64,000 bases of DNA from the NCBI RefSeq assembly GCF_900114355.1, contig NZ_FOSS01000001.1, forward strand, positions 310,001 through 374,000, given 5' to 3'. Positions 1 through 64,000 of the stretch are shown here, piece after piece. The notes beneath the pieces were generated by a model that searched no databases, was not told the DNA's origin, and saw nothing but the letters and a program-made list of their open reading frames with translations. Origin of the DNA: Lysobacter sp. cf310 (GTDB taxonomy: Bacteria; Pseudomonadota; Gammaproteobacteria; Xanthomonadales; Xanthomonadaceae). Numbering within the stretch: the first letter of the stretch is position 1; each line of letters opens with the position of its first letter. The position numbers and the translations under genes are program-made.

Positions 1-846
1 GAACCACCCGCCGAACGCCGGCGCGAAGAAGATGATGAAGGCCGCCAGGATCAGGAAGAAGCCGACGCCCACCAGGTCCTTGACCGTGTAGTACGGGTGG
101 AACGGGATGCCGTCCTTGGGCTTGTTCGCATCCCAACGGTTGCCCTTCGGACCCTTCTTGATGTCGACGCCGTCGGGGTTGTTGGAACCGACCTCGTGCA
201 GCGCACCCAGGTGCAGCACGACCAGCAGCAGCAGCACCAGCGGCAGCGCGATCACGTGCAGGGCGAAGAAGCGGTTAAGGGTGGCGTCGCCGGGCAGGTA
301 GTCGCCCATGATCCACTCGGTCAGGCCGTTGCCGATCACCGGGATCGCGCCGAACAGCGAGATGATCACCTTGGCGCCCCAGAACGACATCTGGCCCCAC
401 GGCAGCACGTAGCCCATGAAGGCTTCGGCCATCAGCACCAGGTAGATCAGCATGCCCAGGATCCACACCAGCTCGCGCGGCTTCTGGTACGAGCCGTACA
501 GCAGGCCGCGGAACATGTGCAGGTAAACGACGATGAAGAACAGCGAGGCGCCGGTGCTGTGCATGTAGCGGATCAGCCAGCCCCACTCCACGTCGCGCAT
601 GATGTATTCGACCGACGAGAACGCTTCGGCCGCGGACGGCTTGAAGTGCATCGTCAGGAAGATGCCGGTCAGGATCTGGTTGACCAGCACCAGCAGCGCC
701 AGCGAACCGAAGTAGTACCAGACGTTGAAATTCTTCGGCGCGTAGTACTCGGTCATGTGCTTGCGATAGACCGGCATCATGCCGGGCGCGCGTGCGTTGA
801 CCCAATCCCAGACGCCGTTGGCGGTGCGGGTAATGATGTTGGACAT
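1..846 (-). CDS. petB: Cytochrome b subunit of the ubiquinol-cytochrome c reductase (bc1) complex, 3' part outside window
   Basis: The reading frame starts at an ATG 3 nt after the petA stop and runs off the left edge without a stop, so only about the first 282 residues are visible. It encodes the membrane cytochrome b that carries hemes bL and bH and the Qo/Qi quinone sites of complex III. The protein is rich in membrane segments and has the expected histidines in helices B and D (HSTGASLFFIVVYLHMF and HVIALPLVLLLLVVLH). The first ~200 residues have the classical b-type N-terminal layout (RYMHSTGAS, GYVLPWGQMSFWGA). The Rieske gene lies immediately upstream on the same strand, giving the petA-petB order of Proteobacteria; a cytochrome c1 gene is expected beyond the window. 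Family assignment is secure. Confidence 0.97.
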   Translation of the reverse strand, partial: MSNIITRTANGVWDWVNARAPGMMPVYRKHMTEYYAPKNFNVWYYFGSLALLVLVNQILTGIFLTMHFKPSAAEAFSSVEYIMRDVEWGWLIRYMHSTGASLFFIVVYLHMFRGLLYGSYQKPRELVWILGMLIYLVLMAEAFMGYVLPWGQMSFWGAKVIISLFGAIPVIGNGLTEWIMGDYLPGDATLNRFFALHVIALPLVLLLLVVLHLGALHEVGSNNPDGVDIKKGPKGNRWDANKPKDGIPFHPYYTVKDLVGVGFFLILAAFIIFFAPAFGGWF

Positions 847-849
847 GAC

Positions 850-1461
850 TTACGCCGCTCCCTTCGGATCCACGCCGATGATGATCGTGGTGTCGTTCTC
901 GTAGTGGTGCGGCGGCACCAGCAGATTGATCGGCGCCGGAACGCCCTGGAACACGCGGCCGGACATGTCGAAGCGCGACTTGTGGCAGGGGCAGAAGTAA
1001 CCGCCCTTCCACTCCGGATCGAACGGCTCGGGACGAATCTCGGCCTTCATTTCCGGCGAGCAACCCAGGTGGGTGCACAGGCCGACCAGGACCGAGATGT
1101 CCTTCTTGATCGAGCGGAACTCGCCCTTGATGTAGCTAGGCTGCTGATCGAGGTTGGTCGACAGCGGATCGCGCAGGTGGCTGTCCAGGGTCGGCAGCGC
1201 GTCCAGGATGGCCTTGGAGCGCTTGACGATCCAGATCGGCTGACCGCGCCATTCGAAGACCAGGCGCTGGCCTTCCTCCAGGGCGCTGATATCGGCCGTC
1301 ACCGGCGCACCGGCGAGCTTGGCGCGCGCGCTGGGGTTCCAGGACTTGATGAAGGGCACCGCCGCAAAACCGGCCCCGACTGCGCCGACCACTGCCGTGG
1401 TCGCCGTCAGGAACCGACGGCGGCCCGTATTGATAGGATCGTTGACCCCTTGGTTGGCCAT
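850..1461 (-). CDS. petA: Rieske iron-sulfur subunit of the bc1 complex
   Basis: A 203-residue protein, normal for a bacterial Rieske protein. It has a twin-arginine type N-terminus (RRRFLTATTAV) followed by one hydrophobic membrane anchor, as expected for Tat-dependent insertion. The [2Fe-2S] site is complete: CTHLGC at 129-134 and CPCH at 157-160. C129, H131, C157 and H160 are the likely cluster ligands, and C134/C159 the stabilising disulfide. It moves electrons from ubiquinol to cytochrome c1 in the periplasm. It is the first visible gene of the operon with petB 3 nt downstream. The 236 nt upstream to the next gene hold no convincing reading frame and probably include the operon promoter. 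Nothing unusual is seen. Confidence 0.98.
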   Translation of the reverse strand: MANQGVNDPINTGRRRFLTATTAVVGAVGAGFAAVPFIKSWNPSARAKLAGAPVTADISALEEGQRLVFEWRGQPIWIVKRSKAILDALPTLDSHLRDPLSTNLDQQPSYIKGEFRSIKKDISVLVGLCTHLGCSPEMKAEIRPEPFDPEWKGGYFCPCHKSRFDMSGRVFQGVPAPINLLVPPHHYENDTTIIIGVDPKGAA

Positions 1462-1697
1462 CCGGCACTCCGCAAAGCTGCAATTCGAAGTTACGCCGCA
1501 CAGCGCGCCGCCACTGGCGACTGCTCGCGGCTCAAAAGACGGGGAAGTGTAACGGAACGGTTAACGGCCCGACAATCCGCCGCTGCGGCGAAACCCGTCC
1601 GCGGACGCGGACCCGACGCCGCCGCCCCCATGCGCGACGGGCGCGCGGGGGCGCCGATCGCGCCGCGATCGTCGCGGAAAGGTCCATGCGGCGGGGA

Positions 1698-2657
1698 TCA
1701 GCGGACCACGGGGGTGGCGCGGTAGCGCTGCGCCAGCAGGGCCACGCGCTGCACGTAGCGCTGGGTTTCGCTGTAGGGCGGCACGCCCTTGTACTTGTCG
1801 ACCGCGCCCTCGCCGGCGTTGTAACCCGCCGCGGCCAGGGTCAGATCGCCGTTGAAACGCTTGAGCAGCCAGGCCAGGTACTGCACGCCGCCCTGGATGT
1901 TCTGGCCGGCGTCGAAGGCGTTGGACACCCCGAACCGGCGCGCGGTGGCCGGCATCAGCTGCATCAGGCCCTGGGCCCCGACCCGCGACAGCGCATTGGG
2001 GTTGTAGGCCGACTCGGCATGGATGATCGCGCGCACGATCGCCTCTTCGACCCCGTGCTGGCGCGCCGCCGCCGCGATTTCGTCGCGATAGGCGTCCATG
2101 TTCAGGCGGATCGAGCCGAAATTGACGCCCGGCCGCGCCGCGCAGGCGTAGCAGGTCTCCATGAAGCTGTACTTGATCGTGCGCACCGCCGAGGCGTTGG
2201 CCAGGCCCTTGGGGCGCTTGCTGGTGTAGTGGCGGACGCCGTCCTTGATATAGGAGTAGACCTGGCCCTGAACCAGGCGCGAGCTCGGCGCCGAGGGCGC
2301 GACCGGCATCGCGACGGCCGGGGCCGGCGCCGCTGCGGGCGCGCTGGCGCTGGTCGCGACCGCGGCCGGCGTGCCCATGAAGGTGGCCGGCGGATTGGAA
2401 TGGATCGAGGCGGGCGAGCCCGCGACCGGGTTGGCCGAGGTGACGCTGCCGGCGCCGGCGGGCGCGCGCGGCGGCACGTAGGGCGTCGAGCGGCTGGGCC
2501 GGTACTGGCTGACCACGGTGCACTTGGCCCCGGGCACGCGCTTGCTCACGTAGCTGCGCTCGCCGCCCGCGCTGTCGCAGCGGTACACGGTGCCGGCCAC
2601 GGCAGGCGCCACGGCCAGCAGGCAGACGATCCCCAGCAGTAGCGAGCCCCCCCTCAT
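1698..2657 (-). CDS. Secreted lytic transglycosylase (SLT domain)
   Basis: A 319-residue protein when started at the internal ATG that gives a clean signal peptide (MRGGSLLLGIVCLLAVAPAVAG). An ATG 36 nt upstream is also in frame but would put charged residues before the signal. After the signal comes a short DUF4124-like segment with YRCDSAGGERSYVSK, then a Pro/Ala/Ser-rich linker. The C-terminal ~170 residues are an SLT-type soluble lytic transglycosylase domain with the catalytic glutamate region (AIIHAESAYNPNALSRVGAQGLMQLMP) and AAGYNAGEGAV. It should cleave peptidoglycan glycan strands in the periplasm. It is transcribed divergently from miaB, with a 139-nt shared upstream region. Whether it serves wall turnover or assembly of a secretion or pilus machine cannot be told from sequence. 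Confidence 0.9.
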   Translation of the reverse strand: MRGGSLLLGIVCLLAVAPAVAGTVYRCDSAGGERSYVSKRVPGAKCTVVSQYRPSRSTPYVPPRAPAGAGSVTSANPVAGSPASIHSNPPATFMGTPAAVATSASAPAAAPAPAVAMPVAPSAPSSRLVQGQVYSYIKDGVRHYTSKRPKGLANASAVRTIKYSFMETCYACAARPGVNFGSIRLNMDAYRDEIAAAARQHGVEEAIVRAIIHAESAYNPNALSRVGAQGLMQLMPATARRFGVSNAFDAGQNIQGGVQYLAWLLKRFNGDLTLAAAGYNAGEGAVDKYKGVPPYSETQRYVQRVALLAQRYRATPVVR

Positions 2658-2796
2658 GGCGGCGAGTGTCTCCCTTCGGGCACGGGTTGCCAAGTCTTTG
2701 ATTCGAAAACGTGACGGCCGCCCCCGACCGGCCCAAGGCGCTAAACTGGCGCCCCTTTCCGGCGCGGATTAACCGCCGCCCTCCCCGGACACCGCC

Positions 2797-4194
2797 ATGA
2801 CCGACACCGCCATACCCGTGCCCGACGCCGGCGCGACGCCTGCCCCGCGGGGCAAGTTGTTCATCGAGACCCACGGCTGCCAGATGAACGAGTACGACTC
2901 GGCCAAGATGGCCGACGTGCTCGCCGCCAGCGAAGGCCTGGAACTCACCACCGACGCGGCCGAGGCCGACGTCATCCTGATCAACACCTGCTCGATCCGC
3001 GAGAAGGCCCAGGAGAAGGTGTTCAGCCAGCTCGGGCGCTGGAAGCAGCACAAGCAGGGCGACCGCCCGGTCATCATCGGCGTCGGCGGCTGCGTCGCTT
3101 CGCAGGAAGGCGAAGCCATCGTCAAGCGCGCGCCCTACGTCGACCTGGTGTTCGGACCGCAGACCCTGCACCGCCTGCCCGAGCTGATCGCCGCCAAGCG
3201 CGCCACCGGCAAGCCGCAGGTCGACATCAGCTTCCCCGAGATCGAGAAGTTCGACCGCATGCCCGAGCCGCGCGCCGAGGGCCCCAGCGCCTTCGTCTCG
3301 ATCATGGAGGGCTGCAGCAAGTACTGCTCGTTCTGCGTGGTGCCCTACACCCGCGGCGAGGAAGTCAGCCGCCCGTTCGAGGACGTGCTGGTCGAGGTCG
3401 CCCAGCTCGCCGCCCAGGGCGTGCGCGAGGTCAACCTGCTCGGCCAGAACGTCAATGCCTATCGCGGTCCCTACGGCGAGGACGGAGAGATCGCCGACCT
3501 CGGCCTGCTGATCCGCACCATCGCCGAGATCGACGGCATCGACCGCATCCGTTTCACCACCTCGCACCCGTTGGAGTTCAGCGACTCGCTGGTCGAGGCC
3601 TACCGCGACGTGCCGCAGCTGGCCAACTACCTGCACCTGCCGGTCCAGGCCGGCAGCGACCGCGTGCTGGCGGCGATGAAGCGCGGCTACACCGCGCTGG
3701 AGTTCAAGCAGAAGATCCGCAAGCTGCGCAGCGTCCGGCCGGACATCTCGATCTCCTCGGACTTCATCGTCGGTTTCCCCGGCGAGACCGAGGCCGATTT
3801 CGAGAAGACCATGAAGCTGATCGAGGACGTCGGCTTCGACCAGTCGTTCTCCTTCATCTACTCGCGCCGCCCCGGCACGCCCGCGGCCGACCTCGAGGAC
3901 GCCGTCAGCGACGCCGAGAAGCACGCGCGCCTGTCGCGCCTGCAGGCCACCATCAACGCCAACGCGATGCGCATCTCGCAGGCCATGGTCGGCAGCGTCC
4001 AGACCGTGCTGGTGGAAGGCCCCTCGCGCAAGGACCCCAACGAGCTCACCGGCAAGACCGAGAACATGCGCTCGGTGAACTTCGCCGCGCCGGCGCGCCT
4101 GATCGGGCAGTTCGTCGACGTGGTCATCACCGATGCCCTGTCCAACTCGCTGCGCGGACGCGTGCTGACCGAACAGGACCGCGACGCCGCCTGA
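2797..4194 (+). CDS. miaB: tRNA-2-methylthio-N6-dimethylallyladenosine synthase
   Basis: A 465-residue radical-SAM methylthiotransferase of normal length. The N-terminal UPF0004 domain supplies the three auxiliary-cluster cysteines ([25 protein letters not shown]). The radical-SAM motif is CSKYCSFC inside [17 protein letters not shown], which is diagnostic for MiaB. A TRAM RNA-binding domain occupies the last ~65 residues. The enzyme adds a methylthio group to i6A37 of tRNAs that read codons starting with U. In many gammaproteobacteria miaB lies directly before ybeZ-ybeY-corC; here those genes are about 9 kb (ybeZ, ybeY) and 23 kb (corC) further on. Confidence 0.98.
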
Positions 4195-4210
4195 GCTTTC
4201 GGAGAACCGC

Positions 4211-4708
4211 ATGGACCGCGACTTCAACATCCGCGAGATCGGCCCGGACGAGTTCGACCGGCTATGGCCGATCTTCCACGAGGTGCTCGCGCGCGGCGAG
4301 AGCTACAACTATCCGGCCGAGCTGTCGCTGGAACGCGCGCGCGAAATGTGGACCGCCCCACCCTACCGCTGCTTCGTCGCCGAGGGCGACGATGGCGAGA
4401 CCCTGGGCGGCTACAAGCTCGGCCCCAACTACGCCGGCCGCGGCGACCACGTCGCCAACGCCAGCTACATGGTGGCCGAGCGCTGCTGGGGCCAGGGCGT
4501 GGGCTCGGCGCTGTGCGAGCACTCGCTGGCGCAGGCTCGCCAGGCCGGCTACATGGCCATGCAGTTCAACTACGTGGTCAGCAGCAACGCCGCCGCCGTG
4601 CATCTGTGGCTCAAGCACGGCTTCCAGATCGTCGGCCAGATCCCCGGCGCCTTCCGCCACGTCAGCCTGGGCCTGGTCGACGTGTACGTGATGCACCGCC
4701 TGCTGTGA
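4211..4708 (+). CDS. GNAT family N-acetyltransferase
   Basis: A 165-residue single-domain protein covering the whole GNAT fold. The acetyl-CoA pyrophosphate-binding loop reads RCWGQGVGSAL (R/Q-x-x-G-x-G/A type), followed by a helix and a late strand FNYVVSSNAAAVHLWLKHGF that is typical of the family. It starts 16 nt after miaB with a GGAG ribosome site, so it is probably co-transcribed with miaB. The acceptor substrate (amine, small molecule or protein) cannot be deduced. It ends just before a GC-rich hairpin that separates it from the convergent DUF1501 gene. Confidence 0.9.
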   Translation: MDRDFNIREIGPDEFDRLWPIFHEVLARGESYNYPAELSLERAREMWTAPPYRCFVAEGDDGETLGGYKLGPNYAGRGDHVANASYMVAERCWGQGVGSALCEHSLAQARQAGYMAMQFNYVVSSNAAAVHLWLKHGFQIVGQIPGAFRHVSLGLVDVYVMHRLL

Positions 4709-4730
4709 GGCGGCGCGTCGCCGCGCCGCC
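4709..4730. terminator. GC-rich hairpin between convergent genes
   Basis: A perfect 9-bp stem GGCGGCGCG / CGCGCCGCC with a TCGC loop sits in the 28-nt gap between two convergent genes. It has no T-run on either side, so it may act as a bidirectional block rather than a classical intrinsic terminator. Confidence 0.5.
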
Positions 4731-4736
4731 GATGCG

Positions 4737-6131
4737 CTAGACCATGAAGCCCAGATCGCGGCTCGGGTAGTTGCGCAGGTTCGGGAAGATCAGGTCCAGC
4801 TCCGAATCGCCCACGCCGAACCAGCGCGCCAGGGTCGCCGCGTACTGATCCACCGAGGTGGTCGGGATGATCTGGCCCCAGCCGGCGTCGTCCGGGCCCT
4901 CGTTCTGCAGGGTCGGCATGCGCCCGTAGAAGCGCCCGCCGCGCACCGCACCGCCGACCGCGAAATGATGGCTGCCCCAGCCGTGGTCGGAGCCGTCGCC
5001 GTTGGACGACAGCGTGCGGCCGAAGTCCGAGGCGGTGAAGGCGGTGACGTTGTTGGCCACGCCCAGCTCGACCGTGGACTGGTAGAACGCGGTCATCGCC
5101 TGCGACAGCTGCGACAGCAACTCCGGCTGCTCGGCCAGCAGTCGGTCGTGGTGATCGAAGCCGCCCATCGACACGAAGTAAACCTGCCGTTTCAGCCCCA
5201 GCACGCTGCGCACCTTGATCAGCCGCGCGACCATCTTCAGCTGGCCGGCCAGGTCGTTGTCGGGGAACACCGTGGTCAGCGGCGTCGAGGTCTCCAGCGC
5301 GGTGTACACCGCTTCGGCGTTCTCGCGCGCGCGCCGGAACGCGTCGGCATAACTGCGCTCGAACACGTGACCCTGCGTGCCCTGCTGCATCAGCCCCAGC
5401 ATGGCCTCGCGGGTATCGCCGTCCCATTCGAAATAACTGAACCTGCGCGGGCCGTCGGCGCCGATCACGTACTGACTGCCGCTTTGCGCGCGGTGCAGGA
5501 TGCTCTCGAAGTTCAGGGCGATGTTCATCGGGATGAAGGCGCCGGGGTTGGCGTCGTGCAGCAGGTCGGCGATGCGACCGCCCCAGCCCAGGCCGCTGCC
5601 GTCGTTGGCGCGCGAGATCTGCCAGTACGACTGCTGGTCGTTGTGCGAGAACAGCTGCGGCGGCACGTCGGCGCCGCCGGCCTGGTACTGGGCCTTGGTC
5701 ACCGGCCGCACCAGGGTGCCGACGTTGCCCAGGATCGCCGCGCGGCCGTTGTTGAACAGGCCTTGCAGGCCGCTCATGCCGATCGCGTCGTTGCCGTTGG
5801 TGGAGGCCTGCAGGCCGTAGTCGGCGCCGTCGGAGGCGCCGCCGCCGACTTGCGGCGTCAGCGCCAGCAGCTGCGCCTGCGGCACCGCCAGGGTCGCGCG
5901 CGCGGTGGCGTAGCGCTGGTAATGGGTGCTGCTGCGCGGCACCACCATGTTCAAGCCGTCGTTGCCGCCGAACAGGAACACGCACACCAGCGCCTTGTAG
6001 TCGGAGAACGCGTTCGGGCCGTAGGCGCGGGTCGCCGACTCCAGCAGGCGCAGATTGCCGCGCGCCGAGTACAGTCCGGCGCCGCCCAGGCCCGCGAGGA
6101 TGGCCCGGCTCAGAAAGTCGCGACGGTTCAT
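4737..6131 (-). CDS. DUF1501 family secreted protein (Tat signal)
   Basis: A 464-residue DUF1501 protein. The N-terminus MNRRDFLSRAILAGLGGAGLY is a twin-arginine signal. The body shows the family's sulfatase-like or alkaline-phosphatase-like features (VCVFLFGGNDGLNMVVP, FDHHDRLLAEQPELLSQLSQAM, FTASDFGRTLSSNGDGSDHGWGSHH). The gene starts 19 nt after the DUF1800 gene with a strong GAGGAGA ribosome site, so the two form an operon. The DUF1800-DUF1501 pairing is widespread in Proteobacteria and Planctomycetes, but its biochemical role is not established. Hydrolase activity is inferred only from fold resemblance. Confidence 0.9.
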   Translation of the reverse strand: MNRRDFLSRAILAGLGGAGLYSARGNLRLLESATRAYGPNAFSDYKALVCVFLFGGNDGLNMVVPRSSTHYQRYATARATLAVPQAQLLALTPQVGGGASDGADYGLQASTNGNDAIGMSGLQGLFNNGRAAILGNVGTLVRPVTKAQYQAGGADVPPQLFSHNDQQSYWQISRANDGSGLGWGGRIADLLHDANPGAFIPMNIALNFESILHRAQSGSQYVIGADGPRRFSYFEWDGDTREAMLGLMQQGTQGHVFERSYADAFRRARENAEAVYTALETSTPLTTVFPDNDLAGQLKMVARLIKVRSVLGLKRQVYFVSMGGFDHHDRLLAEQPELLSQLSQAMTAFYQSTVELGVANNVTAFTASDFGRTLSSNGDGSDHGWGSHHFAVGGAVRGGRFYGRMPTLQNEGPDDAGWGQIIPTTSVDQYAATLARWFGVGDSELDLIFPNLRNYPSRDLGFMV

Positions 6132-6150
6132 GCTTCGTCTCCTCGTGCGT

Positions 6151-7950
6151 TCATTTCTGCACCACGTATTCGGGCGAGTTGACGATGATGTACAGCGCTT
6201 CCTGGATCCGCACGCGACGCTCTTCGTCGTTGCCGGCCGGCATGCCGTTCAAGCGATGCAGCAGCACGCCGCGCATGCGCGTGGACATCTGCCCCGACAG
6301 GAACAGGGTGTTGTAGCGCTGGATCAGGTCGGCCGGACGCGTGGCGTAGGGCATGTCGTCGGTCAGGTCGATCGCGACCTCGTGCGGGCTCAGGTCCGGC
6401 GCGCCGACGAACACCTCGTAGATCTTGGCGCCGAAGTAGCCCTCGGTGCCGGGCATCTGGTAATCGGTGGCCAGCTGCATTTCCGGCACCGCCAGCCCCA
6501 GTTGCGCGGGCTCGCCGATGGGCGAATAGCTCGGGCTGAAGAAGTTGAACACCGACGGCGAGGACAGCGGCGCCTGGCCCATGCCGTAGCCGATGGTCCA
6601 GAACTCGTCCATGAAGCCCGACTCCGAGCGCGCCTTGGTCGCGCGCCACACATGGGTCAGGCGCAACAGGGGCTCGCGCACCTTGCCGAAGTGGGCCGGG
6701 CGTTGGTTCGGATCGCGCGCTTCCGGATCCAGCAGGATGGCCTTGACCACCGCCTTCATGTCGCCGCGCACGCCCTGGCCGTTGTCGTTGAAGCGCGCCG
6801 CCACCCGGCCGACGTAGGCGGGGCTGGGATTGCTGGTGACCAGACGCTGGATCAGCTGGCGGCCGATGTAGGGACCGACGTTCGGGTGCTGGAAGATGTT
6901 GTCCAGCGCCGCGCGCAGATCGGTGGGACCGTCGCCGCCGGCCGGCAGCACGCCGCCGGCCAGGGCCACGCCCGGGTACACCAGCAACTGCTTGGCCTGC
7001 GCCGAGGCGTGGTAGGCGGCGTGGTTCTGCATCGGCTTGATCCAGGCCGGTGCGTCGGAGTCGTAGTAGTAGCAGTCGAACTCGCGGCAGCCGTTGAAGG
7101 TCCAGCCGGTGAACACGTGGGCGAAGCCCTTGACCGTGTCCTGGTTGTAGGTCGGCACGGTGCGGCCGTTCTCCAGCAACGGCGTGCCGTCGGGATTCAG
7201 CCGCAACAGGCCGACGCTGAACAGTTGCAGCACCTCGCGTGCGTAGTTCTCGTCGGGGCGGATGTTGCGCGCCGGGTCGGGCTTCTGGTTCTGCATCATC
7301 GACAGGTAGATGCCCATCGCCGGATGCAGGGTCACGTCCTCCAGCAGTTGCCGGAAATTGCCGAAGGCGCCGCGCGCGAGGGTGTCGTAGTAATCGGTGA
7401 CCCCGTGCGGCGCATTGCCGAGCAGGTCCGAATTGGCGTCGGACACCACCAGGATCTCGCTGAGCGCGAACGCCACGCGCTGGCGCAACTGGTCGCGGTG
7501 CACGAGCTGCGGGTCGAAGGGATCGCGCCCGCCCAGCGCATGCAGGAACCAGGCGTCCATGCGCCACTCGCGACGCAGGTCGCCGCCGGTCGCGGCGCTG
7601 GCGGCGTTGAGGAATCGCAGCTGCGACGACAGCGGCAAGCTCGCCTGCTCATCGATCCAGCCCGAGTAGCCCAGTTGCTGGACGCGGTCGATATCGGCCC
7701 AGGTCGGACCGAACGTGGCCTGGGCCAGGAAGTTCGCGGCGTCGGCGTCGCCGATCACCAATTGCGCCGGCAGCGGTTTGGATTTCGGCGGCGCCGGCTT
7801 GGTCGCGTTCGCGACGGCCTTCGGCGCGGGCGGCGGAGACAGCGCGCGCCACCAGCGATCGGGAACCGATACCACACCCAGCACCAGCAGCAGCACCAAC
7901 AGACGCGGCCAGACGGTCGCCCATCCTGCGCGCAATGCGATCCATCTCAT
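6151..7950 (-). CDS. DUF1800 family protein with N-terminal membrane anchor
   Basis: A 599-residue protein when started at the ATG preceded by a GGGGGC ribosome site. Upstream in-frame ATGs extend into a Cys/Arg-rich stretch without signal character and were not used. Residues 1-30 form a signal anchor (RLLVLLLVLGVVSV), followed by a Pro/Lys-rich linker. The DUF1800 domain has recognisable blocks (ANFLAQATFGPTWADIDRVQ, LRQRVAFALSEILVVSD, HPAMGIYLSMMQNQKPD, DENYAREVLQLFSVGL). It probably faces the periplasm or is exported. It is the first gene of the operon with the DUF1501 gene. No catalytic function is established for the family. Confidence 0.9.
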   Translation of the reverse strand: MRWIALRAGWATVWPRLLVLLLVLGVVSVPDRWWRALSPPPAPKAVANATKPAPPKSKPLPAQLVIGDADAANFLAQATFGPTWADIDRVQQLGYSGWIDEQASLPLSSQLRFLNAASAATGGDLRREWRMDAWFLHALGGRDPFDPQLVHRDQLRQRVAFALSEILVVSDANSDLLGNAPHGVTDYYDTLARGAFGNFRQLLEDVTLHPAMGIYLSMMQNQKPDPARNIRPDENYAREVLQLFSVGLLRLNPDGTPLLENGRTVPTYNQDTVKGFAHVFTGWTFNGCREFDCYYYDSDAPAWIKPMQNHAAYHASAQAKQLLVYPGVALAGGVLPAGGDGPTDLRAALDNIFQHPNVGPYIGRQLIQRLVTSNPSPAYVGRVAARFNDNGQGVRGDMKAVVKAILLDPEARDPNQRPAHFGKVREPLLRLTHVWRATKARSESGFMDEFWTIGYGMGQAPLSSPSVFNFFSPSYSPIGEPAQLGLAVPEMQLATDYQMPGTEGYFGAKIYEVFVGAPDLSPHEVAIDLTDDMPYATRPADLIQRYNTLFLSGQMSTRMRGVLLHRLNGMPAGNDEERRVRIQEALYIIVNSPEYVVQK

Positions 7951-8361
7951 GCAGCCGCCCCCTTCGCTGATGGGCGGTGATGCTAGCGCGCCGGCATATT
8001 CGGATTCTTGATAGCACGCACAGTAATCGATGCGCGCGCGCGTCGGATCGACTTGATCGGAGACCGCGGTCGCGGTAGCCATGCCGCGTTCGCATCGCGA
8101 CGGTATCGCCAGTCGCACGCGCGCCAAGATCGGCATACAACCAGCGCCGACGACGTCGCCTATTCGCGTACGCATCCACCGATGTCCGGCATCGCATCGA
8201 CATCGCGGCACGCGGCGACAGGCCGGCTGCGGCGCGTGAACCCGAGCTGTCCGCGTCGTTAACTATAAATTAACAACATTTCCGGCGCGGCCATGCTGCG
8301 GGCCGCGAGGGTGCTAGAACACATCCACCCCACCCCTCCGCGGTTCTAAGGAAGAGACGCC
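7951..8361. promoter_or_regulatory. Divergent intergenic region with AT-rich core
   Basis: No convincing gene lies here. The DUF1800 operon promoter (minus strand) and the promoter of the small secreted protein (plus strand) must both be here. The most AT-rich stretch contains TATAAA at 8264-8269, flanked by the inverted arms GTTAA (8258-8262) and TTAAC (8270-8274), a candidate -10 with an overlapping operator. An AAGGAAGAG ribosome site precedes the plus-strand gene. No clear -35 is seen. Confidence 0.4.
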
Positions 8362-8742
8362 ATGAGCAGGAACGCATTTGTGAGGAACGCAATGCTGTCG
8401 ATCGCAGTGACGCTGGCGCTGTCCACCGGCACGGCCTGGGCCCAGCAACAAGACGCGGCGCGCGCCACCCAGTACGCGGGCGCCGCCTTCGACGCCAAGA
8501 GCGCCGCCGCCGATCCCGCCGCCGAGGTCGATCCGGCGTCCAAGAGCATCAGCAGCAAGGGCGTGACCTCCACCAAGCCGGACGCCAACGCCCAGACCGC
8601 CGAGCCCGCGCCCCAGAGCGTCAGCGAACCAGGCGTCGCCGCCAGCAAGCCGCGACACGATCAGGCCATCGAAATCCAGCCGGCATCCAAGAGCATCAGA
8701 GAAAAGGGCGTGAACTCGACCAAGTCGCGCCGCAACGAATGA
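8362..8742 (+). CDS. Small secreted protein with three internal repeats, unknown function
   Basis: A 126-residue protein with a good ribosome site (AAGGAAGAG) and a signal peptide of about 28 residues ending at AWAQQQ. The mature part is hydrophilic and low in complexity. It contains a repeated unit of about 20-30 residues: ASKSISSKGVTSTKP, APQSVSEPGVAASKP and ASKSIREKGVNSTKS. The pattern S-(I/V)-x-x-x-G-V-x-(S/A)-(T/S)-K is kept in all three. There are no cysteines and no catalytic motif. It is followed by a strong hairpin and is transcribed alone. It is probably periplasmic or extracellular and intrinsically disordered. I do not recognise a named family. Confidence 0.7.
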   Translation: MSRNAFVRNAMLSIAVTLALSTGTAWAQQQDAARATQYAGAAFDAKSAAADPAAEVDPASKSISSKGVTSTKPDANAQTAEPAPQSVSEPGVAASKPRHDQAIEIQPASKSIREKGVNSTKSRRNE

Positions 8743-8760
8743 GCCATCGCTCTCGCTAGC

Positions 8761-8791
8761 GCAAGCGGACGCCGGGTCGGCGTCCGCTTGC
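8761..8791. terminator. Strong hairpin between convergent genes
   Basis: A perfect 14-bp stem (GCAAGCGGACGCCG at 8761-8774, its complement at 8778-8791) with a 3-nt loop. It lies between the small secreted protein gene and the ABC permease gene, which converge. Outer CATCGC/GCGATG segments could extend it. There is no long T-run; it probably terminates both transcripts. Confidence 0.65.
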
Positions 8792-8807
8792 CGGCGATGC
8801 TGCCGCT

Positions 8808-9923
8808 TCAATCCAGCCGCTTGCGGAAGCGCAGGATCGCCAGCGTCATCATCACCGCGATGAAGGCCAGCAGCGCCAGCACGTCCGGCCACAGTTCCCA
8901 CAACGGCGCGCCGCGCAGCATCACACCGCGGATCAGGCGCAGGAAGTGGGTCAGCGGCAGCACCTCGGCCAGCCATTGCACGACTTTGGGCATGCCCGCG
9001 AACGGGAACATGAAACCCGACAGCAGGATCGAGGGCAGGAACACGAAGAAGGTCATCTGCATGGCCTGGAACTGCGACTGCGCCTTGGTCGAGATCAGCA
9101 GGCCCAGGCTTAGGTTGGCGATGATCAGCAGGATCGCGGCCCAGTAGGCGTCCAGCACGCTGCCGCGGATCGGCACCTCGAACAGCCACAGGCCCAGCAG
9201 CAGCACCAGAGTGGTCTGGATCAGGCCGATGCCGGCGTAAGGCAGCACCTTGCCGACCATCAGCTCGCTGCGGCTGAGCGGGGTGGCGATCAGCAGTTCC
9301 ATGTTGCCGCGCTCGCGTTCGCGCACCACCGCCACCGCGGTGAACATCACCATGGTCATGGTCAGGATGATGCCGATCAGGCCGGGCACGATATTGATCG
9401 CCGAACGCCGCTCGGGGTTGTAGAACGCGACCACGCCGATCTGGCCGCCGCCCTGCCCCGGGCCCGCGCGCAGCGGGCGGTCGTTGCTGGTCGGGGCCGA
9501 GTTCAGGGGCAGTTGCGCCAGCTGCGAGGCCGCGGCCTGGACGGTGGTGTCGCTGCCGTCCACCAGCACCTGCACCGCTTCGCGGCCCTCGTAGCGACGA
9601 CGCTCGAAATCGGGCGGAATCACCACGCCGATGCTGATCTCGCCGCGGCGCAAATGCTGCATCAGTTCCTCGGGCGTGCGCGCGGCGACGGTTGGCGCGA
9701 TCACCCCGGTGGCGACCATGTCCATGACCAGCGCGCGCGAAGCGGCGGTGTTGGCCTGGTCGGCCACGCCGGTCTCCAGGCCGCGCAGATTGAGGTTGAT
9801 CGCGTAGCCGAACAGCACCAGCTGCATCACCGGGATGCCCACGATCATCGCCAGGGTGACCCGGTCGCGGCGCATCTGCCGCAGCTCCTTCAATACGATC
9901 GCGAACAGGCGGCGCAGGTTCAT
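8808..9923 (-). CDS. ABC-2 type efflux permease
   Basis: A 371-residue permease of the ABC-2 / YbhS-YbhR type. It has one N-terminal membrane helix (VTLAMIVGIPVMQLVLFGYAI), a periplasmic domain of about 150 residues, then five C-terminal helices including the typical REREGNMELLIATPLS-like region (seen as VRERERGNMELLIATPLSR) and FLPSILLSGFMFPFAGMP. Its start overlaps the ATPase stop by 4 nt (ATGA), so it is translationally coupled. It is the last gene of the TetR-HlyD-ATPase-permease operon. Only one permease is present, so the transporter may be a homodimer, unlike the paired YbhS/YbhR of E. coli. Substrate unknown; drugs or amphiphilic compounds are typical. Confidence 0.92.
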   Translation of the reverse strand: MNLRRLFAIVLKELRQMRRDRVTLAMIVGIPVMQLVLFGYAINLNLRGLETGVADQANTAASRALVMDMVATGVIAPTVAARTPEELMQHLRRGEISIGVVIPPDFERRRYEGREAVQVLVDGSDTTVQAAASQLAQLPLNSAPTSNDRPLRAGPGQGGGQIGVVAFYNPERRSAINIVPGLIGIILTMTMVMFTAVAVVRERERGNMELLIATPLSRSELMVGKVLPYAGIGLIQTTLVLLLGLWLFEVPIRGSVLDAYWAAILLIIANLSLGLLISTKAQSQFQAMQMTFFVFLPSILLSGFMFPFAGMPKVVQWLAEVLPLTHFLRLIRGVMLRGAPLWELWPDVLALLAFIAVMMTLAILRFRKRLD

Positions 9924-10918
9924 GCGGCACGCTCCTTGGCCGCGTCCTGTTCGCGGCCGCGGGTGGCCGAGACGAACACGTCCTCCAGGTTGGCTTGCGA
10001 GGGCGCGACCTCGGCCTCGATGCCGGCCTTGGCCAGCACCTCGCGCAGGCGCGCGGCGGTGTCGCCGTCGCGGTCGGCGAGTACGCGCAGGCTGTTGCCG
10101 ATCTGGGCGACGCTGAGCACGCCCGGCACCTTGACCAGGGCCTGCTGCGCGCGTCGCGGCTGCGGCGCCAGCACTTCCACGGTGCGCCCGGCGAGCTCGC
10201 CGGTGAGTTCCAGCGGGGTGCCGTCGGCCACCAGCACGCCGCGGTCGAGGATGGCGATGCGATGGCAGCGCTCGGCCTCGTCCATGTAGTGGGTGGACAC
10301 CAGCAAGGTGGTGCCGGCGTCGGCCAGGTCGAACAGCTTCTCCCAGAAGTCGCGCCGCGATTCCGGATCGACCGCGCTGGTGGGTTCGTCCAGGAACAGC
10401 AGTTCGGGTTTCTGGATCACCGCGCCGGCCAGGGCCAGGCGCTGCTTCTGGCCGCCGCTCATGGTGCCGGCCAGCTGTTTCTGACGATCCTGGAAGTGGT
10501 ACTGCTCGACCAGCTCGTCGATGCGCTGGCGCGCCTGCGCACGCGGGATGTCCTGCACCGCGGCCAGGAACTCCAGATTCTCGCGCACGGTGAGGTCCTC
10601 GAACAGCGAGAACTTCTGGGTCATGTAGCCGATCCGCTTGCGCAGCGCCTCGGCCTGTTCGGGGATGCGCAGGCCCAGCACTTCGATGTCGCCGGCGCTG
10701 GGCGTGAGCAGGCCGCAGAGCATGCGGATGGTGGTCGACTTGCCCGAGCCGTTCGGGCCGAGGAAGCCGTACACATGCGCGCGCGGCACGGTCAGGTCGA
10801 CGCGGTTCACCGCGGTCAGGGCGCCGAATTGCTTGGTCAGGCCGCGCGCGCGGATCGCCGGCTCGCCGGCCGGACCGGCGTGCTCGCCTGCGGCGGCGGT
10901 CGCGGCGTCGGCGCTCAT
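9920..10918 (-). CDS. ABC transporter ATP-binding protein
   Basis: A 332-residue protein with one nucleotide-binding domain. Walker A is GPNGSGKST, the Q-loop lies near YMTQKFSLFEDLTVREN, the signature is MSGGQKQR (a Q variant of LSGGQ), Walker B is LLFLDEPTSAVD and the H-loop is STHYMDEAERC. The last ~90 residues form the accessory domain usual in YbhF- and CcmA-type ATPases. The start overlaps the HlyD-type gene by 4 nt and the end overlaps the permease by 4 nt, so the three products should be made together. It powers efflux through the adjacent permease. Confidence 0.94.
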   Translation of the reverse strand: MSADAATAAAGEHAGPAGEPAIRARGLTKQFGALTAVNRVDLTVPRAHVYGFLGPNGSGKSTTIRMLCGLLTPSAGDIEVLGLRIPEQAEALRKRIGYMTQKFSLFEDLTVRENLEFLAAVQDIPRAQARQRIDELVEQYHFQDRQKQLAGTMSGGQKQRLALAGAVIQKPELLFLDEPTSAVDPESRRDFWEKLFDLADAGTTLLVSTHYMDEAERCHRIAILDRGVLVADGTPLELTGELAGRTVEVLAPQPRRAQQALVKVPGVLSVAQIGNSLRVLADRDGDTAARLREVLAKAGIEAEVAPSQANLEDVFVSATRGREQDAAKERAA

Positions 10919-11937
10919 GGCCGGCGCTCGCTGGCTTGGCTCGGTTCGGCGCGCACCGGTTCGGAGCGGGCCGGGTCGAACTCCACCCGCACCGGCAGCC
11001 CCGCCGGCAGATCGGCGGCATCGCGCGCGGTCAGCTCGATTTCGGCCAGGTAGCTCAGGCGCGCGGCGTCCTCGCCGGTCAGGGCGTAGTAGGGCGTGAA
11101 GTTGGGATCGCTGCGGATCGCGCGCACGCGTCCGGCGAATGCCTGTTCGCGGCCGTCGACGTAGACCCGCGCGCCCTGGCCGATGCGCACGTTGGCGCGG
11201 ATCGGCTCGGGCACGTAGACGCGCGCGTACGGCGCCGCGCCGACCAGCATCACCGCCAGCGGCGCGCCCACCGGGGCCTGGTCGCCGAGCTTGTACGGCA
11301 GGCTGTCGACCACGCCCGCGCGCGGCGCGACCACGTCCAGCTTCTGCAGCGTGACCTGTTGCGCGGCGGCTTGCGCCTGCGCCGCGGCCAGCGCGGATTC
11401 GCCCTGCGCGATCTGCTCGCTGCGGGTGCCGCGCTCGAGCTCCAGCAGGGCCGCCTGCGCCGCGCGCACCTGCGCCTCGGCATTGCCGGCGGCGGCGCGA
11501 GCGCGATCGACGTCGGAGGCGGCGACCAGCTTCTGCCGGCCCAGCGGCTGCAGGCGCGTGTAATAGGCGCGCGCATCGGCGGCCTGCGCCTGGGTCGCGC
11601 TGAGGTTGGCGCGCGCCTGGGCGATCGCCTCGCTGCGTGGACCGGCCTGCAGTTCGGCCAGGGCATCGCCGGCCTGGCGCGCCTGCGCCTGCAGGGCGTT
11701 GAGCTGCGACTGGGTGCGGCTGAGCTCGAGTCGCAGCAGGGGCGCGCCGGCGGCGACGCGCTGGCCTTCGCGCACGTCGATGCGCACGACCTTCTCGGCG
11801 GCCGGGGCCGGCAGGGTGATGCGGTCCCACTCCAGCGTGCCCAGGGCCTGCGGACGCTCGTCGCCACAGGCGGACAGAGCCAGCGCCAGCAACAGCGGCG
11901 CGCTCCAGCGGCGATGGTTCTTGGTCGGATGATTCAT
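10915..11937 (-). CDS. HlyD-family periplasmic adaptor lipoprotein
   Basis: A 340-residue membrane-fusion protein. The signal peptide ends in a lipobox (ALSAC), so it is probably lipidated. A biotinyl-lipoyl half-motif (EKVVRIDVREGQRVAAGAPLLRL) is followed by two long Ala/Gln-rich coiled-coil arms and then the second half (APRAGVVDSLPYKLGDQAPVGAPLAVM) and a beta-barrel region. It bridges the inner-membrane ABC transporter and probably a TolC-like outer-membrane channel, which is not encoded here. It resembles YbhG in E. coli in gene order and architecture. It follows the TetR gene by 34 nt and overlaps the ATPase gene by 4 nt. Confidence 0.92.
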   Translation of the reverse strand: MNHPTKNHRRWSAPLLLALALSACGDERPQALGTLEWDRITLPAPAAEKVVRIDVREGQRVAAGAPLLRLELSRTQSQLNALQAQARQAGDALAELQAGPRSEAIAQARANLSATQAQAADARAYYTRLQPLGRQKLVAASDVDRARAAAGNAEAQVRAAQAALLELERGTRSEQIAQGESALAAAQAQAAAQQVTLQKLDVVAPRAGVVDSLPYKLGDQAPVGAPLAVMLVGAAPYARVYVPEPIRANVRIGQGARVYVDGREQAFAGRVRAIRSDPNFTPYYALTGEDAARLSYLAEIELTARDAADLPAGLPVRVEFDPARSEPVRAEPSQASERRP

Positions 11938-11971
11938 CGGATGACTCCGGAAACCTCGGGGTTCGATGCGC

Positions 11972-12652
11972 TCAGCCGCAGCCCAGGCCGCGGTCGAGCA
12001 AGGCGATGGTGTGGTCGCGCAGGGCGGCGCTGTCGAAGGTCTCGACCCCGAACACGCGCTGCCAGACCGGCGCGCCGGCGATCGGGAACAGGGTCAGGCC
12101 GACCAGCGACACCACCAGATAGCGCGGATCGAGATCGGGATTGAGCTGGCCGTCGCGCTGCGCCTGGGCGAAACGCTGCGCCATCATCTGCGGCAGCTGC
12201 GGGCCGATCTGATCGACCAGCAAATCGCGCAGGGCGCCGCCCTCGCACAGCACCTCACGGACCCATAACGAGGGGAACCAGGGGTGTTCGGCCACGGTCT
12301 CGCCGACGCCGCGCACGAAGGCGGCGATCAGGCGCGCGGTGTCGTCGCCGGCGGTGCGCAGGTGCCCGCTCAGGGTCGCGATCGCGGGCATCACCCGCTC
12401 CTGGATCACCGCTGCCTGCAACTGCTCCTTGTCGCCGAAGTAGTAATGCAGCAGGGCCGGATTCACCCCGGCCTCGATCGCGATGCTGCGCAGCGCGGTG
12501 GCCGCGATGCCCTGGCGGGTGTAGCAGACGATGGCCGCGTCCAGCAGGCGCGAGCGCAGGTCGGGCCCGTCGGCGACCGGACGCCCGGGGGCGCGGCGGG
12601 TGGCGGGGGTCTTGCGCGGACGGCGCGGGTTCGGGGGTTGCTCGGTGCTCAT
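11972..12652 (-). CDS. TetR/AcrR-family regulator (CecR-like)
   Basis: A 226-residue regulator. After a basic Pro/Arg-rich tail of about 25 residues there is a TetR HTH (RLLDAAIVCYTRQGIAATALRSIAIEAGVNPALLHYYFGDKEQLQAAVI). A C-terminal ligand-binding domain of about 140 residues resembles that of CecR/YbiH. It is the first gene of the efflux operon and very probably autoregulates it, as E. coli CecR represses ybhGFSR. The AT-rich promoter directly before its ATG carries TTTAATT repeats that could be the operator. No ribosome site is visible upstream of the ATG. Confidence 0.92.
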   Translation of the reverse strand: MSTEQPPNPRRPRKTPATRRAPGRPVADGPDLRSRLLDAAIVCYTRQGIAATALRSIAIEAGVNPALLHYYFGDKEQLQAAVIQERVMPAIATLSGHLRTAGDDTARLIAAFVRGVGETVAEHPWFPSLWVREVLCEGGALRDLLVDQIGPQLPQMMAQRFAQAQRDGQLNPDLDPRYLVVSLVGLTLFPIAGAPVWQRVFGVETFDSAALRDHTIALLDRGLGCG

Positions 12653-12656
12653 GGAC

Positions 12657-12688
12657 TTTATTTAATTCAATGTTTAATTAGTTGACAA
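12657..12688 (-). promoter_or_regulatory. Promoter/operator of the tetR-efflux operon
   Basis: On the minus strand TTGTCA (12683-12688) is followed after 17 nt by TTAAAT (12660-12665), an acceptable sigma-70 promoter in an otherwise GC-rich region. Two TTTAATT boxes 12 nt apart (plus-strand 12661-12667 and 12673-12679) overlap it and are candidate TetR contacts. The start codon is only about 7 nt beyond the -10, so the mRNA may be leaderless. Confidence 0.55.
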
Positions 12689-12981
12689 GCGCGAGCCGAC
12701 GAACGGTCGCCAGGCGGGCCCGTCCCGGCCTTCCGGTTGACGGTGCAAGCGCGCCGGCCGGGTGGTGGCGCCCGCCCCAACCCGCGCCGATCCAACGCGC
12801 GGGCAGCGGCCCATACGCGCACCCGTCCGCGATACGGATCGCGACGCTGCAGCGACCGGCCGCGCCACGGCCATCACGGCCGCTTGGAGCGCCCGGCGCA
12901 GTGGGCCGCCCGAACGCGCAAGCCGCGCTCACGTCGCACTCGCTAAGCTCTCGCCTACCCCGCCCCGGCCTGTCCGTCGCC

Positions 12982-13215
12982 ATGCCCAGCGCCACCACGC
13001 CCAGCCTGCTTTCGCGCGCCGCCGTCGGTTTCTGGTTCCTCGGCCTGGGCGTGCTCGGCCTGCTGCGCGGCGCGATGCGCGCGTTCCGACACGGCGCCTT
13101 CGCCGCCGACGGCGTCACCTGGTTGTGGCTGATCGGCTCGGCCTTGCTGGTGCTGGTGGGCGCGATCGCGGTGATGCGCGCGGCGCGCCGTCATCGCGCG
13201 CGCGCCAACGACTGA
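12982..13215 (+). CDS. Small two-helix membrane protein, unknown
   Basis: A 77-residue protein started at the ATG after TGTCCGTCGCC. The longer upstream extension is Arg/Pro-rich shadow sequence and was not used. It has two predicted membrane helices, AAVGFWFLGLGVLGLLRGAM and GVTWLWLIGSALLVLVGAIAVM, joined by a short loop and ending in a basic tail (RAARRHRARAND). No ribosome site stands out. It lies between the efflux operon (transcribed away) and phoH. The ~300 nt upstream hold no other gene. It is probably an inner-membrane protein; I recognise no family. Confidence 0.5.
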   Translation: MPSATTPSLLSRAAVGFWFLGLGVLGLLRGAMRAFRHGAFAADGVTWLWLIGSALLVLVGAIAVMRAARRHRARAND

Positions 13216-13315
13216 ACACCGTCGTCGCGGGGCTTTGCGAAACCGCGCCGACGGGCGCAAGCTGATACACCGGCGCGCGATGACGCGCGCGGTCCATGGA
13301 AGACATCCGCTCCCG

Positions 13316-14302
13316 ATGCAAGCACGTACCGCCTCCGAATTCGTCCTAGAACCGGCCGAAACCGAACGCCTGGCCAACCTCAGCGGCCCGTTCGACGGCC
13401 ACCTGCGCCAGATCGAACTGCGCCTGGGCGTGGAAATCGCCAACCGCGGCAATGTGTTCCGCGTGGTCGGCCCGCAGCTCGCGGTCGGCAAGACCGAACG
13501 CCTGCTGCGCCAGCTGTGGAAAGACGCCGCCGAGGAAACCCTCGACGACGGCGCGATCCACCTCGCCCTGACCGAGTTCGACGCCGAACAACTGGTCAAC
13601 GACGACATCGAACCGCAGGAAGTCGCGATCCGGGTCAAGCGCGGCACCATCCGCGGGCGCGGCACCAATCAGGCCAAGTACCTGCACGCGATCGCCACCC
13701 ACGACATCAATTTCGGCATCGGCCCGGCCGGTACCGGCAAGACCTTCCTGGCCGTGGCCAGCGCGGTCGAAGCGCTGAACGAAGCGCGCGTGCAGCGCCT
13801 GATCCTGGTCCGCCCCGCGGTCGAAGCCGGCGAGAAACTCGGCTTCCTGCCCGGCGACCTGACCCAGAAGGTCGACCCCTACCTGCGCCCGCTCTACGAC
13901 GCGCTCTACGAGATGCTGGGCGTGGAGAAGGTGGTCAAGCTGCTGGAAAAGAACGTGATCGAGATCGCGCCGCTGGCCTATATGCGCGGACGCACGCTTA
14001 ACGATGCCTATGTGATCCTCGACGAAGCGCAGAACACCACGATCGAGCAGATGAAGATGTTCCTGACCCGCATCGGTTACGGCAGCACCGCCGTCGTCAC
14101 CGGCGACCTCACCCAGATCGACCTGCCCAAGCACATGAAGTCCGGGCTCAAGGACGCGCTGGACGTGCTGCGCAACGTCAACGGCATCAGCTTCACCTTC
14201 TTCGAGGCGCGCGACGTGGTCCGGCATCCGCTGGTGTCGCGCATCGTCACCGCGTACGAAGCCCGCGACGCCCAGGATGCCCAGACCGGCCCGTCCGCCT
14301 GA
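13316..14302 (+). CDS. ybeZ: PhoH-like P-loop ATPase (YbeZ)
   Basis: A 328-residue PhoH-family protein when started at the ATG giving MQARTASEFVLEPAET, the length usual in Xanthomonadaceae. In-frame ATG and TTG codons further upstream add 12-27 unconserved residues. Motifs are Walker A GPAGTGKT, PAVEAGEKLGFLPGDL and Walker B VILDEAQNTT. An N-terminal KH-like RNA-binding region precedes the ATPase domain. YbeZ works with YbeY in rRNA processing and ribosome quality control. The ybeY gene follows by 28 nt, which supports a shared transcript. Confidence 0.95.
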   Translation: MQARTASEFVLEPAETERLANLSGPFDGHLRQIELRLGVEIANRGNVFRVVGPQLAVGKTERLLRQLWKDAAEETLDDGAIHLALTEFDAEQLVNDDIEPQEVAIRVKRGTIRGRGTNQAKYLHAIATHDINFGIGPAGTGKTFLAVASAVEALNEARVQRLILVRPAVEAGEKLGFLPGDLTQKVDPYLRPLYDALYEMLGVEKVVKLLEKNVIEIAPLAYMRGRTLNDAYVILDEAQNTTIEQMKMFLTRIGYGSTAVVTGDLTQIDLPKHMKSGLKDALDVLRNVNGISFTFFEARDVVRHPLVSRIVTAYEARDAQDAQTGPSA

Positions 14303-14330
14303 TCCGCCCCACACCCATTCCGACACAGCG

Positions 14331-14813
14331 ATGACCAAAGGCCCCGTCCGTCTCGATGTCGCGATCAGCTACGCGGTCCCGCGCACCGGTATTCCGGCCG
14401 CGGTGAGTTTCCGTCGCTGGGTCGCGGCCGCGCTCGACAGCCGCATCCGCGAAGCCGACCTGGCGATCCGCATCGTCGGCAGCAAGGAAGGCCGCGCGCT
14501 CAACCGCCACTACCGCGGCCGCGACTACGCGACCAACGTGCTCAGCTTCCCGGCCGAAGTGCCCGAGGGCCTGCCCAAGGGCGTCAAGTTCCCGCTGCTG
14601 GGCGACCTGGTGATCTGCGCCCCGGTGGTCGCGCGCGAGGCGCGCGAGCAGAAGAAGGCGCTGGCCGCGCATTACGCCCACCTCACCGTCCACGGCGCCC
14701 TGCACCTGCTGGGCTGGGACCACGAGGACGAGCGCGAGGCCGAGTGCATGGAGCAACTGGAACGCGAAATCCTGGCGGGGCTGGGGATCGCGGATCCCTA
14801 CCTGGAAGATTGA
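14331..14813 (+). CDS. ybeY: Endoribonuclease YbeY, 16S rRNA 3'-end maturation
   Basis: A 160-residue protein of normal length. The zinc-binding motif H-G-x-L-H-L-x-G-x-D-H is complete as HGALHLLGWDHEDEREAECME near residues 123-142. A RDYATNVLSFP block typical of the family is also present. The enzyme takes part in 16S rRNA 3' processing and 70S quality control. It is the second gene of the ybeZ-ybeY unit. The corC gene that normally follows is about 12.5 kb further on in this window. Confidence 0.97.
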   Translation: MTKGPVRLDVAISYAVPRTGIPAAVSFRRWVAAALDSRIREADLAIRIVGSKEGRALNRHYRGRDYATNVLSFPAEVPEGLPKGVKFPLLGDLVICAPVVAREAREQKKALAAHYAHLTVHGALHLLGWDHEDEREAECMEQLEREILAGLGIADPYLED

Positions 14814-14896
14814 GCCGCAGCGGCGCGCCGCATCGCCATCGCGCTCGATCCGGCAACGACGAATTGCGCGCTACGCGGCGCCCATGGCCGCCGCAC

Positions 14897-14923
14897 GATA
14901 GGCCGGGACCGTGCCGGCCTGTC
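14897..14923. terminator. Hairpin between convergent ybeY and M16 peptidase
   Basis: A 10-bp stem (GATAGGCCGG / CCGGCCTGTC, one T-G pair) with a 7-nt loop in the 156-nt gap between convergent genes. There is no T-run. It is a candidate bidirectional terminator. Confidence 0.4.
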
Positions 14924-14969
14924 GCTGGAACGAGCATGACGCCGCAAGCCGGCGCCACGCCGCTCGCGC

Positions 14970-17699
14970 TTACTCCGCCTGCGCCTTCACCACCTCGCCG
15001 TAGTTCAACTCGCGCACGCCGACCTCGATCTTCTTGAGGTCGCCGACCACGATCCACACCAGTTCGTCGGGCTTGACCGTCTTGCCCGCGCGCGCGAGCG
15101 CGTCGGCGTCCAGCGCGCGCAGGCGCTGGGCGTAGTCGTAGTAGTACTCCGGCGCGCGGCCGGTGTTGGCGACGTCGGTGGCCGCGGCGACCAGCGAGTC
15201 CAGGGTCTCGAAGCGGCCCGGCAAACGCGCGACCTGGCTGCGCATGATGCTGTCGTACTCCTCGCCCACCAGCGGCCGCGCACCGGCGACGCCGCGGATT
15301 TCCTTGAGCACCTCGACCATGGATTCCTTGGTCTTGTCGGTCTGCACCGGCGCGATCACGGTGAAGGCGCGCGGACCGCGCACGCCGGACACGCCGCCCG
15401 AGGTGCCGTAGGACCAATGCTTCTCCAGGCGCAGGTTGCGGTTGAGGCGCGAGGTCGCCATGCCGCCGAAGTTGCGCATCACCGTTTCCAGCGCCAGATC
15501 GTCGTCGCCGGCGCCGGTCGGCCCCAGGTGCGCGGCCAGGATCACCGATTGCGGCGCATCCGGCCGATCGATCAGCACCACCTTGCCGCGACCGGGCGAG
15601 CTCGGCGCGCTCAGCCGCTTGCTCGGCGCGGCGCCGCCCTGCCAGTGGCCGAAGGCGCGCTCCAGCTCGGGCTTGAGCGCATCCAGGGTGACGTCGCCGG
15701 CGACGATCAGGGTCGCGTTGCCGGGAACGAACCAGCGCGCATGCCAGGCCTGCAACGCCGAGCGCGGCAGCGCCGAGATCGTCGCGGCCTGGCCGAGGCT
15801 GCCGCCGGCGTTGCCGTAGGCATGACCGGGCCCGTACAGCAGCGGCGGCAAAGTGCGGGTGGCGGCGCCGGTGGGGCTGGCGCGCTGCTGCTCGATCGCG
15901 GCCAGCTGCTGCTTGCGCTGGATCTCGACCATGTCCTCGGGGAAGGCCGGATTGCGCGCCACGTCGGCCAGCAGATCCAGCGAACCGCCCAGGTTCGGGC
16001 GCAGCGCGGTCAGATAGACCAGGGACTGGTCCAGCGAATTGCCGACATTCAAGGTCGCGCCAAGCGCGTCGCGCTCGTCGGCCAGGCGGAAGGCGTCGCG
16101 CGTGGTCGTGCCCTTGAGCAGCAGATCCAGAGCGAAGCGCGAGGTGCCCGGCGCATCGGCGGGATCGGCGCCGACGCCGGCGTCCACCGCCAGCGCCACG
16201 CTCACCAGCGGCGCGGAGTGACGCTCCAGCAGCATCACCTTGAGGCCGTTGGACAGGGTCGTGCGCTGCAGCTTGGGGAAGTCGACCTGCGGCGGCGCGC
16301 CCAGCGCGGGCAACTGCTTGCGGTCGAAGCCGTCGCGCCCTGCGCTGAGCTCGGGCATCGGCGCCACGGTCAAGGTAGCGTGGTGACGGCCCAGCCACTC
16401 GCGTGCCGTCGCCTGCACCTCCTTCGGGCTCAGCGCGGACAAATCGCGCAGCCGGCGCAGATAGGCCTCGGGGTCGCCGAAGTAGGTCGCGCTTTCGGCC
16501 AGCACGTCGGAACGTCCGCCGAAGCCGCCCAGGCGCTGGCTGTTGCGCGCGAAGTCGGCCAGGTAGCGGCTGCGCGCGCGCTGCAGGTCCGGTGCGGCCG
16601 GCCCCTGCGCGATCAGGCGCGCGAGCACGGCATCCAGCTCGCGCTCGGCCTCGGCCGGATCCACGCCCGGCTTGACGTCGACGCTGACGATGAAGGTGCT
16701 GGTCAGCTGCTTGTCCCACACCGAGGCCGACACGCCGGTGGCGAGCTTGCGCTCGAACACCAGCTGCCGGTTCAAGGGCGCGCTTTCGCTGCCGGCCAGC
16801 ACGCTGGCGAACAGCTCCATGGCATGGGTCTGGCGCTCGCCCATCGGCGGCAGGTGCCAGGCGCGGTAGATGCGGTGCTGCGGCACGCGGTCCTGCACGC
16901 TGTCGCGCAGGTCCTGCTCCAGCACCGGCACCCAGGCCTGCACGCGCGACAGTGGCGGGCCGGGCGGAATCGCGCCGAAGTACTTGGTCGCCAGCGCGCG
17001 CGCCTGTTCGACGGTGATGTCGCCGGCCAGCGCGAGCACGGCGTTGTTGGGGCCGTAATAGGTCGCGTACCACTGCTTGATGTCGTCGAGCTTGGCCGCC
17101 TGCAGGTCTTCCATGCTGCCGATGGTCGGCCAGCTGTAGGGATGCGAGTACGGATAGATCAACTGCACCATGCGGTCGAACACCCGCCCATAAGGCTGGT
17201 TCTCGCCCTGGCGCTTCTCGTTCTGGACCACGCCGCGCTCGCGTTCGAGCATGTCCTGGTTGATGTTGCCGGCCAGGAAGCCCATGCGGTCGGCCTCCAG
17301 GTACAGCGTGCGCTCCAGGCCCGAGACCGGCACGTCCTCGAAGAAGTTGGTGCGGTCGGTGTTGGTGGTGCCGTTGCGGTTGTTCGCGCCCAGGTCGTCC
17401 ATGGCTTCGCGGAAGCCGTGCGGATAGTTCTGGCTGCCGTTGAAGAAGAAGTGCTCGAACAGATGAGCGAAGCCGGTGCGGCCGCGGCGCTCGTCGCGCG
17501 AACCGACGTGGTACCAGACGTTGACCGCGACCAGCGGCACGCTGTGGTCCTCGTGCACCAGCACGGTCAGGCCGTTGGGCAGGACGATGCGCTCGTGCTT
17601 GATGCGCAGGCTTTCGACGTCGGGCACGGTGGGCGCCGCCGCCTGGGCGGTGGCCGCGAACGCGGCGCTCAGCAACAGCAGGACTAGGGTTCGGCGCAT
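14970..17699 (-). CDS. Secreted M16 family zinc metallopeptidase (two-domain)
   Basis: A 909-residue periplasmic or exported protein with a clean signal peptide (MRRTLVLLLLSAAFAATAQA). The N-terminal M16 half has the inverted zinc motif HLFEH (H79, E82, H83) and the downstream glutamate region QNEKRQGENQPYGRVF. The second half (from about residue 490, starting LQRTTLSNGLKVMLLERHSAPLVSV) lacks an HxxEH and is the usual inactive partner. Length and layout match pitrilysin-like fused M16 pairs. It should degrade peptides in the periplasm. It is monocistronic and ends 21 nt before the hairpin-containing part of the gap to ybeY. Confidence 0.94.
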   Translation of the reverse strand: MRRTLVLLLLSAAFAATAQAAAPTVPDVESLRIKHERIVLPNGLTVLVHEDHSVPLVAVNVWYHVGSRDERRGRTGFAHLFEHFFFNGSQNYPHGFREAMDDLGANNRNGTTNTDRTNFFEDVPVSGLERTLYLEADRMGFLAGNINQDMLERERGVVQNEKRQGENQPYGRVFDRMVQLIYPYSHPYSWPTIGSMEDLQAAKLDDIKQWYATYYGPNNAVLALAGDITVEQARALATKYFGAIPPGPPLSRVQAWVPVLEQDLRDSVQDRVPQHRIYRAWHLPPMGERQTHAMELFASVLAGSESAPLNRQLVFERKLATGVSASVWDKQLTSTFIVSVDVKPGVDPAEAERELDAVLARLIAQGPAAPDLQRARSRYLADFARNSQRLGGFGGRSDVLAESATYFGDPEAYLRRLRDLSALSPKEVQATAREWLGRHHATLTVAPMPELSAGRDGFDRKQLPALGAPPQVDFPKLQRTTLSNGLKVMLLERHSAPLVSVALAVDAGVGADPADAPGTSRFALDLLLKGTTTRDAFRLADERDALGATLNVGNSLDQSLVYLTALRPNLGGSLDLLADVARNPAFPEDMVEIQRKQQLAAIEQQRASPTGAATRTLPPLLYGPGHAYGNAGGSLGQAATISALPRSALQAWHARWFVPGNATLIVAGDVTLDALKPELERAFGHWQGGAAPSKRLSAPSSPGRGKVVLIDRPDAPQSVILAAHLGPTGAGDDDLALETVMRNFGGMATSRLNRNLRLEKHWSYGTSGGVSGVRGPRAFTVIAPVQTDKTKESMVEVLKEIRGVAGARPLVGEEYDSIMRSQVARLPGRFETLDSLVAAATDVANTGRAPEYYYDYAQRLRALDADALARAGKTVKPDELVWIVVGDLKKIEVGVRELNYGEVVKAQAE

Positions 17700-18121
17700 G
17701 GTCGGTACCGGTGTTGGGGAACGGGAGCGGAGAGCCCGCGCACCGTCGCCCGCGCTGCCGCGCCGCGATCCGTCCACATCGTCCCCGAGCGCACGCTAGC
17801 ACCGCCGCCGCATCGCCGGCCTGGGCCGAAGGACACGGGTGCGCGCTCGGATCCGAGAGGCGGGGTGGGCGTCGCTGGCTCAAACGCGCACCAAGAGAAT
17901 GCCAGTCGTGCAACTAAAATCCGGCAAATATCGACACTTCGCCGCAATTAATACTTACAAACAAAACAAATAGGCACTGAATATACTCAAGTATAAAACA
18001 ACACACTAAATACACACCCCGCCGAAGCGGATATTCCATACCGCCCATCGGCCTTCGCAAGTAAATAAACGCCCGCCATTGCTAGCATCCACGCGCCACC
18101 CATAGCGCAGCGCGAATCTTC
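17700..18121. promoter_or_regulatory. AT-rich intergenic region before the minor pilin operon
   Basis: About 420 nt between the M16 peptidase and fimT. The first ~200 nt are GC-rich like the rest of the window. From about 17,920 to 18,090 composition drops sharply to AT-rich, with TATACTC and TATAAAAC near 17,983-17,999 and AAGTAAATAAAC near 18,060. This is a likely promoter region for the pilin operon. A 72-codon minus-strand frame crosses it, which I do not accept as a gene. Confidence 0.45.
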
Positions 18122-18775
18122 ATGGCGACGCCGAACGCAGCATCCGTCTCGACGCAGCAAAGGCACGAAAATACCGAGCCAGAAGATAATCGCCGAAGCA
18201 CTCACGAAAATGGTGCCGAGCGCCGCAGCTTAATAAGCCATGCCGCCCGCGCATCGCGCGCACCCGCCACCAGCGCGGGTTTCAGCCTGATGGAACTGCT
18301 GGTGGTGCTGACCATCACCGCGGTGCTGATGGGCCTGGCCCTGCCCAGCTTCATCGAATCCCTGCGCGCCAATCGCCTGGCCTCCACCACCAATCTGACC
18401 CTGGCCACCCTGGCCTATGCCCGCAACGAGGCTTTGCGCGCCAAAGCCGGCTCCACGGTCTGCCCGCGCGGCGCCGACGGCAGCAGCTGCGGCAAGGACT
18501 GGAACGCCGGCCTGCTGGTCTGGACCGACGACGACCGCGACCAGACCTTCGACGCCGCGGAATTGCGCCGCACCCTGGAGCCCAGCGGCGACATCGCGAT
18601 CAGCGCCGCCAACGTCGACCGGATCGCCTTCGACCACCAGGGCCGCTCCACCTCCACCACCCCGCGCAGCCTGCGCCTGCAACCCGATCCCTGCACCCCG
18701 GGCCAGTACCAGGTGCGCAGCATCAGCGTGGGCGCGATCGGCCAGGCCAGCGTCAGCAAGGAGACCTGCCCATGA
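18122..18775 (+). CDS. fimT: GspH/FimT-family minor pilin, unusually long leader
   Basis: A 217-residue pseudopilin. The class III signal is SAGFSLMELLVVLTITAVLMGLALPSF, with cleavage expected between G and F at about residue 53-54, so the leader would be about 53 residues instead of the usual 5-15. No in-frame ATG, GTG or TTG lies closer to the motif, so this start or an unusual codon must be used. The GspH/FimT domain follows, with two cysteines CPRGADGSSC. The stop overlaps the pilV start by 4 nt (ATGA). It is the first gene of the operon and a minor pilin that helps prime type IV pilus assembly. Confidence 0.85.
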   Translation: MATPNAASVSTQQRHENTEPEDNRRSTHENGAERRSLISHAARASRAPATSAGFSLMELLVVLTITAVLMGLALPSFIESLRANRLASTTNLTLATLAYARNEALRAKAGSTVCPRGADGSSCGKDWNAGLLVWTDDDRDQTFDAAELRRTLEPSGDIAISAANVDRIAFDHQGRSTSTTPRSLRLQPDPCTPGQYQVRSISVGAIGQASVSKETCP

Positions 18776-19254
18776 ACACGCGACGTACCTACGGCATCCG
18801 CAAGCGCAGCGCCGCCGGCTTCAGCCTGATCGAAGTGCTCATCAGTCTGCTCGTGCTCGGTTTCGGCCTGCTCGGGCTGGCCATGCTGCAGGTGACCAAC
18901 CTGCGCCTGACCCAGAGCGCCAACACCCGCACCGTGGCGACCAATCTGTCCTACGAATTGATGGACAGCATCCGCTCCAACCGTTTCAACGCGATCAACT
19001 ACGCCGGCACCATAAAGGCCGCCGACGCCGACAAGCGCGGCTGCACCGCGGCCGGCGCCACCGGCTCCAAGGAACAGAAGAAGGAATTCGCGTGCCGCCT
19101 GCTGTATGCGCTGGGCGAGGACGCGACCGCGCAGGTGAACATCAACGTGGTGAACCGCATCAGCCGGGTCACCGTGACCCTGGACTGGGGCGACGCCAAG
19201 CGCTGGCGCAGCGACGACAGCGGCACCCGCTTCAGCGTGAGCAGCGACCTATGA
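18772..19254 (+). CDS. pilV: Type IV pilus minor pilin PilV
   Basis: A 160-residue protein with a prepilin signal (SAAGFSLIEVLISLLVLGFGLLGLAMLQ) that has the glutamate at position +5 of the mature protein. The GLLGLAMLQ block and the later SYELMDSIRSN are typical of PilV. It is coupled by 4-nt overlaps to fimT upstream and pilW downstream. It forms the priming tip complex with PilW, PilX, PilE and PilY1. The leader is about 18 residues. Confidence 0.94.
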   Translation: MNTRRTYGIRKRSAAGFSLIEVLISLLVLGFGLLGLAMLQVTNLRLTQSANTRTVATNLSYELMDSIRSNRFNAINYAGTIKAADADKRGCTAAGATGSKEQKKEFACRLLYALGEDATAQVNINVVNRISRVTVTLDWGDAKRWRSDDSGTRFSVSSDL

Positions 19255-20522
19255 CGCGCACGCCCCGCAATGCCCAAGCCGGCCTGTCCCTGGTCGAGCT
19301 GATGGTGGCGATCACGCTCAGCATCGTGCTGGTGCTCGGCCTGGTGCAGGTGTTCGCCGCTTCGCGCGCCTCCTATGTGATGGCCCAGGGCATGGCGCGT
19401 GCCCAGGAAGGCGGACGCTTCGCGGTGGAGTACCTGCAACGCGATGCGCGCATGGTCGGCCACATGGGCTGCGTCAACGACCAGTCGCACCTGATGTCCA
19501 GCCTGCCCAGCTTCGGCCAGCTGTTTCTGACCGACCGCACCAACTTCGAATCCCTGCCGGCGCGCACCTATACCAACGCACTGCGCTTCGATTTCGCGCT
19601 GCGCGGCTACGAAGCCAAAGGGACCGGCCCCGGCGACACGCTGAGCCTGGGCGCGACGCCGGTGGCGGGCGCGCCCGACGGCGATTGGGTGGAGGCGCTG
19701 CCGGGCCTGCTGCGCGTCGGTGCCGGCGAGCCGGCACCGGTCAAAGGCAGCGACCTGCTGCTGATCCGCAGCCTGTCGGCGGAAAGCGCGCAGGTCAGCA
19801 GCCTGACCGTTTCGGCCGACGGCAGCGAAGCGACCATGCTCGTCGACGGCACCGGCTGGGCGTCGATGAAACGCAACGGCGTCCAGCCCGGCCTGCTGGC
19901 GATCGCCGATTGCCGCGGCGCGACCACCTTCCATGTCGACAGCGTGAAGGAACCCGGCGGCGGCGCGAACGTGACCCTGACCGTGATCGCCGGCGGCGGC
20001 AAGTCCGAGTTCAACCGCAGCGCATTCAATCTGCGCGACAGCATCGACCCCGCGCTGATGCAGGTCCGCGTCTACCGCGCGGACAGTCTGGCCTACTACG
20101 TCGGCGTCAGCGGCGCCGAGGCAATGCCGGCCCTGTACCGGATGCGCTTCACCGCCGCGCCGGGCGCCACCGCGATCCAGCGCGACATCGAAGAACTGGT
20201 GCCAGGCGTGGAAACGCTGCAACTGCTGTACGGACAGGACAACAGCGCCAAGAAGATCCCGGCCGGCGTGCCCACCGGCTACATCGACGCCCAGGTCACC
20301 GCAAGCAACATTCTGCCCAACGCCAGCGGCCGCGAAGGCTGGCAACGCGTGGGCAGCATCAAGCTGGGGATGATGATCCGCAGCAACGACCCCGCGATGG
20401 CGGCGCAGCGCAGCGAGGCGCCGTCGGTGCTCGGCGTCAAGGTCAGCGCCCCGGACGACCAGCGCTACCGCGGCGTCTACGAAACCAACGTCGCCCTGCG
20501 CAACCGCCTGTTCGGCAACTGA
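19251..20522 (+). CDS. pilW: Type IV pilus minor pilin PilW
   Basis: A 423-residue protein that starts within the pilV stop (ATGA). The prepilin signal is AQAGLSLVELMVAITLSIVLVLGLVQVF, cleaved after the first G. The EGGRFAVEYLQRDARMVGHMGC block is characteristic of PilW. The rest is a large globular domain. It is longer than many PilW proteins (often 270-380 residues) because of a central Gly/Ala-rich beta region. It acts in the minor pilin tip complex with PilV, PilX and PilY1. Confidence 0.93.
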   Translation: MTRTPRNAQAGLSLVELMVAITLSIVLVLGLVQVFAASRASYVMAQGMARAQEGGRFAVEYLQRDARMVGHMGCVNDQSHLMSSLPSFGQLFLTDRTNFESLPARTYTNALRFDFALRGYEAKGTGPGDTLSLGATPVAGAPDGDWVEALPGLLRVGAGEPAPVKGSDLLLIRSLSAESAQVSSLTVSADGSEATMLVDGTGWASMKRNGVQPGLLAIADCRGATTFHVDSVKEPGGGANVTLTVIAGGGKSEFNRSAFNLRDSIDPALMQVRVYRADSLAYYVGVSGAEAMPALYRMRFTAAPGATAIQRDIEELVPGVETLQLLYGQDNSAKKIPAGVPTGYIDAQVTASNILPNASGREGWQRVGSIKLGMMIRSNDPAMAAQRSEAPSVLGVKVSAPDDQRYRGVYETNVALRNRLFGN

Positions 20523-20532
20523 GAACCTGCCG

Positions 20533-21060
20533 ATGACCCCGATCGCCGCCCTCCCCGCACGCCGCCGCATGCCGCGCAGTCGCACGCGCCAACGCGGCTC
20601 GTCTTTGTACGTCGCCTTGATCCTGCTGATCCTGATGTCGCTGATCGGCGTCACCGCGGTCCAGGTCACCGGGCTGCAGGAACGCATGTCGTCCAACTAT
20701 CGCGCCACCCAGCAGGCCCTGGAGAACGCCGAAGCCAGCGTGCGCCAGCGCGAGAATGACCTGGATCGCCAGTTGGACAGCCAGGGCGCGGAACTGGTCG
20801 CGGTGGACGAGCCCTACTGCCAGAAGACGTATTCGCCCAGCGACTGGGCCGCCGACAAGAACTTCTCCGCGCCGCCTACCGGCGGCCGCGCCAGCATCAC
20901 GCGCCGCATCGACCAGTGCATCAGCGGCTACAGCTCGCTGAAGCAGGGCGAAGTGTTGAACAAGGAACCCAACCTGGTGTTCCAGATCACCGCCTACGCC
21001 ACCGATCGCGACGACAACGCCAGTTCGGATGCGGTGCTCGACACCGTGTTCATCCCCTGA
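20533..21060 (+). CDS. pilX: Type IV pilus minor pilin PilX
   Basis: A 175-residue protein with an N-terminal motif RQRGSSLYVALILLILMSLIGVTAVQVTGLQERMSSN. This is the PilX type, where the helix follows an RG(S/A)xL start and the +5 glutamate is missing. The NYRATQQALENAEASVRQRE segment is also family-typical. It follows pilW by 10 nt and precedes pilY1 by 10 nt. It is part of the pilus tip and priming complex. Identification rests on the motif and on gene order. Confidence 0.92.
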   Translation: MTPIAALPARRRMPRSRTRQRGSSLYVALILLILMSLIGVTAVQVTGLQERMSSNYRATQQALENAEASVRQRENDLDRQLDSQGAELVAVDEPYCQKTYSPSDWAADKNFSAPPTGGRASITRRIDQCISGYSSLKQGEVLNKEPNLVFQITAYATDRDDNASSDAVLDTVFIP

Positions 21061-21070
21061 GGCCCCCACG

Positions 21071-24000
21071 ATGGCATCCCGCACCCCTCTGATCTCCGTC
21101 GCGCTGGTCCTGGCGCTCACCGGACTCGCCCGCTGGGCCCCTTCCGTCGCCGACCAGGGCGCGGGCGAACTCGCCCAGGCACCGATGAACGCGCAAGCCA
21201 CGATCAAGCCCGCGCTGATCATGGCGGTGGACGATTCGGGCTCGATGAGCTTCGATATCCTGATCCCCGGGATACGCGATGGTCAGTCGAAGTGGATCGT
21301 CTCGGCCAAGACCTTCGGTGGCACAGAGGAAACCGTCTGCACCACCGTCATGAACTGCTACTTCTATCTGTTCCCCCACGAGGGCTTCAACACGGCCTTC
21401 CCCGCCGGCTATGCGCTGGCGCCGCTGGACAGCGCTGCGCTGTTCCGCGCGTCCGAGGTCAATACCAGCTACTTCAACCCCCTGCTGCGTTACGAGCCGT
21501 GGATCAATCCGGACGGAACTCGCACTCCGAACGCCGTCATCGCTCAAACGCGCGCCGACATTCGCTCGAACCAACCGGAGTCCAATGTCGTCTACGACAT
21601 GACGAACTACCGAGTCGACGCCAGCGAAATGTTCGTCGTCTACGACGGCATGACGATACCCGCCAACACCTGGGTCAATACCCCAGCGACGACGCCTTGC
21701 GTCATTCGCAATGCCAATGGCTCCATCCGCACCAACTTCGTCAACACCGGCGGGCAGTGGCAGCAGTTGACCGCAGACGTCACCTTGGCGGGCGTGAGCT
21801 GCCTGATCGCGTTCGCCTATTTTCCTCCGACCTTCTACACCACACGCAACAACAACCTTCTGCCGCCGAACTATGGCTATCGTGCGGACCGCATCGTGGA
21901 AGTCGATGCGCTCAACATGGGTAAAGTGCGCAAGTACCAGATTCTTCCCGGAAACTTCGACTCGACCGCGCAGTACAACGCGGCGATTCAAAACTTCGCC
22001 AACTGGTTTCAGTACCGCCGTAATCGCCTGCTGTCCACAATCGGCGCCATGACCGACTCCATGGATGGCATCCGCGATCTACGCGTGGGCTATTTCACCA
22101 TCAACAATCGCACCAACGTCACCATGTACGACACCGGCACTGCCGACGGGCGAACCGGGCTGTACACCCAGGGGTTTCACACCCTGAAAGCCAAGGGCGG
22201 CACCCCGAATCGCGACGCCGTCGCGTACCTGGGCGAACAGTTCCGACGTGTCGGCGGCAGCGAGGTGCCGGTGATCAGCGCCTGCCAAAGGAACGTCGGG
22301 CTCCTGTTCACCGACGGCTATACCAACAGCAAAACCGGGCCAGTCGGCTACGGTAATACCGATTCAGGCCTAGGCGCGCCGTACGCCGACATCCACGACG
22401 ACACCATGGCCGACATCGCAACCGCCTACTACTCGGGCAACGGGACACCGTTGCGGGTCGACGGCGCCTTCGCGAGCCTGCGCGGTCGCGTGCCGGTTTC
22501 CGAGGAAGTTTGCCGCGACCCCGCCGGCAACCCTTCGGTGGATTGTCAGCGCAATCTGCACATGAACTTCTACGGCATAACGCTGGGAGCCGCCGGCCTC
22601 ATCTACGGGCCGCACAATCCGAATCAGACCAACGACCCATACAAGTTCCCCCCGACCTGGAGCGCGACCAACCCCCGTACCGTCGACGACGGCAACGTAA
22701 TCGATGAGTTGTGGCATGCCACGATCAACGGTCGCGGCAAGATGTTCAACGCCCGCAGTCCCGACCAGATCACCATGGCCATGCGGGAGGTCCTGTCCAG
22801 CGCCGACGGCGGCGCTTCGCCTTCGGCCAGCATCGGTTCCACCGGCACCCGCCTGGGCAGCAACAGCCTCAGCGTACAGCCCAGCTATGCCGCAACCAAC
22901 AGCAGCACCGACTGGCACAGCCGCCTGATCGCCTCCACCGTGGGCTTCGACACCACGACCAAGAGCGCCACGCTCACCGAGAAATGGCGTGCCGAGACCC
23001 AGTTGGTCGGCCGATCGGCCACCCGCGCGATCCGGTTCGCGCGCGCCAACGGCACCGTCAAGCCCAAGGTCGAAGCCTTCCTGCCGGCGGCGTTCACCGG
23101 CACCGGGCTGGAGACCTACAACGAGCTGTGCGCGGACGCGTTGTCGCCCTGCAAGGGTCTGTACGACCAGTTGCGGGCGCCGGCCACGGCATTGCCCCTC
23201 CTCGCCACCTACCCCAGCTCGGCCGAAATGATCCAATATCTGCGCGGCGACCGCACGCTGGAAGGCGATGCCGACAGGACCAACTTGCGCTTGCGCAGGC
23301 GCACCACCCTGCTGGGCGACATCGTCAATTCCGACGTGGTGATTTCCGCGCGTGGCGACGACTACGGGCACGGCAACCTGTACACCAACGGCAAGTACGA
23401 CGAGCTCAAGTACGCCGCTTATCTGAAGAGCAAGTACGCCACCCAGACCAGCATGGTCTACGCAGGCGCCAACGACGGCATGCTGCACGCGTTCAATGGC
23501 GACACCGGCAGCGAGACCTTCGCCTACATCCCCACCACTTCGTTGGGGCACATGGGCAACCTGCTGTTCCCGTTCGATCGCAGTCGGACCGCGCAGCTGC
23601 ATCAGCACCGCTACTACGTCGACGGGCCGGTCGTGGTGTCCGACGTCTACGACGGCAGTTGGAAGACCGCGCTGGTCGCCTCGTCCGGCGCCGGCGGCAA
23701 GAACGTGTTCGCCCTGGATGTCACCGCGCAAAGCAGCTCGCCGGCCGTCATGTGGGAGCTCAGCGACAAGGTCACCGCCAACGACAGCACGGGCGTTCCG
23801 ATCCAGAACCGGCTGGGCTACGTGCTGGGCCGCCCGGTCGTGGTGCCGGTGGCCGACGCCAGCGGCGTGAAATGGAAGGCGATCCTGGGCAACGGTTACA
23901 ACAGCACGCGCGGCAAGGCCGCCCTGCTGGTGGTCGACATGTCCACCGGCGCGGTCACCAGCATCGAGGCCAGCGAAGCCGAAGTCACCGCCAGCAACGG

Positions 24001-24892
24001 CCTGGGCAATCTGGTCGCGATCGACCAATGGCAGGGCCGCACTAAGAACCGCGGCCGCGACGGCCTGGTCGACACCGTCTACGCCGCCGACCAGCACGGC
24101 AGCGTGTGGAAGTTCGACCTGCGCGACTACAGCCTGGCCCTGGGTGGCAAGCCGCTCTACACGGCGCGCGACCGCGCCAACAAGCGCCAGCCCATCATCG
24201 GCGGCCTGGAAGTCAGCGCAGCCGGCTCCGGCGTGATGGTGTTCTTCGGCACCGGCAGCTACTCCTTCACCGCCGACGCAACCGACACATCGATGCAGAC
24301 CGTGTACGGCATCCTCGACAGCGGCGTCGCGGTCTCCGGCCGCAGCGCGCTGCAACAGCAGTTCATCCGCTCCGAAACCGGCGGCATGCGCAGCGCCAGC
24401 CGCACCATCGGCGGCCTGAACACGCGCGGCTGGTACCTGGACCTCGGACTGGACGCGAACGGCGACGGCACCACGGTCGCCAGGGGCGAACGCTTCCTCG
24501 GCTACCCGAGGCTGCAGAACGGCATCCTGTTCTTCCTCACCTACACGCCCAACACCGATATCGGCGGCGTCGGTTGCGCCTTGGGCGGCGACAACTACCT
24601 GTACGGGCTGGACGCCTTGAGCGGTGCCGCACGCCTGCAGGACACCCGCATGCAGTCCATCGACGGCACCGCGCCGCCCGAGGGCACCGGGGCGATGAAG
24701 ACCGACACCGGCGGTTCGGGCGCAGCCAAGGAACTGGCTACCTTCCTCACCAGCAACAGCGATCCCGCCGTGGCCCCGGGCGACGACCAGCCGCCGCCGA
24801 CGCAATGCTCGGTCATTCTCCAGGCCCCGGGCGCTCCGTCGCTGTACATGTTGCGTCCCTGCGGACGTCTGTCCTGGCGCCAGATCCGATGA
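21071..24892 (+). CDS. pilY1: Type IV pilus tip adhesin PilY1
   Basis: A 1273-residue secreted protein with a signal peptide (MASRTPLISVALVLALTGLARW). The N-terminal half has a von Willebrand A-like MIDAS, DDSGSMS, and a later LLFTDGYTN. The C-terminal half, from about residue 640, is the PilY1 beta-propeller with YPSSAEMIQYLRGDRT, VYAGANDGMLHAFNGDTGSE and DTVYAADQHGSVWKFD. The usual calcium loop D-x-N-x-D-G-x-x-D just before VYA reads N-R-G-R-D-G-L-V-D and looks degenerate. The N-terminal ~1.2 kb uses more A/T third positions than the rest. PilY1 caps the pilus and controls retraction and adhesion. Confidence 0.95.
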   Translation: MASRTPLISVALVLALTGLARWAPSVADQGAGELAQAPMNAQATIKPALIMAVDDSGSMSFDILIPGIRDGQSKWIVSAKTFGGTEETVCTTVMNCYFYLFPHEGFNTAFPAGYALAPLDSAALFRASEVNTSYFNPLLRYEPWINPDGTRTPNAVIAQTRADIRSNQPESNVVYDMTNYRVDASEMFVVYDGMTIPANTWVNTPATTPCVIRNANGSIRTNFVNTGGQWQQLTADVTLAGVSCLIAFAYFPPTFYTTRNNNLLPPNYGYRADRIVEVDALNMGKVRKYQILPGNFDSTAQYNAAIQNFANWFQYRRNRLLSTIGAMTDSMDGIRDLRVGYFTINNRTNVTMYDTGTADGRTGLYTQGFHTLKAKGGTPNRDAVAYLGEQFRRVGGSEVPVISACQRNVGLLFTDGYTNSKTGPVGYGNTDSGLGAPYADIHDDTMADIATAYYSGNGTPLRVDGAFASLRGRVPVSEEVCRDPAGNPSVDCQRNLHMNFYGITLGAAGLIYGPHNPNQTNDPYKFPPTWSATNPRTVDDGNVIDELWHATINGRGKMFNARSPDQITMAMREVLSSADGGASPSASIGSTGTRLGSNSLSVQPSYAATNSSTDWHSRLIASTVGFDTTTKSATLTEKWRAETQLVGRSATRAIRFARANGTVKPKVEAFLPAAFTGTGLETYNELCADALSPCKGLYDQLRAPATALPLLATYPSSAEMIQYLRGDRTLEGDADRTNLRLRRRTTLLGDIVNSDVVISARGDDYGHGNLYTNGKYDELKYAAYLKSKYATQTSMVYAGANDGMLHAFNGDTGSETFAYIPTTSLGHMGNLLFPFDRSRTAQLHQHRYYVDGPVVVSDVYDGSWKTALVASSGAGGKNVFALDVTAQSSSPAVMWELSDKVTANDSTGVPIQNRLGYVLGRPVVVPVADASGVKWKAILGNGYNSTRGKAALLVVDMSTGAVTSIEASEAEVTASNGLGNLVAIDQWQGRTKNRGRDGLVDTVYAADQHGSVWKFDLRDYSLALGGKPLYTARDRANKRQPIIGGLEVSAAGSGVMVFFGTGSYSFTADATDTSMQTVYGILDSGVAVSGRSALQQQFIRSETGGMRSASRTIGGLNTRGWYLDLGLDANGDGTTVARGERFLGYPRLQNGILFFLTYTPNTDIGGVGCALGGDNYLYGLDALSGAARLQDTRMQSIDGTAPPEGTGAMKTDTGGSGAAKELATFLTSNSDPAVAPGDDQPPPTQCSVILQAPGAPSLYMLRPCGRLSWRQIR

Positions 24893-24903
24893 GGAGCACG
24901 ACG

Positions 24904-25329
24904 ATGACCGCCCACGTCCAAGCCCACCGCAGCGCAGGCTTCACCCTGATCGAACTGATGATCGTGGTGGCGGTGATCGGCATCCTCGTCGCGATCGCGG
25001 TCCCGACGTATCAAGACAGCGTGCGCAAGAGCCGGCGCGGTCAGGCCCAGGCCGACCTGGCCGAGGCTGCTCAGGCAATGGAGCGTTACTACACGGTCAA
25101 CGGCAAGTACAGCGGCAAGACCCTGAAGGAAATCGCCGGCTTCGACCAGTCGCCGCGCAGCAGCGGAACCGCCTATTACAGCTTGAGCCTGCAAGCCGAC
25201 ACGCGCAGTTTCACCGTCACCGCGACGCCCGCGAGCGGCTCGGACCAAAGCCAGGACAAGTGCGGTGCGATGAGCGTGGATGCGACCGGGAAGAAGACGG
25301 CGAAATCTACCGACTCCTGCTGGAAGTGA
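24904..25329 (+). CDS. pilE: Type IV pilin PilE
   Basis: A 141-residue pilin with a short leader and SAGFTLIELMIVVAVIGILVAIAVPTYQDSVRKSRRGQA, a classical type IVa N-terminus with E5. A GGAG ribosome site 7 nt before the chosen ATG decides the start; another in-frame ATG 15 nt upstream overlaps the pilY1 stop. Two cysteines near the C-terminus (KCGAMSV...DSCWK) would form the D-loop disulfide. It closes the fimT-pilVWXY1-pilE operon. Like P. aeruginosa PilE, it is probably a minor pilin; its size does not exclude a role as major pilin elsewhere in the genome. Confidence 0.94.
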   Translation: MTAHVQAHRSAGFTLIELMIVVAVIGILVAIAVPTYQDSVRKSRRGQAQADLAEAAQAMERYYTVNGKYSGKTLKEIAGFDQSPRSSGTAYYSLSLQADTRSFTVTATPASGSDQSQDKCGAMSVDATGKKTAKSTDSCWK

Positions 25330-25622
25330 GGGGGCCGGCAACAAAGCCCGCCTCGTCCTCGGCCCAGCCGCGCGGCTCGCTTACGCGGACCGCGCACGCT
25401 CGACGGGCGCCGATCGATCGTGGCGCCCAGCGACGCTGCGGTGGTTGTGCCATTTCGCCCTGAGTGCAAGCCGGGGCCTTCGCCTGACCGCTACGCGCCT
25501 GCACGTCCCGGCATCTCGGCAATCCAGCGGCCTGACGACCTCGGACGGCCCCTGCATCCGGCTGCAGAGCCGTCCTTCCCATCGCGAGGTCCGGATGCTG
25601 AATCTCGCGCGCCACAGCGCCG
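25330..25622. other. Gap between convergent pilE and the secreted-protein gene
   Basis: About 290 nt of GC-rich sequence. I see no credible gene; reading frames here are Arg/Pro/Ala-rich shadows. A short palindrome AGCCGCGCGGCT occurs shortly after the pilE stop. No clear T-rich terminator is visible. Confidence 0.4.
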
Positions 25623-26132
25623 CTACAAGCAGGCGATCAGGCCGTCGTAGATAGAAGCCTGCGTGCCCGGCAAGGGCGCGTGCAGCGCCGAGTCCGCGCC
25701 CGCTATGGAGAGCAGCGCCTCCATCGTCGTCCGCGGCGCCAAAGGAATTGAGCATTGCCAGGACCGCGCCTGCACCTGCACGCGGCCATTCGCCGGATCG
25801 ATGTCTTCCTGGCTGCCGGCGAACACCCATACGCACTGACCGATAAGGCCGTTCACGCGGTTCGCCGAGCAAAGAAAGCCCAAGGATTCGATGTTGCTGT
25901 ACTCGCCCTCGCAGAAGGTATCGCCGCAGATTTGGTCGAACTCCTCGCGCAGGCGCTGGCGCAGACCGTACCAGACCTGGACCGTCGCTTCGTTGCGCAG
26001 GTAGCTGCCCGCATCCACGTATTCGTAAACAGGGCCAGCCGCTTTGGCATGACCGGCGAAGGCGAGCCACGCCGCCAAGGCCAGTCCGCATGTCGCCCAA
26101 GGGCGTCGCGGATGCGAATCGTGTTTTTGCAT
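25623..26132 (-). CDS. Secreted Cys-containing protein, unknown function
   Basis: A 169-residue protein with a signal peptide (TCGLALAAWLAFAGHAKA). The mature part starts AAGPVYEYVDAGSYLRNEATVQVWYGLRQ and has about six cysteines (DQICGDTFCEGEY, GFLCSANR, IGQCVWVF, SWQCSIPL, LIACL), which suggests disulfide bonding outside the cytoplasm. Base composition is mixed, less extreme than in neighbours. It is transcribed towards pilE and stands alone. I do not recognise a family. An association with the pilus genes is possible only from position. Confidence 0.7.
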   Translation of the reverse strand: MQKHDSHPRRPWATCGLALAAWLAFAGHAKAAGPVYEYVDAGSYLRNEATVQVWYGLRQRLREEFDQICGDTFCEGEYSNIESLGFLCSANRVNGLIGQCVWVFAGSQEDIDPANGRVQVQARSWQCSIPLAPRTTMEALLSIAGADSALHAPLPGTQASIYDGLIACL

Positions 26133-26512
26133 GAACTGTCTCCTCGATTGACTCAGGCACGCCGACGATCGACGTCGACGGCCTCAGCGTGCCCGAGGCC
26201 AACGACGTCCGGTATCGGGGTTTGCGCGCGCTGTCGGGTAGGAATATCCCTAGTCCTCCGAGTGTCGCGTCCGCACGAGCGAACGACGTGGAAAATCCGA
26301 ATCCGGATCGCTGCCCGATTCGTCCTGTGGTGCGGCAGTCCATGCATAAGCTGCCAGCCTGCATGAGACGGCCCGCGAATCGCGCCGCTGCGGCGATTCC
26401 TTCATCGCATCGGCCGAAGACGCGGCATTTCCCGATCAGGCGCCGGGGAGATTTCCTACGGACAAGACCGGTTCGGGCATCGACACTGGCGCTTCGTCGC
26501 AAGGAGCGCCGC
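26133..26512. promoter_or_regulatory. Divergent upstream region of the second FimT-like pilin
   Basis: About 380 nt between the divergent secreted-protein gene and the FimT-like gene. There is no credible gene. It must hold both promoters, but I cannot pick a convincing -35/-10 pair. An AAGGAG ribosome site at 26501-26506 lies 6 nt before the FimT-like ATG. Confidence 0.4.
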
Positions 26513-27046
26513 ATGAACCGCGTGAAAGGAATCACCCTGATCGAAATGCTGGTCGCGCTGACCGTCGCGGCCGTATTGATCGGCATCGCCGTGCCCGGCG
26601 CTACCCGCGCCATCGTTCGGGTCCGCATGGGCACGGTCGCCACGGCCATGACCGAGAGTTTTCTGGACTCGGCGCGCATGGCCGTATCCACCGGCAGCGC
26701 CATGATCGTGTGCCCGGCCGCGCGCGACGGCCGCTGCGAGGAGAGCGTCGACTGGAGCCTGGGCTGGGTCGTGTATGCCGACGTCGACGGCGACCGCCGC
26801 TACGGCCTGGGCGACCCGGTGATCGGCCGCCCGCAGGGCCCGGTGCAAGGCTTGCGCATCTACAGCACGCAAGGCCGCCGCCGGGTGGTGTTCCAACCCG
26901 ACGGCGGCAATGAGGGCAGCAACGTCAGCTTCAGCGTCTGCAGCCGCGACGGCATCCCGGTCGGCGCCCTCGTGCTCTCCAATGAGGGTCGCTTCCGGGT
27001 CGCCGATGCGGACAGCGAGCCGCGCCCCCATTGCCCGCAGACCTGA
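26513..27046 (+). CDS. Second GspH/FimT-family minor pilin
   Basis: A 177-residue pseudopilin with a strong AAGGAG ribosome site and a very short leader: MNRVKG followed by ITLIEMLVALTVAAVLIGIAVPG. Position +1 is isoleucine rather than the usual phenylalanine, which is rare but tolerated by prepilin peptidase. The GspH/FimT core follows (MTESFLDSARMAVSTGSAMIVCPA, then WSLGWVVYADVDGDRRYGLGDPV), with C-terminal cysteines. It is separate from the fimT-pilE operon and has its own promoter. It could be an alternative tip pilin or a type II secretion pseudopilin; position near the pilus operon favours the former. Confidence 0.88.
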   Translation: MNRVKGITLIEMLVALTVAAVLIGIAVPGATRAIVRVRMGTVATAMTESFLDSARMAVSTGSAMIVCPAARDGRCEESVDWSLGWVVYADVDGDRRYGLGDPVIGRPQGPVQGLRIYSTQGRRRVVFQPDGGNEGSNVSFSVCSRDGIPVGALVLSNEGRFRVADADSEPRPHCPQT

Positions 27047-27357
27047 GCCCCCCGCGCCGCCCTGGCGGTGCGGCACGGACCCCGCGTCGGCGCATTCCCC
27101 GGCGCCGGCGCGGGGCACCGTTAGCTTGCAGGCCGAGCTGCAGCACCCCGCCCAGGCCGTCGCCGGCGACGGACGCGCTGGCCTGGCGGCCGGCGCGAAG
27201 GGCCCGACGGGCTGCGGCGACGAGCGATCGAGTCTGGCAAGGCGGCGGACTCGGGCCTACCGCCGCCCCTGCGCGGGGGCTCCGCAGCGATCCGGCGGGC
27301 CATCCGGGTTAAACTGGCGGCCTCGCCCTGCCCCCAAGGGCTTAGTGCACGCATCGA
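27047..27357. other. Gap before corC
   Basis: About 310 nt of very GC-rich sequence without a credible gene. GGTTAAACTGG near 27,308-27,318 is the only less GC-rich point and may belong to the corC promoter. No clear terminator for the pilin gene is seen. Confidence 0.35.
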
Positions 27358-28221
27358 ATGTCCGAGGACGACAGTAGTCAACACAGCGAACATCCGGAGA
27401 AACGACGCTCCTGGCTGGAGCGGATCAGTTCGGCGCTGTCCGGCGAACCCACCACCCGCGAAGACCTGGTCGAGCTGTTGCGCGACGCTCAGGCCGATGG
27501 GCTGATCGCCGCCGATACCCTGCGCATGATGGAAGGCGCGATCGCCGTGTCCGACCTCACCGTGGGCGATGTGATGATCCCGCGCTCGCAGATGGTCGTG
27601 CTGCCCGCCGACGGCAAGTTTCTCGATCTGATGAAGCTGGTGGTCGAATCCGGCCATTCGCGCTTCCCGGTTCACGGCGAGGACAAGGACGAAATCCTGG
27701 GCGTGCTGTTGGCCAAGGACCTGTTGCGCGGCGTGGTAGCCGACAACGGCCCCGGCACCATCCATGAATTGCTGCGCCCGGCGGTGCTGATCCCCGAGTC
27801 CAAGCGCCTGGATGTGCTGCTGCGCGAGTTCCGCCAGTCGCGCAACCACATGGCGATCGTGATCGACGAGCACGGCGGCGTCGCCGGCCTGCTCACCATC
27901 GAGGACGTGCTGGAACAGATCGTCGGCGAGATCGACGACGAGCACGACGACGCCGAGGACCCGAACGCGCTAATCGCGGCCCAGGCCGACGGCCAGTACG
28001 TGGTCGACGCGCTGACCCCGATCGCCGACTTCAACGAGCGCTTCGGCGCTGACTTCGACGACGACGAATACGACACCATCGGCGGCCTGGTCACGGCCGC
28101 GATCGGCCACCTGCCCGAAGCCGGCGAGGAGCTCACCCTGGGCCGCTTCGTGTTCCGGGTTGCCAGCGCCGATGCGCGCCGCGTGCACGCCTTCCACGTC
28201 GGCGTGCTCGGCAAGGACTGA
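27358..28221 (+). CDS. corC: CorC/HlyC-family protein with CBS pair
   Basis: A 287-residue cytosolic CorC (YbeX). After an acidic/basic N-terminus there is a DLVELLRDAQADGLIAADTLRMMEGAI region. Two CBS domains follow (VGDVMIPRSQMVVLPADG; VVIDEHGGVAGLLTIEDVLEQIVGEIDDEHD), then a C-terminal CorC_HlyC (FAD-PCMH-like) domain. The length matches the family. It contributes to Mg2+/Co2+ efflux and, as YbeX, to ribosome metabolism alongside YbeZ and YbeY. The start codon is preceded by no obvious ribosome site. It normally sits right after ybeY; here a 12.5-kb block separates them. Confidence 0.95.
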   Translation: MSEDDSSQHSEHPEKRRSWLERISSALSGEPTTREDLVELLRDAQADGLIAADTLRMMEGAIAVSDLTVGDVMIPRSQMVVLPADGKFLDLMKLVVESGHSRFPVHGEDKDEILGVLLAKDLLRGVVADNGPGTIHELLRPAVLIPESKRLDVLLREFRQSRNHMAIVIDEHGGVAGLLTIEDVLEQIVGEIDDEHDDAEDPNALIAAQADGQYVVDALTPIADFNERFGADFDDDEYDTIGGLVTAAIGHLPEAGEELTLGRFVFRVASADARRVHAFHVGVLGKD

Positions 28222-28234
28222 CCGTCCTGAAAAC

Positions 28235-28268
28235 GCCGGCAATGACCCGACTCGCGGTCATCGCCGGC
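28235..28268. terminator. Hairpin after corC
   Basis: A 13-position stem (GCCGGC-A-ATGACC against GGTCAT-C-GCCGGC, one mismatch) with an 8-nt loop starts 14 nt after the corC stop. There is no T-run. It overlaps the remnant start codon of the following pseudogene, so it may be a terminator or a coincidental structure. Confidence 0.4.
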
Positions 28269-28740
28269 GCCGCAGTCCTGCCGGTCCTGATTGCGGGCTA
28301 CCCCAGCACCAAGACCCTGTCCAGCAGGCCGGTCGTCGCTCCGGACGGAACGTGCGGCGCGTCCTAGACCCAGAACGAGGAGCCTGGCCGCCCCGGCCAC
28401 GGCAGCACCCAGGCCGAAAACTGTTACGAGATCGGCTCCTAGCGCGTGGGCAGCGGCGGCGTCGGCTTCGGTTCGCTCAAGCACGCCATCGGCCTGCGCT
28501 AACTGGAGGCGCGCGCACTTTGGAGATCGCGGTACCGGACGGCGTACCGCTGGACTACCAGCACCGGACCAGCATCCATCCGGAACAGGGCCTGCCTTAC
28601 CGCTACCGCAACCTGCGCGCCGACGATCCGGACTATGCCGGTTGCGGCCACGATCCCTAGACGCACTATCCCGACCACGACTCGGACGAGCCCGCCCGGC
28701 GAGCGCGAACCGCATCCGTCGCGCCCCGATCATGCCCGCG
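28242..28740 (+). pseudogene. Decayed lipoprotein-like gene with several stops and a frameshift
   Basis: Starting at an ATG, the frame reads MTRLAVIAGAAVLPVLIAGY, like a lipoprotein signal in which the lipobox cysteine is now Tyr. It continues with coding-type codons but is broken by TAG at 28365, TAG at 28440 and TAA at 28500. A shift of frame in a GCGCGCGC tract near 28510 then restores another coding stretch (LEIAVPDGVPLDYQHRTSIH, then PYRYRNLRADDPDYAGCGHD), which stops at TAG 28658. The sequence stays coding-like beyond that (THYPDHDSDEP). All four stops replace a codon in which TAC or TAT would restore Tyr. It is best read as a recent pseudogene of an unknown lipoprotein. Confidence 0.5.
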
Positions 28741-28758
28741 TCAGCCGCGCCGCTTAGA

Positions 28759-30042
28759 ATGGCCCGATCCGACGACCGGCTGTCTGCCTTGAATCCCATC
28801 CGCCGCGCCCTGCCCCCGTTGTTCGCCGTCGCCGTACTGTGGCTGTGCACCCTGGTCGCCTCCGCGGCGCCACCGCAGCAGGCCGCGCCGCAGGGCGCTA
28901 CGACGCAAAGCCCGGCGCCCACCGCAGCCACGGCACCGACGGGCGTACCGCGCATCGGCATGGCGACCATGCAGCCGGGCGAGATTTTCTGGGAACGCTT
29001 CGGCCACGATTCGATCGTGGTGCTGGATCCCGACACCGGCGCCGCGACCTCGTACAACTTCGGCTTCTTCGACCCGGAAGCGCCGGACTTCGTCGCCCGC
29101 TTCATGCGCAACGACATGCGCTACCGACTGGCCGCGCTGCCGTTCGAGCAGGACCTGGCGCTGTACCGCGAGGAAGGCCGCGGCGTATCCATACAGTGGC
29201 TGGACCTGAACGACGATCAGGCGCGCACGCTCGCCGCCACCCTGGCCGAGAACGCCAAGCCCGAAAACGCCTACTACCGCTACCAGTACTTCGACGACAA
29301 CTGCGCTACCCGCGTACGCGACGCCATCGACCGGGCCCTGGGCGGCGCGCTGCGTCGACAGATCGAGGGCCGCTCGCACGGCAGCACCTTCCGCAGCGAA
29401 GCGGTGCGCCTGGCCTCGCCGGCGCCGTGGATGTGGCTGGGCTTCGACATCGGCCTGGGGCCGTCGGCCGATCGCCCGCTGCCGGTGTGGAGCGAATCCT
29501 ACGTGCCGATGCGCCTGGCCGCGGCGCTGCGCGAAACCAAGAACACCCAGGGTCGCCCGCTGGTCCTGTCCGAACAGGAAATCCTGCCGCATCGGATCGC
29601 GCCCGAACCGGTCGACGCGCCGATCGACTGGGTGCCCTGGGCGCTGTCCGGCGTCGTCGTCGGCCTGGGCCTGGCCTGGCTGGGTCGACGCCGGCCGCGC
29701 GTGCTGGCGGCGATCGCACTACCGTTCTGGACCCTATGCGGCATCCTGTCGGCGCTGATGCTGTTCATCTGGTTCGGCACGCAGCACACCTACGGCTGGG
29801 CCAACCAGAACCTGCTGCTGTTCAATCCGCTGTGCTGGCTGCTGTGGCTGGGCGGTTGGCGCGTGCTGCGCGGCCGCGACGCCGGCCCCTGGTTCGGGCG
29901 CATCCTGACGGCGGTCGCGGCCTGCGCGGTGCTGGCGCTGTTCGCGCATTGGCTGCCGGTGCAGCCGCAGCGCAACGTGCACTGGATCAGCCTGCTGCTG
30001 CCCCTGCATCTGGGCCTGCTCGCGGGCTTGCGCAAGCGCTGA
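28759..30042 (+). CDS. DUF4105 membrane protein (Lnb-like periplasmic domain)
   Basis: A 427-residue protein from the ATG. A TTG 30 nt later (LNPIRRALPPLF) would give a more typical signal and cannot be excluded. After a signal or anchor helix comes a DUF4105 domain with MQPGEIFWERFGHDSIVVLD and YRYQYFDDNCATRVRDAID, the conserved H and N-C pair of this papain-like family. At least four membrane helices follow from about residue 295 (ALSGVVVGLGLAWLG; AIALPFWTLCGILSALMLFIW; LLFNPLCWLLWLGGW; AVAACAVLALFAHW). Family members are predicted cysteine peptidases or amidases facing the periplasm. Substrate unknown. Confidence 0.85.
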   Translation: MARSDDRLSALNPIRRALPPLFAVAVLWLCTLVASAAPPQQAAPQGATTQSPAPTAATAPTGVPRIGMATMQPGEIFWERFGHDSIVVLDPDTGAATSYNFGFFDPEAPDFVARFMRNDMRYRLAALPFEQDLALYREEGRGVSIQWLDLNDDQARTLAATLAENAKPENAYYRYQYFDDNCATRVRDAIDRALGGALRRQIEGRSHGSTFRSEAVRLASPAPWMWLGFDIGLGPSADRPLPVWSESYVPMRLAAALRETKNTQGRPLVLSEQEILPHRIAPEPVDAPIDWVPWALSGVVVGLGLAWLGRRRPRVLAAIALPFWTLCGILSALMLFIWFGTQHTYGWANQNLLLFNPLCWLLWLGGWRVLRGRDAGPWFGRILTAVAACAVLALFAHWLPVQPQRNVHWISLLLPLHLGLLAGLRKR

Positions 30043-30093
30043 GGCCGTGCGCGCGGCTTGCCCGCGCGGCCTCGCACGGGCACGATGCGCGGG

Positions 30094-31086
30094 ATGAAGG
30101 ATCCCAACCTGCCCCAGTGCGTGATCAACTGCGCGGCCTACAGCCGCGAGGGCGTCCGCCGCGACATCAGCCTCGACCAGATCAGCGACGTGCTCGCCGT
30201 CGACGACGGCAGCTTCGTCTGGGTCGGCCTGTACGAGCCCGACGAGGGCATCCTGGAGAAGCTGCAGGAAGAGTTCTGCCTGCACGATCTGGCGATCGAG
30301 GACGCGCACAACGCCCACCAGCGCCCCAAGATCGAAACCTACGGCAACTCGCTGTTCATCGTCGTGCACACCGCGCAGACCGTCGACAGCCACATCCGTT
30401 TCGGCGAGACCCATCTGTTCGTCGGCCCGCGCTACCTGGTCACGGTGCGCCACGGCGCGTCCAGCAGCTACGCCTCCGCGCGCCTGCGTCTGGAGCGCGA
30501 GTCCGAGGAACTGCGGCACGGCCCGGCCTCGGCGCTGTACGTGGTGCTGGACATGGTGGTCGACAACTTCACCCCCATCGTCGACGAGTTCAGCCAGGAG
30601 CTCAACGAACTGGAGAAGGACGTCTTCGCCGAGGACTTCCGCAAGGGCACGGTCGAAAAGCTTTACGACCTCAAGCGCGAACTCACCCGCCTGCGCATGG
30701 CGGTCTCGCCGCTGCAGGACATCCTGGGCCAGCTCGCGCGCTCGCGCAGCGCCTTGATCGACGAGGAAAGCCAGCTGTATTTCCGCGACGTGCTCGATCA
30801 CGCCGTGCGCATCAACGAAACCACCGACACCCTGCGCGAGATGCTGACCGCGGCGATGAGCGTGAACCTGTCGCTGGTCACCATCCGTCAGGGCGAGGTA
30901 GTCAAGCGCCTGGCCGGCTGGGCCGCGCTGCTGGCCGCGCCGACCCTGATCGCGAGCTGGTACGGCATGAACTTCGTGCACATGCCGGAGCTGGCGGGCG
31001 AGCACAGCTACTGGATCGTGATCGGCGTGACCGCCGTGGTCTGCGTGGTGCTGTTCGGCCTGCTGCGCCGCGCGAAGTGGTTGTAG
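30094..31086 (+). CDS. corA: CorA-family magnesium transporter
   Basis: A 330-residue CorA-type channel (ATG giving MKDPNLPQC; an ATG 9 nt upstream is equally possible). The large N-terminal cytosolic domain includes the long stalk helix (NFTPIVDEFSQELNELEKDVF). Two C-terminal helices are separated by the signature YGMNF in SWYGMNFVHMPELAG. The C-terminal end RRAKWL is basic, as in CorA. It imports Mg2+ and possibly Co2+ or Ni2+. It follows the DUF4105 gene by about 50 nt. corC, whose homologues affect Mg/Co efflux, is two genes upstream. Confidence 0.95.
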   Translation: MKDPNLPQCVINCAAYSREGVRRDISLDQISDVLAVDDGSFVWVGLYEPDEGILEKLQEEFCLHDLAIEDAHNAHQRPKIETYGNSLFIVVHTAQTVDSHIRFGETHLFVGPRYLVTVRHGASSSYASARLRLERESEELRHGPASALYVVLDMVVDNFTPIVDEFSQELNELEKDVFAEDFRKGTVEKLYDLKRELTRLRMAVSPLQDILGQLARSRSALIDEESQLYFRDVLDHAVRINETTDTLREMLTAAMSVNLSLVTIRQGEVVKRLAGWAALLAAPTLIASWYGMNFVHMPELAGEHSYWIVIGVTAVVCVVLFGLLRRAKWL

Positions 31087-31125
31087 CCCAAACAGCACCC
31101 GACATCCGCCACGCATCCGCTTTGG

Positions 31126-31153
31126 GGTAGGAGCGGCGTATGCCGCGACCGCG
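31126..31153 (+). repeat. GC-rich imperfect palindromic repeat, copy 1
   Basis: GGTAGGAGCGGCG-TAT-GCCGCGACCGCG, one of three related elements between corA and cstA. Similar TAGGAGCGGC...GCCGCGACCGCG elements are common between genes in Lysobacter and Xanthomonas genomes. Confidence 0.65.
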
Positions 31154-31215
31154 CTATATCCCATAGCCGCGCAACCGCGATCCGCCCCCCGTTATCCGAA
31201 TCGCGCCATGCTTCC

Positions 31216-31244
31216 GGGTAGGAGCGGCGCGAGCCGCGACCGCG
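31216..31244 (+). repeat. GC-rich imperfect palindromic repeat, copy 2
   Basis: GGGTAGGAGCGGCG-CGA-GCCGCGACCGCG, same orientation as copy 1. With copy 3 it forms a long inverted pair. Confidence 0.7.
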
Positions 31245-31261
31245 TCGTCGCCGAAGCCTCA

Positions 31262-31289
31262 CGGTCGCGGCTCACGCCGCTCCTATCCC
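31262..31289 (-). repeat. GC-rich imperfect palindromic repeat, copy 3 (inverted)
   Basis: The reverse complement of the same element, differing by one or two bases from copy 2. Copies 2 and 3 are separated by 17 nt and could pair over about 28 nt into a very stable hairpin that would separate corA from cstA transcription. The remaining 31,087-31,434 gap holds no credible gene. Confidence 0.7.
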
Positions 31290-31434
31290 AGAGCAGAGCT
31301 TGGGCCGTCGCGCGCCGATGAACAGCGGCCGGCGCCCGGCCTTAGACCAAAGTACTAGCCCCGATGCCGCACTGCGCATTGACCCCGGGCGGACCCAGGG
31401 GCGACGCTGCCCGAGTCCATTCGGAGAGGCGTCG

Positions 31435-33495
31435 ATGAAAGCTCTGTCCTGGCTCGGTTGGGGCCTGCTCGCGGTACTGGCGGCGTTCTGCCTGGGTACC
31501 GTGGCCCTGAACCGCGGCGAATCCATCAGCGCGATGTGGCTGGTGGTCGCGGCGGTCTCCACCTTCACCATCGCCTATCGCTTCTACGGCCGCTTCATCG
31601 CCCAGCGCGCCCTGCTGGTCGACCCCAGCCGCGCGACCCCGGCCTGGCGCCGCAACGACGGCCTGGACTACGTCCCCACCGAGAAGAGCGTGGTGTTCGG
31701 CCACCACTTCGCGGCCATCGCGGGCGCCGGCCCGCTGGTCGGCCCGGTGTTGGCGGCGCAGATGGGCTACCTGCCCGGCACCTTGTGGATCCTGTTCGGC
31801 GTGGTCCTGGCCGGCGCGGTCCAGGACATGCTGGTGCTGTTCTTCTCCACCCGCCGCGACGGGCGCTCGCTGGGCGAGATGATTCGCGCCGAGATGGGCC
31901 CCGCGGCCGGCGTGATCTCCATGATCGGCATCCTGATGATCATGGTGATCCTGCTGGCGGTGCTGGCGCTGGTGGTGGTCAAGGCCCTGGCCGAAAGCCC
32001 CTGGGGCACCTTCACGGTCGCCATGACCATTCCGATCGCGATCCTGATGGGCGTGTACCTGCGCTACTTCCGCCCGGGCCGCATCCTGGAAGTGTCGATC
32101 ATCGGCTTCGTCCTGCTGTTGCTCGCGATCTGGCTGGGCGGCAAGGTCGCCGCGGACCCGACCTGGGGCGAGATCTTCCACCTCAAGGGCACGACCCTGG
32201 CCTGGCTGATGATCGGCTACGGCTTCATCGCCTCGGTACTGCCGGTGTGGTTCCTGCTGGCGCCGCGCGACTACCTGTCGACCTTCCTCAAGATCGGCAC
32301 CGTGCTGGTGCTGGCCCTGGCGATCGTGATCGCCGCGCCGCATCTGCAGATGCCGGCGATGACCCAGTTCGTCGATGGCACCGGCCCGGTGTTCTCCGGC
32401 AAGCTGTTCCCGTTCCTGTTCATCACCATCGCCTGCGGCGCGGTGTCCGGCTTCCACTCGCTGATTTCCTCGGGCACCACGCCCAAGATGATCTCCAGCG
32501 AGGGCGACATCCGCCTGGTCGGCTACGGCGGCATGCTGATGGAGGCCTTCGTCGCGATCATGGCCCTGATCGCCGCCTGCGTGCTGCAGCCGGGCGTGTA
32601 CTTCGCGATGAACTCGCCGGGCGCGCTGATCGGCACCACCGCCGAATCCGCCGCCCTGGCGATCTCCAACTGGGGCTTCGTGATCACCCCCGACGTGCTG
32701 ACCGCCACCGCCAAGGAAATCGGCGAGGGCACGATCCTGTCGCGCACCGGCGGCGCGCCGACCCTGGCGGTGGGCATGGCCCAGATCCTGCACGGGCTGA
32801 TCCCGGGCGAAGGCATGATGGCCTTCTGGTACCACTACGCGATCCTGTTCGAAGCGCTGTTCATCCTGACCACGATCGACGCCGGCACGCGCGTGGCGCG
32901 CTTCATGATCCAGGAGCTGGTCGGCCTGGCCTACGCGCCGTTCCAGCGCACCGACAGCTGGGCCGCCAACATCGCCAGCACCTTGCTCGCGGTGTCGATG
33001 TGGGGCTACTTCCTGTATCAGGGCGTGGTCGATCCGCTGGGCGGCATCAACACCCTGTGGCCGCTGTTCGGCATCGCCAACCAGATGCTCGCCGGCCTGG
33101 CGCTGGTGTTCTGCTGCGTGGTGATGGTGAAGATGAAGCGCGAGAAGTACCTGTGGATTCCGCTGATCCCGACCGTCTGGCTGCTGATCTGCACCCTCAC
33201 CGCGGGCTGGCAGAAGCTGTTCGACCCCAATCCCAAGATCGGTTTCATCGCCAACGCGCGCAAGTTCGCCGACGCCGCCGCGCGCGGCGAGGTGCTGGCG
33301 CCGGCCAAGTCGGTCGAGGAAATGCAGCGGGTGGTCTTCAACAACTACCTCGACGCCGGCCTGACCGCGCTGTTCGTGGCGGTGGTGGTGGCGACGGTGT
33401 TCTTCGGCCTGCGCGCGGCCTTCGCCGCGCGCCGCAACAACGTGGCCACGGCCAAGGAGAGCGATTATGTCGCGCTCGACACGCTGGCTCGCTGA
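31435..33495 (+). CDS. cstA: Carbon starvation protein CstA (peptide/pyruvate transporter)
   Basis: A 686-residue polytopic membrane protein with a GGAGAGG ribosome site 6 nt before the ATG. CstA family blocks include [61 protein letters not shown] and [10 protein letters not shown]. The length is typical. CstA transporters import peptides or pyruvate when carbon is limiting. It overlaps ybdD by 29 nt, the conserved gene pair. In E. coli it is under CRP and CsrA control; no such site is evident here. It fits with the nearby peptidase and POT peptide transporter genes. Confidence 0.96.
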
Positions 33496-33703
33496 CGCCG
33501 GTCTGCTGGCCGGGTCGCTGCTGTTGCGCTGGTGGCGCACGGCGGCGCAGACCGCGCGCCTGGCGATCGGCATTCCGGACTACGACTACTACGTCGAACA
33601 CATGCGGCGCATGCATCCGGATATCGCACCGATGTCGCGCGATGCCTTCTTCCACGAACGGATGTTGGCGCGGTACGGGAAAGGCCGATCGCGCTGTTGC
33701 TGA
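33467..33703 (+). CDS. YbdD/YjiX-family small protein
   Basis: A 78-residue protein of the YbdD/YjiX family that always accompanies CstA or BtsT. Conserved core: [23 protein letters not shown] followed by [16 protein letters not shown]. The N-terminus overlaps the end of cstA by 29 nt in a different frame, so translation is probably coupled. It is thought to support CstA function, in an undefined way. A T-rich terminator follows after about 20 nt. Confidence 0.93.
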
Positions 33704-33722
33704 TGACTTCCGCTCACCGCAA

Positions 33723-33752
33723 GAAAGGCCGCCCCCGGGGCGGCCTTTTCTT
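33723..33752 (+). terminator. Intrinsic terminator of cstA-ybdD
   Basis: AAAGGCCGCCCC and GGGGCGGCCTTTT form an almost loop-free 11-12 bp stem followed by TTTTCTTT. This is the clearest rho-independent terminator in the window; the A-run on the other side could make it bidirectional. Confidence 0.9.
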
Positions 33753-33904
33753 TGCGAATCCGACTCGTAGGACGCGGCGACAACCGCATCATCGCCGTGC
33801 CGAACGGCCGCGAACGATGCGGTGCGCCTTCGGCATACCGCATCCTAGATTTCCTGCGGCGTCCCAACTCGCGCTTGTTGCGGTGTCGCGCGCCCTCACA
33901 CCAG

Positions 33905-33929
33905 CCCTCTCCCGCGTCGCGGGAGAGGG
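33905..33929. repeat. CCCTCTCCCGC inverted repeat
   Basis: A perfect 11-bp stem (CCCTCTCCCGC / GCGGGAGAGGG) with a 3-nt loop, 10 nt beyond the S9 peptidase stop. This type of CCCTCTCCC element is frequent between genes in Xanthomonadaceae. It may also terminate the peptidase transcript. Confidence 0.6.
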
Positions 33930-33938
33930 GGCGTGGCC

Positions 33939-36017
33939 TTACTGACCGATGTGCTGCTTCAACCAGCCGTTGACCGTGTCGTGCCAGAGCACGCTGTTCT
34001 GCGGCTTGAGCACCCAGTGGTTCTCGTTGGGGAAGTACAGGAACTTGGACTCGATGCCCTGACGCTGCAGCGCGGTGAACGCGGCCAGACCCTGTTCGAC
34101 CGGGATGCGGAAATCGAGCTGGCCGTGCACCACCAGCATCGGCACCCGCCACTTGTCGACGTGGTTGACCGGGTTGAAGCGCTCGTAATTCTTCGGCACC
34201 GCGTAAGGCGTGCCGCCCTGCTCCCACTCGGTGAACCACAGCTCTTCGGTGGCGTAGCCCATCATGCGCTGGTCGAACACGCCGTCGTGATTGACCAGGC
34301 ACTTCCAGGGCTGGTTCCAGTTGCCGGCGATCCAGTTGACCATGAAGCCGCCGTAGGACGCGCCCAGCGCGCAGGCCTTGTCGCCGTTGAGGAAGGCATA
34401 CTTCTTCTGCGCCGCCGCCCAGCCCTTCTGCAGATCCTCCAGCGGGCGATCGCCCCAATGCTGGCTGATCGCGTCGGTGAAGGCCTGGCCGTAGCCGGTG
34501 GAGCCGTGGAAGTCGATCATGACCACGGCGTAGCCCTGGCCGGCGTAAGTCTGCGGATTCCAGCGGTAGCTCCAGCCGTCGCCGAAGCTGCCCTGCGGGC
34601 CGCCGTGGATCAGGAACGCGACCGGATAGCGTTGGCCCTCCTGATAGTTCCAGGGCTTGACCACGTAGCCGCGCACGGTGTCGCCGTTCCAGCCCTTGAA
34701 CTCGAACTGCTCGTAATCGCCGAACGCCACGTCCTTGAGCATCTCGCTGGCGCTGGGCGTGATCGCGCGCACCGGTGCGCCCTCGACGCCGCCGACGAAG
34801 ACCTGGTCGCCGCTCTTGAGGCTGTTGCGGGTGAAAGCCAGGGTCGGGCCGCCGCGTACCAGCGAGGACACGCTGCCCTCGCCGATCACACGGGTCGCGC
34901 TGCCGTTGCCGATGTCCACGGCGAACACCGGCAGCTGGCCCAGGTCCTGGGCGGTGGTGTAGAGGGTCTTGCCGTCGGCGGACAGCACGATGTTCTCGGC
35001 CGAGCGGTCCCACTTCGGCGCGATCTCGCGGCGCTGGCCGCTGCCCAGGTCCAGCGCCATCAGGCCGAAGCGGTCGGCCTCGAAGCCCGGACGCTTCATC
35101 GCGCGGTAGTAGAGCGTGCCGCCGTCGTCGCTGAACACCGGGCCGGTGTCCCAGGCCGGATTGTCGGGCGTGAGGTTCTGGGCCGCGCCGCTGCCGTCGG
35201 CGCGCACGCGGTAGAGATCGAAGTTGGTCGACCACGGCTCCTTGGCGTCGGCCTGGCGCGCGCTCAGCACCAGCGACTCGCTGTCCGGCGCCCAGGCGTA
35301 CTCGCTGCTGTCGCCGAACGGGCGCGAAGGCACGTCGCCGATTACGTCGGCGCCGATCAGGGTCGCGGCGGCGACCGGCTTGACCACGCCCTGCTTGTTC
35401 GCCTGCGGCAACGCGACCACGAACAAGCGGTTCAAGCGGCCGTCGTTCCAGGTGTCCCAATGGCGCACGAACATGCGGTCGAAGACCACGCCGCTGGCCT
35501 TGCTGGCCGCGCGCTCGTCGACGCGCTTCTTGCTGCAGGCCAGATCGGCCGCGCAATCCACATAGGTCTCGGCGCTGAAGGCCACGCGCTTGCCGTCGGG
35601 CGAGAGCTGGAAGCTGCCGACGTCGGCCGCGAACGCGGTGAGCTGCTTGGGCGCGCCGCCGGTGGCCGCGATCGAGTACAGCTGCTGGTTGCCGGACTTG
35701 GCGCTGAGGAAGTAGACGGTGCGGCCGTCGGGCGAGAAGGCCGGCGAATTCACGCTCCAGCCCGCGGGCGTGAGCGGCTGCGGCGGCGCCGCATCGCGGG
35801 CGAACAGGTCCTCGACGAACAGACCGGTGCTGGACTTGTTGGCGGCGAAATCGACCTTGCGCTTGGCGAACACCAGCCGGCGCCCGTCCGGCGACACGGT
35901 CGGCGAGGACACGCGGTCCATGGTGGCCATGTCGCGCACTTCGAAGCCGCGCGGGGCGGCGGTGGCGGGCAGCGCGGCCGCGATCAGCAGCGGCAGGAGA
36001 GCGTGACGCAGGTTCAT
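33939..36017 (-). CDS. Secreted S9 family prolyl-oligopeptidase-type peptidase
   Basis: A 692-residue protein started at the ATG with a GGAG ribosome site and signal peptide MNLRHALLPLLIAAALPATAA. The longer upstream frame is not used. The N-terminal ~400 residues form a WD40-like beta-propeller with repeated SPDGRRLVFAK and SADGKTLYTT blocks. The C-terminal alpha/beta-hydrolase domain has the nucleophile motif GASYGG, the DFHGSTGYGQAF block of DPP-type S9C peptidases, and late D/H regions (VHGQLDFRIPVEQG, NENHWV). It probably releases dipeptides in the periplasm. It is divergent from the POT transporter gene, which suggests joint use. Confidence 0.94.
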   Translation of the reverse strand: MNLRHALLPLLIAAALPATAAPRGFEVRDMATMDRVSSPTVSPDGRRLVFAKRKVDFAANKSSTGLFVEDLFARDAAPPQPLTPAGWSVNSPAFSPDGRTVYFLSAKSGNQQLYSIAATGGAPKQLTAFAADVGSFQLSPDGKRVAFSAETYVDCAADLACSKKRVDERAASKASGVVFDRMFVRHWDTWNDGRLNRLFVVALPQANKQGVVKPVAAATLIGADVIGDVPSRPFGDSSEYAWAPDSESLVLSARQADAKEPWSTNFDLYRVRADGSGAAQNLTPDNPAWDTGPVFSDDGGTLYYRAMKRPGFEADRFGLMALDLGSGQRREIAPKWDRSAENIVLSADGKTLYTTAQDLGQLPVFAVDIGNGSATRVIGEGSVSSLVRGGPTLAFTRNSLKSGDQVFVGGVEGAPVRAITPSASEMLKDVAFGDYEQFEFKGWNGDTVRGYVVKPWNYQEGQRYPVAFLIHGGPQGSFGDGWSYRWNPQTYAGQGYAVVMIDFHGSTGYGQAFTDAISQHWGDRPLEDLQKGWAAAQKKYAFLNGDKACALGASYGGFMVNWIAGNWNQPWKCLVNHDGVFDQRMMGYATEELWFTEWEQGGTPYAVPKNYERFNPVNHVDKWRVPMLVVHGQLDFRIPVEQGLAAFTALQRQGIESKFLYFPNENHWVLKPQNSVLWHDTVNGWLKQHIGQ

Positions 36018-36123
36018 GGGAACTCCGGGCAGGACCAAAACGTCGATGGTAGGGGTCCGGGCCGGGGGCCGCAAAGGCCGGGCCTCGGCTCCGGGCCGGA
36101 TCGGGCGACCGGGCCGGCGCCGC

Positions 36124-36129
36124 TATACT
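36124..36129 (+). promoter_or_regulatory. Candidate -10 of the POT transporter gene
   Basis: TATACT is the only AT-rich hexamer in the 164-nt gap between the divergent S9 peptidase and POT genes, 53 nt before the GTG start. No good -35 is visible. Confidence 0.35.
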
Positions 36130-36181
36130 CCCCCGATTGTCCCGAATGCCGTCCCGCAAGCCCCTCCCTACGGAGCCCGTT

Positions 36182-37912
36182 GTGACCGTACCCGCAACCG
36201 CATCGACGCCGGCCCACGGCGAGTTCTTCGGCCATCCCAAAGGCCTCTACGTCTGCTTCTTCACCGAGATGTGGGAGCGCTTCTCCTTCTACGGCATGAA
36301 GGCGCTGCTGCTGCTGTACTTGCTGAAGTACCACCTGTTCACGGACGACGCCGGCTACGACCTGCTCGGCGCCTACGGCGGCCTGGTCTACGCCATGCCG
36401 GTGATCGGCGGCGTGCTGGCCGACCGCTACCTGGGCATGCGCAAGGCGGTGGTGTTGGGCGGCGTGCTGCTGGTGCTGGGGCACCTGGGCATGGCCTACG
36501 AGGGCCACCAGGCGGTTCGACTGGCCGACGGCACGATCCAGCGCGACGCCGCCGCGCTGCAGGTGTTCTACCTGTCGCTGGCGCTGATCATCATGGGCGT
36601 GGGCTTCCTGAAGCCGAACATCTCGACCATCGTCGGCAAGCTCTACCCCGACAACGACGCGCGCCGCGACTCCGGCTTCACCCTGTTCTACGCCGGCATC
36701 AACGTCGGCGCACTGTTCGCCAGCCTGATCTGCGCCTTCCTGGGCGAAACCTACGGCTGGAAGTACGGCTTCGGCGCCGCCGGTATCGGCATGGTCGCCG
36801 GCCTGATCATGTTCATCTGGGGCCAGAAATACCTGTACGGCCATGCCGAACCCGCGAACCCGAGTCTGCTGCGCGAACGCGTCGCGGGCCTGTCGCGCGA
36901 ATGGTGGATCTATCTGGGTTCGATCGGCGGCGTGGCGGTGGTGTGGCAGCTGATCCAGCGCACCTGGACCGTGCACGGCGCGATGCACTTGATCGCGGCC
37001 GCGTTCCTGGCCTGGTTCGTGTGGTTCCTGATCGCCAAGTGCGACAAGGTCCAGCGCCAGCAAATGCTGTCGCTGGTGCTCATGATCGTCGGCGTGCTGA
37101 TCTTCTTCACCCTGTACGAGCAGACCTACGGCAGCTGGATCACCTTCACCGACCGCCTGCTGACCAAGGACCTGTTCCCCAGCCTCAGCGGCGTCAGCAC
37201 CAGCACCCTACCCTGGTCGCTGTTCCTGCTCGGCGCCAGCCCGTTCCTGATGATCGTGGCGCTCAAGGCCAGCGACAGCGGCAATGCCGGACTGGCGCGC
37301 ACCATGATCGTCCTGCTCGCCCTGGGCTTGGGCGTGGCCTGCTTCCACGACGTGGTGCTGGTACCGCAGACCGCCGGCTCGCTGACCTTCCTGGGCGCAT
37401 TCTTCATTGTCGTGCTGTCGCCGATCTTCGCCTGGCTGTGGCCGTGGCTGGAGCGGCGCGGGCTCAACCCGAGCAAGCCGGCCAAGATGGCGATCGGCCT
37501 GATCGTCGCCGGCCTGGCCTTCGTGCCGCTGATGCTGGCCGCCCAGGCCACGGCCGGTGGCGCCATGGCCAGCGTGTGGTGGCTGGTGCTGGCCTACTTC
37601 GTGCTCGAAGTCGGCGAGATGTGCCTGTCGCCGATCGGCCTTTCCGCGGTCACCCAGCTCTCGGTGGCGCGCGTGGTCGGCCTGATGATGGGCGGCTTCT
37701 GGCTCGCCACCGCCTACTCGGAAGTGCTGGCCGCGCAGTTCGGCAAGCTGGCCTCGCTGGATCTGCCGGAAGGCGCCGCGGTCGACTTCGTCACCGCCAG
37801 CGCCAAGTACGGCGAGCTGTTCCAGCTGATGATGTGGATCGGCATCGGCTCGGGCGTGCTGTACTTCCTGTTGTCGCCGCTGTTGCGCAAGTGGATGCAT
37901 GGGGTGAAGTAA
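36182..37912 (+). CDS. POT/PTR2 family proton-coupled di/tripeptide transporter
   Basis: A 576-residue polytopic protein. I chose the GTG that has a CGGAG ribosome site 6 nt upstream; an in-frame ATG at 36146 would add 12 residues. The first POT signature is FFTEMWERFSFYGMKALLLLYL with the ExxERF proton-coupling motif. The second signature lies around FTLFYAGINVGALFASLICAFLGETYGWKYGF. About 14 membrane helices are predicted, as in bacterial POT proteins. It imports di- and tripeptides. Placement between three S9 peptidases suggests it takes up their products. Confidence 0.95.
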   Translation: MTVPATASTPAHGEFFGHPKGLYVCFFTEMWERFSFYGMKALLLLYLLKYHLFTDDAGYDLLGAYGGLVYAMPVIGGVLADRYLGMRKAVVLGGVLLVLGHLGMAYEGHQAVRLADGTIQRDAAALQVFYLSLALIIMGVGFLKPNISTIVGKLYPDNDARRDSGFTLFYAGINVGALFASLICAFLGETYGWKYGFGAAGIGMVAGLIMFIWGQKYLYGHAEPANPSLLRERVAGLSREWWIYLGSIGGVAVVWQLIQRTWTVHGAMHLIAAAFLAWFVWFLIAKCDKVQRQQMLSLVLMIVGVLIFFTLYEQTYGSWITFTDRLLTKDLFPSLSGVSTSTLPWSLFLLGASPFLMIVALKASDSGNAGLARTMIVLLALGLGVACFHDVVLVPQTAGSLTFLGAFFIVVLSPIFAWLWPWLERRGLNPSKPAKMAIGLIVAGLAFVPLMLAAQATAGGAMASVWWLVLAYFVLEVGEMCLSPIGLSAVTQLSVARVVGLMMGGFWLATAYSEVLAAQFGKLASLDLPEGAAVDFVTASAKYGELFQLMMWIGIGSGVLYFLLSPLLRKWMHGVK

Positions 37913-37955
37913 GCCCCCGGTTCTGCGCAGAACGAAAGCGGCGCTTTCGTACGAG

Positions 37956-37988
37956 GCATGAAGGTCGGAAGCAAGCCGACCTTCATGC
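37956..37988. terminator. Perfect 13-bp hairpin after the POT gene
   Basis: GCATGAAGGTCGG pairs perfectly with CCGACCTTCATGC around a 7-nt loop. There is no T-run. It sits 44 nt after the transporter stop. A related GGTCGG/CCGACC hairpin lies after the next gene. Confidence 0.55.
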
Positions 37989-38138
37989 GGCTCCCCAACG
38001 GCTGGCCGATTGCCGCCGCCCCCTGCCCTGATCCGCGCCCCGCGCGCCCACGTGGCGCGGGGCCGTGCGCACGCATATGCTCAGGTTGCCCGGCCGCCGG
38101 CTGGGCAGGATGGATTCAGGGGATATCAAGGAGGAAAC

Positions 38139-38765
38139 ATGGAACTGCGCATCATCGTGGCCGCGCTCGCGGTCTGCGGAAGCCTTACCGCGTGCGACGT
38201 CTCGGGCACGGTCGGCGTCACCCGCCAAGAGGTGGATGGCCCGACGGGACACAGCGAAACGACCACCGTCACCGGCAGCATCACCTTCACGCGCAAGAGC
38301 GGTCGCAGCAGCCTGAGCGCACTCAGCATGGGCGGCGGCGTCGACGTCTCCGACATCGCGATCGACATCACCGGCCAGCGCACCACCGTGCTCGACGGTC
38401 TGGGCACCGGCACCCTGCTGGTGAAACAGGGCAGCAATGTGATCGCATCGACGCCGTTCGACTACGCGGTATTCGACTCGATGGCGGTCGTCGCCGATCC
38501 ATCCACGGTCAATACCTGGCTGGCGCAGTTCCCGTCCGCGGACGGATACGACGTCGAACTGCCGAACATCGATACGGTCGATACCGAGGAAGGCGTGGCC
38601 TCGCTCACCGTCGACACCTTGTACGGTACCGACGTCGTCTCCACCGCCAGTACGTCCTGGACCTCCAGCGCGGGCGGCGGCTGCACGCCCCCGGGCGGCA
38701 ACGATGGCAACCCCATCCCCGAACAGCCGATCGAGCTGCCCGGCGAAGGCGGCGTCTGCCCTTGA
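38139..38765 (+). CDS. Predicted lipoprotein with beta-rich domain, unknown
   Basis: A 208-residue protein with an excellent AAGGAGGA ribosome site and a lipobox (GSLTAC), so it is probably a membrane-anchored lipoprotein. The mature part is rich in Thr, Ser, Val and Asp, with alternating beta-type sequence (TTTVTGSITFTRKSG, DVSDIAIDITGQRTTVLDGLG). It ends in a Gly/Pro-rich tail with cysteines (GGGCTPPGGNDGNPIP, GEGGVCP). There is no catalytic motif and I do not recognise a family. It is monocistronic, bounded by two GGTCGG-type hairpins. Confidence 0.75.
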   Translation: MELRIIVAALAVCGSLTACDVSGTVGVTRQEVDGPTGHSETTTVTGSITFTRKSGRSSLSALSMGGGVDVSDIAIDITGQRTTVLDGLGTGTLLVKQGSNVIASTPFDYAVFDSMAVVADPSTVNTWLAQFPSADGYDVELPNIDTVDTEEGVASLTVDTLYGTDVVSTASTSWTSSAGGGCTPPGGNDGNPIPEQPIELPGEGGVCP

Positions 38766-38868
38766 GCATCCGCATCAGGCAGTCACTCGGATCGCGCTTG
38801 CCGCCCACCGCCTGCGAACATCTCCAGCCGTGGCGGCATGCAGATCGCGAGTACCCGTAGCTGAAAAC

Positions 38869-38899
38869 AAAGAGGGTCGGCATGAAGCCGACCCTCTTT
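38869..38899. terminator. Terminator hairpin between convergent lipoprotein and S9 genes
   Basis: AAAGAGGGTCGG and CCGACCCTCTTT form a perfect 12-bp stem around CATGAAG. A-tract on one side and T-tract on the other make it a likely bidirectional intrinsic terminator. Confidence 0.75.
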
Positions 38900-38994
38900 G
38901 CGATCTTCGACTCACAACTGGAACGGCAAGACCTTTCGTCGTGACCGCTCAGTCGGCACGACCGATTCCGTCGCCGGTCTCGATTCCACCGCTC

Positions 38995-40983
38995 CTACTT
39001 CGCAGCAGCCGGCTTCGCCGCCGGGGCGGTGGCGACCTGCCCGCCGAGGCTGCGCGCCAGGAAGGCAAGCAGCCTGGTGTAGTACTCGCGCTGGTGCGCT
39101 TCGGTGTAGAAGCCGTGGCCTTCGGTGTCGTAGTACAGGGTTTCCACCGGCGTGCCGGCCTTCACTAGCGCGCGCTCCATCATCTTGCTGTGCTCGATGG
39201 GTGCCACCTTGTCTTCACCGCCGGCAGCCAGGAACACCGGGACTTTGATGCGCTCGGCGATGCGATTGGGAGACGTCGCCGCCAGCTGGGCGGGATCATC
39301 GCCAATCCACTCCGCCGACCAGTTTTTGGCCCGATGGGTGCCGCTCGAGGCGTCTTCCTTGATCATCGCAGGCAGGTCGTACACGCCGACATAGCCGACC
39401 GCGCACTTGTACAACGTCGGCTCCTTGGCCACTCCCATTAGCGACGCATAGCCGCCATAGCTGGCGCCGTAGAGGCAGATCTTGGCCGGGTCGGCGATAC
39501 CCTCCTTGATCGCCCAGCGCGTGGCATCGGTCAAATCGTCCTGCATCGCGCCGCCCCATCCCTTCGCGCCGGCGATCTGGAAGGCCCGACCGTAGCCGCC
39601 GGAGCCGCGATAATTGACTTGCAACACCGCATAGCCCGCGGCCGCCAACATCTGCGTGTCGGAATCGAAAGCCCATTCGTCCTTCTTTCCGAACGGCCCA
39701 CCGTGCGGCATGACGATCAGCGGCATCTGCTTGCCGGTGGAGCCGTGGGGGACGGTCAACAGTCCATGCACTTCCAGCCCATCGCGCGCCGCGTACTTGA
39801 CGGACCGCACTTCGGACATCTCCGCCGGATCGAACCAATCGCGCCGGCTCAGCAGGTGCTCGGCCTTCTTGGCCACGGTGTCGAACAGGAAGAAGTCGCC
39901 AGGATTGCGATCGCTCCACACCTGCACCAGCAGCAGGCGCCCGTCCGAGGTCTTGGAGGTGATGTGCACGACGTCGCCGCCGAACGCTGCCTCCAGGCTC
40001 CGATAGAGCCTCGCCTCCGGTGCTGCTGCATCAAAGAACACGCTGCGCGGCTTGCCATCGGCGAACATCGCCCCAACCGGCACCGACGTCACGCCCTGAT
40101 AGATGATCGAATCGGGGTCGACCACCTTGTCGCGCACGATCTCCTTGCGAGCTTCGGATGCAATGTCGAAGGAAACGATCGAGTCGGGACCACTCTTCTG
40201 CTCTGCCTGCAGGTAGGCGACCTTGTCGTCGGCCGAAAAGCCGATCGGCACTTCGATTCCGCCGGCGGTCAGTTCGTCGCTGATCAACTTCCACTCCGCG
40301 CCGTCGCCGGTCCGATAGTAGAGCTTGCGAACGTTGTCGCTACCCACACCGGTCGCGAAGCGAACGACGCCTTGATTGTCGGTAATGAATCGCGCGTTGC
40401 GCACCGGCGCGCGCGCCAACGGGGTGCGGCGGCCCGTAAACACATCGAGTTTCTCGGCTCGGGTGAACGGGTCGTCGCTGAACGGCTCGACCGAAATGAC
40501 CACATTCTTGTCATCGGACGCGAGCTCGTCGACGAGGAATGCCGCAACCTGCTCGACCTTCTTAGGCTGAATCTTGGTGCCTGGCCCGGCGCTTTGCACA
40601 TCCTGCCCAACCAACAGCCCCGGCTTCGTGCCGTCGGCGTTGATCGCATAAAGGTTGCCGTCCAACAACGGCGTATCCAGCTCGCCGAACTTGCGCGACA
40701 TGCTGATCACCACACGCTCGGGACTGACCCACCAGAAACCGGCGACATGGCTATTCTTTCCAAGACGGAAATTGGCGGTGACCTTATTGTCCGAGCGGCG
40801 CAGGATCACCAGCGCCGTCTTGTCCTCGAACGGCACCGTCGCGGCCAGATAGTCGCCATTGGGCGAAATCTTGACCTCGTTGAACCGATCTTTCTTGATG
40901 TAGGCATCGACGTTGACCGCCGATGCGACCGGTGCCGACAGTAGACCGACGCAGAGCGCGGTCGCGCAGAATAGATGTTTCAT
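38995..40983 (-). CDS. Secreted S9 family peptidase (second copy)
   Basis: A 662-residue protein with signal peptide MKHLFCATALCVGLLSAPVASA. A degenerate beta-propeller occupies about residues 30-400. The peptidase domain has GSGGYGRAFQIAGAKGWGG and the nucleophile motif GASYGGYASLMG; the acidic residue lies near AGGEDKVAPIEHS and histidine in TEGHGFYTE. It is a paralogue of the next gene, in the same orientation, with matching domain order and several identical blocks. Base composition, mainly in the propeller part, is less GC-rich than in most of the window. It ends with Ala/Lys/Pro repeats (PAAKPAAAK). It probably acts in the periplasm. Confidence 0.93.
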   Translation of the reverse strand: MKHLFCATALCVGLLSAPVASAVNVDAYIKKDRFNEVKISPNGDYLAATVPFEDKTALVILRRSDNKVTANFRLGKNSHVAGFWWVSPERVVISMSRKFGELDTPLLDGNLYAINADGTKPGLLVGQDVQSAGPGTKIQPKKVEQVAAFLVDELASDDKNVVISVEPFSDDPFTRAEKLDVFTGRRTPLARAPVRNARFITDNQGVVRFATGVGSDNVRKLYYRTGDGAEWKLISDELTAGGIEVPIGFSADDKVAYLQAEQKSGPDSIVSFDIASEARKEIVRDKVVDPDSIIYQGVTSVPVGAMFADGKPRSVFFDAAAPEARLYRSLEAAFGGDVVHITSKTSDGRLLLVQVWSDRNPGDFFLFDTVAKKAEHLLSRRDWFDPAEMSEVRSVKYAARDGLEVHGLLTVPHGSTGKQMPLIVMPHGGPFGKKDEWAFDSDTQMLAAAGYAVLQVNYRGSGGYGRAFQIAGAKGWGGAMQDDLTDATRWAIKEGIADPAKICLYGASYGGYASLMGVAKEPTLYKCAVGYVGVYDLPAMIKEDASSGTHRAKNWSAEWIGDDPAQLAATSPNRIAERIKVPVFLAAGGEDKVAPIEHSKMMERALVKAGTPVETLYYDTEGHGFYTEAHQREYYTRLLAFLARSLGGQVATAPAAKPAAAK

Positions 40984-41035
40984 TTGTGTCTTTTTCCCCT
41001 GGTTTCCACTGCTGTTGGCGCCATTCTCAAAACGA

Positions 41036-41063
41036 CTGCGGCCACCTCGAAAGGTAGCCGCAG
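41036..41063 (-). terminator. UUCG-tetraloop terminator after the upstream S9 gene
   Basis: On the minus strand CTGCGGCTACCT and AGGTGGCCGCAG pair over 12 bp (one G-U) around a TTCG tetraloop, followed by TCGTTTTG. It lies between the two tandem S9 genes, so they are probably transcribed separately. Confidence 0.8.
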
Positions 41064-41091
41064 GTAAAACGGTCGAACGCATGCGAAGGGC

Positions 41092-43101
41092 TTAATTGGC
41101 CTTCGACGCGCCCCCGACGTTGACCTTGCCGCCGATATGGCGGTCGAAGAAGCCCAGCATCTCGGTGTACAGGCGCTGGTTGTTTTCTTCCTTGTAGAAG
41201 CCGTGCATTTCGCCGGACTGGATGATCATGCCTTCCGGCGGGTTGCCGGCCGCGATCAGGGCCTTGTTCATCGACTCGGTGTTCTCCGGCGGGCAGCGCG
41301 GATCGCGCGCGCCGGCGGCGAGGTAGACCGGAATCTTGAACTTGTCGGCGTGCTTGACCGGCGACATCGCGTCCTGCTCGGCCTTGGTCTTGCCGAAGGC
41401 GCGCGCCATGTAGCGACGGCCGCTCTCGCGATCCGAGGTATCGCTCTTGGTCAGCTGCACGTCGATGTCGTAGGCGCCGACGTAGCCGAACGCGCACTTG
41501 AACAGCTTCTGGTCGATGGTCGGCGCCATCAGGGAGGCGTAGCCGCCGAAGCTGCCGCCGTAGATGCAGACGCGGTCGCCGTCGGCGTAGCCCTGGTTGA
41601 TGGTCCACTTGGTGGCGTCGATGATGTCGTTCATGATGCCGGTGGCCCAGGTGCCGTAGCCCATGTCCTGGAAGCCCTTACCGAAGCCACCCGAACCGCG
41701 GTAGTTGATCTGCATCACCAGATAGCCGCGGCTGGCCAGCAGCTGGGTTTCCCAGTTGAACGCCCAATCGTCGCGCGGGCCCATCGGGCCGCCGTGCACG
41801 TTGACGATCATCGGCAGGTTCTTGCCATCGGAACCGTGCGGGATGGTCAGGTAGCCGTAGATCTTGAGACCGTCGCGGGTGGTCATCGAGAACGGCTTGA
41901 CGCTGGCCATCTTCTTCGGGTCCAGCCACTTGCGGCCCTGCATCAGGAAGCGCGCCTTGCCGGTATCGCGGTCGTACAGGTAGAGCTCGCCCGGGTTCTT
42001 GTCGCTGACCACCGAGACCACGATCTTCTTGCCGTCCTTGGTGGCGCTGGAGAAGCGCACCAGCTGGCCCGGGAAGGCGCCCGCGAGCGAGGCGTAGATC
42101 TCGGCATCGGGGTGCTTCTCGTCGACCATGGTCACGCGCGGCGCGCCGGCCTCGGTGATCACGCCGAGGATGGTTTCGCCGTCGGCGGAAGTAATGTAAC
42201 CGGCCGGATCGGATATCGGGTCCTCGAACAGGGTCTTGAACGCGCCGGTGGCGAGATCGATGGTGCCCAGCGCCTCTGGCTTTTTGCCGTCGCTCTGATT
42301 GGCGTAGATCAGACCGTCGGTGGAGGTGCCGATCACGCTCAGGTGCTTGCCCGAGTTCTTGGAACTGTTGATCAGGGTCCACTTGCCATCGTCGTCGCGA
42401 CGATAGAGCTCGTTCTGGCTGTCGAAGTTGCCCTGCGCGTCCTCGTCGTCGTAGCAGATCGCGAAGCGCGGTGCTTTGGTTGCGTCCAGCGCGAGCTCAC
42501 AGTTCTCACGTGGTGCGCGAGCCAGCGGCTTTTGGAGGCCGCTCGTCGCGTCCATCAAAATCAATTCGGTCCCCACACCATCGATGGAACGGCGTGAGGA
42601 CGCTGCCATGATTACGTTCGCATCATCATCCTGCAAAGTATCAAGCAACTGAAACGACCTATTCCCGATTTGCTTACTGCGCTGCTTCTTCGAGTCACCC
42701 GACTCGTGAGCGACCAGTGTCCGGGGCTGGCTACCGTCGGCATTGACTGAGTACCACTGGCCATCCCCCATCGGTGCAGCATATCGACCGACTTTTCGAT
42801 GCGCGGTGAACATGAGCCGCTCAGGGCTCACCCACTCGAAACGACCGACGCTCTTCTTCTCCGGAAGTTGATTTATCTTCACCAAGCTCAAATCCTTGGT
42901 GCGCAGCACGGTCAACACGTCTTGCTCGCCCATGTCGACCGTCAACGCCAAATATTCGCCCGTTGGCGATATCTTGGCGCTGCTGTAGGTCGGGTGGCGG
43001 ACGAAGTCGGCGATCGAGGGCGCGCCGGACGGCGCATCGGCGGCTTGCGCTGAGGCCGCGCACAGCGCCAGGCCCAGCACCGCGAGGTGCAGCTTTTTCA
43101 T
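41092..43101 (-). CDS. Secreted S9 family peptidase (first copy)
   Basis: A 669-residue protein with signal peptide MKKLHLAVLGLALCAASAQA. The N-terminal beta-propeller (ISPTGEYLALTVDMGEQDVLTV onwards) has more A/T in its first ~200 codons than the rest of the gene. The C-terminal hydrolase domain has GSGGFGKGFQDMGYGTWATG and the nucleophile motif CIYGGSFGGYASL (G-G-S-F-G, in place of G-A-S-Y-G in the paralogue), acid region AAGARDPRCPPEN and histidine in GEMHGFYKEEN. The downstream paralogue has the same architecture. It is likely a dipeptidyl- or acylaminoacyl-type peptidase in the periplasm. Confidence 0.93.
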   Translation of the reverse strand: MKKLHLAVLGLALCAASAQAADAPSGAPSIADFVRHPTYSSAKISPTGEYLALTVDMGEQDVLTVLRTKDLSLVKINQLPEKKSVGRFEWVSPERLMFTAHRKVGRYAAPMGDGQWYSVNADGSQPRTLVAHESGDSKKQRSKQIGNRSFQLLDTLQDDDANVIMAASSRRSIDGVGTELILMDATSGLQKPLARAPRENCELALDATKAPRFAICYDDEDAQGNFDSQNELYRRDDDGKWTLINSSKNSGKHLSVIGTSTDGLIYANQSDGKKPEALGTIDLATGAFKTLFEDPISDPAGYITSADGETILGVITEAGAPRVTMVDEKHPDAEIYASLAGAFPGQLVRFSSATKDGKKIVVSVVSDKNPGELYLYDRDTGKARFLMQGRKWLDPKKMASVKPFSMTTRDGLKIYGYLTIPHGSDGKNLPMIVNVHGGPMGPRDDWAFNWETQLLASRGYLVMQINYRGSGGFGKGFQDMGYGTWATGIMNDIIDATKWTINQGYADGDRVCIYGGSFGGYASLMAPTIDQKLFKCAFGYVGAYDIDVQLTKSDTSDRESGRRYMARAFGKTKAEQDAMSPVKHADKFKIPVYLAAGARDPRCPPENTESMNKALIAAGNPPEGMIIQSGEMHGFYKEENNQRLYTEMLGFFDRHIGGKVNVGGASKAN

Positions 43102-43197
43102 TTCGGTTATCCCCTAAAACGACGCGAAAAAACGGCTCGCGCCTAGCCTAACCCATCCAACGGTTCCGGGCATACAGGCCCCTACCCGTCGGCGGGC

Positions 43198-44109
43198 TCA
43201 GGCCGGGGACTTTGCCGAATCTGTCGACAGCGTCCTGTCCAGGGCGGTATGCCAGTCCGGCAAATCCAGACCGTACTCGCCGCGCAAGCGGGCGGTATCC
43301 AGCACCGAGTAGGCCGGACGGCGCGCGCGCGTGGGGTAATCCGAGGTCGCGATCGGGTGCACGACCGGCTTGCGCGCGATCAGGCCCAGCGCGAACGCGC
43401 GCTCGAAGATGGCCTCGGCGAAGCCGTGCCAGGTGGTTTCGCCGCCGGCGACGAGATGGCGCACGCCGGACTCGGCCAAGCCCTGTCGCAGGATGACCGC
43501 GCTGACGTCGGCGATCAGCCAGGCCGGCGTCGGCGAGCCGATCTGATCGGCGACCACCCGCAGTTCGTCGCGCTCGGCGCCGACGCGCAGCATGGTCCGC
43601 AGGAAGTTGGCGCCGTGGGTGGCGTAGACCCAGGCCGTGCGCAGAATCAGATACGGCGCGCCGCTGGCCGCGATGGCCTGCTCGCCTGCGAGTTTGCTGG
43701 CGCCGTATACGCCCAGCGGCGCGGTGGCGTCGTCCTCGCGATAAGGGCGCGTGCCGCTGCCGTCGAATACGTAGTCGGTCGAGTAATGCAGCAGGGTCGC
43801 GCCGCGCGCGGCGCAGGCTTGGGCGATCCGACCGGGCGCCTGCGCATTGGCCCGGAACGCGGCCTCGGCCTCGTCCTCGGCGCGATCGACCGCGGTGTGT
43901 GCGGTGGCGTTGACGACCACATCGGGCCCCACCCGCTCGATCAGGGCCGCGATCGCGTCGAGCTCGGCCAGATCAAGCGCCTCGCAGCGGCCGCCGTCGG
44001 GCAGCTCGCCGCTGCGGGTGGTCGCCACCACCTCGCCCAGGGGCGCCAGACTGCGTCGCAGCTCCTGGCCGACCTGACCGTTGGCGCCCAGCAGCAGGAT
44101 CTTGCTCAT
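43198..44109 (-). CDS. rfbD: dTDP-4-dehydrorhamnose reductase
   Basis: A 303-residue short-chain dehydrogenase. NADPH motif GANGQVGQ at residues 8-15, and the catalytic YGASK (Y-x-x-x-K) follows STDYVFDG. It catalyses the last step to dTDP-L-rhamnose. Its start overlaps the rfbC stop by 4 nt. It is the last gene of rmlBACD. No clear T-rich terminator follows. Rhamnose made here is typically used for LPS O-antigen or exopolysaccharide, but no glycosyltransferase genes lie in the window. Confidence 0.97.
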   Translation of the reverse strand: MSKILLLGANGQVGQELRRSLAPLGEVVATTRSGELPDGGRCEALDLAELDAIAALIERVGPDVVVNATAHTAVDRAEDEAEAAFRANAQAPGRIAQACAARGATLLHYSTDYVFDGSGTRPYREDDATAPLGVYGASKLAGEQAIAASGAPYLILRTAWVYATHGANFLRTMLRVGAERDELRVVADQIGSPTPAWLIADVSAVILRQGLAESGVRHLVAGGETTWHGFAEAIFERAFALGLIARKPVVHPIATSDYPTRARRPAYSVLDTARLRGEYGLDLPDWHTALDRTLSTDSAKSPA

Positions 44110-44663
44110 GCGCTGTAAACGGGCAGTCGGTCTTGGGCGACGTCCGCCAGCAGCGGCGCGCGCGCGTCCTTGTCCGACAGCGAGGGCTCGCTTACCGGCC
44201 AGTCGATCGCCAGCGCCGGATCGTCCCAGCGGATGCCGGCGTCGGCCTTGGCGTCGTAGGTCGCGGTGCACAGATAGGTGAACACCGCGCGCTCGCTGAG
44301 CACGCAGAAGCCGTGGGCGAAACCTTCCGGCACCCAGAAATGACGCTTGTTCTCGCCGCTCAACAGCACCGCCGTCCAACGGCCGTAATGCGGCGAGCCG
44401 CGACGGATGTCGACGGCGACGTCCCAGACCTCGCCCTCGATCACCGACACGTACTTGCCCTGCGGATTGGGCCACTGGTAGTGCAGGCCGCGCAGCACGC
44501 CGCGCGCCGACGAGGACACGTTGCCCTGGACGAAATTCGGCGACAGCCCGTGCGCGGCCAGCTTGTCGCGATTGAAGGACTCGAAGAAATAGCCGCGCGC
44601 ATCACCGAACACCTGCGGTTCGATCACCACGCAACCGGGTAGATCGGTTTCGATCACTTTCAC
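44106..44663 (-). CDS. rfbC: dTDP-4-dehydrorhamnose 3,5-epimerase
   Basis: A 185-residue RmlC cupin. I use a GTG start that overlaps the rfbA stop by 4 nt (GTGA); it gives [31 protein letters not shown], the conserved N-terminus. Active-site blocks are [18 protein letters not shown] (the family histidine) and [13 protein letters not shown]. It epimerises C3 and C5 of dTDP-4-keto-6-deoxyglucose. It is coupled to rfbA and rfbD by overlaps. Confidence 0.97.
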
Positions 44664-45544
44664 GGCACGAACCCCCGCTTGGCCAGGCCCAACAGGTACT
44701 GGCCGTAGCCGTTCTTGGCCAGGGGCGCGGCCAGTTCGATCAGGCGCTCGCCGTCGATCCAGCCGTTGTTCCAGGCGATTTCCTCGGGACAGCAGATGCG
44801 CAGGCCCTGGCGCGCCTCGATGGTCTCGATGAAGTTGGACGCTTCCAGCAGCGACTGATGGGTGCCCGTGTCGAGCCAGGCATAACCGCGGCCCAGCTGT
44901 TCCAGGTGCAGCGAGCCTTCCTCGAGATAACGCCGGTTGAGGTCGGTGATCTCCAGCTCGCCGCGCGGCGACGGCTCGAGCTGCGCGGCGAAATCGCTGG
45001 CACGGCCGTCGTAGAAATACAGGCCGGTCACGGCGTAGTTCGAGCGCGGCTCGGCCGGCTTTTCCTCCAGGCCGATCACCCGGCCCTCGCCGTCGAACTC
45101 GGCCACGCCGTAGCGCTCCGGATCGTTGACCCAATAGCCGAACACCGTGGCGCCGTGCTCGCGCTGGTCGGCGCGCTTGAGCATCGCGGTCAGGCCAGGG
45201 CCGTGGAAGATGTTGTCGCCCAGCACCAGGCAGCTGGGGCCGCCGGCGAGGAACTCGCGACCGATCAGGAAGGCCTGCGCCAGGCCGTCGGGGCTGGGCT
45301 GCGCGGCGTATTCGATGTTCATGCCCCAGCGCGAACCGTCGCCCAGCAGGTGACGGAACAGCGCCTGCTCGTGCGGGGTGTTGATGATCAGCACATCGCG
45401 GATACCCGCCAGCATCAACACGCTGAGCGGGTAATAGATCATCGGCTTGTCGTACACCGGCAACAGCTGCTTGCTGATCGCCTGGGTGATCGGATACAGC
45501 CGCGTGCCGGAGCCGCCGGCCAGGATGATGCCCTTGCGGTTCAT
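44660..45544 (-). CDS. rfbA: Glucose-1-phosphate thymidylyltransferase
   Basis: A 294-residue RmlA, normal length. The nucleotide-binding signature is [11 protein letters not shown] near the N-terminus, followed by [34 protein letters not shown] and [19 protein letters not shown] are also diagnostic. It makes dTDP-glucose from Glc-1-P and dTTP, the first step of the pathway. It starts 8 nt after rfbB and overlaps rfbC by 4 nt. Confidence 0.98.
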
Positions 45545-45552
45545 GGTCGTCC

Positions 45553-46605
45553 TCAGGCCTGGCCGATACGTTCGAGTCGGTAACTGCCGTCCAACACGCG
45601 CTGCACCCAGGCCTGGCTGTCGAGATACCAGTCCACGGTGCGCGCCATGCCCTGCTCGAAGGTCACGGTCGGGGCCCAGCCCAGCTCGCCCTGCAGCTTG
45701 GAGGCGTCGATCGCATAACGGCGGTCGTGGCCCGGGCGGTCTTTGACGTAGGTGATCAGCGATTCGCGCTTGCGGCCGTCGGCCAGCGGGCGGCGCTGAT
45801 CGAGCAGCGCGCAGATGGTCTTGACCACGACGATGTTCTGGCGCTCAGCATCGCCGCCGACGTTGTAGGTCTCGCCCAGGCGCCCGGCTTCGAGCACGCG
45901 CCGGATCGCGGCGCAGTGGTCGCCGACGTACAGCCAATCGCGCACGTTCAGGCCGTCGCCGTACACCGGCAGCGGCTCGCCGGCCAGGGCCTTGGCGATG
46001 ATCAGCGGGATCAGCTTCTCCGGGAACTGGTACGGGCCGTAGTTGTTCGAGCAATTGGTGGTCAGTACCGGCAGACCATAGGTGTGATGGAAGGCCCGCA
46101 CCAGATGATCGGATGCCGCCTTGGACGCCGAGTACGGCGAGTTGGGCGCATAGGGGGTGGTTTCGCTGAACTTGCCGCTGTCGCCGAGGCTGCCGTAGAC
46201 CTCGTCGGTGGACACGTGCAGGAACCGGAAGGCGTCGCGGCCAGGCGCGTCCAGCGACTTCCAGTAGTCGCGGCTCTGCTCCAGCAGGCTCAGGGTGCCG
46301 ACCACGTTGGTGTGCACGAACGCGGCCGGGCCGTCGATCGACCGGTCGACGTGGCTTTCGGCGGCGAAATTGATCACCGCGTCGGGGCGGTGCTCGGCGA
46401 GCAGGCGCGCGACCAGGGACGCGTCGCCGATGTCGCCTTGTGCGAACACATGGCGCCCGTCACCGTCTAGCGGGCTCAGGGTGTCCAGGTTGCCGGCATA
46501 GGTCAGCGCATCCAGATTCACGACCTTGATGCCGCGCTGCACCGCTTCGAGTACGAAATTACCGCCAATGAAACCGGCGCCGCCGGTCACCAACCAAGTA
46601 GACAC
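45553..46605 (-). CDS. rfbB: dTDP-glucose 4,6-dehydratase
   Basis: A 350-residue extended short-chain dehydrogenase started at GTG, with AGGGAG 7 nt upstream. NAD motif [11 protein letters not shown] at residues 7-17. Active-site blocks are [10 protein letters not shown] and [12 protein letters not shown] (Y-x-x-x-K). [25 protein letters not shown] is typical of RmlB. It is the first gene of the rmlBACD operon; the promoter lies in the ~500-nt gap upstream. Confidence 0.98.
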
Positions 46606-47104
46606 TCAGACACTCCCTGCTCAAGAAATTAGTCGCTGCACGCCGCCTTGCGCCGGCAAGAGGGCAGATCGGACCGAGCCGGCCGAACCGGACGCCGAAA
46701 CCGCCCGAACGATACGGCAGGCCAGCTGAAAAGACCCATCGCGCCGGCGCCCGGCCGTCGTCCGATGACGCCCGAGTCGTGCAAGCGAATGATTCTAATA
46801 CTTTCTTTTTGCCGAAGGCGGCGCGCAACCGGCCCAACGGGGCGGCCTGAGCCGGCCCGTTCAGTCGCATCCGGAGGCGCAAAGCCTTACGCGCCAATGA
46901 CCTGCGTGCGGGAAATCGGTGCGGCCCCGGGCCAGGCTGAACGAGCGCGCGCCCGAGCCCGGCCGCGGTGGCGCCGGGCCTAAAGCCGAAAGCAGCAACC
47001 GCGGCGTCTAAAAAGTGACTAACTGGTGCCGACGTGCAAGAACGGTCCGCTCGGCATCGGGCCGGCGGTTTGCGACGGGGCTCTCATTCCGGCCGTCGGC
47101 GCCG
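46606..47104. promoter_or_regulatory. Intergenic region upstream of rmlBACD
   Basis: About 500 nt between caiB and rfbB, which are on the same strand. I see no credible gene. The only AT-rich island is at 46,785-46,812, where the minus strand reads TAGAAT (46792-46797), a candidate -10 about 190 nt before rfbB. A long 5' leader is therefore possible. No clear terminator for caiB is visible. Confidence 0.4.
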
Positions 47105-48304
47105 TTACTCGACGCCCTCGCCGGCCTCGACCGCGGCTCGCACCGCCTGCGTGTCCTGACCCAGCATCGGCGCGGCGAACGGCGCCGGCCCCGGGGTGCG
47201 GCCGAACTTGATCGATTGCGCGACCGCGCGGTAGTGGCCCACGCGCGGGTGCTCGATGGTGCCGACGATGCCTTCGGCCAGCACTTGCGGGTGTTCGAAC
47301 ATGTCCTCGATGCGACGCGCGGCCGCGCAGGGCACCTCGTCGCCGAACAAGGCCTCCCATTCCATCGCGCCGCGCTGCGCCAAGGCCTCGTGCAGGCGCG
47401 GCACGATCTCGGCGGCGTGCTCGGCGCGCTTGCGCACGCTGTCGTAGCGCGCCTGCACCGCCAGATCGTCCAAGCCGGTCTTCTCGCACAGCGCTTTCCA
47501 GAAACGCGGCGTGTTCGCGGAAATATAGATATGGCCATCGCGGGTGGGATGGATGCCGGTGACGCCGCCGGAGCGCATGTCGCGGCCGATGTCCAGCGAC
47601 TCGCCCTCGGCCCAGATCATGCGCGCCGACTGCATGGTCAAGGCGCTGCGCAGCAGCGACACCCCGACGAACTGGCCCAGGCCGCTGCGCTCGCGCTCGT
47701 ACAGCGCCGAGGACACGCCCGCGGCCAGCAACGCCGCGGTGTAGTAGTCGACGACCGAGCCGTAGATGATCTCCGGCGGCCCGCCGCGTCGGCCCTGCAA
47801 CGCGCACATGCCGGTCATGGTCTGCAGCACCTGGTCGTAACCGGCCTTGTCCTTCATCGGCCCGGTCTCGCCATAGCCGGTGACCGCGCAGTAGATCAGG
47901 CGCGGATTGATCAGGCTCAGGCGTTCGAAATCGATCCCCAGCCGCTGCGGCACGCTAGGCCGGAAGTTGTGCACCAGGACGTCGGCGTCGCGCACCAGCC
48001 GTAGCAGCACGGCGTGATCGGCGGCCTGCTTGAGATCCAGCACCATGCCGCGCTTGCTGCGATTCACGCCCAGGAAGGCGCGGCTTTCGCTGGGCAGGGT
48101 CGACGGATACTGGCGCAGATTGTCGCCATCGGGCGGCTCGATCTTGATCACGTCCGCGCCCTGATCGGCCAGCAGCGCGCAACCGTAAGGGCCGGCGATA
48201 TAAGCGCTCAGGTCGAGCACGCGCACGCCGGCGAGCGGCCCCGCCGGGGCGTCGCGCCCGCTGCTGGGGTCAGGCCGAAATGCGTCCATACGCTGCGCGT
48301 CCAT
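47105..48304 (-). CDS. CaiB/BaiF family (class III) CoA-transferase
   Basis: A 399-residue protein started at the ATG with AGGAG 5 nt upstream; a longer frame upstream was rejected. Family blocks are LAGVRVLDLSAYIAGPYGCALLADQGADVIKIEPPDGD, LDLKQAADHAVLLRLVRDADVLVHNFRP, and DKAGYDQVLQTMTG with the aspartate that forms the acyl-enzyme anhydride. It transfers CoA between carboxylic acids. It is the last gene of the minus-strand cluster, 99 nt after the GH127 gene, with its own copy of the shared motif in that gap. With the CitE-type lyase at 61.8 kb it suggests activation and cleavage of an acid. Acid unknown. Confidence 0.93.
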   Translation of the reverse strand: MDAQRMDAFRPDPSSGRDAPAGPLAGVRVLDLSAYIAGPYGCALLADQGADVIKIEPPDGDNLRQYPSTLPSESRAFLGVNRSKRGMVLDLKQAADHAVLLRLVRDADVLVHNFRPSVPQRLGIDFERLSLINPRLIYCAVTGYGETGPMKDKAGYDQVLQTMTGMCALQGRRGGPPEIIYGSVVDYYTAALLAAGVSSALYERERSGLGQFVGVSLLRSALTMQSARMIWAEGESLDIGRDMRSGGVTGIHPTRDGHIYISANTPRFWKALCEKTGLDDLAVQARYDSVRKRAEHAAEIVPRLHEALAQRGAMEWEALFGDEVPCAAARRIEDMFEHPQVLAEGIVGTIEHPRVGHYRAVAQSIKFGRTPGPAPFAAPMLGQDTQAVRAAVEAGEGVE

Positions 48305-48370
48305 GAAACTCCTGGCGTGATGCTGTCTGCACTGTGCCGCGCGCCCGCGCAAAGAAACAGGCAGGCCGCA

Positions 48371-48399
48371 TATGTTCTGGCGCCACAAAATCTTGCTTG
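48371..48399 (-). promoter_or_regulatory. Shared spaced motif upstream of caiB
   Basis: Plus-strand TATGTTC (48371-48377), 15 nt, TTGCTTG (48393-48399). Identical arms with identical spacing occur upstream of the TonB receptor gene, and a variant upstream of citE. It lies 66 nt before the caiB start, between the GH127 stop and caiB. A candidate operator or promoter of the cluster's regulon. Confidence 0.55.
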
Positions 48400-48403
48400 G
48401 CGC

Positions 48404-50248
48404 TCATGGTGTGGGCTCCGGCGCCAGACTCATCCAGGTCAGGCGCCAGGCCCCGTCGACGCGGCCGCCCGCGCGGTAGTACGGAGCGAACACCAGCGGC
48501 GAGCGGTAGCCCAGGCGCAGCTCCAGCAGCGGCGCGCCCTGCTCGTCCTGCGTCGCGCACAGCCAGGTCGCCTCCGGCTGCGACGGCAGGCGCAGGGTCT
48601 CCTCGGTCTTGAAGCCGTCGATCAGGCCCGAGGCGTAAGCCAGCGGCCCGCGGGTGATGCCCAGGTACTCGTGGCGCAGGACTTCCTGGCGAACCGGGCT
48701 GCCGTCGGGCGCACGCGATTCCTGCACGTTGCGGCTGAGCGCGCGATGGCTGCGCGGCGCCATCGGGAACCGCGCGATCACCTCATCGCCGTCGCGCCAG
48801 ACGCGGTCGAGCACGGCATAGCCGCCGTGCTCGACCACGGCGCTGGCCGTATCGCCGTCGACGCGCACGGTCGCGTCTTCGGCCCAGGACGGCAGGCGCA
48901 AGCTCAAGGCGAATCGCGCTTCGCGCTCCAGGCCGATGCGCAGGCGCACCTCGCCATCGAACGGATAGGCGGTCGCCTGTTCCAGACGCACCCGACCGGC
49001 CGCGCCCAATTCGATCTCGGCCCGCCCGGGGCCGTACAGATTCACCGCGATGCCCTCGTCGCCGCTGCGCGCATAGGCGATCGCAGGCAGTTCCTCCAGC
49101 GCCATCGCGCCGCTGGACTTGCAGCAGCGCCAATAGGTGGTGTGCACGCGGCGCCCGTTCGGGAACACGTAGTAGCACCAGTCCTCGCCGTTGGGCGCCT
49201 GCGCGCCGAGCAGGTCGTTGTAGGCCGAGCGCTCGATCTCTTCGGCATAGCGCGCCTCGCCGGAGATCGTGAGCAATTCGCGGTTCAACTGGATCCAGGC
49301 CAGAGTCGAACAGGTCTCGACGTAACCGTGAGGACTGAACGCGCCGGGCGCATTGAACACTTCGCGCGAGCGGTGGGCGACGCCGCCCCAGGGGCCGCCG
49401 CCTAGCGTCAGATGATGGTCGCGGATGCTGCGCCACAGGCCTTCGACCGCATCGCGATAGGCGGCGATGCCGGTGGCCCGATGCAGCTTGGCCAGGCCGA
49501 CCAGGTTCCAGGCCAACTGGTAGGCCTTGCCGGTCGCGATCTCGGCTGCGTCGACGCCGGCCAGGGCGCGGCTGAGCAAGGCCAGCTCCGGGTGACGATC
49601 GGCCTGCTCCAGCACCGTCGTCGCCAGATCCAGATAACGCCGCTCGCCGGTGGCGAAGTACAGCTCCGTCGCCGGATCCATCAGCACCGTCGCCGACATG
49701 CCGTGATGGTTGCCGAGCTCGGTGATGTCGATGCCGCCCTCGCCTAGGGCGCGCGCGCACAGATCGCCGATGCGGCGCGCGGCTTCGAGATAGCGCGGCT
49801 CGGGGAAGTGTCGGTGGATTTCGAGAAAGCCGAGGATCAGATAAGCGTGTGTCCAGATGTCCCAGGTCCGCACGCTGGGCGCGCCGTCCCAACTCAGCGG
49901 TTTGGGCGGCTGCTTGCGCATGAAACGCCGTTCCGGCGCGTAAGTGCCCAGATACCCGTCGGCTTCCTGACTGTCGACCAGAAAATCGGCCACGCGTCGC
50001 AGCCGCGCCAGCAGCTGCGCATCGCCGGAGCGCGCGGCGGCCTTGGCCGCGGCGACCATCCATTTGCCGGCATGCTCGCCGTACCAATCGCCCTCGTGGT
50101 TCTGCGCGCGCCGCTCCGGCGCGAAGATCTCGATCGCCGGGCTGCGCTCGTCGACGATGAAATGCGACAGGCGCCCGGCCAGATTGGCGTCCAGGGCCTC
50201 GCCCAGCAGGCCTTCGAGACGAACGGCGGCGGCGGGAATGCGCTGCAT
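48404..50248 (-). CDS. Glycoside hydrolase family 127-like (beta-L-arabinofuranosidase type)
   Basis: A 614-residue protein from the ATG 4 nt after the preceding stop. The fold is an (alpha/alpha)6 barrel followed by beta-sandwiches, as in DUF1680/GH127. The zinc-thiolate site is complete: E311-T-C313 and C375-C376 in YWRCCKSSG, matching Glu338/Cys340/Cys417/Cys418 of HypBA1. E296 is the likely acid/base. In GH127 one cysteine of the CC pair is the nucleophile. There is no signal peptide, so it should act in the cytosol on an imported glycoside. It lies in an operon-like series with the SUMF1-fusion, ribokinase, serine hydrolase and TonB receptor. True sugar specificity is unknown. Confidence 0.88.
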   Translation of the reverse strand: MQRIPAAAVRLEGLLGEALDANLAGRLSHFIVDERSPAIEIFAPERRAQNHEGDWYGEHAGKWMVAAAKAAARSGDAQLLARLRRVADFLVDSQEADGYLGTYAPERRFMRKQPPKPLSWDGAPSVRTWDIWTHAYLILGFLEIHRHFPEPRYLEAARRIGDLCARALGEGGIDITELGNHHGMSATVLMDPATELYFATGERRYLDLATTVLEQADRHPELALLSRALAGVDAAEIATGKAYQLAWNLVGLAKLHRATGIAAYRDAVEGLWRSIRDHHLTLGGGPWGGVAHRSREVFNAPGAFSPHGYVETCSTLAWIQLNRELLTISGEARYAEEIERSAYNDLLGAQAPNGEDWCYYVFPNGRRVHTTYWRCCKSSGAMALEELPAIAYARSGDEGIAVNLYGPGRAEIELGAAGRVRLEQATAYPFDGEVRLRIGLEREARFALSLRLPSWAEDATVRVDGDTASAVVEHGGYAVLDRVWRDGDEVIARFPMAPRSHRALSRNVQESRAPDGSPVRQEVLRHEYLGITRGPLAYASGLIDGFKTEETLRLPSQPEATWLCATQDEQGAPLLELRLGYRSPLVFAPYYRAGGRVDGAWRLTWMSLAPEPTP

Positions 50249-50252
50249 GGGC

Positions 50253-52439
50253 TCAGCCCGCATCCACGACGCAACGGAAGCCGACGCAGCCGGAGCGGTC
50301 CTTGCTGGGCGCCATCAGCAGATACTTGCCGTGCTGATCCAGCCGGTGCGCCTGCGGGAAATACCAATGCGAGGTCTGCGGCTGATACGAGCTGCCGCCG
50401 CGCAGGATCGCGGCGCGGGTGTGCTCGTCCTGGTACTCGTCGGTCCATTGCCAGACGTTGCCGACCAGGTCCAGTACGCCAAACGGGCTGGCGCCATCGG
50501 GATGCGCATCGACATCGTCGGGCGCGCGCAGGCGGCGGCCGCGATTGGTCGCGGGCACCGCATCCTCGCGCCAGTCGTTGCCCCAGGGATAGCGGCGGCC
50601 GTCGCCGCCTTGCGCGGCGTACTGCCATTCCCATTCGCGCGGCAGGCGCTTGCCCGCCCATTGCGCATAGGCGCGTGCGTCCTCCAGCGCGACCCAGGTC
50701 ACCGGCTTGCGCTCCCAACCCGGCGGCGGCGCGCCGTCGATCCAGTGACGCAGGTAGTTGTGCGCATCGCGCGGGCGGTAGCCGCTGGTCTGGACGAAGC
50801 GCAGGTAGTCCGCGTTGGTCACCGGCGTGCGATCGATATGGAACGGCCGCATGCGCATGCGCTGGCGATGACTGCGGCGCGCGCTGGTCTCCCAGGGGTA
50901 CTGCACGTCCACGCCCTCCCAGGTCTGGCCCTCGATCTCGACACCGCCGACCACGAAATCGAAATCGCCGCCGGGGATCGCGATCATGCCCGCGGGCGCG
51001 GTCGGCGCGGGCGCCGTGGGCTCGATCGCGACCAATTGCTGCGTCAGCGCGCGCCACTGGTGGGAGTACGCACGCAAAGGGGTGGCGGCGCGTTCGGCCA
51101 TGCCCGCCAGGAAAGTCGCGAAGCCCTCGCCTTCGGCACCGGGCGCCAGCGCCGCGACCGCGCCGAAGCCGCGGCCTTCGAGCGCGAACTCGAACACCGC
51201 GCATCCGTCGTCCAGGCGCGGGCTCAAGGCGACGCCGTTCCAGACATCGAAGTAACGCCTACCCTCGACATGCGGCACCGCGAACTGCTCGCCCGCGACC
51301 TCGTACTCGTTGCGGTTGACCACGGTCCACAAGGTCGCGCCCTCGTGCGGGAAGCGGCTGGCGAACACGCCTGCCTGCAGGGTGCGCTCGTAAGGCCGCC
51401 AGTCCAGGCTGACCATGCAGGCGGCGAAGCGGCGCTCGATCGCGGCGATACGGCGCAGGCTTTCGGCGTCGCGCGGGGTGAGCTGGTTCCACAGGCCCCA
51501 GATGTTCTCCCAGGCGTTGTAGCCGACGCCGTTGAAGAAGATGTATTGCAGATCGTGGTTGCGGTCGCGGCCCCAGCGGTTCTCGTAGTTGATCATGTGG
51601 CGCGGCTCCAGCCACTTGAACTTGGCTACCGGCGGCACGACCTCGTTGGGCGCCTTCTTGCCCCAGCTTTGCACGTTCCAGATCAAGGCCTCTTCGGCGC
51701 TGATCGTGGACTCCGGCTGCAGCACCACCGGATGGCCCAGGGCGTCGCAGGCGTCGAAGAACGCGCGCGGCACGCCGTTGTAGGTGTCGCCGTTGATGCC
51801 GTCGGCGCCCACCGCCTTGACCAGCTCGGCCATGGATTCCCAATCGTGGCGGCCGTCGTCGCGGGTGCCGTTGTCCCAGGGCATGGTCGGCAGCAGCACG
51901 CGCACGCCGTGGCGATGGAACTCGGCGATCGCCTCGCGCAGGCCGTCCAGGCCGCCGGGCAGATCGCCGGCCAGATCGAACTGGTTGCGGTCGTCGATGC
52001 CGATATTGGGATAGACATGCCAGATCAGCACGCTGTCGATGCCGCCGTAGCGCTGCTTGAGATCGTCCAGATAGCGCTCGACGGTGTAGCGGCCGGCGAC
52101 TGGATCGTAGAAGTAGCGGTCCTCGGCCATCATCTGCGCGTGCACGAAGTTGCGCTGCGCCCATTGCAGCTCGGGCCGGCGGTAGTTGGCGTCGTCGTAG
52201 CCGATCCGGGTCAGATGCTCGCGGCGCCAATCGACCAGCTCGGCGATCCAGTCGTCGACCGTGCTGTCCACGTCCATCTTCCAGTGCCCGATCTCGGCGA
52301 ACGGCCAGCCCGGCGCCTTGCCCGGCAGGGGCAGATAGCGCTGGGTAGTGACGTGCGAGAACTTGTATTCGCTGCGCACCGGACGGCGTTCGTCGGCATC
52401 GGCGGGTTCGGGAGCGATGGGGTCGGAGCTGGAGTTCAT
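50253..52439 (-). CDS. TIM-barrel domain fused to SUMF1/FGE-like domain
   Basis: A 728-residue protein with two parts. Residues ~1-470 look like a TIM-barrel glycosidase-type domain (SVLIWHVYPNIGIDDRNQFD, FHRHGVRVLLPTMPWDNGT, GADGINGDTYNGVP, HPVVLQPES) with a beta domain after it. Residues ~490-728 are a SUMF1 domain (MIAIPGGDFDF, RTPVTNADYLRFVQTSGY, WVALEDARAYAQWAGKRLPREWEWQYAAQGGDGRRYPWG, GVLDLVGNVWQWTDEYQ, RGGSSY, GCVGFRCV). The paired catalytic cysteines of formylglycine-generating enzyme after RGGS are missing, so FGE activity is unlikely. No signal peptide. The SUMF1 part may bind carbohydrate or have another activity. Confidence 0.82.
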   Translation of the reverse strand: MNSSSDPIAPEPADADERRPVRSEYKFSHVTTQRYLPLPGKAPGWPFAEIGHWKMDVDSTVDDWIAELVDWRREHLTRIGYDDANYRRPELQWAQRNFVHAQMMAEDRYFYDPVAGRYTVERYLDDLKQRYGGIDSVLIWHVYPNIGIDDRNQFDLAGDLPGGLDGLREAIAEFHRHGVRVLLPTMPWDNGTRDDGRHDWESMAELVKAVGADGINGDTYNGVPRAFFDACDALGHPVVLQPESTISAEEALIWNVQSWGKKAPNEVVPPVAKFKWLEPRHMINYENRWGRDRNHDLQYIFFNGVGYNAWENIWGLWNQLTPRDAESLRRIAAIERRFAACMVSLDWRPYERTLQAGVFASRFPHEGATLWTVVNRNEYEVAGEQFAVPHVEGRRYFDVWNGVALSPRLDDGCAVFEFALEGRGFGAVAALAPGAEGEGFATFLAGMAERAATPLRAYSHQWRALTQQLVAIEPTAPAPTAPAGMIAIPGGDFDFVVGGVEIEGQTWEGVDVQYPWETSARRSHRQRMRMRPFHIDRTPVTNADYLRFVQTSGYRPRDAHNYLRHWIDGAPPPGWERKPVTWVALEDARAYAQWAGKRLPREWEWQYAAQGGDGRRYPWGNDWREDAVPATNRGRRLRAPDDVDAHPDGASPFGVLDLVGNVWQWTDEYQDEHTRAAILRGGSSYQPQTSHWYFPQAHRLDQHGKYLLMAPSKDRSGCVGFRCVVDAG

Positions 52440-52494
52440 CGGATCGGGTCGTATCGGAAGGTGCGGAATTGGGGGACTGCGGCCAGGCTTGGCT

Positions 52495-53427
52495 TCAGGG
52501 TGACGCGGCTCGCGTGGCCGGCGCGTCGTCGGCTTGCACGCGGGCCAGCAAGGCCTCGACCTCGTCACGGCTGGGCACGCTGGATTGCGCGCCCGCGCGG
52601 GTGCAGGCCAGGGCCGAGGCGGCGCTGGCGCGACGCAGGGCCGCGGCGCCGTCCTCGCCCGCGGCCAGCGCTGCCGCCAGTGTGCCGCAGAACGTGTCGC
52701 CGGCGGCGGTGGTGTCGACGGCGGTCACCGGATAAGCGGGCTGATGCAGCAGCGCGTCGCCGATGCGCGCGCAGCAGCCGCGCGCACCCAGGGTGACGAT
52801 CACCCAAGGTGTGTTCAGACGCGCCAGGGCCGCGGCGCGGTCGTCGCGCACGCCGGTGATCGCAGCCAGCTCGCCCTCGTTGACGACCAGCACATCGACG
52901 GCGGCCAGCAGGCGTTCCGGCAAGGCGCAGGCGGGCGCGGCGTTGAGGATCACGCTCACTCCCGCCGCGCGCGCGGCCAGCGCCCAGGCCTCGACCGTCG
53001 CCAGCGGCGTTTCCAGTTGCAGCAGCAAATGACTGACGCCGCGCAGGTCCGGCAGATGCTCGGGCCGCAGCGCGACGTTCGCGCCCGGGGCCACGGTGAT
53101 CGCGTTCTCGCCGTCGTCGGACACGCAGATGAAGGCGGTGCCGGTGGCGGTGTCGGCCACGCGTAGCGCCAGCACGTCCACACCGGCCGCCTGCAGCGAG
53201 CGTTCGATCGGCGCCGCGTAGTCGTCGTCGCCGAACGCCGCGAGCAACCGCGTCGGCGCGCCCGCGCGCGCGCAGGCCACGGCCTGGTTGGCGCCCTTGC
53301 CGCCCGGATAGGTCGCGAAGCCCTGGCCGAGCACGGTCTCGCCGGGCGCCGGCACGTGCGCGGCGCGCACCACGAAATCCAGGTTGGCCGAGCCCGCGAC
53401 CAGCACGCTGCCGCCACGCGCGCTCAT
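52495..53427 (-). CDS. PfkB-family sugar kinase, ribokinase type
   Basis: A 310-residue PfkB kinase. The N-terminal substrate motif is GSANLDFVVRAAHVPAPGETVLGQGFATYPGGKGANQAVA, which matches ribokinase closely. The catalytic anion hole is DTTAAGDTF near residue 245. It phosphorylates ribose or a similar furanose/pentose at C5. Its start overlaps the serine hydrolase stop by 4 nt, so it is co-translated; the SUMF1-fusion gene follows after 55 nt. Sugar released by the GH127 or TIM-barrel enzymes is a plausible substrate. I do not assign rbsK because no ribose transport genes are linked. Confidence 0.92.
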   Translation of the reverse strand: MSARGGSVLVAGSANLDFVVRAAHVPAPGETVLGQGFATYPGGKGANQAVACARAGAPTRLLAAFGDDDYAAPIERSLQAAGVDVLALRVADTATGTAFICVSDDGENAITVAPGANVALRPEHLPDLRGVSHLLLQLETPLATVEAWALAARAAGVSVILNAAPACALPERLLAAVDVLVVNEGELAAITGVRDDRAAALARLNTPWVIVTLGARGCCARIGDALLHQPAYPVTAVDTTAAGDTFCGTLAAALAAGEDGAAALRRASAASALACTRAGAQSSVPSRDEVEALLARVQADDAPATRAASP

Positions 53428-54776
53428 GGCGCCAGGCCCTGGTAGACCAGGCCGTAGAACCGACGCGCGACCCGCGGCAGATCGGCGCGATCTTCGCGCG
53501 GCAAATGCTGCAACAACAGGATCGCGATCAACTGCTCCTGCGGATCGATGGTGTAACTGGTGGACGCCGCACCCGACCAGCCGAACTGCCCCACCGAGCC
53601 GGGTTGGCCGCGCAGCGCCGGGTCCAGCACCACGTAGCCGCCCAGGCCGAAGCCCTCGGCGTCGCTGAACTGCGTCACCGGCGGGTTCAACATGGTCAGA
53701 TGGTTGCGCATCATCAGCTCGACCGTCTTGCGGCCCAGCAAGGTTTCGCCGTCCAGGCTCCCGCCCGCCAGCAGCATCTGGCAGAAGCGCAGATAGTCGC
53801 CGGCGGTGGAGTACAAGCCGCCGGCACCGCTGGGATAGGCATTGAGCGGCGCGCCGGGTTCGCGCGCGCTGGTGCCGTCGTCCAGGCGCAGGCGTCCGTC
53901 GTCGCCCATGCGTGTGATGTCGACCACGCGCGCGCGCTGCGCGGCGGGCACGCTGAAGCCGGTGTCGCGCATGCGCAGCGGCGCGAATACGCGCTGCCGT
54001 AGGAAGTCGTCGAAACTCAGGCCGCTACCGACCTCGACCAGGCGCGCCAGGGTCTCCAAGGCCGCCCCGTCGTAACCGAAGCGCGTACCCGGATCGGCGG
54101 CCAGCGGCACCCGGCTCAAGCGCTCCACGAAGCCGCGCAGATCGCGCGCGGCGTGCGGATCGGCGCGTTGCAGCAGCGCCAGGGCGATGTCGTCGCCCGG
54201 GCGGCCGGCGGCGAAACCGGCGGTGTGGGTGAGCAGGTGCCGGATCGTGATCGGCCGCGCGGCCGGACGCAGCCGCGGCGCGTCGACGCTGCCGCCGGCC
54301 ACCACCTGCGGCGCGTCGAAGCCCGGCAGATAGCGCGAGATCGGATCGTCGAGGGCGAACTTGCCCTCCTCCATCAACATCAGCACCGCCACCGAGGTGA
54401 CGGTCTTGCTCATGGAGTAGATGCGGAAGATATCGTCGCGCTGCAGCGGACGGCTGCGCGCGAGGTCGCGGTGGCCGTAGGCGCGCCAGTCGACGATGCG
54501 CCCCTTGCGCGCGATCAGCGTGATCCCGCCGAGATAGCCGTCCGCGCCGGTGGTCTGTTCCATGAAGGCGTGCAGGCGTTGCAGACGGGGCGCCGAATAG
54601 CCCTGCGCCTCGGGCGCGGACTCCGGCAGCGGCGAAGGCTCGGCCGCCTGCGCCGGGGCCAGCGTCATGGCGCAGAGCAACAGGCCGCACAGGCCTGCGC
54701 ACCGAACCAGAGCGGAGAAAAGAGAGCCGCCGCGGGCCACGGGCCCGTCGGCGGCAGTTCGGGAGTGTCGCGCCAC
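53424..54776 (-). CDS. Secreted serine hydrolase, class C beta-lactamase fold
   Basis: A 450-residue protein with a GTG start 10 nt after the TonB-receptor stop. A hydrophobic signal lies at about residues 17-45 (LVRCAGLCGLLLCAMTLAPAQA). The nucleophile motif is S121-M-S-K124 in FRIYSMSKTVTS, followed by VAVLMLMEEGKFALDDPISRYLPGF and HLLTHTAGFAAG. The second motif is FGYDGAALETLARLVEVG (Y present, usual N replaced). This resembles esterases and D-aminopeptidases of the family more than true beta-lactamases. It probably cleaves an ester or amide on the imported compound in the periplasm. It is coupled to ribokinase by 4 nt. Confidence 0.9.
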   Translation of the reverse strand: MARHSRTAADGPVARGGSLFSALVRCAGLCGLLLCAMTLAPAQAAEPSPLPESAPEAQGYSAPRLQRLHAFMEQTTGADGYLGGITLIARKGRIVDWRAYGHRDLARSRPLQRDDIFRIYSMSKTVTSVAVLMLMEEGKFALDDPISRYLPGFDAPQVVAGGSVDAPRLRPAARPITIRHLLTHTAGFAAGRPGDDIALALLQRADPHAARDLRGFVERLSRVPLAADPGTRFGYDGAALETLARLVEVGSGLSFDDFLRQRVFAPLRMRDTGFSVPAAQRARVVDITRMGDDGRLRLDDGTSAREPGAPLNAYPSGAGGLYSTAGDYLRFCQMLLAGGSLDGETLLGRKTVELMMRNHLTMLNPPVTQFSDAEGFGLGGYVVLDPALRGQPGSVGQFGWSGAASTSYTIDPQEQLIAILLLQHLPREDRADLPRVARRFYGLVYQGLAP

Positions 54777-54786
54777 TTCTTATGAT

Positions 54787-57063
54787 TCAGAACTTGATGG
54801 TGTGGGTGAGCGAGACCATGCGGCCGCGGCCGGCCCAGTAGTTCTGGAAGCCGCCCGGCGGCTGCGACCAGCTCAGGATGTACTGCTTGTCCAGCAGGTT
54901 CTCGATGCCGAGCGAGAACCGGCCCCAACGCTCGGTCTCGTAGTTCATGCCCAGGTCGAACAGGGTGTAGCCGTGGGTCTCTTCGGTGAAAGTGAAGCGT
55001 TGGCCATCGAAGGGACGCACATCGGTGCCCGAGAGCTTGCGCGAGAACAGCGTGGTCGCGCCCAGGGTGATGTCGCCGCGCGGCACGAAGTTCCAGGTCA
55101 CCGACCAGGCGAACTTGTCGGGGTTGATGTCGAGCACGCCCATGGGACGGTTCAGGCCGCCGGCCGGATAGCGCCCGGCCGCGTCGGCCGACCAGAACGC
55201 GGTCTCGCCGCGGGTGTGCGAATAGACCGCGCTGAACTTCCACTTCTCCGAGAAGCGGTAGTCGCCGGACAGCTCGTAGCCCTTGATCCGCACCGGCGCG
55301 CGCAGCAGCACGAAGTCGTTGGTGACCGGATCGATCGACAGCGACTGGCCGAAGTCGGACTTGGAGTCGTAATGCGAGGCGCTCAGCGAGCCGCGGCTGC
55401 CGCGCCAGTTGAAGCCGAACTCGGTGTTGTCCACCACGATCGCATTCAGATCGAGCAGGTCGCCGACGCTGATCTGCGGATCGTTCGGGCAACCGTCGGG
55501 CTGGGTGCCTTCGGGGCTGTCGTTGGAGCACTGGATGTTGCGCAGCGGGATGCCGACATTGGCCAGGGTGAAGCCCTCGCCGTAGGAGCCGAACACCGAG
55601 AAGCCCTCGTTGATGCGCCAGACCACGCCGGCATTGACCAGGTTTTCCTGGTAGTCCAGAGTGCCGCCGCGCACGAAGCGGCGGTCACGGAACCAGGTGG
55701 TGGTGTAGTCGTCGACGTGCATCTCGCCGTCTTCGCGGCGGATGCCGCCGCTGAAGGTGAGCGGGCCCACGTCCCAGGACAGCTGCAGCCAGGGCGCCTG
55801 GCTCTTGTACTCCATCGGCGGCACCCAGACCCGGTTGGTCAGGGCCAGACGCTGCTCGGCGGTGTCCTTGACCAGGTCCAGGCCCACCCGCAGTTCCAGG
55901 CCGTCCACCGAGAACAGCGAGGGCCGGGTCCAGGAGGTGCGCAGGCCCTGCTTGTCGGCCCGGATCTCGGACTGGTCGTAGATGCTGCCGATCGGCGCGA
56001 TCAGCGGGTCCTGACGATCGGAGGAGTTCTCGACCAGGTAACGCATGGCCTGGTCGGCCTTGTAGCCGTTGAGCACCAGCGTGCCGCCGAAGAAGTCGAA
56101 GTGGGTGTAGCTCAGCTGGTATTGCTTGAAGTCGTTGAAGGCGGCCTTGGAGCCGAAGATCTGACCGCGCTCGGAGGTGTTGGTGCGGGTCTCGCCGCAG
56201 ATCGCGAATTCCTCCGGCCGGCAACCCAGGACCTGGATGTAGTTGGCCTTGCCTTCGATCTTGAAGTGGCTGACCGAGCCCTCGATGCGCTGGGTGCCGT
56301 CCTCGCCGAAGTTGTAGCCGGCCTTGAGGAACAGGTTGCGCGCTTCCGAATCGGCGACCGAACCGCTGGTGTTCATGCCCACGCGGCGGCCGTCGGCGTC
56401 GTAGCTGATGCCGCGGTCGATGATGGAGGCGCTGGCCAGCATGTCGAAGTCGCCGTCCTTGCGGGCGAAGTTCAGGCCGAGCTTCCAGCCGTCGCTGTCG
56501 TCGCCAAACTGGGTCGAGTAGCGCGAGATCAGGGTGACCTCGTTGCCCTCCTTGGTCGGCGACGAGGACAGGTAGTTGATGATGCCGCCCGCCGCGCCGA
56601 TGCCTTCCGATGCGGAGGGGCCGTTGATGACCTCGATGCGACCGACGATGCCCATGTCGGTGAAGGTGGCGTTGCGGGTGCCTTCGCGCAGCGGCGAACC
56701 CTGCGGCACGCCGTCGAACAAACGCAGTGCGACCCGCCCGCGCAGGTTCTCGCCGGTGTTGCTCATCGCCTGCGAGGACTCGGCGTAGCCGGGTACCGAG
56801 CGCGCCAGCACCGCGGTCGCGTCCTCGGTCAGGACCAGGCTGCGCTGCACTTCTTCTTTCGACACCAGGGTGATCGCGCCCGGGATCTTGTCGACCGCCT
56901 TGGGGCTGCGCGTGCCGGTGACGACCACGTTGTCCAGGTCGACTGCCGAGGAATCCTTGGTTTCGCTTTCGGCAACCGCTTCGGCGTCCTGCGCGCGGGC
57001 ATTTCCGGAGATGACGGAGAGCAGCAGGATGCTGCTGATCGCGGCGCTGAGTGGCTTGACCAT
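54787..57063 (-). CDS. TonB-dependent outer-membrane receptor
   Basis: A 758-residue receptor with a signal peptide (LSAAISSILLLSVISGNARAQ). The N-terminal region DLDNVVVTGTRSPKAVDKIPGAITLVSKEEVQ covers the TonB box and the start of the plug. Plug blocks continue with FTDMGIVGRIEVINGPSASEGIGAAGGIINYL. A 22-strand barrel follows, ending in LTHTIKF with the terminal phenylalanine. It is the first gene of the minus-strand operon with the hydrolase, kinase and glycosidase genes. This context suggests uptake of a carbohydrate-bearing molecule rather than iron. No transmembrane anti-sigma or sigma gene is adjacent. Confidence 0.95.
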   Translation of the reverse strand: MVKPLSAAISSILLLSVISGNARAQDAEAVAESETKDSSAVDLDNVVVTGTRSPKAVDKIPGAITLVSKEEVQRSLVLTEDATAVLARSVPGYAESSQAMSNTGENLRGRVALRLFDGVPQGSPLREGTRNATFTDMGIVGRIEVINGPSASEGIGAAGGIINYLSSSPTKEGNEVTLISRYSTQFGDDSDGWKLGLNFARKDGDFDMLASASIIDRGISYDADGRRVGMNTSGSVADSEARNLFLKAGYNFGEDGTQRIEGSVSHFKIEGKANYIQVLGCRPEEFAICGETRTNTSERGQIFGSKAAFNDFKQYQLSYTHFDFFGGTLVLNGYKADQAMRYLVENSSDRQDPLIAPIGSIYDQSEIRADKQGLRTSWTRPSLFSVDGLELRVGLDLVKDTAEQRLALTNRVWVPPMEYKSQAPWLQLSWDVGPLTFSGGIRREDGEMHVDDYTTTWFRDRRFVRGGTLDYQENLVNAGVVWRINEGFSVFGSYGEGFTLANVGIPLRNIQCSNDSPEGTQPDGCPNDPQISVGDLLDLNAIVVDNTEFGFNWRGSRGSLSASHYDSKSDFGQSLSIDPVTNDFVLLRAPVRIKGYELSGDYRFSEKWKFSAVYSHTRGETAFWSADAAGRYPAGGLNRPMGVLDINPDKFAWSVTWNFVPRGDITLGATTLFSRKLSGTDVRPFDGQRFTFTEETHGYTLFDLGMNYETERWGRFSLGIENLLDKQYILSWSQPPGGFQNYWAGRGRMVSLTHTIKF

Positions 57064-57245
57064 GTCGTGTCTCGTGCTGGATTCGGATGGCGACGGTTCG
57101 CGCCGTCGCGGCGTGGTCGTTGATCGATGATGCGTGGAACCGCGCGGATCGCGCTTCGCTCTGGCGACGCCCCCCGACGTCCCGGCAGCCCTGTTGGTGT
57201 AAACGAGCGTATGCGCTCGGACGCAGGCATAGAACCGGCGCGGGC

Positions 57246-57274
57246 TATGTTCAGAGACTAGGTTTTGTTGCTTG
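57246..57274 (-). promoter_or_regulatory. Shared spaced motif upstream of the TonB receptor
   Basis: TATGTTC (57246-57252), 15 nt, TTGCTTG (57268-57274) on the plus strand: the same arms and spacing as before caiB. It lies 182 nt before the receptor start, just after the end of the lysR gene. Confidence 0.55.
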
Positions 57275-57279
57275 AGTGC

Positions 57280-57313
57280 GCAGGAAAAATGTCGCGTTGC
57301 AGCATTTTTCTGC
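57280..57313. terminator. AT-core hairpin between lysR and the TonB receptor
   Basis: GCAG(G)AAAAATG pairs with CATTTTTCTGC (one bulge) around an 11-nt loop, 21 nt after the lysR stop. On the minus strand it has CATTTTTC in the second arm. It may terminate lysR or act as a 5' regulatory structure; it lies beside the shared motif. Confidence 0.45.
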
Positions 57314-57333
57314 AGGCAAGCGCGCCGCGGCGC

Positions 57334-58218
57334 TCAGCCCTTCTGCGCCGCCTGCATCGCCTTGCGGCTTTCCTGCAGGAACACCGTGACCAGCCGCACG
57401 CGCACGCTGGAACGCGACCAGACGATGCCGATCCGGCGCGTGGCCGAGGCATCGGGCAGCGGGATGCGCGCGAGCTTCAGCCCTTCCGGCCAGGGCTTGG
57501 CCCAATCCGGGACCAGCGACACGCCCAGGCCGCGGTCGACCATGACCGCGATCGCATTGAGCGCATTGAGCTCGAAACGCTCGCGCGGGACGATGTTGGC
57601 CGCGCGCAGGTACTCGTCGGCCTGGCGCCCGCCCCACTGGTGGCGGTCGTAGCGGATCAGCGGCTGGGTCGCCAACAGTTCGTGCGGGTCGCGCTCGGCC
57701 ATGCTCTGCGGCGCCAGCACGATCAGCGGCTCCTCGCGCAGCAACTGCCATTCGCAGGTCTTAGGCAGCGGGAACGGTGCCTGCAGCACCACCGCCGCGT
57801 CCAGATCGCCCTTCTCCACGGCGTGGTAGAGATCGGCCGAATAGCCGGGCTTGATGAACACGTTGATCTGCGGAAAGGTCTCGACCATGCGCGCGAGCAC
57901 GTCGGGCAGCATGCCGGCCAGGGCGGTCGGGCACGCGCCCAGACGCAGCTCGCCGGAGACCCCGCTCTCGTTGGCCACGCTGCGCAGGTCTGCGACGCTG
58001 CGCAGCAGCTCGCGCGTGCGCGACAGGATCCGCGAACCTTCCTCGGTCACGCTGACGGTACGGCCGACGCGTGCGATCAGCGGCGCGCCGATCTCGCGCT
58101 CCAGGGTGCGGATCTGCTGGGCGACCGCGGCCGGGGTGATCCCGAGCACGCGCGCCGCCGCGGCCATCGAGCCCTGGTCGACCACGGTTACGAAGGTGTG
58201 CAGGAACTGAGTTTCCAC
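57334..58218 (-). CDS. LysR-family transcriptional regulator
   Basis: A 294-residue LysR protein. N-terminal winged HTH: METQFLHTFVTVVDQGSMAAAARVLGITPAAVAQQIRTLEREIGAPLIARVGRTVSVTEEG. The C-terminal effector-binding domain has the usual two-lobe pattern (ELRLGACPTALAGMLPDVLARMVETFP). It is divergent from phyH and lies upstream of the TonB-receptor operon. It is the most likely regulator of the cluster. Whether it binds the shared TATGTTC-N15-TTGCTTG motif is not known. Confidence 0.94.
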   Translation of the reverse strand: METQFLHTFVTVVDQGSMAAAARVLGITPAAVAQQIRTLEREIGAPLIARVGRTVSVTEEGSRILSRTRELLRSVADLRSVANESGVSGELRLGACPTALAGMLPDVLARMVETFPQINVFIKPGYSADLYHAVEKGDLDAAVVLQAPFPLPKTCEWQLLREEPLIVLAPQSMAERDPHELLATQPLIRYDRHQWGGRQADEYLRAANIVPRERFELNALNAIAVMVDRGLGVSLVPDWAKPWPEGLKLARIPLPDASATRRIGIVWSRSSVRVRLVTVFLQESRKAMQAAQKG

Positions 58219-58317
58219 GAGACCTTAATCCGTTGAAGGCTGGAGGTTACTCCAGCGCCGATGCCCGCACCATGCGCGCGGCCGCGCGTCGCCGACCGCT
58301 GTGCGTGGCGAACGCCA

Positions 58318-58346
58318 AAGCCAAGCTGGGCCAGCGTCTGAATATA
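58318..58346 (+). promoter_or_regulatory. Weak fourth copy of the shared motif upstream of phyH
   Basis: Read in the direction of phyH: AAGCCAA (58318-58324), 15 nt, GAATATA (58340-58346). The other copies read CAAGCAA-N15-GAACATA in the direction of their genes. The match is partial, but the distance to the start codon (73 nt) is like that of the caiB and citE copies (66 and 77 nt). Confidence 0.25.
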
Positions 58347-58419
58347 GCGTTGGCGTCTTGGTGCGGCGCGCAGGCAGGCGAACAATCGGCGTCACACCCC
58401 AACTCAGCCGGACGCCCGC

Positions 58420-59211
58420 ATGGCCTACCCGATCGCAAGCGCCGAACAGATCGCGTTCTTCGCCGAGCACGGTTACTTGATCGTGCGCCAGGCGTTGCCG
58501 GCGCAGGAGCTGGACCGGATCGAGGCGCGCTGCGACCTGCTGCTGGCGGATAAGGAACGCCTGGCCAACGACTGGGCCTGGGACCGCAGCGAAAGCAAGG
58601 AGCGGCGCTCGTTCCGCATCGTGCAATCCTCGCCCACCCTGGTCTGGCCGGAGATCGCCGAGCAGCCGTACCGGGCCTGGCTGGCCGCCTTCGCGTCTTC
58701 GTTGATGGAGCGCGACATGGCGTTCTGGTACGACCAGTTCCTGGGCAAACCGCCGGGCAACAGTTCGCCCACCTACTGGCATCAGGACGAGGGCTACTGG
58801 GGGCGCAACCTGTTCGATCGCGGCATCACCGGCTGGATCCCGCTGCAGGACGTCGACACGGTCAACGGTTGCATGCATTTCGTCGACGGCGGCCACCGCG
58901 AAGGCGTGCTGCGCCATCGGCTGGTCGAAGGCGTGCAGAGCGACCTGCTGGTGTGCGAGGTCGACGAAGCTCGCGCCGTGCCCTGTCCGATGGCGCGCGG
59001 CGATGTCGCCTTCCATCATTCCAAGACCCCGCACATGAGCAACGCCAACACCGGCAGCGCCTGGCGCAAGGCCGTGACCAATCATCTGCAGGCCGCGGAC
59101 GGCACCGGTTCGGGCGATCACTACCCCTGGCGGGTGAAGGTGAACCAGCAGACCGGCGAACGCAGCGTGCCCGGCGGCGGCGCGCACGATCCGGGCGCGA
59201 TGGGCATGTAG
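58420..59211 (+). CDS. PhyH-family non-heme iron, 2-oxoglutarate dioxygenase
   Basis: A 263-residue phytanoyl-CoA dioxygenase family protein. The iron ligands are H121 and D123 in YWHQDEGYW and H205 in KTPHMSNANTGSAWRKAV; R216 is the likely 2-oxoglutarate anchor. Length fits the small bacterial members. No signal peptide, so it is cytosolic. It is divergently transcribed from lysR and faces the symporter gene tail to tail. It could hydroxylate the acid or another part of the imported compound before CoA transfer and cleavage. Substrate unknown; it could equally act on an amino-acid derivative. Confidence 0.92.
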   Translation: MAYPIASAEQIAFFAEHGYLIVRQALPAQELDRIEARCDLLLADKERLANDWAWDRSESKERRSFRIVQSSPTLVWPEIAEQPYRAWLAAFASSLMERDMAFWYDQFLGKPPGNSSPTYWHQDEGYWGRNLFDRGITGWIPLQDVDTVNGCMHFVDGGHREGVLRHRLVEGVQSDLLVCEVDEARAVPCPMARGDVAFHHSKTPHMSNANTGSAWRKAVTNHLQAADGTGSGDHYPWRVKVNQQTGERSVPGGGAHDPGAMGM

Positions 59212-59318
59212 CGCCGCTCGCGGCGCGGCTCGACGAGGCGCCAGCGGCGCTCCGTTCGCCCGACCCTGGATCATCCAGTCCCTAGCCCTTGCCCTTGGGC
59301 CGGTCCGCCACGCCCGGC

Positions 59319-61775
59319 TCAGACATCGCTGACGCGGTCGCGATAGATCGTCAGACCCTTCAGCGATCGCGTCGGCGCCGGGAAGAACAGGCTGGCGACG
59401 TAGCCGATCACGATGCACAGCAGGATCGAGATCGCCAGGTAGAAGTACGGATGCACCATGTCGAAGGACCAGATCACCAGGGTCAGTACGATGCTGGCGC
59501 CGATGCCGATCGCCACGCCCGGCGAATTGGCGCGGCGGGTGAACATGCCCAGGGTGTAGGCGCCCGCGAAGCCGCCGCCGAGCAGGCCGGCCAGCTCGAT
59601 CGAGACGTCGAACAGCGAATGGATGTCGAAGCGCGACAGCACCAGCGCGGTGGCGATGCCGACCAGGCCCACCACCACGGTCATGATCTCGGCGAAAAAC
59701 ACGCTCTGCTTGGGCGTGCGGTTCTTGGCCAGCTTCTCGTAGAAATCGACCGAGATCAGAGTCGCGACCGAGTTCATGATGCCCGACAGGGTCGCCATGG
59801 CCGCGGCGAAGATGCCAGCGATGATCAGCCCGGTCACGCCCACCGGCAGCTCGGCGGCGATGAACATCGGGAAGGTCGCGTCGATCGGCAGCAGCGGGTT
59901 CATCCGCTCCGGGTTGGCCTTGTAGTAGACGAACAAGGCCGTGCCGATGGTGTAGAAGATGATGCCGCCGGGGATCATGATCGCCGCGAAGGCCCAGATC
60001 GACCGCCCGGCCTCGCGGTCGGACTTGGTCGACAGGGTGCGCTGCATCAGCACCTGGTCCTTGGGGAAGGTCAGCACCACTTCGAACAGCACCAGGAAGA
60101 TGAAGCCCCAGACCGTGGCCTTGGTCAGGTCGAAGCTGAAATCGAAGGTGTGCATCTTGTTCTCGGCCATCGCCGCCGACCAGAACTCGCCGAAACCGCC
60201 GCGCAGGCTCCAGATCATGAAGCCGATGGCGAAGATCGCGCCGCCCATCTTCACGATCACCTGCACGAAGTCGGTCCAGATCACCGCCTTCATACCGCCC
60301 ATCGCGGTGTAGACGATGGTGAAGCCGCCCATCAGGATCACGCTCCAGAACACGCTGATGCCGGTGATGGTGGCGATGGCCAACGCGGGCAGGAACAGGA
60401 TCACGCTCATGCGGCTGCCGATCTGCACGAACACGCACAAGGCGCTGGCGAGCATGCGGATGGAGGGATGGAAACGGGTCTCCAGGTAGGAGAACACCGA
60501 CATCAGGTCCAGGCGCCGCAGCAACGGCACGATCCACACCGCCACGAACATCAGGCCGAACACCGCGATGACGTTGTTGGCCATGTACTGCCAATTGGTC
60601 TCGAAGGCCTTGGCCGGGATCGCGATGAAGCTGATCGAGCTGGTGTTGGCCGCGTACAGGCTGATGCCCGCGGCCCAGAACGGAATGGTGCGGCCGCCTA
60701 CGAAGAAGTTGGAGGTCGAGCTGCGCTTCTCGCGCAGGTAGAAGTACAGGCCGATGCCGATCATGCCGGCCAGGTAGACCACGATCACCACCCAGTCCAG
60801 CCAATGCAGACGCAGCTTGCTGGACTGCACCTGGGCGCTGGCGAAGGCGATCTCGCGCCCGTCCGCACCGGCCTGGGCCCAGATCAGGCCGTCGGGCCAG
60901 GCGGCCGTGGCGATGCTGCGGCCGGCCTGCGCGCCAGGCAGGGTCGCCCAGCTGGCGGTGATGGTCTGGTAGGTCGCGACTTTGGCGGCGGCGCCGGCCT
61001 CGGCGCCCTCCTCCACCAGATACAGAATGTGGGCCTGGCCGATGGCGCGGCCGGAGCCGGGCACGACGCGGCCGGGCGCGCGGCTGGGCTCGGTCCAGCC
61101 GGGCTCGGCCGACCAGCGCAGCACGCGGTCGCCGCCGCTGGTGGACGGCACCACCGCGAACAGGGCCTTGGTCTGCGCGACCAGCGAACTCGCGGCGCCG
61201 CCGCCCGGCCAGGGCGGCAGCGGCGCCCAATGCGGGCGCTCGTCTTCGAAACTCAATTGCAGCAGGTGCGCGCTGCCGTCGCCCGCGGTACCGGCGATAT
61301 AGAACGCATCCGCGGACAAAGCGCCGCGCGCGTCGCGCAGGGCCAGCGGCAGCGGCGCCAACGGCTGCAGCGCGATCGCGCCGTCGCGCAGACTCAGCTG
61401 CACCACTTGCGTCGCCATGCGCGGCGCACCCTGCCCCAGCAACAGATAGGCGCGTTCGCCGTCCTGTACCAGCGACACGACTTCGGACGCCTTCGTCTGT
61501 TCGGGCCAAGGCAGCGGCGACCAGGCGCGGGCGCCTTCCTGCAACGACCATGCGCCGTCATGCGTGATCGCGATCGCGCGGCCCTGCACGCGTGCGAGGC
61601 CGATCAATGGCGAGTCGGTCTTCAGGCTGGGCAGCGCTTGCGCACGCATCGGCGTCAGCGCTTCGGCCTGCAGCGGTCCGACCACGCTCAGCAGCAGCAA
61701 CAGCAACACCGTGCGCCACGACCTCGGCAACACGGACGCGCCGCAAATCGAACTACCCATCGCCCGCACGCTCAT
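59319..61775 (-). CDS. Beta-propeller (Kelch-like) domain fused to sodium:solute symporter
   Basis: An 818-residue fusion. It starts within the citE stop (ATGA); an ATG 15 nt later is also possible. A signal-type helix (TVLLLLLLSVVGPLQAEA) is followed by a periplasmic region of ~300 residues with repeated Kelch/propeller-like blades. From about residue 345 a sodium:solute symporter domain with about 13-14 helices follows (LDWVVIVVYLAGMIGIGLYFYLREKRSSTSNFFVGGRTIPFWAAGISLYAANTSS). The propeller resembles sugar mutarotase or sialate epimerase domains, so the protein may bind or epimerise a sugar before import. Coupled to citE. Confidence 0.88.
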   Translation of the reverse strand: MSVRAMGSSICGASVLPRSWRTVLLLLLLSVVGPLQAEALTPMRAQALPSLKTDSPLIGLARVQGRAIAITHDGAWSLQEGARAWSPLPWPEQTKASEVVSLVQDGERAYLLLGQGAPRMATQVVQLSLRDGAIALQPLAPLPLALRDARGALSADAFYIAGTAGDGSAHLLQLSFEDERPHWAPLPPWPGGGAASSLVAQTKALFAVVPSTSGGDRVLRWSAEPGWTEPSRAPGRVVPGSGRAIGQAHILYLVEEGAEAGAAAKVATYQTITASWATLPGAQAGRSIATAAWPDGLIWAQAGADGREIAFASAQVQSSKLRLHWLDWVVIVVYLAGMIGIGLYFYLREKRSSTSNFFVGGRTIPFWAAGISLYAANTSSISFIAIPAKAFETNWQYMANNVIAVFGLMFVAVWIVPLLRRLDLMSVFSYLETRFHPSIRMLASALCVFVQIGSRMSVILFLPALAIATITGISVFWSVILMGGFTIVYTAMGGMKAVIWTDFVQVIVKMGGAIFAIGFMIWSLRGGFGEFWSAAMAENKMHTFDFSFDLTKATVWGFIFLVLFEVVLTFPKDQVLMQRTLSTKSDREAGRSIWAFAAIMIPGGIIFYTIGTALFVYYKANPERMNPLLPIDATFPMFIAAELPVGVTGLIIAGIFAAAMATLSGIMNSVATLISVDFYEKLAKNRTPKQSVFFAEIMTVVVGLVGIATALVLSRFDIHSLFDVSIELAGLLGGGFAGAYTLGMFTRRANSPGVAIGIGASIVLTLVIWSFDMVHPYFYLAISILLCIVIGYVASLFFPAPTRSLKGLTIYRDRVSDV

Positions 61776-62623
61776 GCACGTCCCTTCGCAGCCAGCAGCG
61801 CCTGTGCGCGTTTCAAGAATGGCAGATCGATCATGCGGCCATCGACCACGAACACGCCGCGCTCGGGCGCCTGCGCCGCCGCATCGACGATGCGCTGCGC
61901 CGCCGCCAGTTCGGCCTCGGTGGCCGCGAAGGCCGCGTTGGCCAAGGCGATCTGGCGCGGATGCACGCAGGTTTTGCCCAGGAAACCCAGGCGCCGCGCC
62001 ATCTCCGCCTCGGCGCGGTAGCCCTCGTCGTCCTGCAGGTCCGGATAGGCTCCGTCCAGGGCGAATACGCCGGCCTGGGCCGCGGCCATGCGCAGCGCGA
62101 ACATCGCTGCGTGCACGTTGGCGCGGTCGCGCCGGTCCACGCCTTCGGACTCGAACAGGTCGCCCAGCCCCAGTTGCAGCCCGGCCACGCGCGGATGCGC
62201 GGCAGCCGCGATCTGCGCCGCCGCGGCGAGCGCGCGCGGCGTCTCGATATTGATCAGCAACCCGATCGGCCATTCGACTCCGTTGTCGGCCTCGACCGCT
62301 TCGACGCGTGCGACCGCATCGCGCAGCGCATCGGCCGTTTCGATCTTGGGCAGATTGAGCAAGTCCACGCCCGGCTTGACCACCGCAGCCAGATCGTCGG
62401 CGAACCAAGGCGAATCCGGCGCATTGACGCGCACGATCGTCAGCTTGGCGCTGGTAACGAGTGCTTCGCAGCCTACGAACTGGGCCACCGCCGCACGCGC
62501 GTCGCCCTTGCGCTCGGGCGCGACGGCGTCTTCAAGATCGAACGACAGCGCATCGGCTTCTCCGGCCAGCGCCTTGGCGAACAGCTCCGGCCGCGTTCCG
62601 GGCACGAACAATTTGCTACGCAT
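61772..62623 (-). CDS. HpcH/HpaI (CitE-type) CoA-ester lyase
   Basis: A 283-residue CitE-like lyase. Blocks are MRSKLFVPGTRPELFAKALAGEADALSFDLEDAVAPERKGDAR and LLINIETPRALAAAAQIAAA, including the acidic metal ligands (E in NIET, D later in GLGDL). It lacks partner citrate-lyase genes, so it should act alone on a malyl-, citramalyl- or methylmalyl-type CoA ester. It precedes the symporter and overlaps it by 4 nt. It has the shared motif 77 nt upstream. With CaiB it gives an acid to CoA-ester to cleaved-products route. Confidence 0.93.
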   Translation of the reverse strand: MRSKLFVPGTRPELFAKALAGEADALSFDLEDAVAPERKGDARAAVAQFVGCEALVTSAKLTIVRVNAPDSPWFADDLAAVVKPGVDLLNLPKIETADALRDAVARVEAVEADNGVEWPIGLLINIETPRALAAAAQIAAAAHPRVAGLQLGLGDLFESEGVDRRDRANVHAAMFALRMAAAQAGVFALDGAYPDLQDDEGYRAEAEMARRLGFLGKTCVHPRQIALANAAFAATEAELAAAQRIVDAAAQAPERGVFVVDGRMIDLPFLKRAQALLAAKGRA

Positions 62624-62700
62624 GGAACGGCCGAGCCTGAGTCGTCTGGGTCATGGCCGGAGTGTGCGCCAAGGCAAAGATAGCGAGCGCACAGGCCAGG

Positions 62701-62729
62701 CATGTTCAAACGATAGGTTTTGTTTCGAA
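62701..62729 (-). promoter_or_regulatory. Shared spaced motif upstream of citE
   Basis: CATGTTC (62701-62707), 15 nt, TTTCGAA (62723-62729). The central 15 nt share TAGGTTTTG with the copy before the TonB receptor. It lies 77 nt before the citE start. Confidence 0.5.
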
Positions 62730-62765
62730 TTCGGCCGCTCGGCGCCCCAGGGGGGGAGGGGCCGT

Positions 62766-62795
62766 TTGACATACTGTGCAACACACAGTACTGTG
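62766..62795 (+). promoter_or_regulatory. padR promoter with overlapping operator palindrome
   Basis: TTGACA (62766-62771), 17-nt spacer, TACTGT (62789-62794). The perfect inverted repeat TACTGTG-CAACA-CACAGTA (62772-62790) fills the spacer, and an extra ACTGTG half-site follows. PadR proteins usually bind such dyads to repress their own promoter. Confidence 0.75.
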
Positions 62796-62801
62796 CGCCA
62801 C

Positions 62802-63137
62802 ATGGTCGACTCAGATGCCTTCGGAAAACTGGAACTCGAGCTACGGCGCGGCGTGGTGGTGCTGGCCACGCTCTCGCAGCTGCGGGCCCCGCGCTACGGC
62901 TACGAGCTGCGTCAGGCCCTGGCCGAAAAAGGCATGGCGATCGAGGAAGGCACGCTTTACCCGCTGCTGCGGCGCCTGGAAACCCAGGGCCTGCTGCACA
63001 GCGAATGGCGCACCGAGGACGGGCCGCCGCGCCGCTACTACTCGCTCAATGCGAACGGGCGAAAGCTGCTGAGCAAACTCACCGACTCATGGCAGGGGAT
63101 GAACGACGCCATGCATCGACTGCTGCGGGAGGAATGA
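62802..63137 (+). CDS. PadR-family transcriptional regulator
   Basis: A 111-residue winged-helix protein. The PadR core is RRGVVVLATLSQLRAPRYGYELRQALAEKGMAIEEGTLYPLLRRLETQGLLHSEWRTEDGPPRRYYSLNANG. It starts 7-8 nt after the -10 region, so it may be leaderless. A perfect palindrome in its promoter makes autoregulation very likely. The next gene starts 3 nt after its stop, so PadR also controls that membrane protein. The pair PadR + HAAS/DUF1700 protein is a common arrangement. Confidence 0.94.
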   Translation: MVDSDAFGKLELELRRGVVVLATLSQLRAPRYGYELRQALAEKGMAIEEGTLYPLLRRLETQGLLHSEWRTEDGPPRRYYSLNANGRKLLSKLTDSWQGMNDAMHRLLREE

Positions 63138-63140
63138 GGA

Positions 63141-64000
63141 ATGAATGCGAACGAAGTGATCGAGTCCTATGTGTCCGACGTGGCCCTGCAGTTGCCGCGC
63201 AAGCAACGCAACGACGTGGCCTACGAGCTGCGCGCCCTGATCGGCGAAGGGCTGCAGGACCGCGCCGAAGCCGCGGGGCGCGAGCCCGACTCCGCGATGG
63301 CGATCGCGTTCCTGCGCGAGTTCGGACGTCCCGACGAGGTCGCGGCGCGCTACCGCCCCCACCTGAGCATCATCGATCCCGCCGACGCGCACGCCTTCCT
63401 GCGCGCTTCGGTGATCGGCCTGCTCATCATCTGGGGCCTGGGGCTGTGGTCCAGCCTGAGCCAACCCATCGACCCCGGCGTCAGCCTGCTCAGCGCCTTC
63501 GGCCATCGCTGGGGTTACTGGTGGGGCAGCGTGTTCGTGCCCTCGCTATGGTGGCCCGGCATGCTGGTGACGGGCTACGCCCTCGCCGCCTGGATCCGTC
63601 GGCGCTGGCCGCAAACCGCGCAGTGGGAACCGCGCTCGGGCGACCGCATCCAGGGCGGCCGCGCCGCCATGGCGCTGGCGTTGGTCGGCATGGCTTGCGG
63701 GCTGTACATACTCACCCAACCGACCGTCGTGCTGGATCTGGCCTTCGGAGGTCGCGCCGCGCCGGCGGCCTACCAGGCCCTCACCTACACCGATACCTTC
63801 CTGCAGCGCCAGGCGCCCTGGATGTTCGCGCTGCTGCTGCTCAACCTGCCCTTCTACGCCACCGTCATGATCCGCGGCCGCTGGTCGCCGGTGCTGCGCC
63901 GCATCGAAACGGTGTTCGTCCTGCTGACCTGCGCGGCGATGCTGTGGGTGATCGTGGACGGCCCGGTGATGATGACTCAGACCAGCGATCGCACGGCCAA
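63141..64000 (+). CDS. HAAS-domain membrane protein, partner of PadR (3' end outside window)
   Basis: The frame starts 3 nt after padR with GAGGA as ribosome site and runs off the right edge; about 286 residues are visible. The N-terminal ~85 residues form the HAAS/permease-prefix helical domain (VIESYVSDVALQLPRKQRNDVAYELRALIGEGLQDRAE, FLREFGRPDEVAARYRP). At least five membrane helices follow (SVIGLLIIWGLGLW; PSLWWPGMLVTGYALAAWI; AMALALVGMACGLYILT; FALLLLNLPFYATVMI; VFVLLTCAAMLWVIV). Such proteins are encoded with PadR regulators and are thought to sense or relay membrane or metabolite signals. Exact role unknown. Confidence 0.8.
   Translation, partial: MNANEVIESYVSDVALQLPRKQRNDVAYELRALIGEGLQDRAEAAGREPDSAMAIAFLREFGRPDEVAARYRPHLSIIDPADAHAFLRASVIGLLIIWGLGLWSSLSQPIDPGVSLLSAFGHRWGYWWGSVFVPSLWWPGMLVTGYALAAWIRRRWPQTAQWEPRSGDRIQGGRAAMALALVGMACGLYILTQPTVVLDLAFGGRAAPAAYQALTYTDTFLQRQAPWMFALLLLNLPFYATVMIRGRWSPVLRRIETVFVLLTCAAMLWVIVDGPVMMTQTSDRTA

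Follow-up and report, generated by a model that had tools for sequence, protein, structure and literature searches.

Genes and candidate operators of the cluster

We analyzed a 64-kb window of the Lysobacter sp. cf310 genome that holds a putative catabolic gene cluster. On the minus strand lie caiB, encoding a family III CoA-transferase (47105..48304), and genes for a GH127-family glycosidase (48404..50263), a protein with a C-terminal FGE-sulfatase-like domain (glyB, 50253..52442), a PfkB/ribokinase-like kinase (52495..53427) and a beta-lactamase-family serine hydrolase (53424..54776), followed by tonR (54787..57063), which encodes a TonB-dependent receptor and is the first gene of its unit. 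Beyond lysR (57334..58218, minus strand) come phyH, for a PhyH-family oxygenase (58420..59211, plus strand), a sodium:solute symporter gene with a long N-terminal extension (59319..61721, minus strand) and citE, for an HpcH/HpaI-type C-C lyase (61772..62623, minus strand). A PadR gene adjoins citE in the window.

lysR is the regulator gene of the caiB-citE cluster. Its product, the proposed operator binder, carries an N-terminal HTH_1 and a C-terminal LysR_substrate domain (Pfam 1.9e-18 and 3e-38), the architecture of a LysR-type protein. Residues 28-42 are almost invariant over 45 loci and whole-protein identity drops to 68%; conservation of the HTH region as a whole exceeds that of the remaining protein only modestly (0.91 versus 0.85 mean commonest-residue frequency). 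We found no solved structure related to LysR at E values up to 1e-20.

The original prediction placed TATGTTC-N15-TTGCTTG, read on the plus strand, upstream of caiB (48371..48399) and of the TonB-receptor operon (57246..57274), and both copies are present with 0 mismatches. CATGTTC-N15-TTTCGAA, with TAGGTTTTG in its spacer, was likewise confirmed upstream of the citE-symporter unit (62701..62729). These three candidate operators lie on the minus strand and read, in gene sense, CAAGCAAGATTTTGTGGCGCCAGAACATA (caiB, the exact match), CAAGCAACAAAACCTAGTCTCTGAACATA (tonR, conserved across loci) and TTCGAAACAAAACCTATCGTTTGAACATG (citE); their equal spacing and common orientation relative to the genes were borne out. 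The distances to the start codons are 66 nt for caiB and 77 nt for citE, as claimed, and 182 nt for tonR. The weaker copy proposed 73 nt before phyH (58318..58346, AAGCCAAGCTGGGCCAGCGTCTGAATATA) exists on the plus strand with 4 mismatches, and its geometry upholds it in three of four phyH-bearing loci.

Anatomy and specificity of the element

In gene sense, the conserved unit is approximately GCAAnAAAWnYT-N7-GAACATR. It contains T-N11-A, the LysR-family operator motif, whose extended form is CTATA-N9-TATAG (PMC5002191). Compared by hand with this extended box, the tonR site matches 4/5 positions in its right half (CATAG) and 2/5 in its left half (ACCTA). T15 is found in 55/55 and A27 in 53/55 of the caiB, tonR and citE sites of 19 cluster genomes, although the cores used for anchoring included both positions; C replaces A27 in one genome (G011), at caiB and at citE. 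In the weak phyH site, C replaces the T of T-N11-A. The three site classes show no common dyad centre when the 29-mer is searched for self-complementarity. The TTGCTTG heptamer is not what the sites share, as it breaks down at citE and, in several species, also at tonR. What they have in common is RATGTTC, followed twelve bases later by an A, and a right flank rich in T.

Exact copies of TATGTTC-N15-TTGCTTG are unlikely by chance: base composition gives ∼0.003 expected genome-wide, for a motif picked after seeing the sites, and the genome holds exactly two, both in the window. With up to 3 mismatches, the heptamer pair is not a specific genome-wide probe (103 matches versus 112 for a reversed-pattern control; 2 versus 1.26 expected in the window). 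What carries the case is the spacer common to the second and third sites, ATGTTCANANNNTAGGTTTTGTT, which with up to 3 mismatches occurs at 3 places in 4.7 Mb (control, 0), together with cross-species footprints. The minimal common pattern AANAWNNNNTNNNNNNNGAACATR has five exact matches in the genome, namely the three sites, a site before the ThuA-cytochrome c gene (thuA) and C6:204338; at one mismatch it hardly exceeds its control (25 versus 20).

We also built a full profile from 30 sites, none from thuA and many from the genomes later scanned, and used it to score the top 150 first-look candidates from each genome. Across 19 cluster-bearing genomes it gave 62 matches: 55 cluster sites, 4 thuA sites and 3 weak others. 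Among the same number of candidates per genome, it gave no match in five lysR-less genomes. The weak off-cluster matches (G018, G006 and G001; E 0.25-2.65) were taken as chance, the surroundings of those in G018 and G006 having been read. Many unrelated copies, which the original prediction counted against a common regulator, thus appear with the loose heptamers and with the minimal pattern at one mismatch, but not with the full profile.

Conservation and co-occurrence with lysR

The element is conserved upstream of orthologous genes, and the footprints at tonR, caiB and citE refute the notion that it is not. A site precedes tonR in all 45 fetched lysR-bearing loci (minimal pattern: 40 exact, 4 with one and 1 with two mismatches) and in 43/43 named loci that include tonR (39 exact, 3 with one and 1 with two mismatches); the two sets overlap, with at least 18 of the named loci from the same genomes. 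Among the 19 cluster genomes, the caiB footprint was found in 17/17 leaders of an initial set and in the remaining two (L177 and L181). The site recurs before citE as well, and there it is often degenerate beyond Lysobacter. Paraglaciecola, which belongs to another order, keeps citE-symporter-lysR with a one-mismatch site and TAAATT at +34 (2/2 loci). The genomes compared are related and hence not independent.

The site stays by tonR where lysR lies 2, 2 and 5 kb away (G102, G199 and G009, respectively), and by caiB in G005, where glyB-GH127-caiB sits ∼660 kb off. As far as sequence can tell, the site goes with the putative promoter and not with the neighboring gene. In a plasmid collection, 85 records gave distant matches, and in no case did the match extend over 80% of the query.

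Matches to the strict pattern with GAACATA were found in 39 of 50 genomes with lysR versus 0 of 247 without it, the latter scanned with the strict pattern only. The remaining 11 lysR-positive genomes all show the site under a relaxed pattern. Any strict-pattern match at all was seen in 3/247 lysR-negative genomes, with TGACCAT in place of GAACAT. lysR and the target genes are linked to most of the sites, and citE occurs in 0/8 lysR-less genomes tested, so joint inheritance accounts for most of the co-occurrence; thuA is the sole exception.

Of 297 genomes, 13 have the ThuA-cytochrome c gene, and every one of these is lysR-positive. The gene has its own site in 6/6 genomes that carry it away from the cluster and in 0/7 that carry it within. 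The site distribution follows the regulator gene, off-cluster target included, and is partly confounded by shared inheritance; the thuA pattern is support independent of linkage for the predicted regulon, and illustrates cleanly how a regulon can be rewired in nature.

A candidate operator directly upstream of lysR was rejected, as the best match there had 5-7 mismatches in 19 genomes. lysR and the symporter gene share a strand in 45/45 loci (fetched with lysR, which is therefore present in all by construction); neither result fits the divergent, autoregulated layout of a LysR regulator gene. In loci lacking phyH, lysR comes after the symporter gene, on the same strand.

Promoter geometry and a second leader element

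A -10-like hexamer, YANNNT, begins exactly 34 nt downstream of the element in 87 of 102 sites; every other offset from 0 to 39 accounts for at most 9 each. In the window, the proposed -10 hexamers 34 nt past the sites are CACAGT for caiB (48331..48336, minus strand), TACGCT for tonR (57206..57211, minus strand) and CACACT for citE (62661..62666, minus strand). At the same distance from the phyH site lies AACAAT (58381..58386, plus strand), whose first base misfits YANNNT. The site has a fixed upstream position relative to the hexamers of the putative promoters. The -35 boxes are poor by eye, and by eye we saw no consistent -35/-10 pair of a plain promoter inside the 29-mer. The box centre lies 42 nt from the -10 hexamer, which would put it near -55 if transcription begins 6-8 nt past the -10, a departure from the usual -65.

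The tonR leader holds a second conserved element, O1 (57290..57304, minus strand), an imperfect palindrome reading TGCTGCAACGCGACA. Its general form, TGYTGC-N3-GCRACA, lies upstream of the candidate operator, mostly 15-17 bp away and 28 bp away in one genome group; these spacings would keep O1 on the same helix face. We ruled out O1 as the lysR terminator, since it stays beside tonR with lysR 2 kb away (L137 and L140). As a genome-wide probe with up to 1 mismatch, O1 is not specific (413 matches versus 294 in the control).

Discussion

Taken together, these results suggest that a control circuit that is real, well defined and of a familiar kind operates at this locus. The original prediction of a common regulator, most simply the LysR protein of the cluster, is supported by the place of lysR within the cluster, by T-N11-A, by the co-occurrence with lysR and by the unlinked thuA site. 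We consider it probable that the cluster-encoded LysR has the 29-bp element as its operator and would activate a small regulon; shared inheritance, seen in the lack of citE from the eight lysR-less genomes tested, and the commitment to activation limit our confidence. LysR would bind the T-N11-A box and the A-rich left flank and, once inducer-bound, would recruit RNA polymerase to promoters with a poor -35 and a -10 at a fixed 34 nt. Its predicted targets are a tonR-hydrolase-kinase-FGE-GH127 unit, caiB, citE-symporter, weakly phyH, and the off-cluster ThuA-cytochrome c gene. Without phyH, transcription from the citE promoter would reach lysR as well, a positive autoregulation.

Some LysR proteins repress, and the mode of action is not readable from sequence alone. 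LysR might thus bind the element and repress, but this is unlikely: the site precedes the -10 by a constant distance and the -35 appears poor by eye, as in activated promoters. Slightly less likely still, another regulator encoded elsewhere may bind the element while LysR controls something else. The PadR gene next to citE in the window would be a candidate, but padR is in the fetched stretch of just 4/45 loci (many stretches may end short of it), the element contains a LysR-type T-N11-A, and thuA co-occurs with lysR in 13/13 genomes. We think it very improbable that the element is a core promoter bound by RNA polymerase itself, with no operator. An A-rich left half and the fixed 34 nt to a -10-like hexamer would fit, but the element lies upstream of the expected -35 position, its strict GAACATA form is missing from all 247 lysR-negative genomes (though target genes may be absent there), and the profile finds it almost only at the cluster gene set and thuA. 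Chance similarity amplified by selective reading, which the unenriched heptamers at up to 3 mismatches and the hardly enriched minimal pattern at one mismatch might suggest, is refuted by conservation, with footprints over many genera and two orders, fixed spacing and off-cluster thuA copies, and has a negligible probability.

An operator controlled by LysR would provide precise operator and promoter geometry for a regulon common to Lysobacter, Stenotrophomonas, Pseudoxanthomonas, Luteibacter, Rhodanobacter, Dyella and others, and it predicts thuA as an off-cluster target. It would also make a single unit of the uncharacterised catabolic cluster, leaving fewer candidates for substrate and inducer. 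Among the literature matches listed, we recognised no paper describing this regulon. Tentatively, the gene set (outer-membrane receptor, hydrolase, glycosidase, kinase, symporter, CoA-transferase and C-C lyase) may point to an undescribed pathway that breaks down a sugar linked to a small hydroxy-dicarboxylic acid, with LysR acting from a two-part tonR region that includes O1.

The plant-inducible promoter box, TTCGB-N15-TTCGB, also has two blocks with a 15-bp spacer, but its letters and register differ and the likeness is a resemblance only. The closer parallel is with LysR-type operators as PMC5002191 describes them: T-N11-A is found in the three main candidate operators of the window, which lie upstream of the -10 of putative catabolic promoters with the regulator gene adjacent. 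Compared with those operators (PMC5002191), the box here is asymmetric with an A-rich left half, the regulator is on the strand of its main targets and not divergent, and the sites would serve several promoters of a single cluster as well as one gene outside it, with a predicted centre near -55; in OccR, IR1 is at -64. CatR, OccR and PcaQ are likewise LysR proteins with an upstream site, but in the systems covered there (PMC5002191) the site lies between regulator and target, whereas here the main site lies behind lysR, co-directional with tonR.

A proposed spaced operator in front of the cluster genes

We examined the 47-63 kb cluster, for which the original prediction had proposed a shared motif, TATGTTC-N15-TTGCTTG, read, most simply, by the cluster's own LysR protein. 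The three main sites lie precisely where it had placed them, on the minus strand: before caiB (48371..48399; in gene sense CAAGCAAGATTTTGTGGCGCCAGAACATA), before the TonB-dependent receptor gene tonR (57246..57274; CAAGCAACAAAACCTAGTCTCTGAACATA) and before citE (62701..62729; TTCGAAACAAAACCTATCGTTTGAACATG). The motif as first worded has only two exact copies in the 4.7 Mb genome, versus ~0.003 expected from composition, and loses all enrichment at up to three mismatches (103 matches versus 112 in the control). A form built on the second and third sites is specific: at up to three mismatches it marks three places in the genome and none in the control, the third being before thuA, ~1 Mb away. 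The minimal pattern, made of the letters common to the sites, matched the genome exactly five times (the three sites, thuA and one other); at one mismatch it gave 25 matches versus 20 in the control.

A lysR orthologue at ≥83% identity was found in 19 of the 60 genomes searched, own genome included. Across these 19 genomes, the pattern CAAAACCTANNNNNTGAACAT stands at tonR with no mismatch in 15 and one in 4, and at citE with none in 16 and with 2, 4 and 6 in one each; the caiB site was evident in all 17 leaders of the first fetch and in the two obtained later. With the minimal pattern, the 28 caiB leaders fetched showed 0, 1, 2, 3, 4 and 5 mismatches in 19, 4, 3, 1, 1 and 0 cases, and the 34 citE leaders in 13, 6, 6, 5, 3 and 1. 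Letter counts of the 68 distinct sites lean to the minimal pattern because the sites were chosen with it. In the register of the 29-mer, T15 is present in 55/55 sites and A27 in 53/55, the anchors used including both positions. These two bases form the T-N11-A box described for LysR operators (PMC5002191).

In sites from related genomes, those with more than two mismatches having been dropped beforehand (2/28 caiB, 9/34 citE), a YANNNT hexamer starts exactly 34 nt past the operator in 87 of 102 (caiB 22/26, citE 16/25, tonR 44/45, thuA 5/6). At any other offset from 0 to 39 it occurs in at most 9 sites.

The copy before phyH (58318..58346, plus strand) is without the T of T-N11-A, and the first base of its AACAAT falls outside YANNNT. 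GAANATA-34-AACAAT recurs in three of four phyH-bearing loci, and for this reason we think the copy a real but weak site. The gene itself (58420-59211) was found in only 3 of the 45 fetched lysR-bearing loci, plus one further locus, L218. Two loci without phyH (L034 and L042) nevertheless keep parts of the phyH promoter footprint, which suggests that they lost the gene.

Gene content of the cluster

Pfam searches identified a CoA-transferase, GH127, an FGE-like protein, a PfkB kinase, a beta-lactamase-family hydrolase, the TonB receptor, LysR, PhyH, a sodium symporter and an HpcH/HpaI (CitE-like) lyase. The nucleotide-sugar genes beyond caiB (RmlD-like, nucleotidyltransferase, dehydratase and dTDP-sugar isomerase) were left out of the cluster. 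Gene order is constant across the fetched stretches of the 19 genomes; in G005 and G009, parts of the cluster lie elsewhere or past the fetched stretch and were located later. At E 0.001, no Pfam match covered the ~330 residues ahead of the transport domain of the symporter (59319-61721) or the ~480 residues ahead of the FGE-sulfatase-like domain of the FGE-like protein (50253-52442); the latter stretch may be an undescribed enzyme domain.

The proposed operator accompanies lysR across the family

Of 297 family genomes, 50 have a lysR orthologue; all of these match at E ≤6.7e-131, and the next-ranking hit stands at 1.5e-96. The strict, tonR-based pattern matched 42 of the 297: 39 of the 50 with lysR and 3 of the 247 without, the latter count resting on the strict pattern and not the relaxed one. 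All matches in the 39 carry GAACATA, and the three in lysR-less genomes have TGACCAT in its place. The 11 lysR-bearing genomes without a strict match all have the minimal pattern before tonR (7 exact, 3 with one mismatch, 1 with two). Over the 45 fetched loci this pattern has no mismatch before tonR in 40, one in 4 and two in 1; the presence of lysR in all 45 is uninformative because they were fetched with lysR as the criterion.

Searching named genomes with LysR yielded 47 loci, from Lysobacter, Luteibacter, Rhodanobacter, Luteimonas, Fulvimonas, Dyella, Pseudoxanthomonas, Stenotrophomonas and others. The site is present in 43/43 of those taking in tonR (39 exact, 3 with one mismatch, 1 with two); no more than 25 of the 43 are new, since at least 18 belong to genomes already in our set. 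In 44 named citE leaders, within 140 nt of the start, 0, 1, 2, 3 and 4 mismatches were counted in 7, 8, 10, 16 and 3, and the citE site is weaker outside Lysobacter. Two Paraglaciecola loci (L235 and L236) hold citE, symporter and lysR, with tonR absent from the stretch; both have a one-mismatch site ~160 nt before citE and TAAATT at +34. Paraglaciecola belongs to the Alteromonadales and Lysobacter to the Lysobacterales, and this operator-bearing set suggests horizontal transfer or an old origin. The absence of the site from lysR-less genomes is no independent evidence, because citE is also missing from the 8/8 examined, three of which are of the same genus.

Sites away from lysR point to a trans-acting factor

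We searched with a sequence-only profile of 30 sites, none from thuA, scoring 150 first-look candidates per genome. It gave 62 matches, in 19/19 cluster genomes, and none in 5/5 lysR-less genomes; 55 lie in the cluster, 4 before thuA (own genome, G012, G015, G034) and 3 are weak matches elsewhere.

thuA (in the own genome G000:C6:1371785-1373203, locus L119, outside the window) encodes a large protein combining a ThuA domain with a cytochrome c-like end, and has its own putative operator there. Of the 297 genomes, 13 have the gene, and each of these is also one of the 50 lysR-bearing genomes. Where thuA is on another contig or ~1 Mb off, a site stands 77-85 nt before its start in 6/6 genomes (three with no mismatch, three with one), whereas none of the seven genomes with thuA inside the cluster, 7-9 kb from lysR and on its contig, shows a site up to 400 nt away (4-6 mismatches at best). 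This contrast is the best evidence for a trans-acting factor. The caiB site of G005 is found with the glyB-GH127-caiB block, ~660 kb away from lysR; in G102, G199 and G009, where 2, 2 and 5 kb separate lysR from tonR, the site stands beside tonR.

A second element also stays with tonR rather than lysR in loci that separate the two genes. This imperfect palindrome, TGYTGC-N3-GCRACA (57290-57304), precedes the operator in 38 of 42 tonR leaders at up to two mismatches (three more were too short), a level matched by ~1% of shuffles, and in 25 of 34 of the named set (nine too short), which overlaps the first. It sits 12-17 nt from the operator in 33 of those 38 leaders; in the other five, which come from close relatives and may reflect one event, the distance is 28 nt. 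LysR may make a second contact here, or the element may belong to another regulator.

LysR is the probable regulator

The regulator gene within the cluster is lysR (57334..58218, minus strand); a PadR gene lies just outside, past citE. LysR residues 28-42, by analogy the recognition helix, are nearly invariant across the 45 loci, which fits a nearly invariant site. The HTH region overall, though, is only modestly more conserved than the remainder (0.91 versus 0.85). In 45/45 loci lysR lies downstream of the symporter and is read in the same direction (gap 54-395 nt in 42), so that lysR may also be transcribed from the citE promoter; phyH, on the opposite strand, separates the two genes in the window and in two other loci.

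Taken together, these results make LysR the predicted binder, and the original choice of regulator was most likely right. Comparison across genomes supports the system well as a predicted LysR regulon of the ordinary kind.
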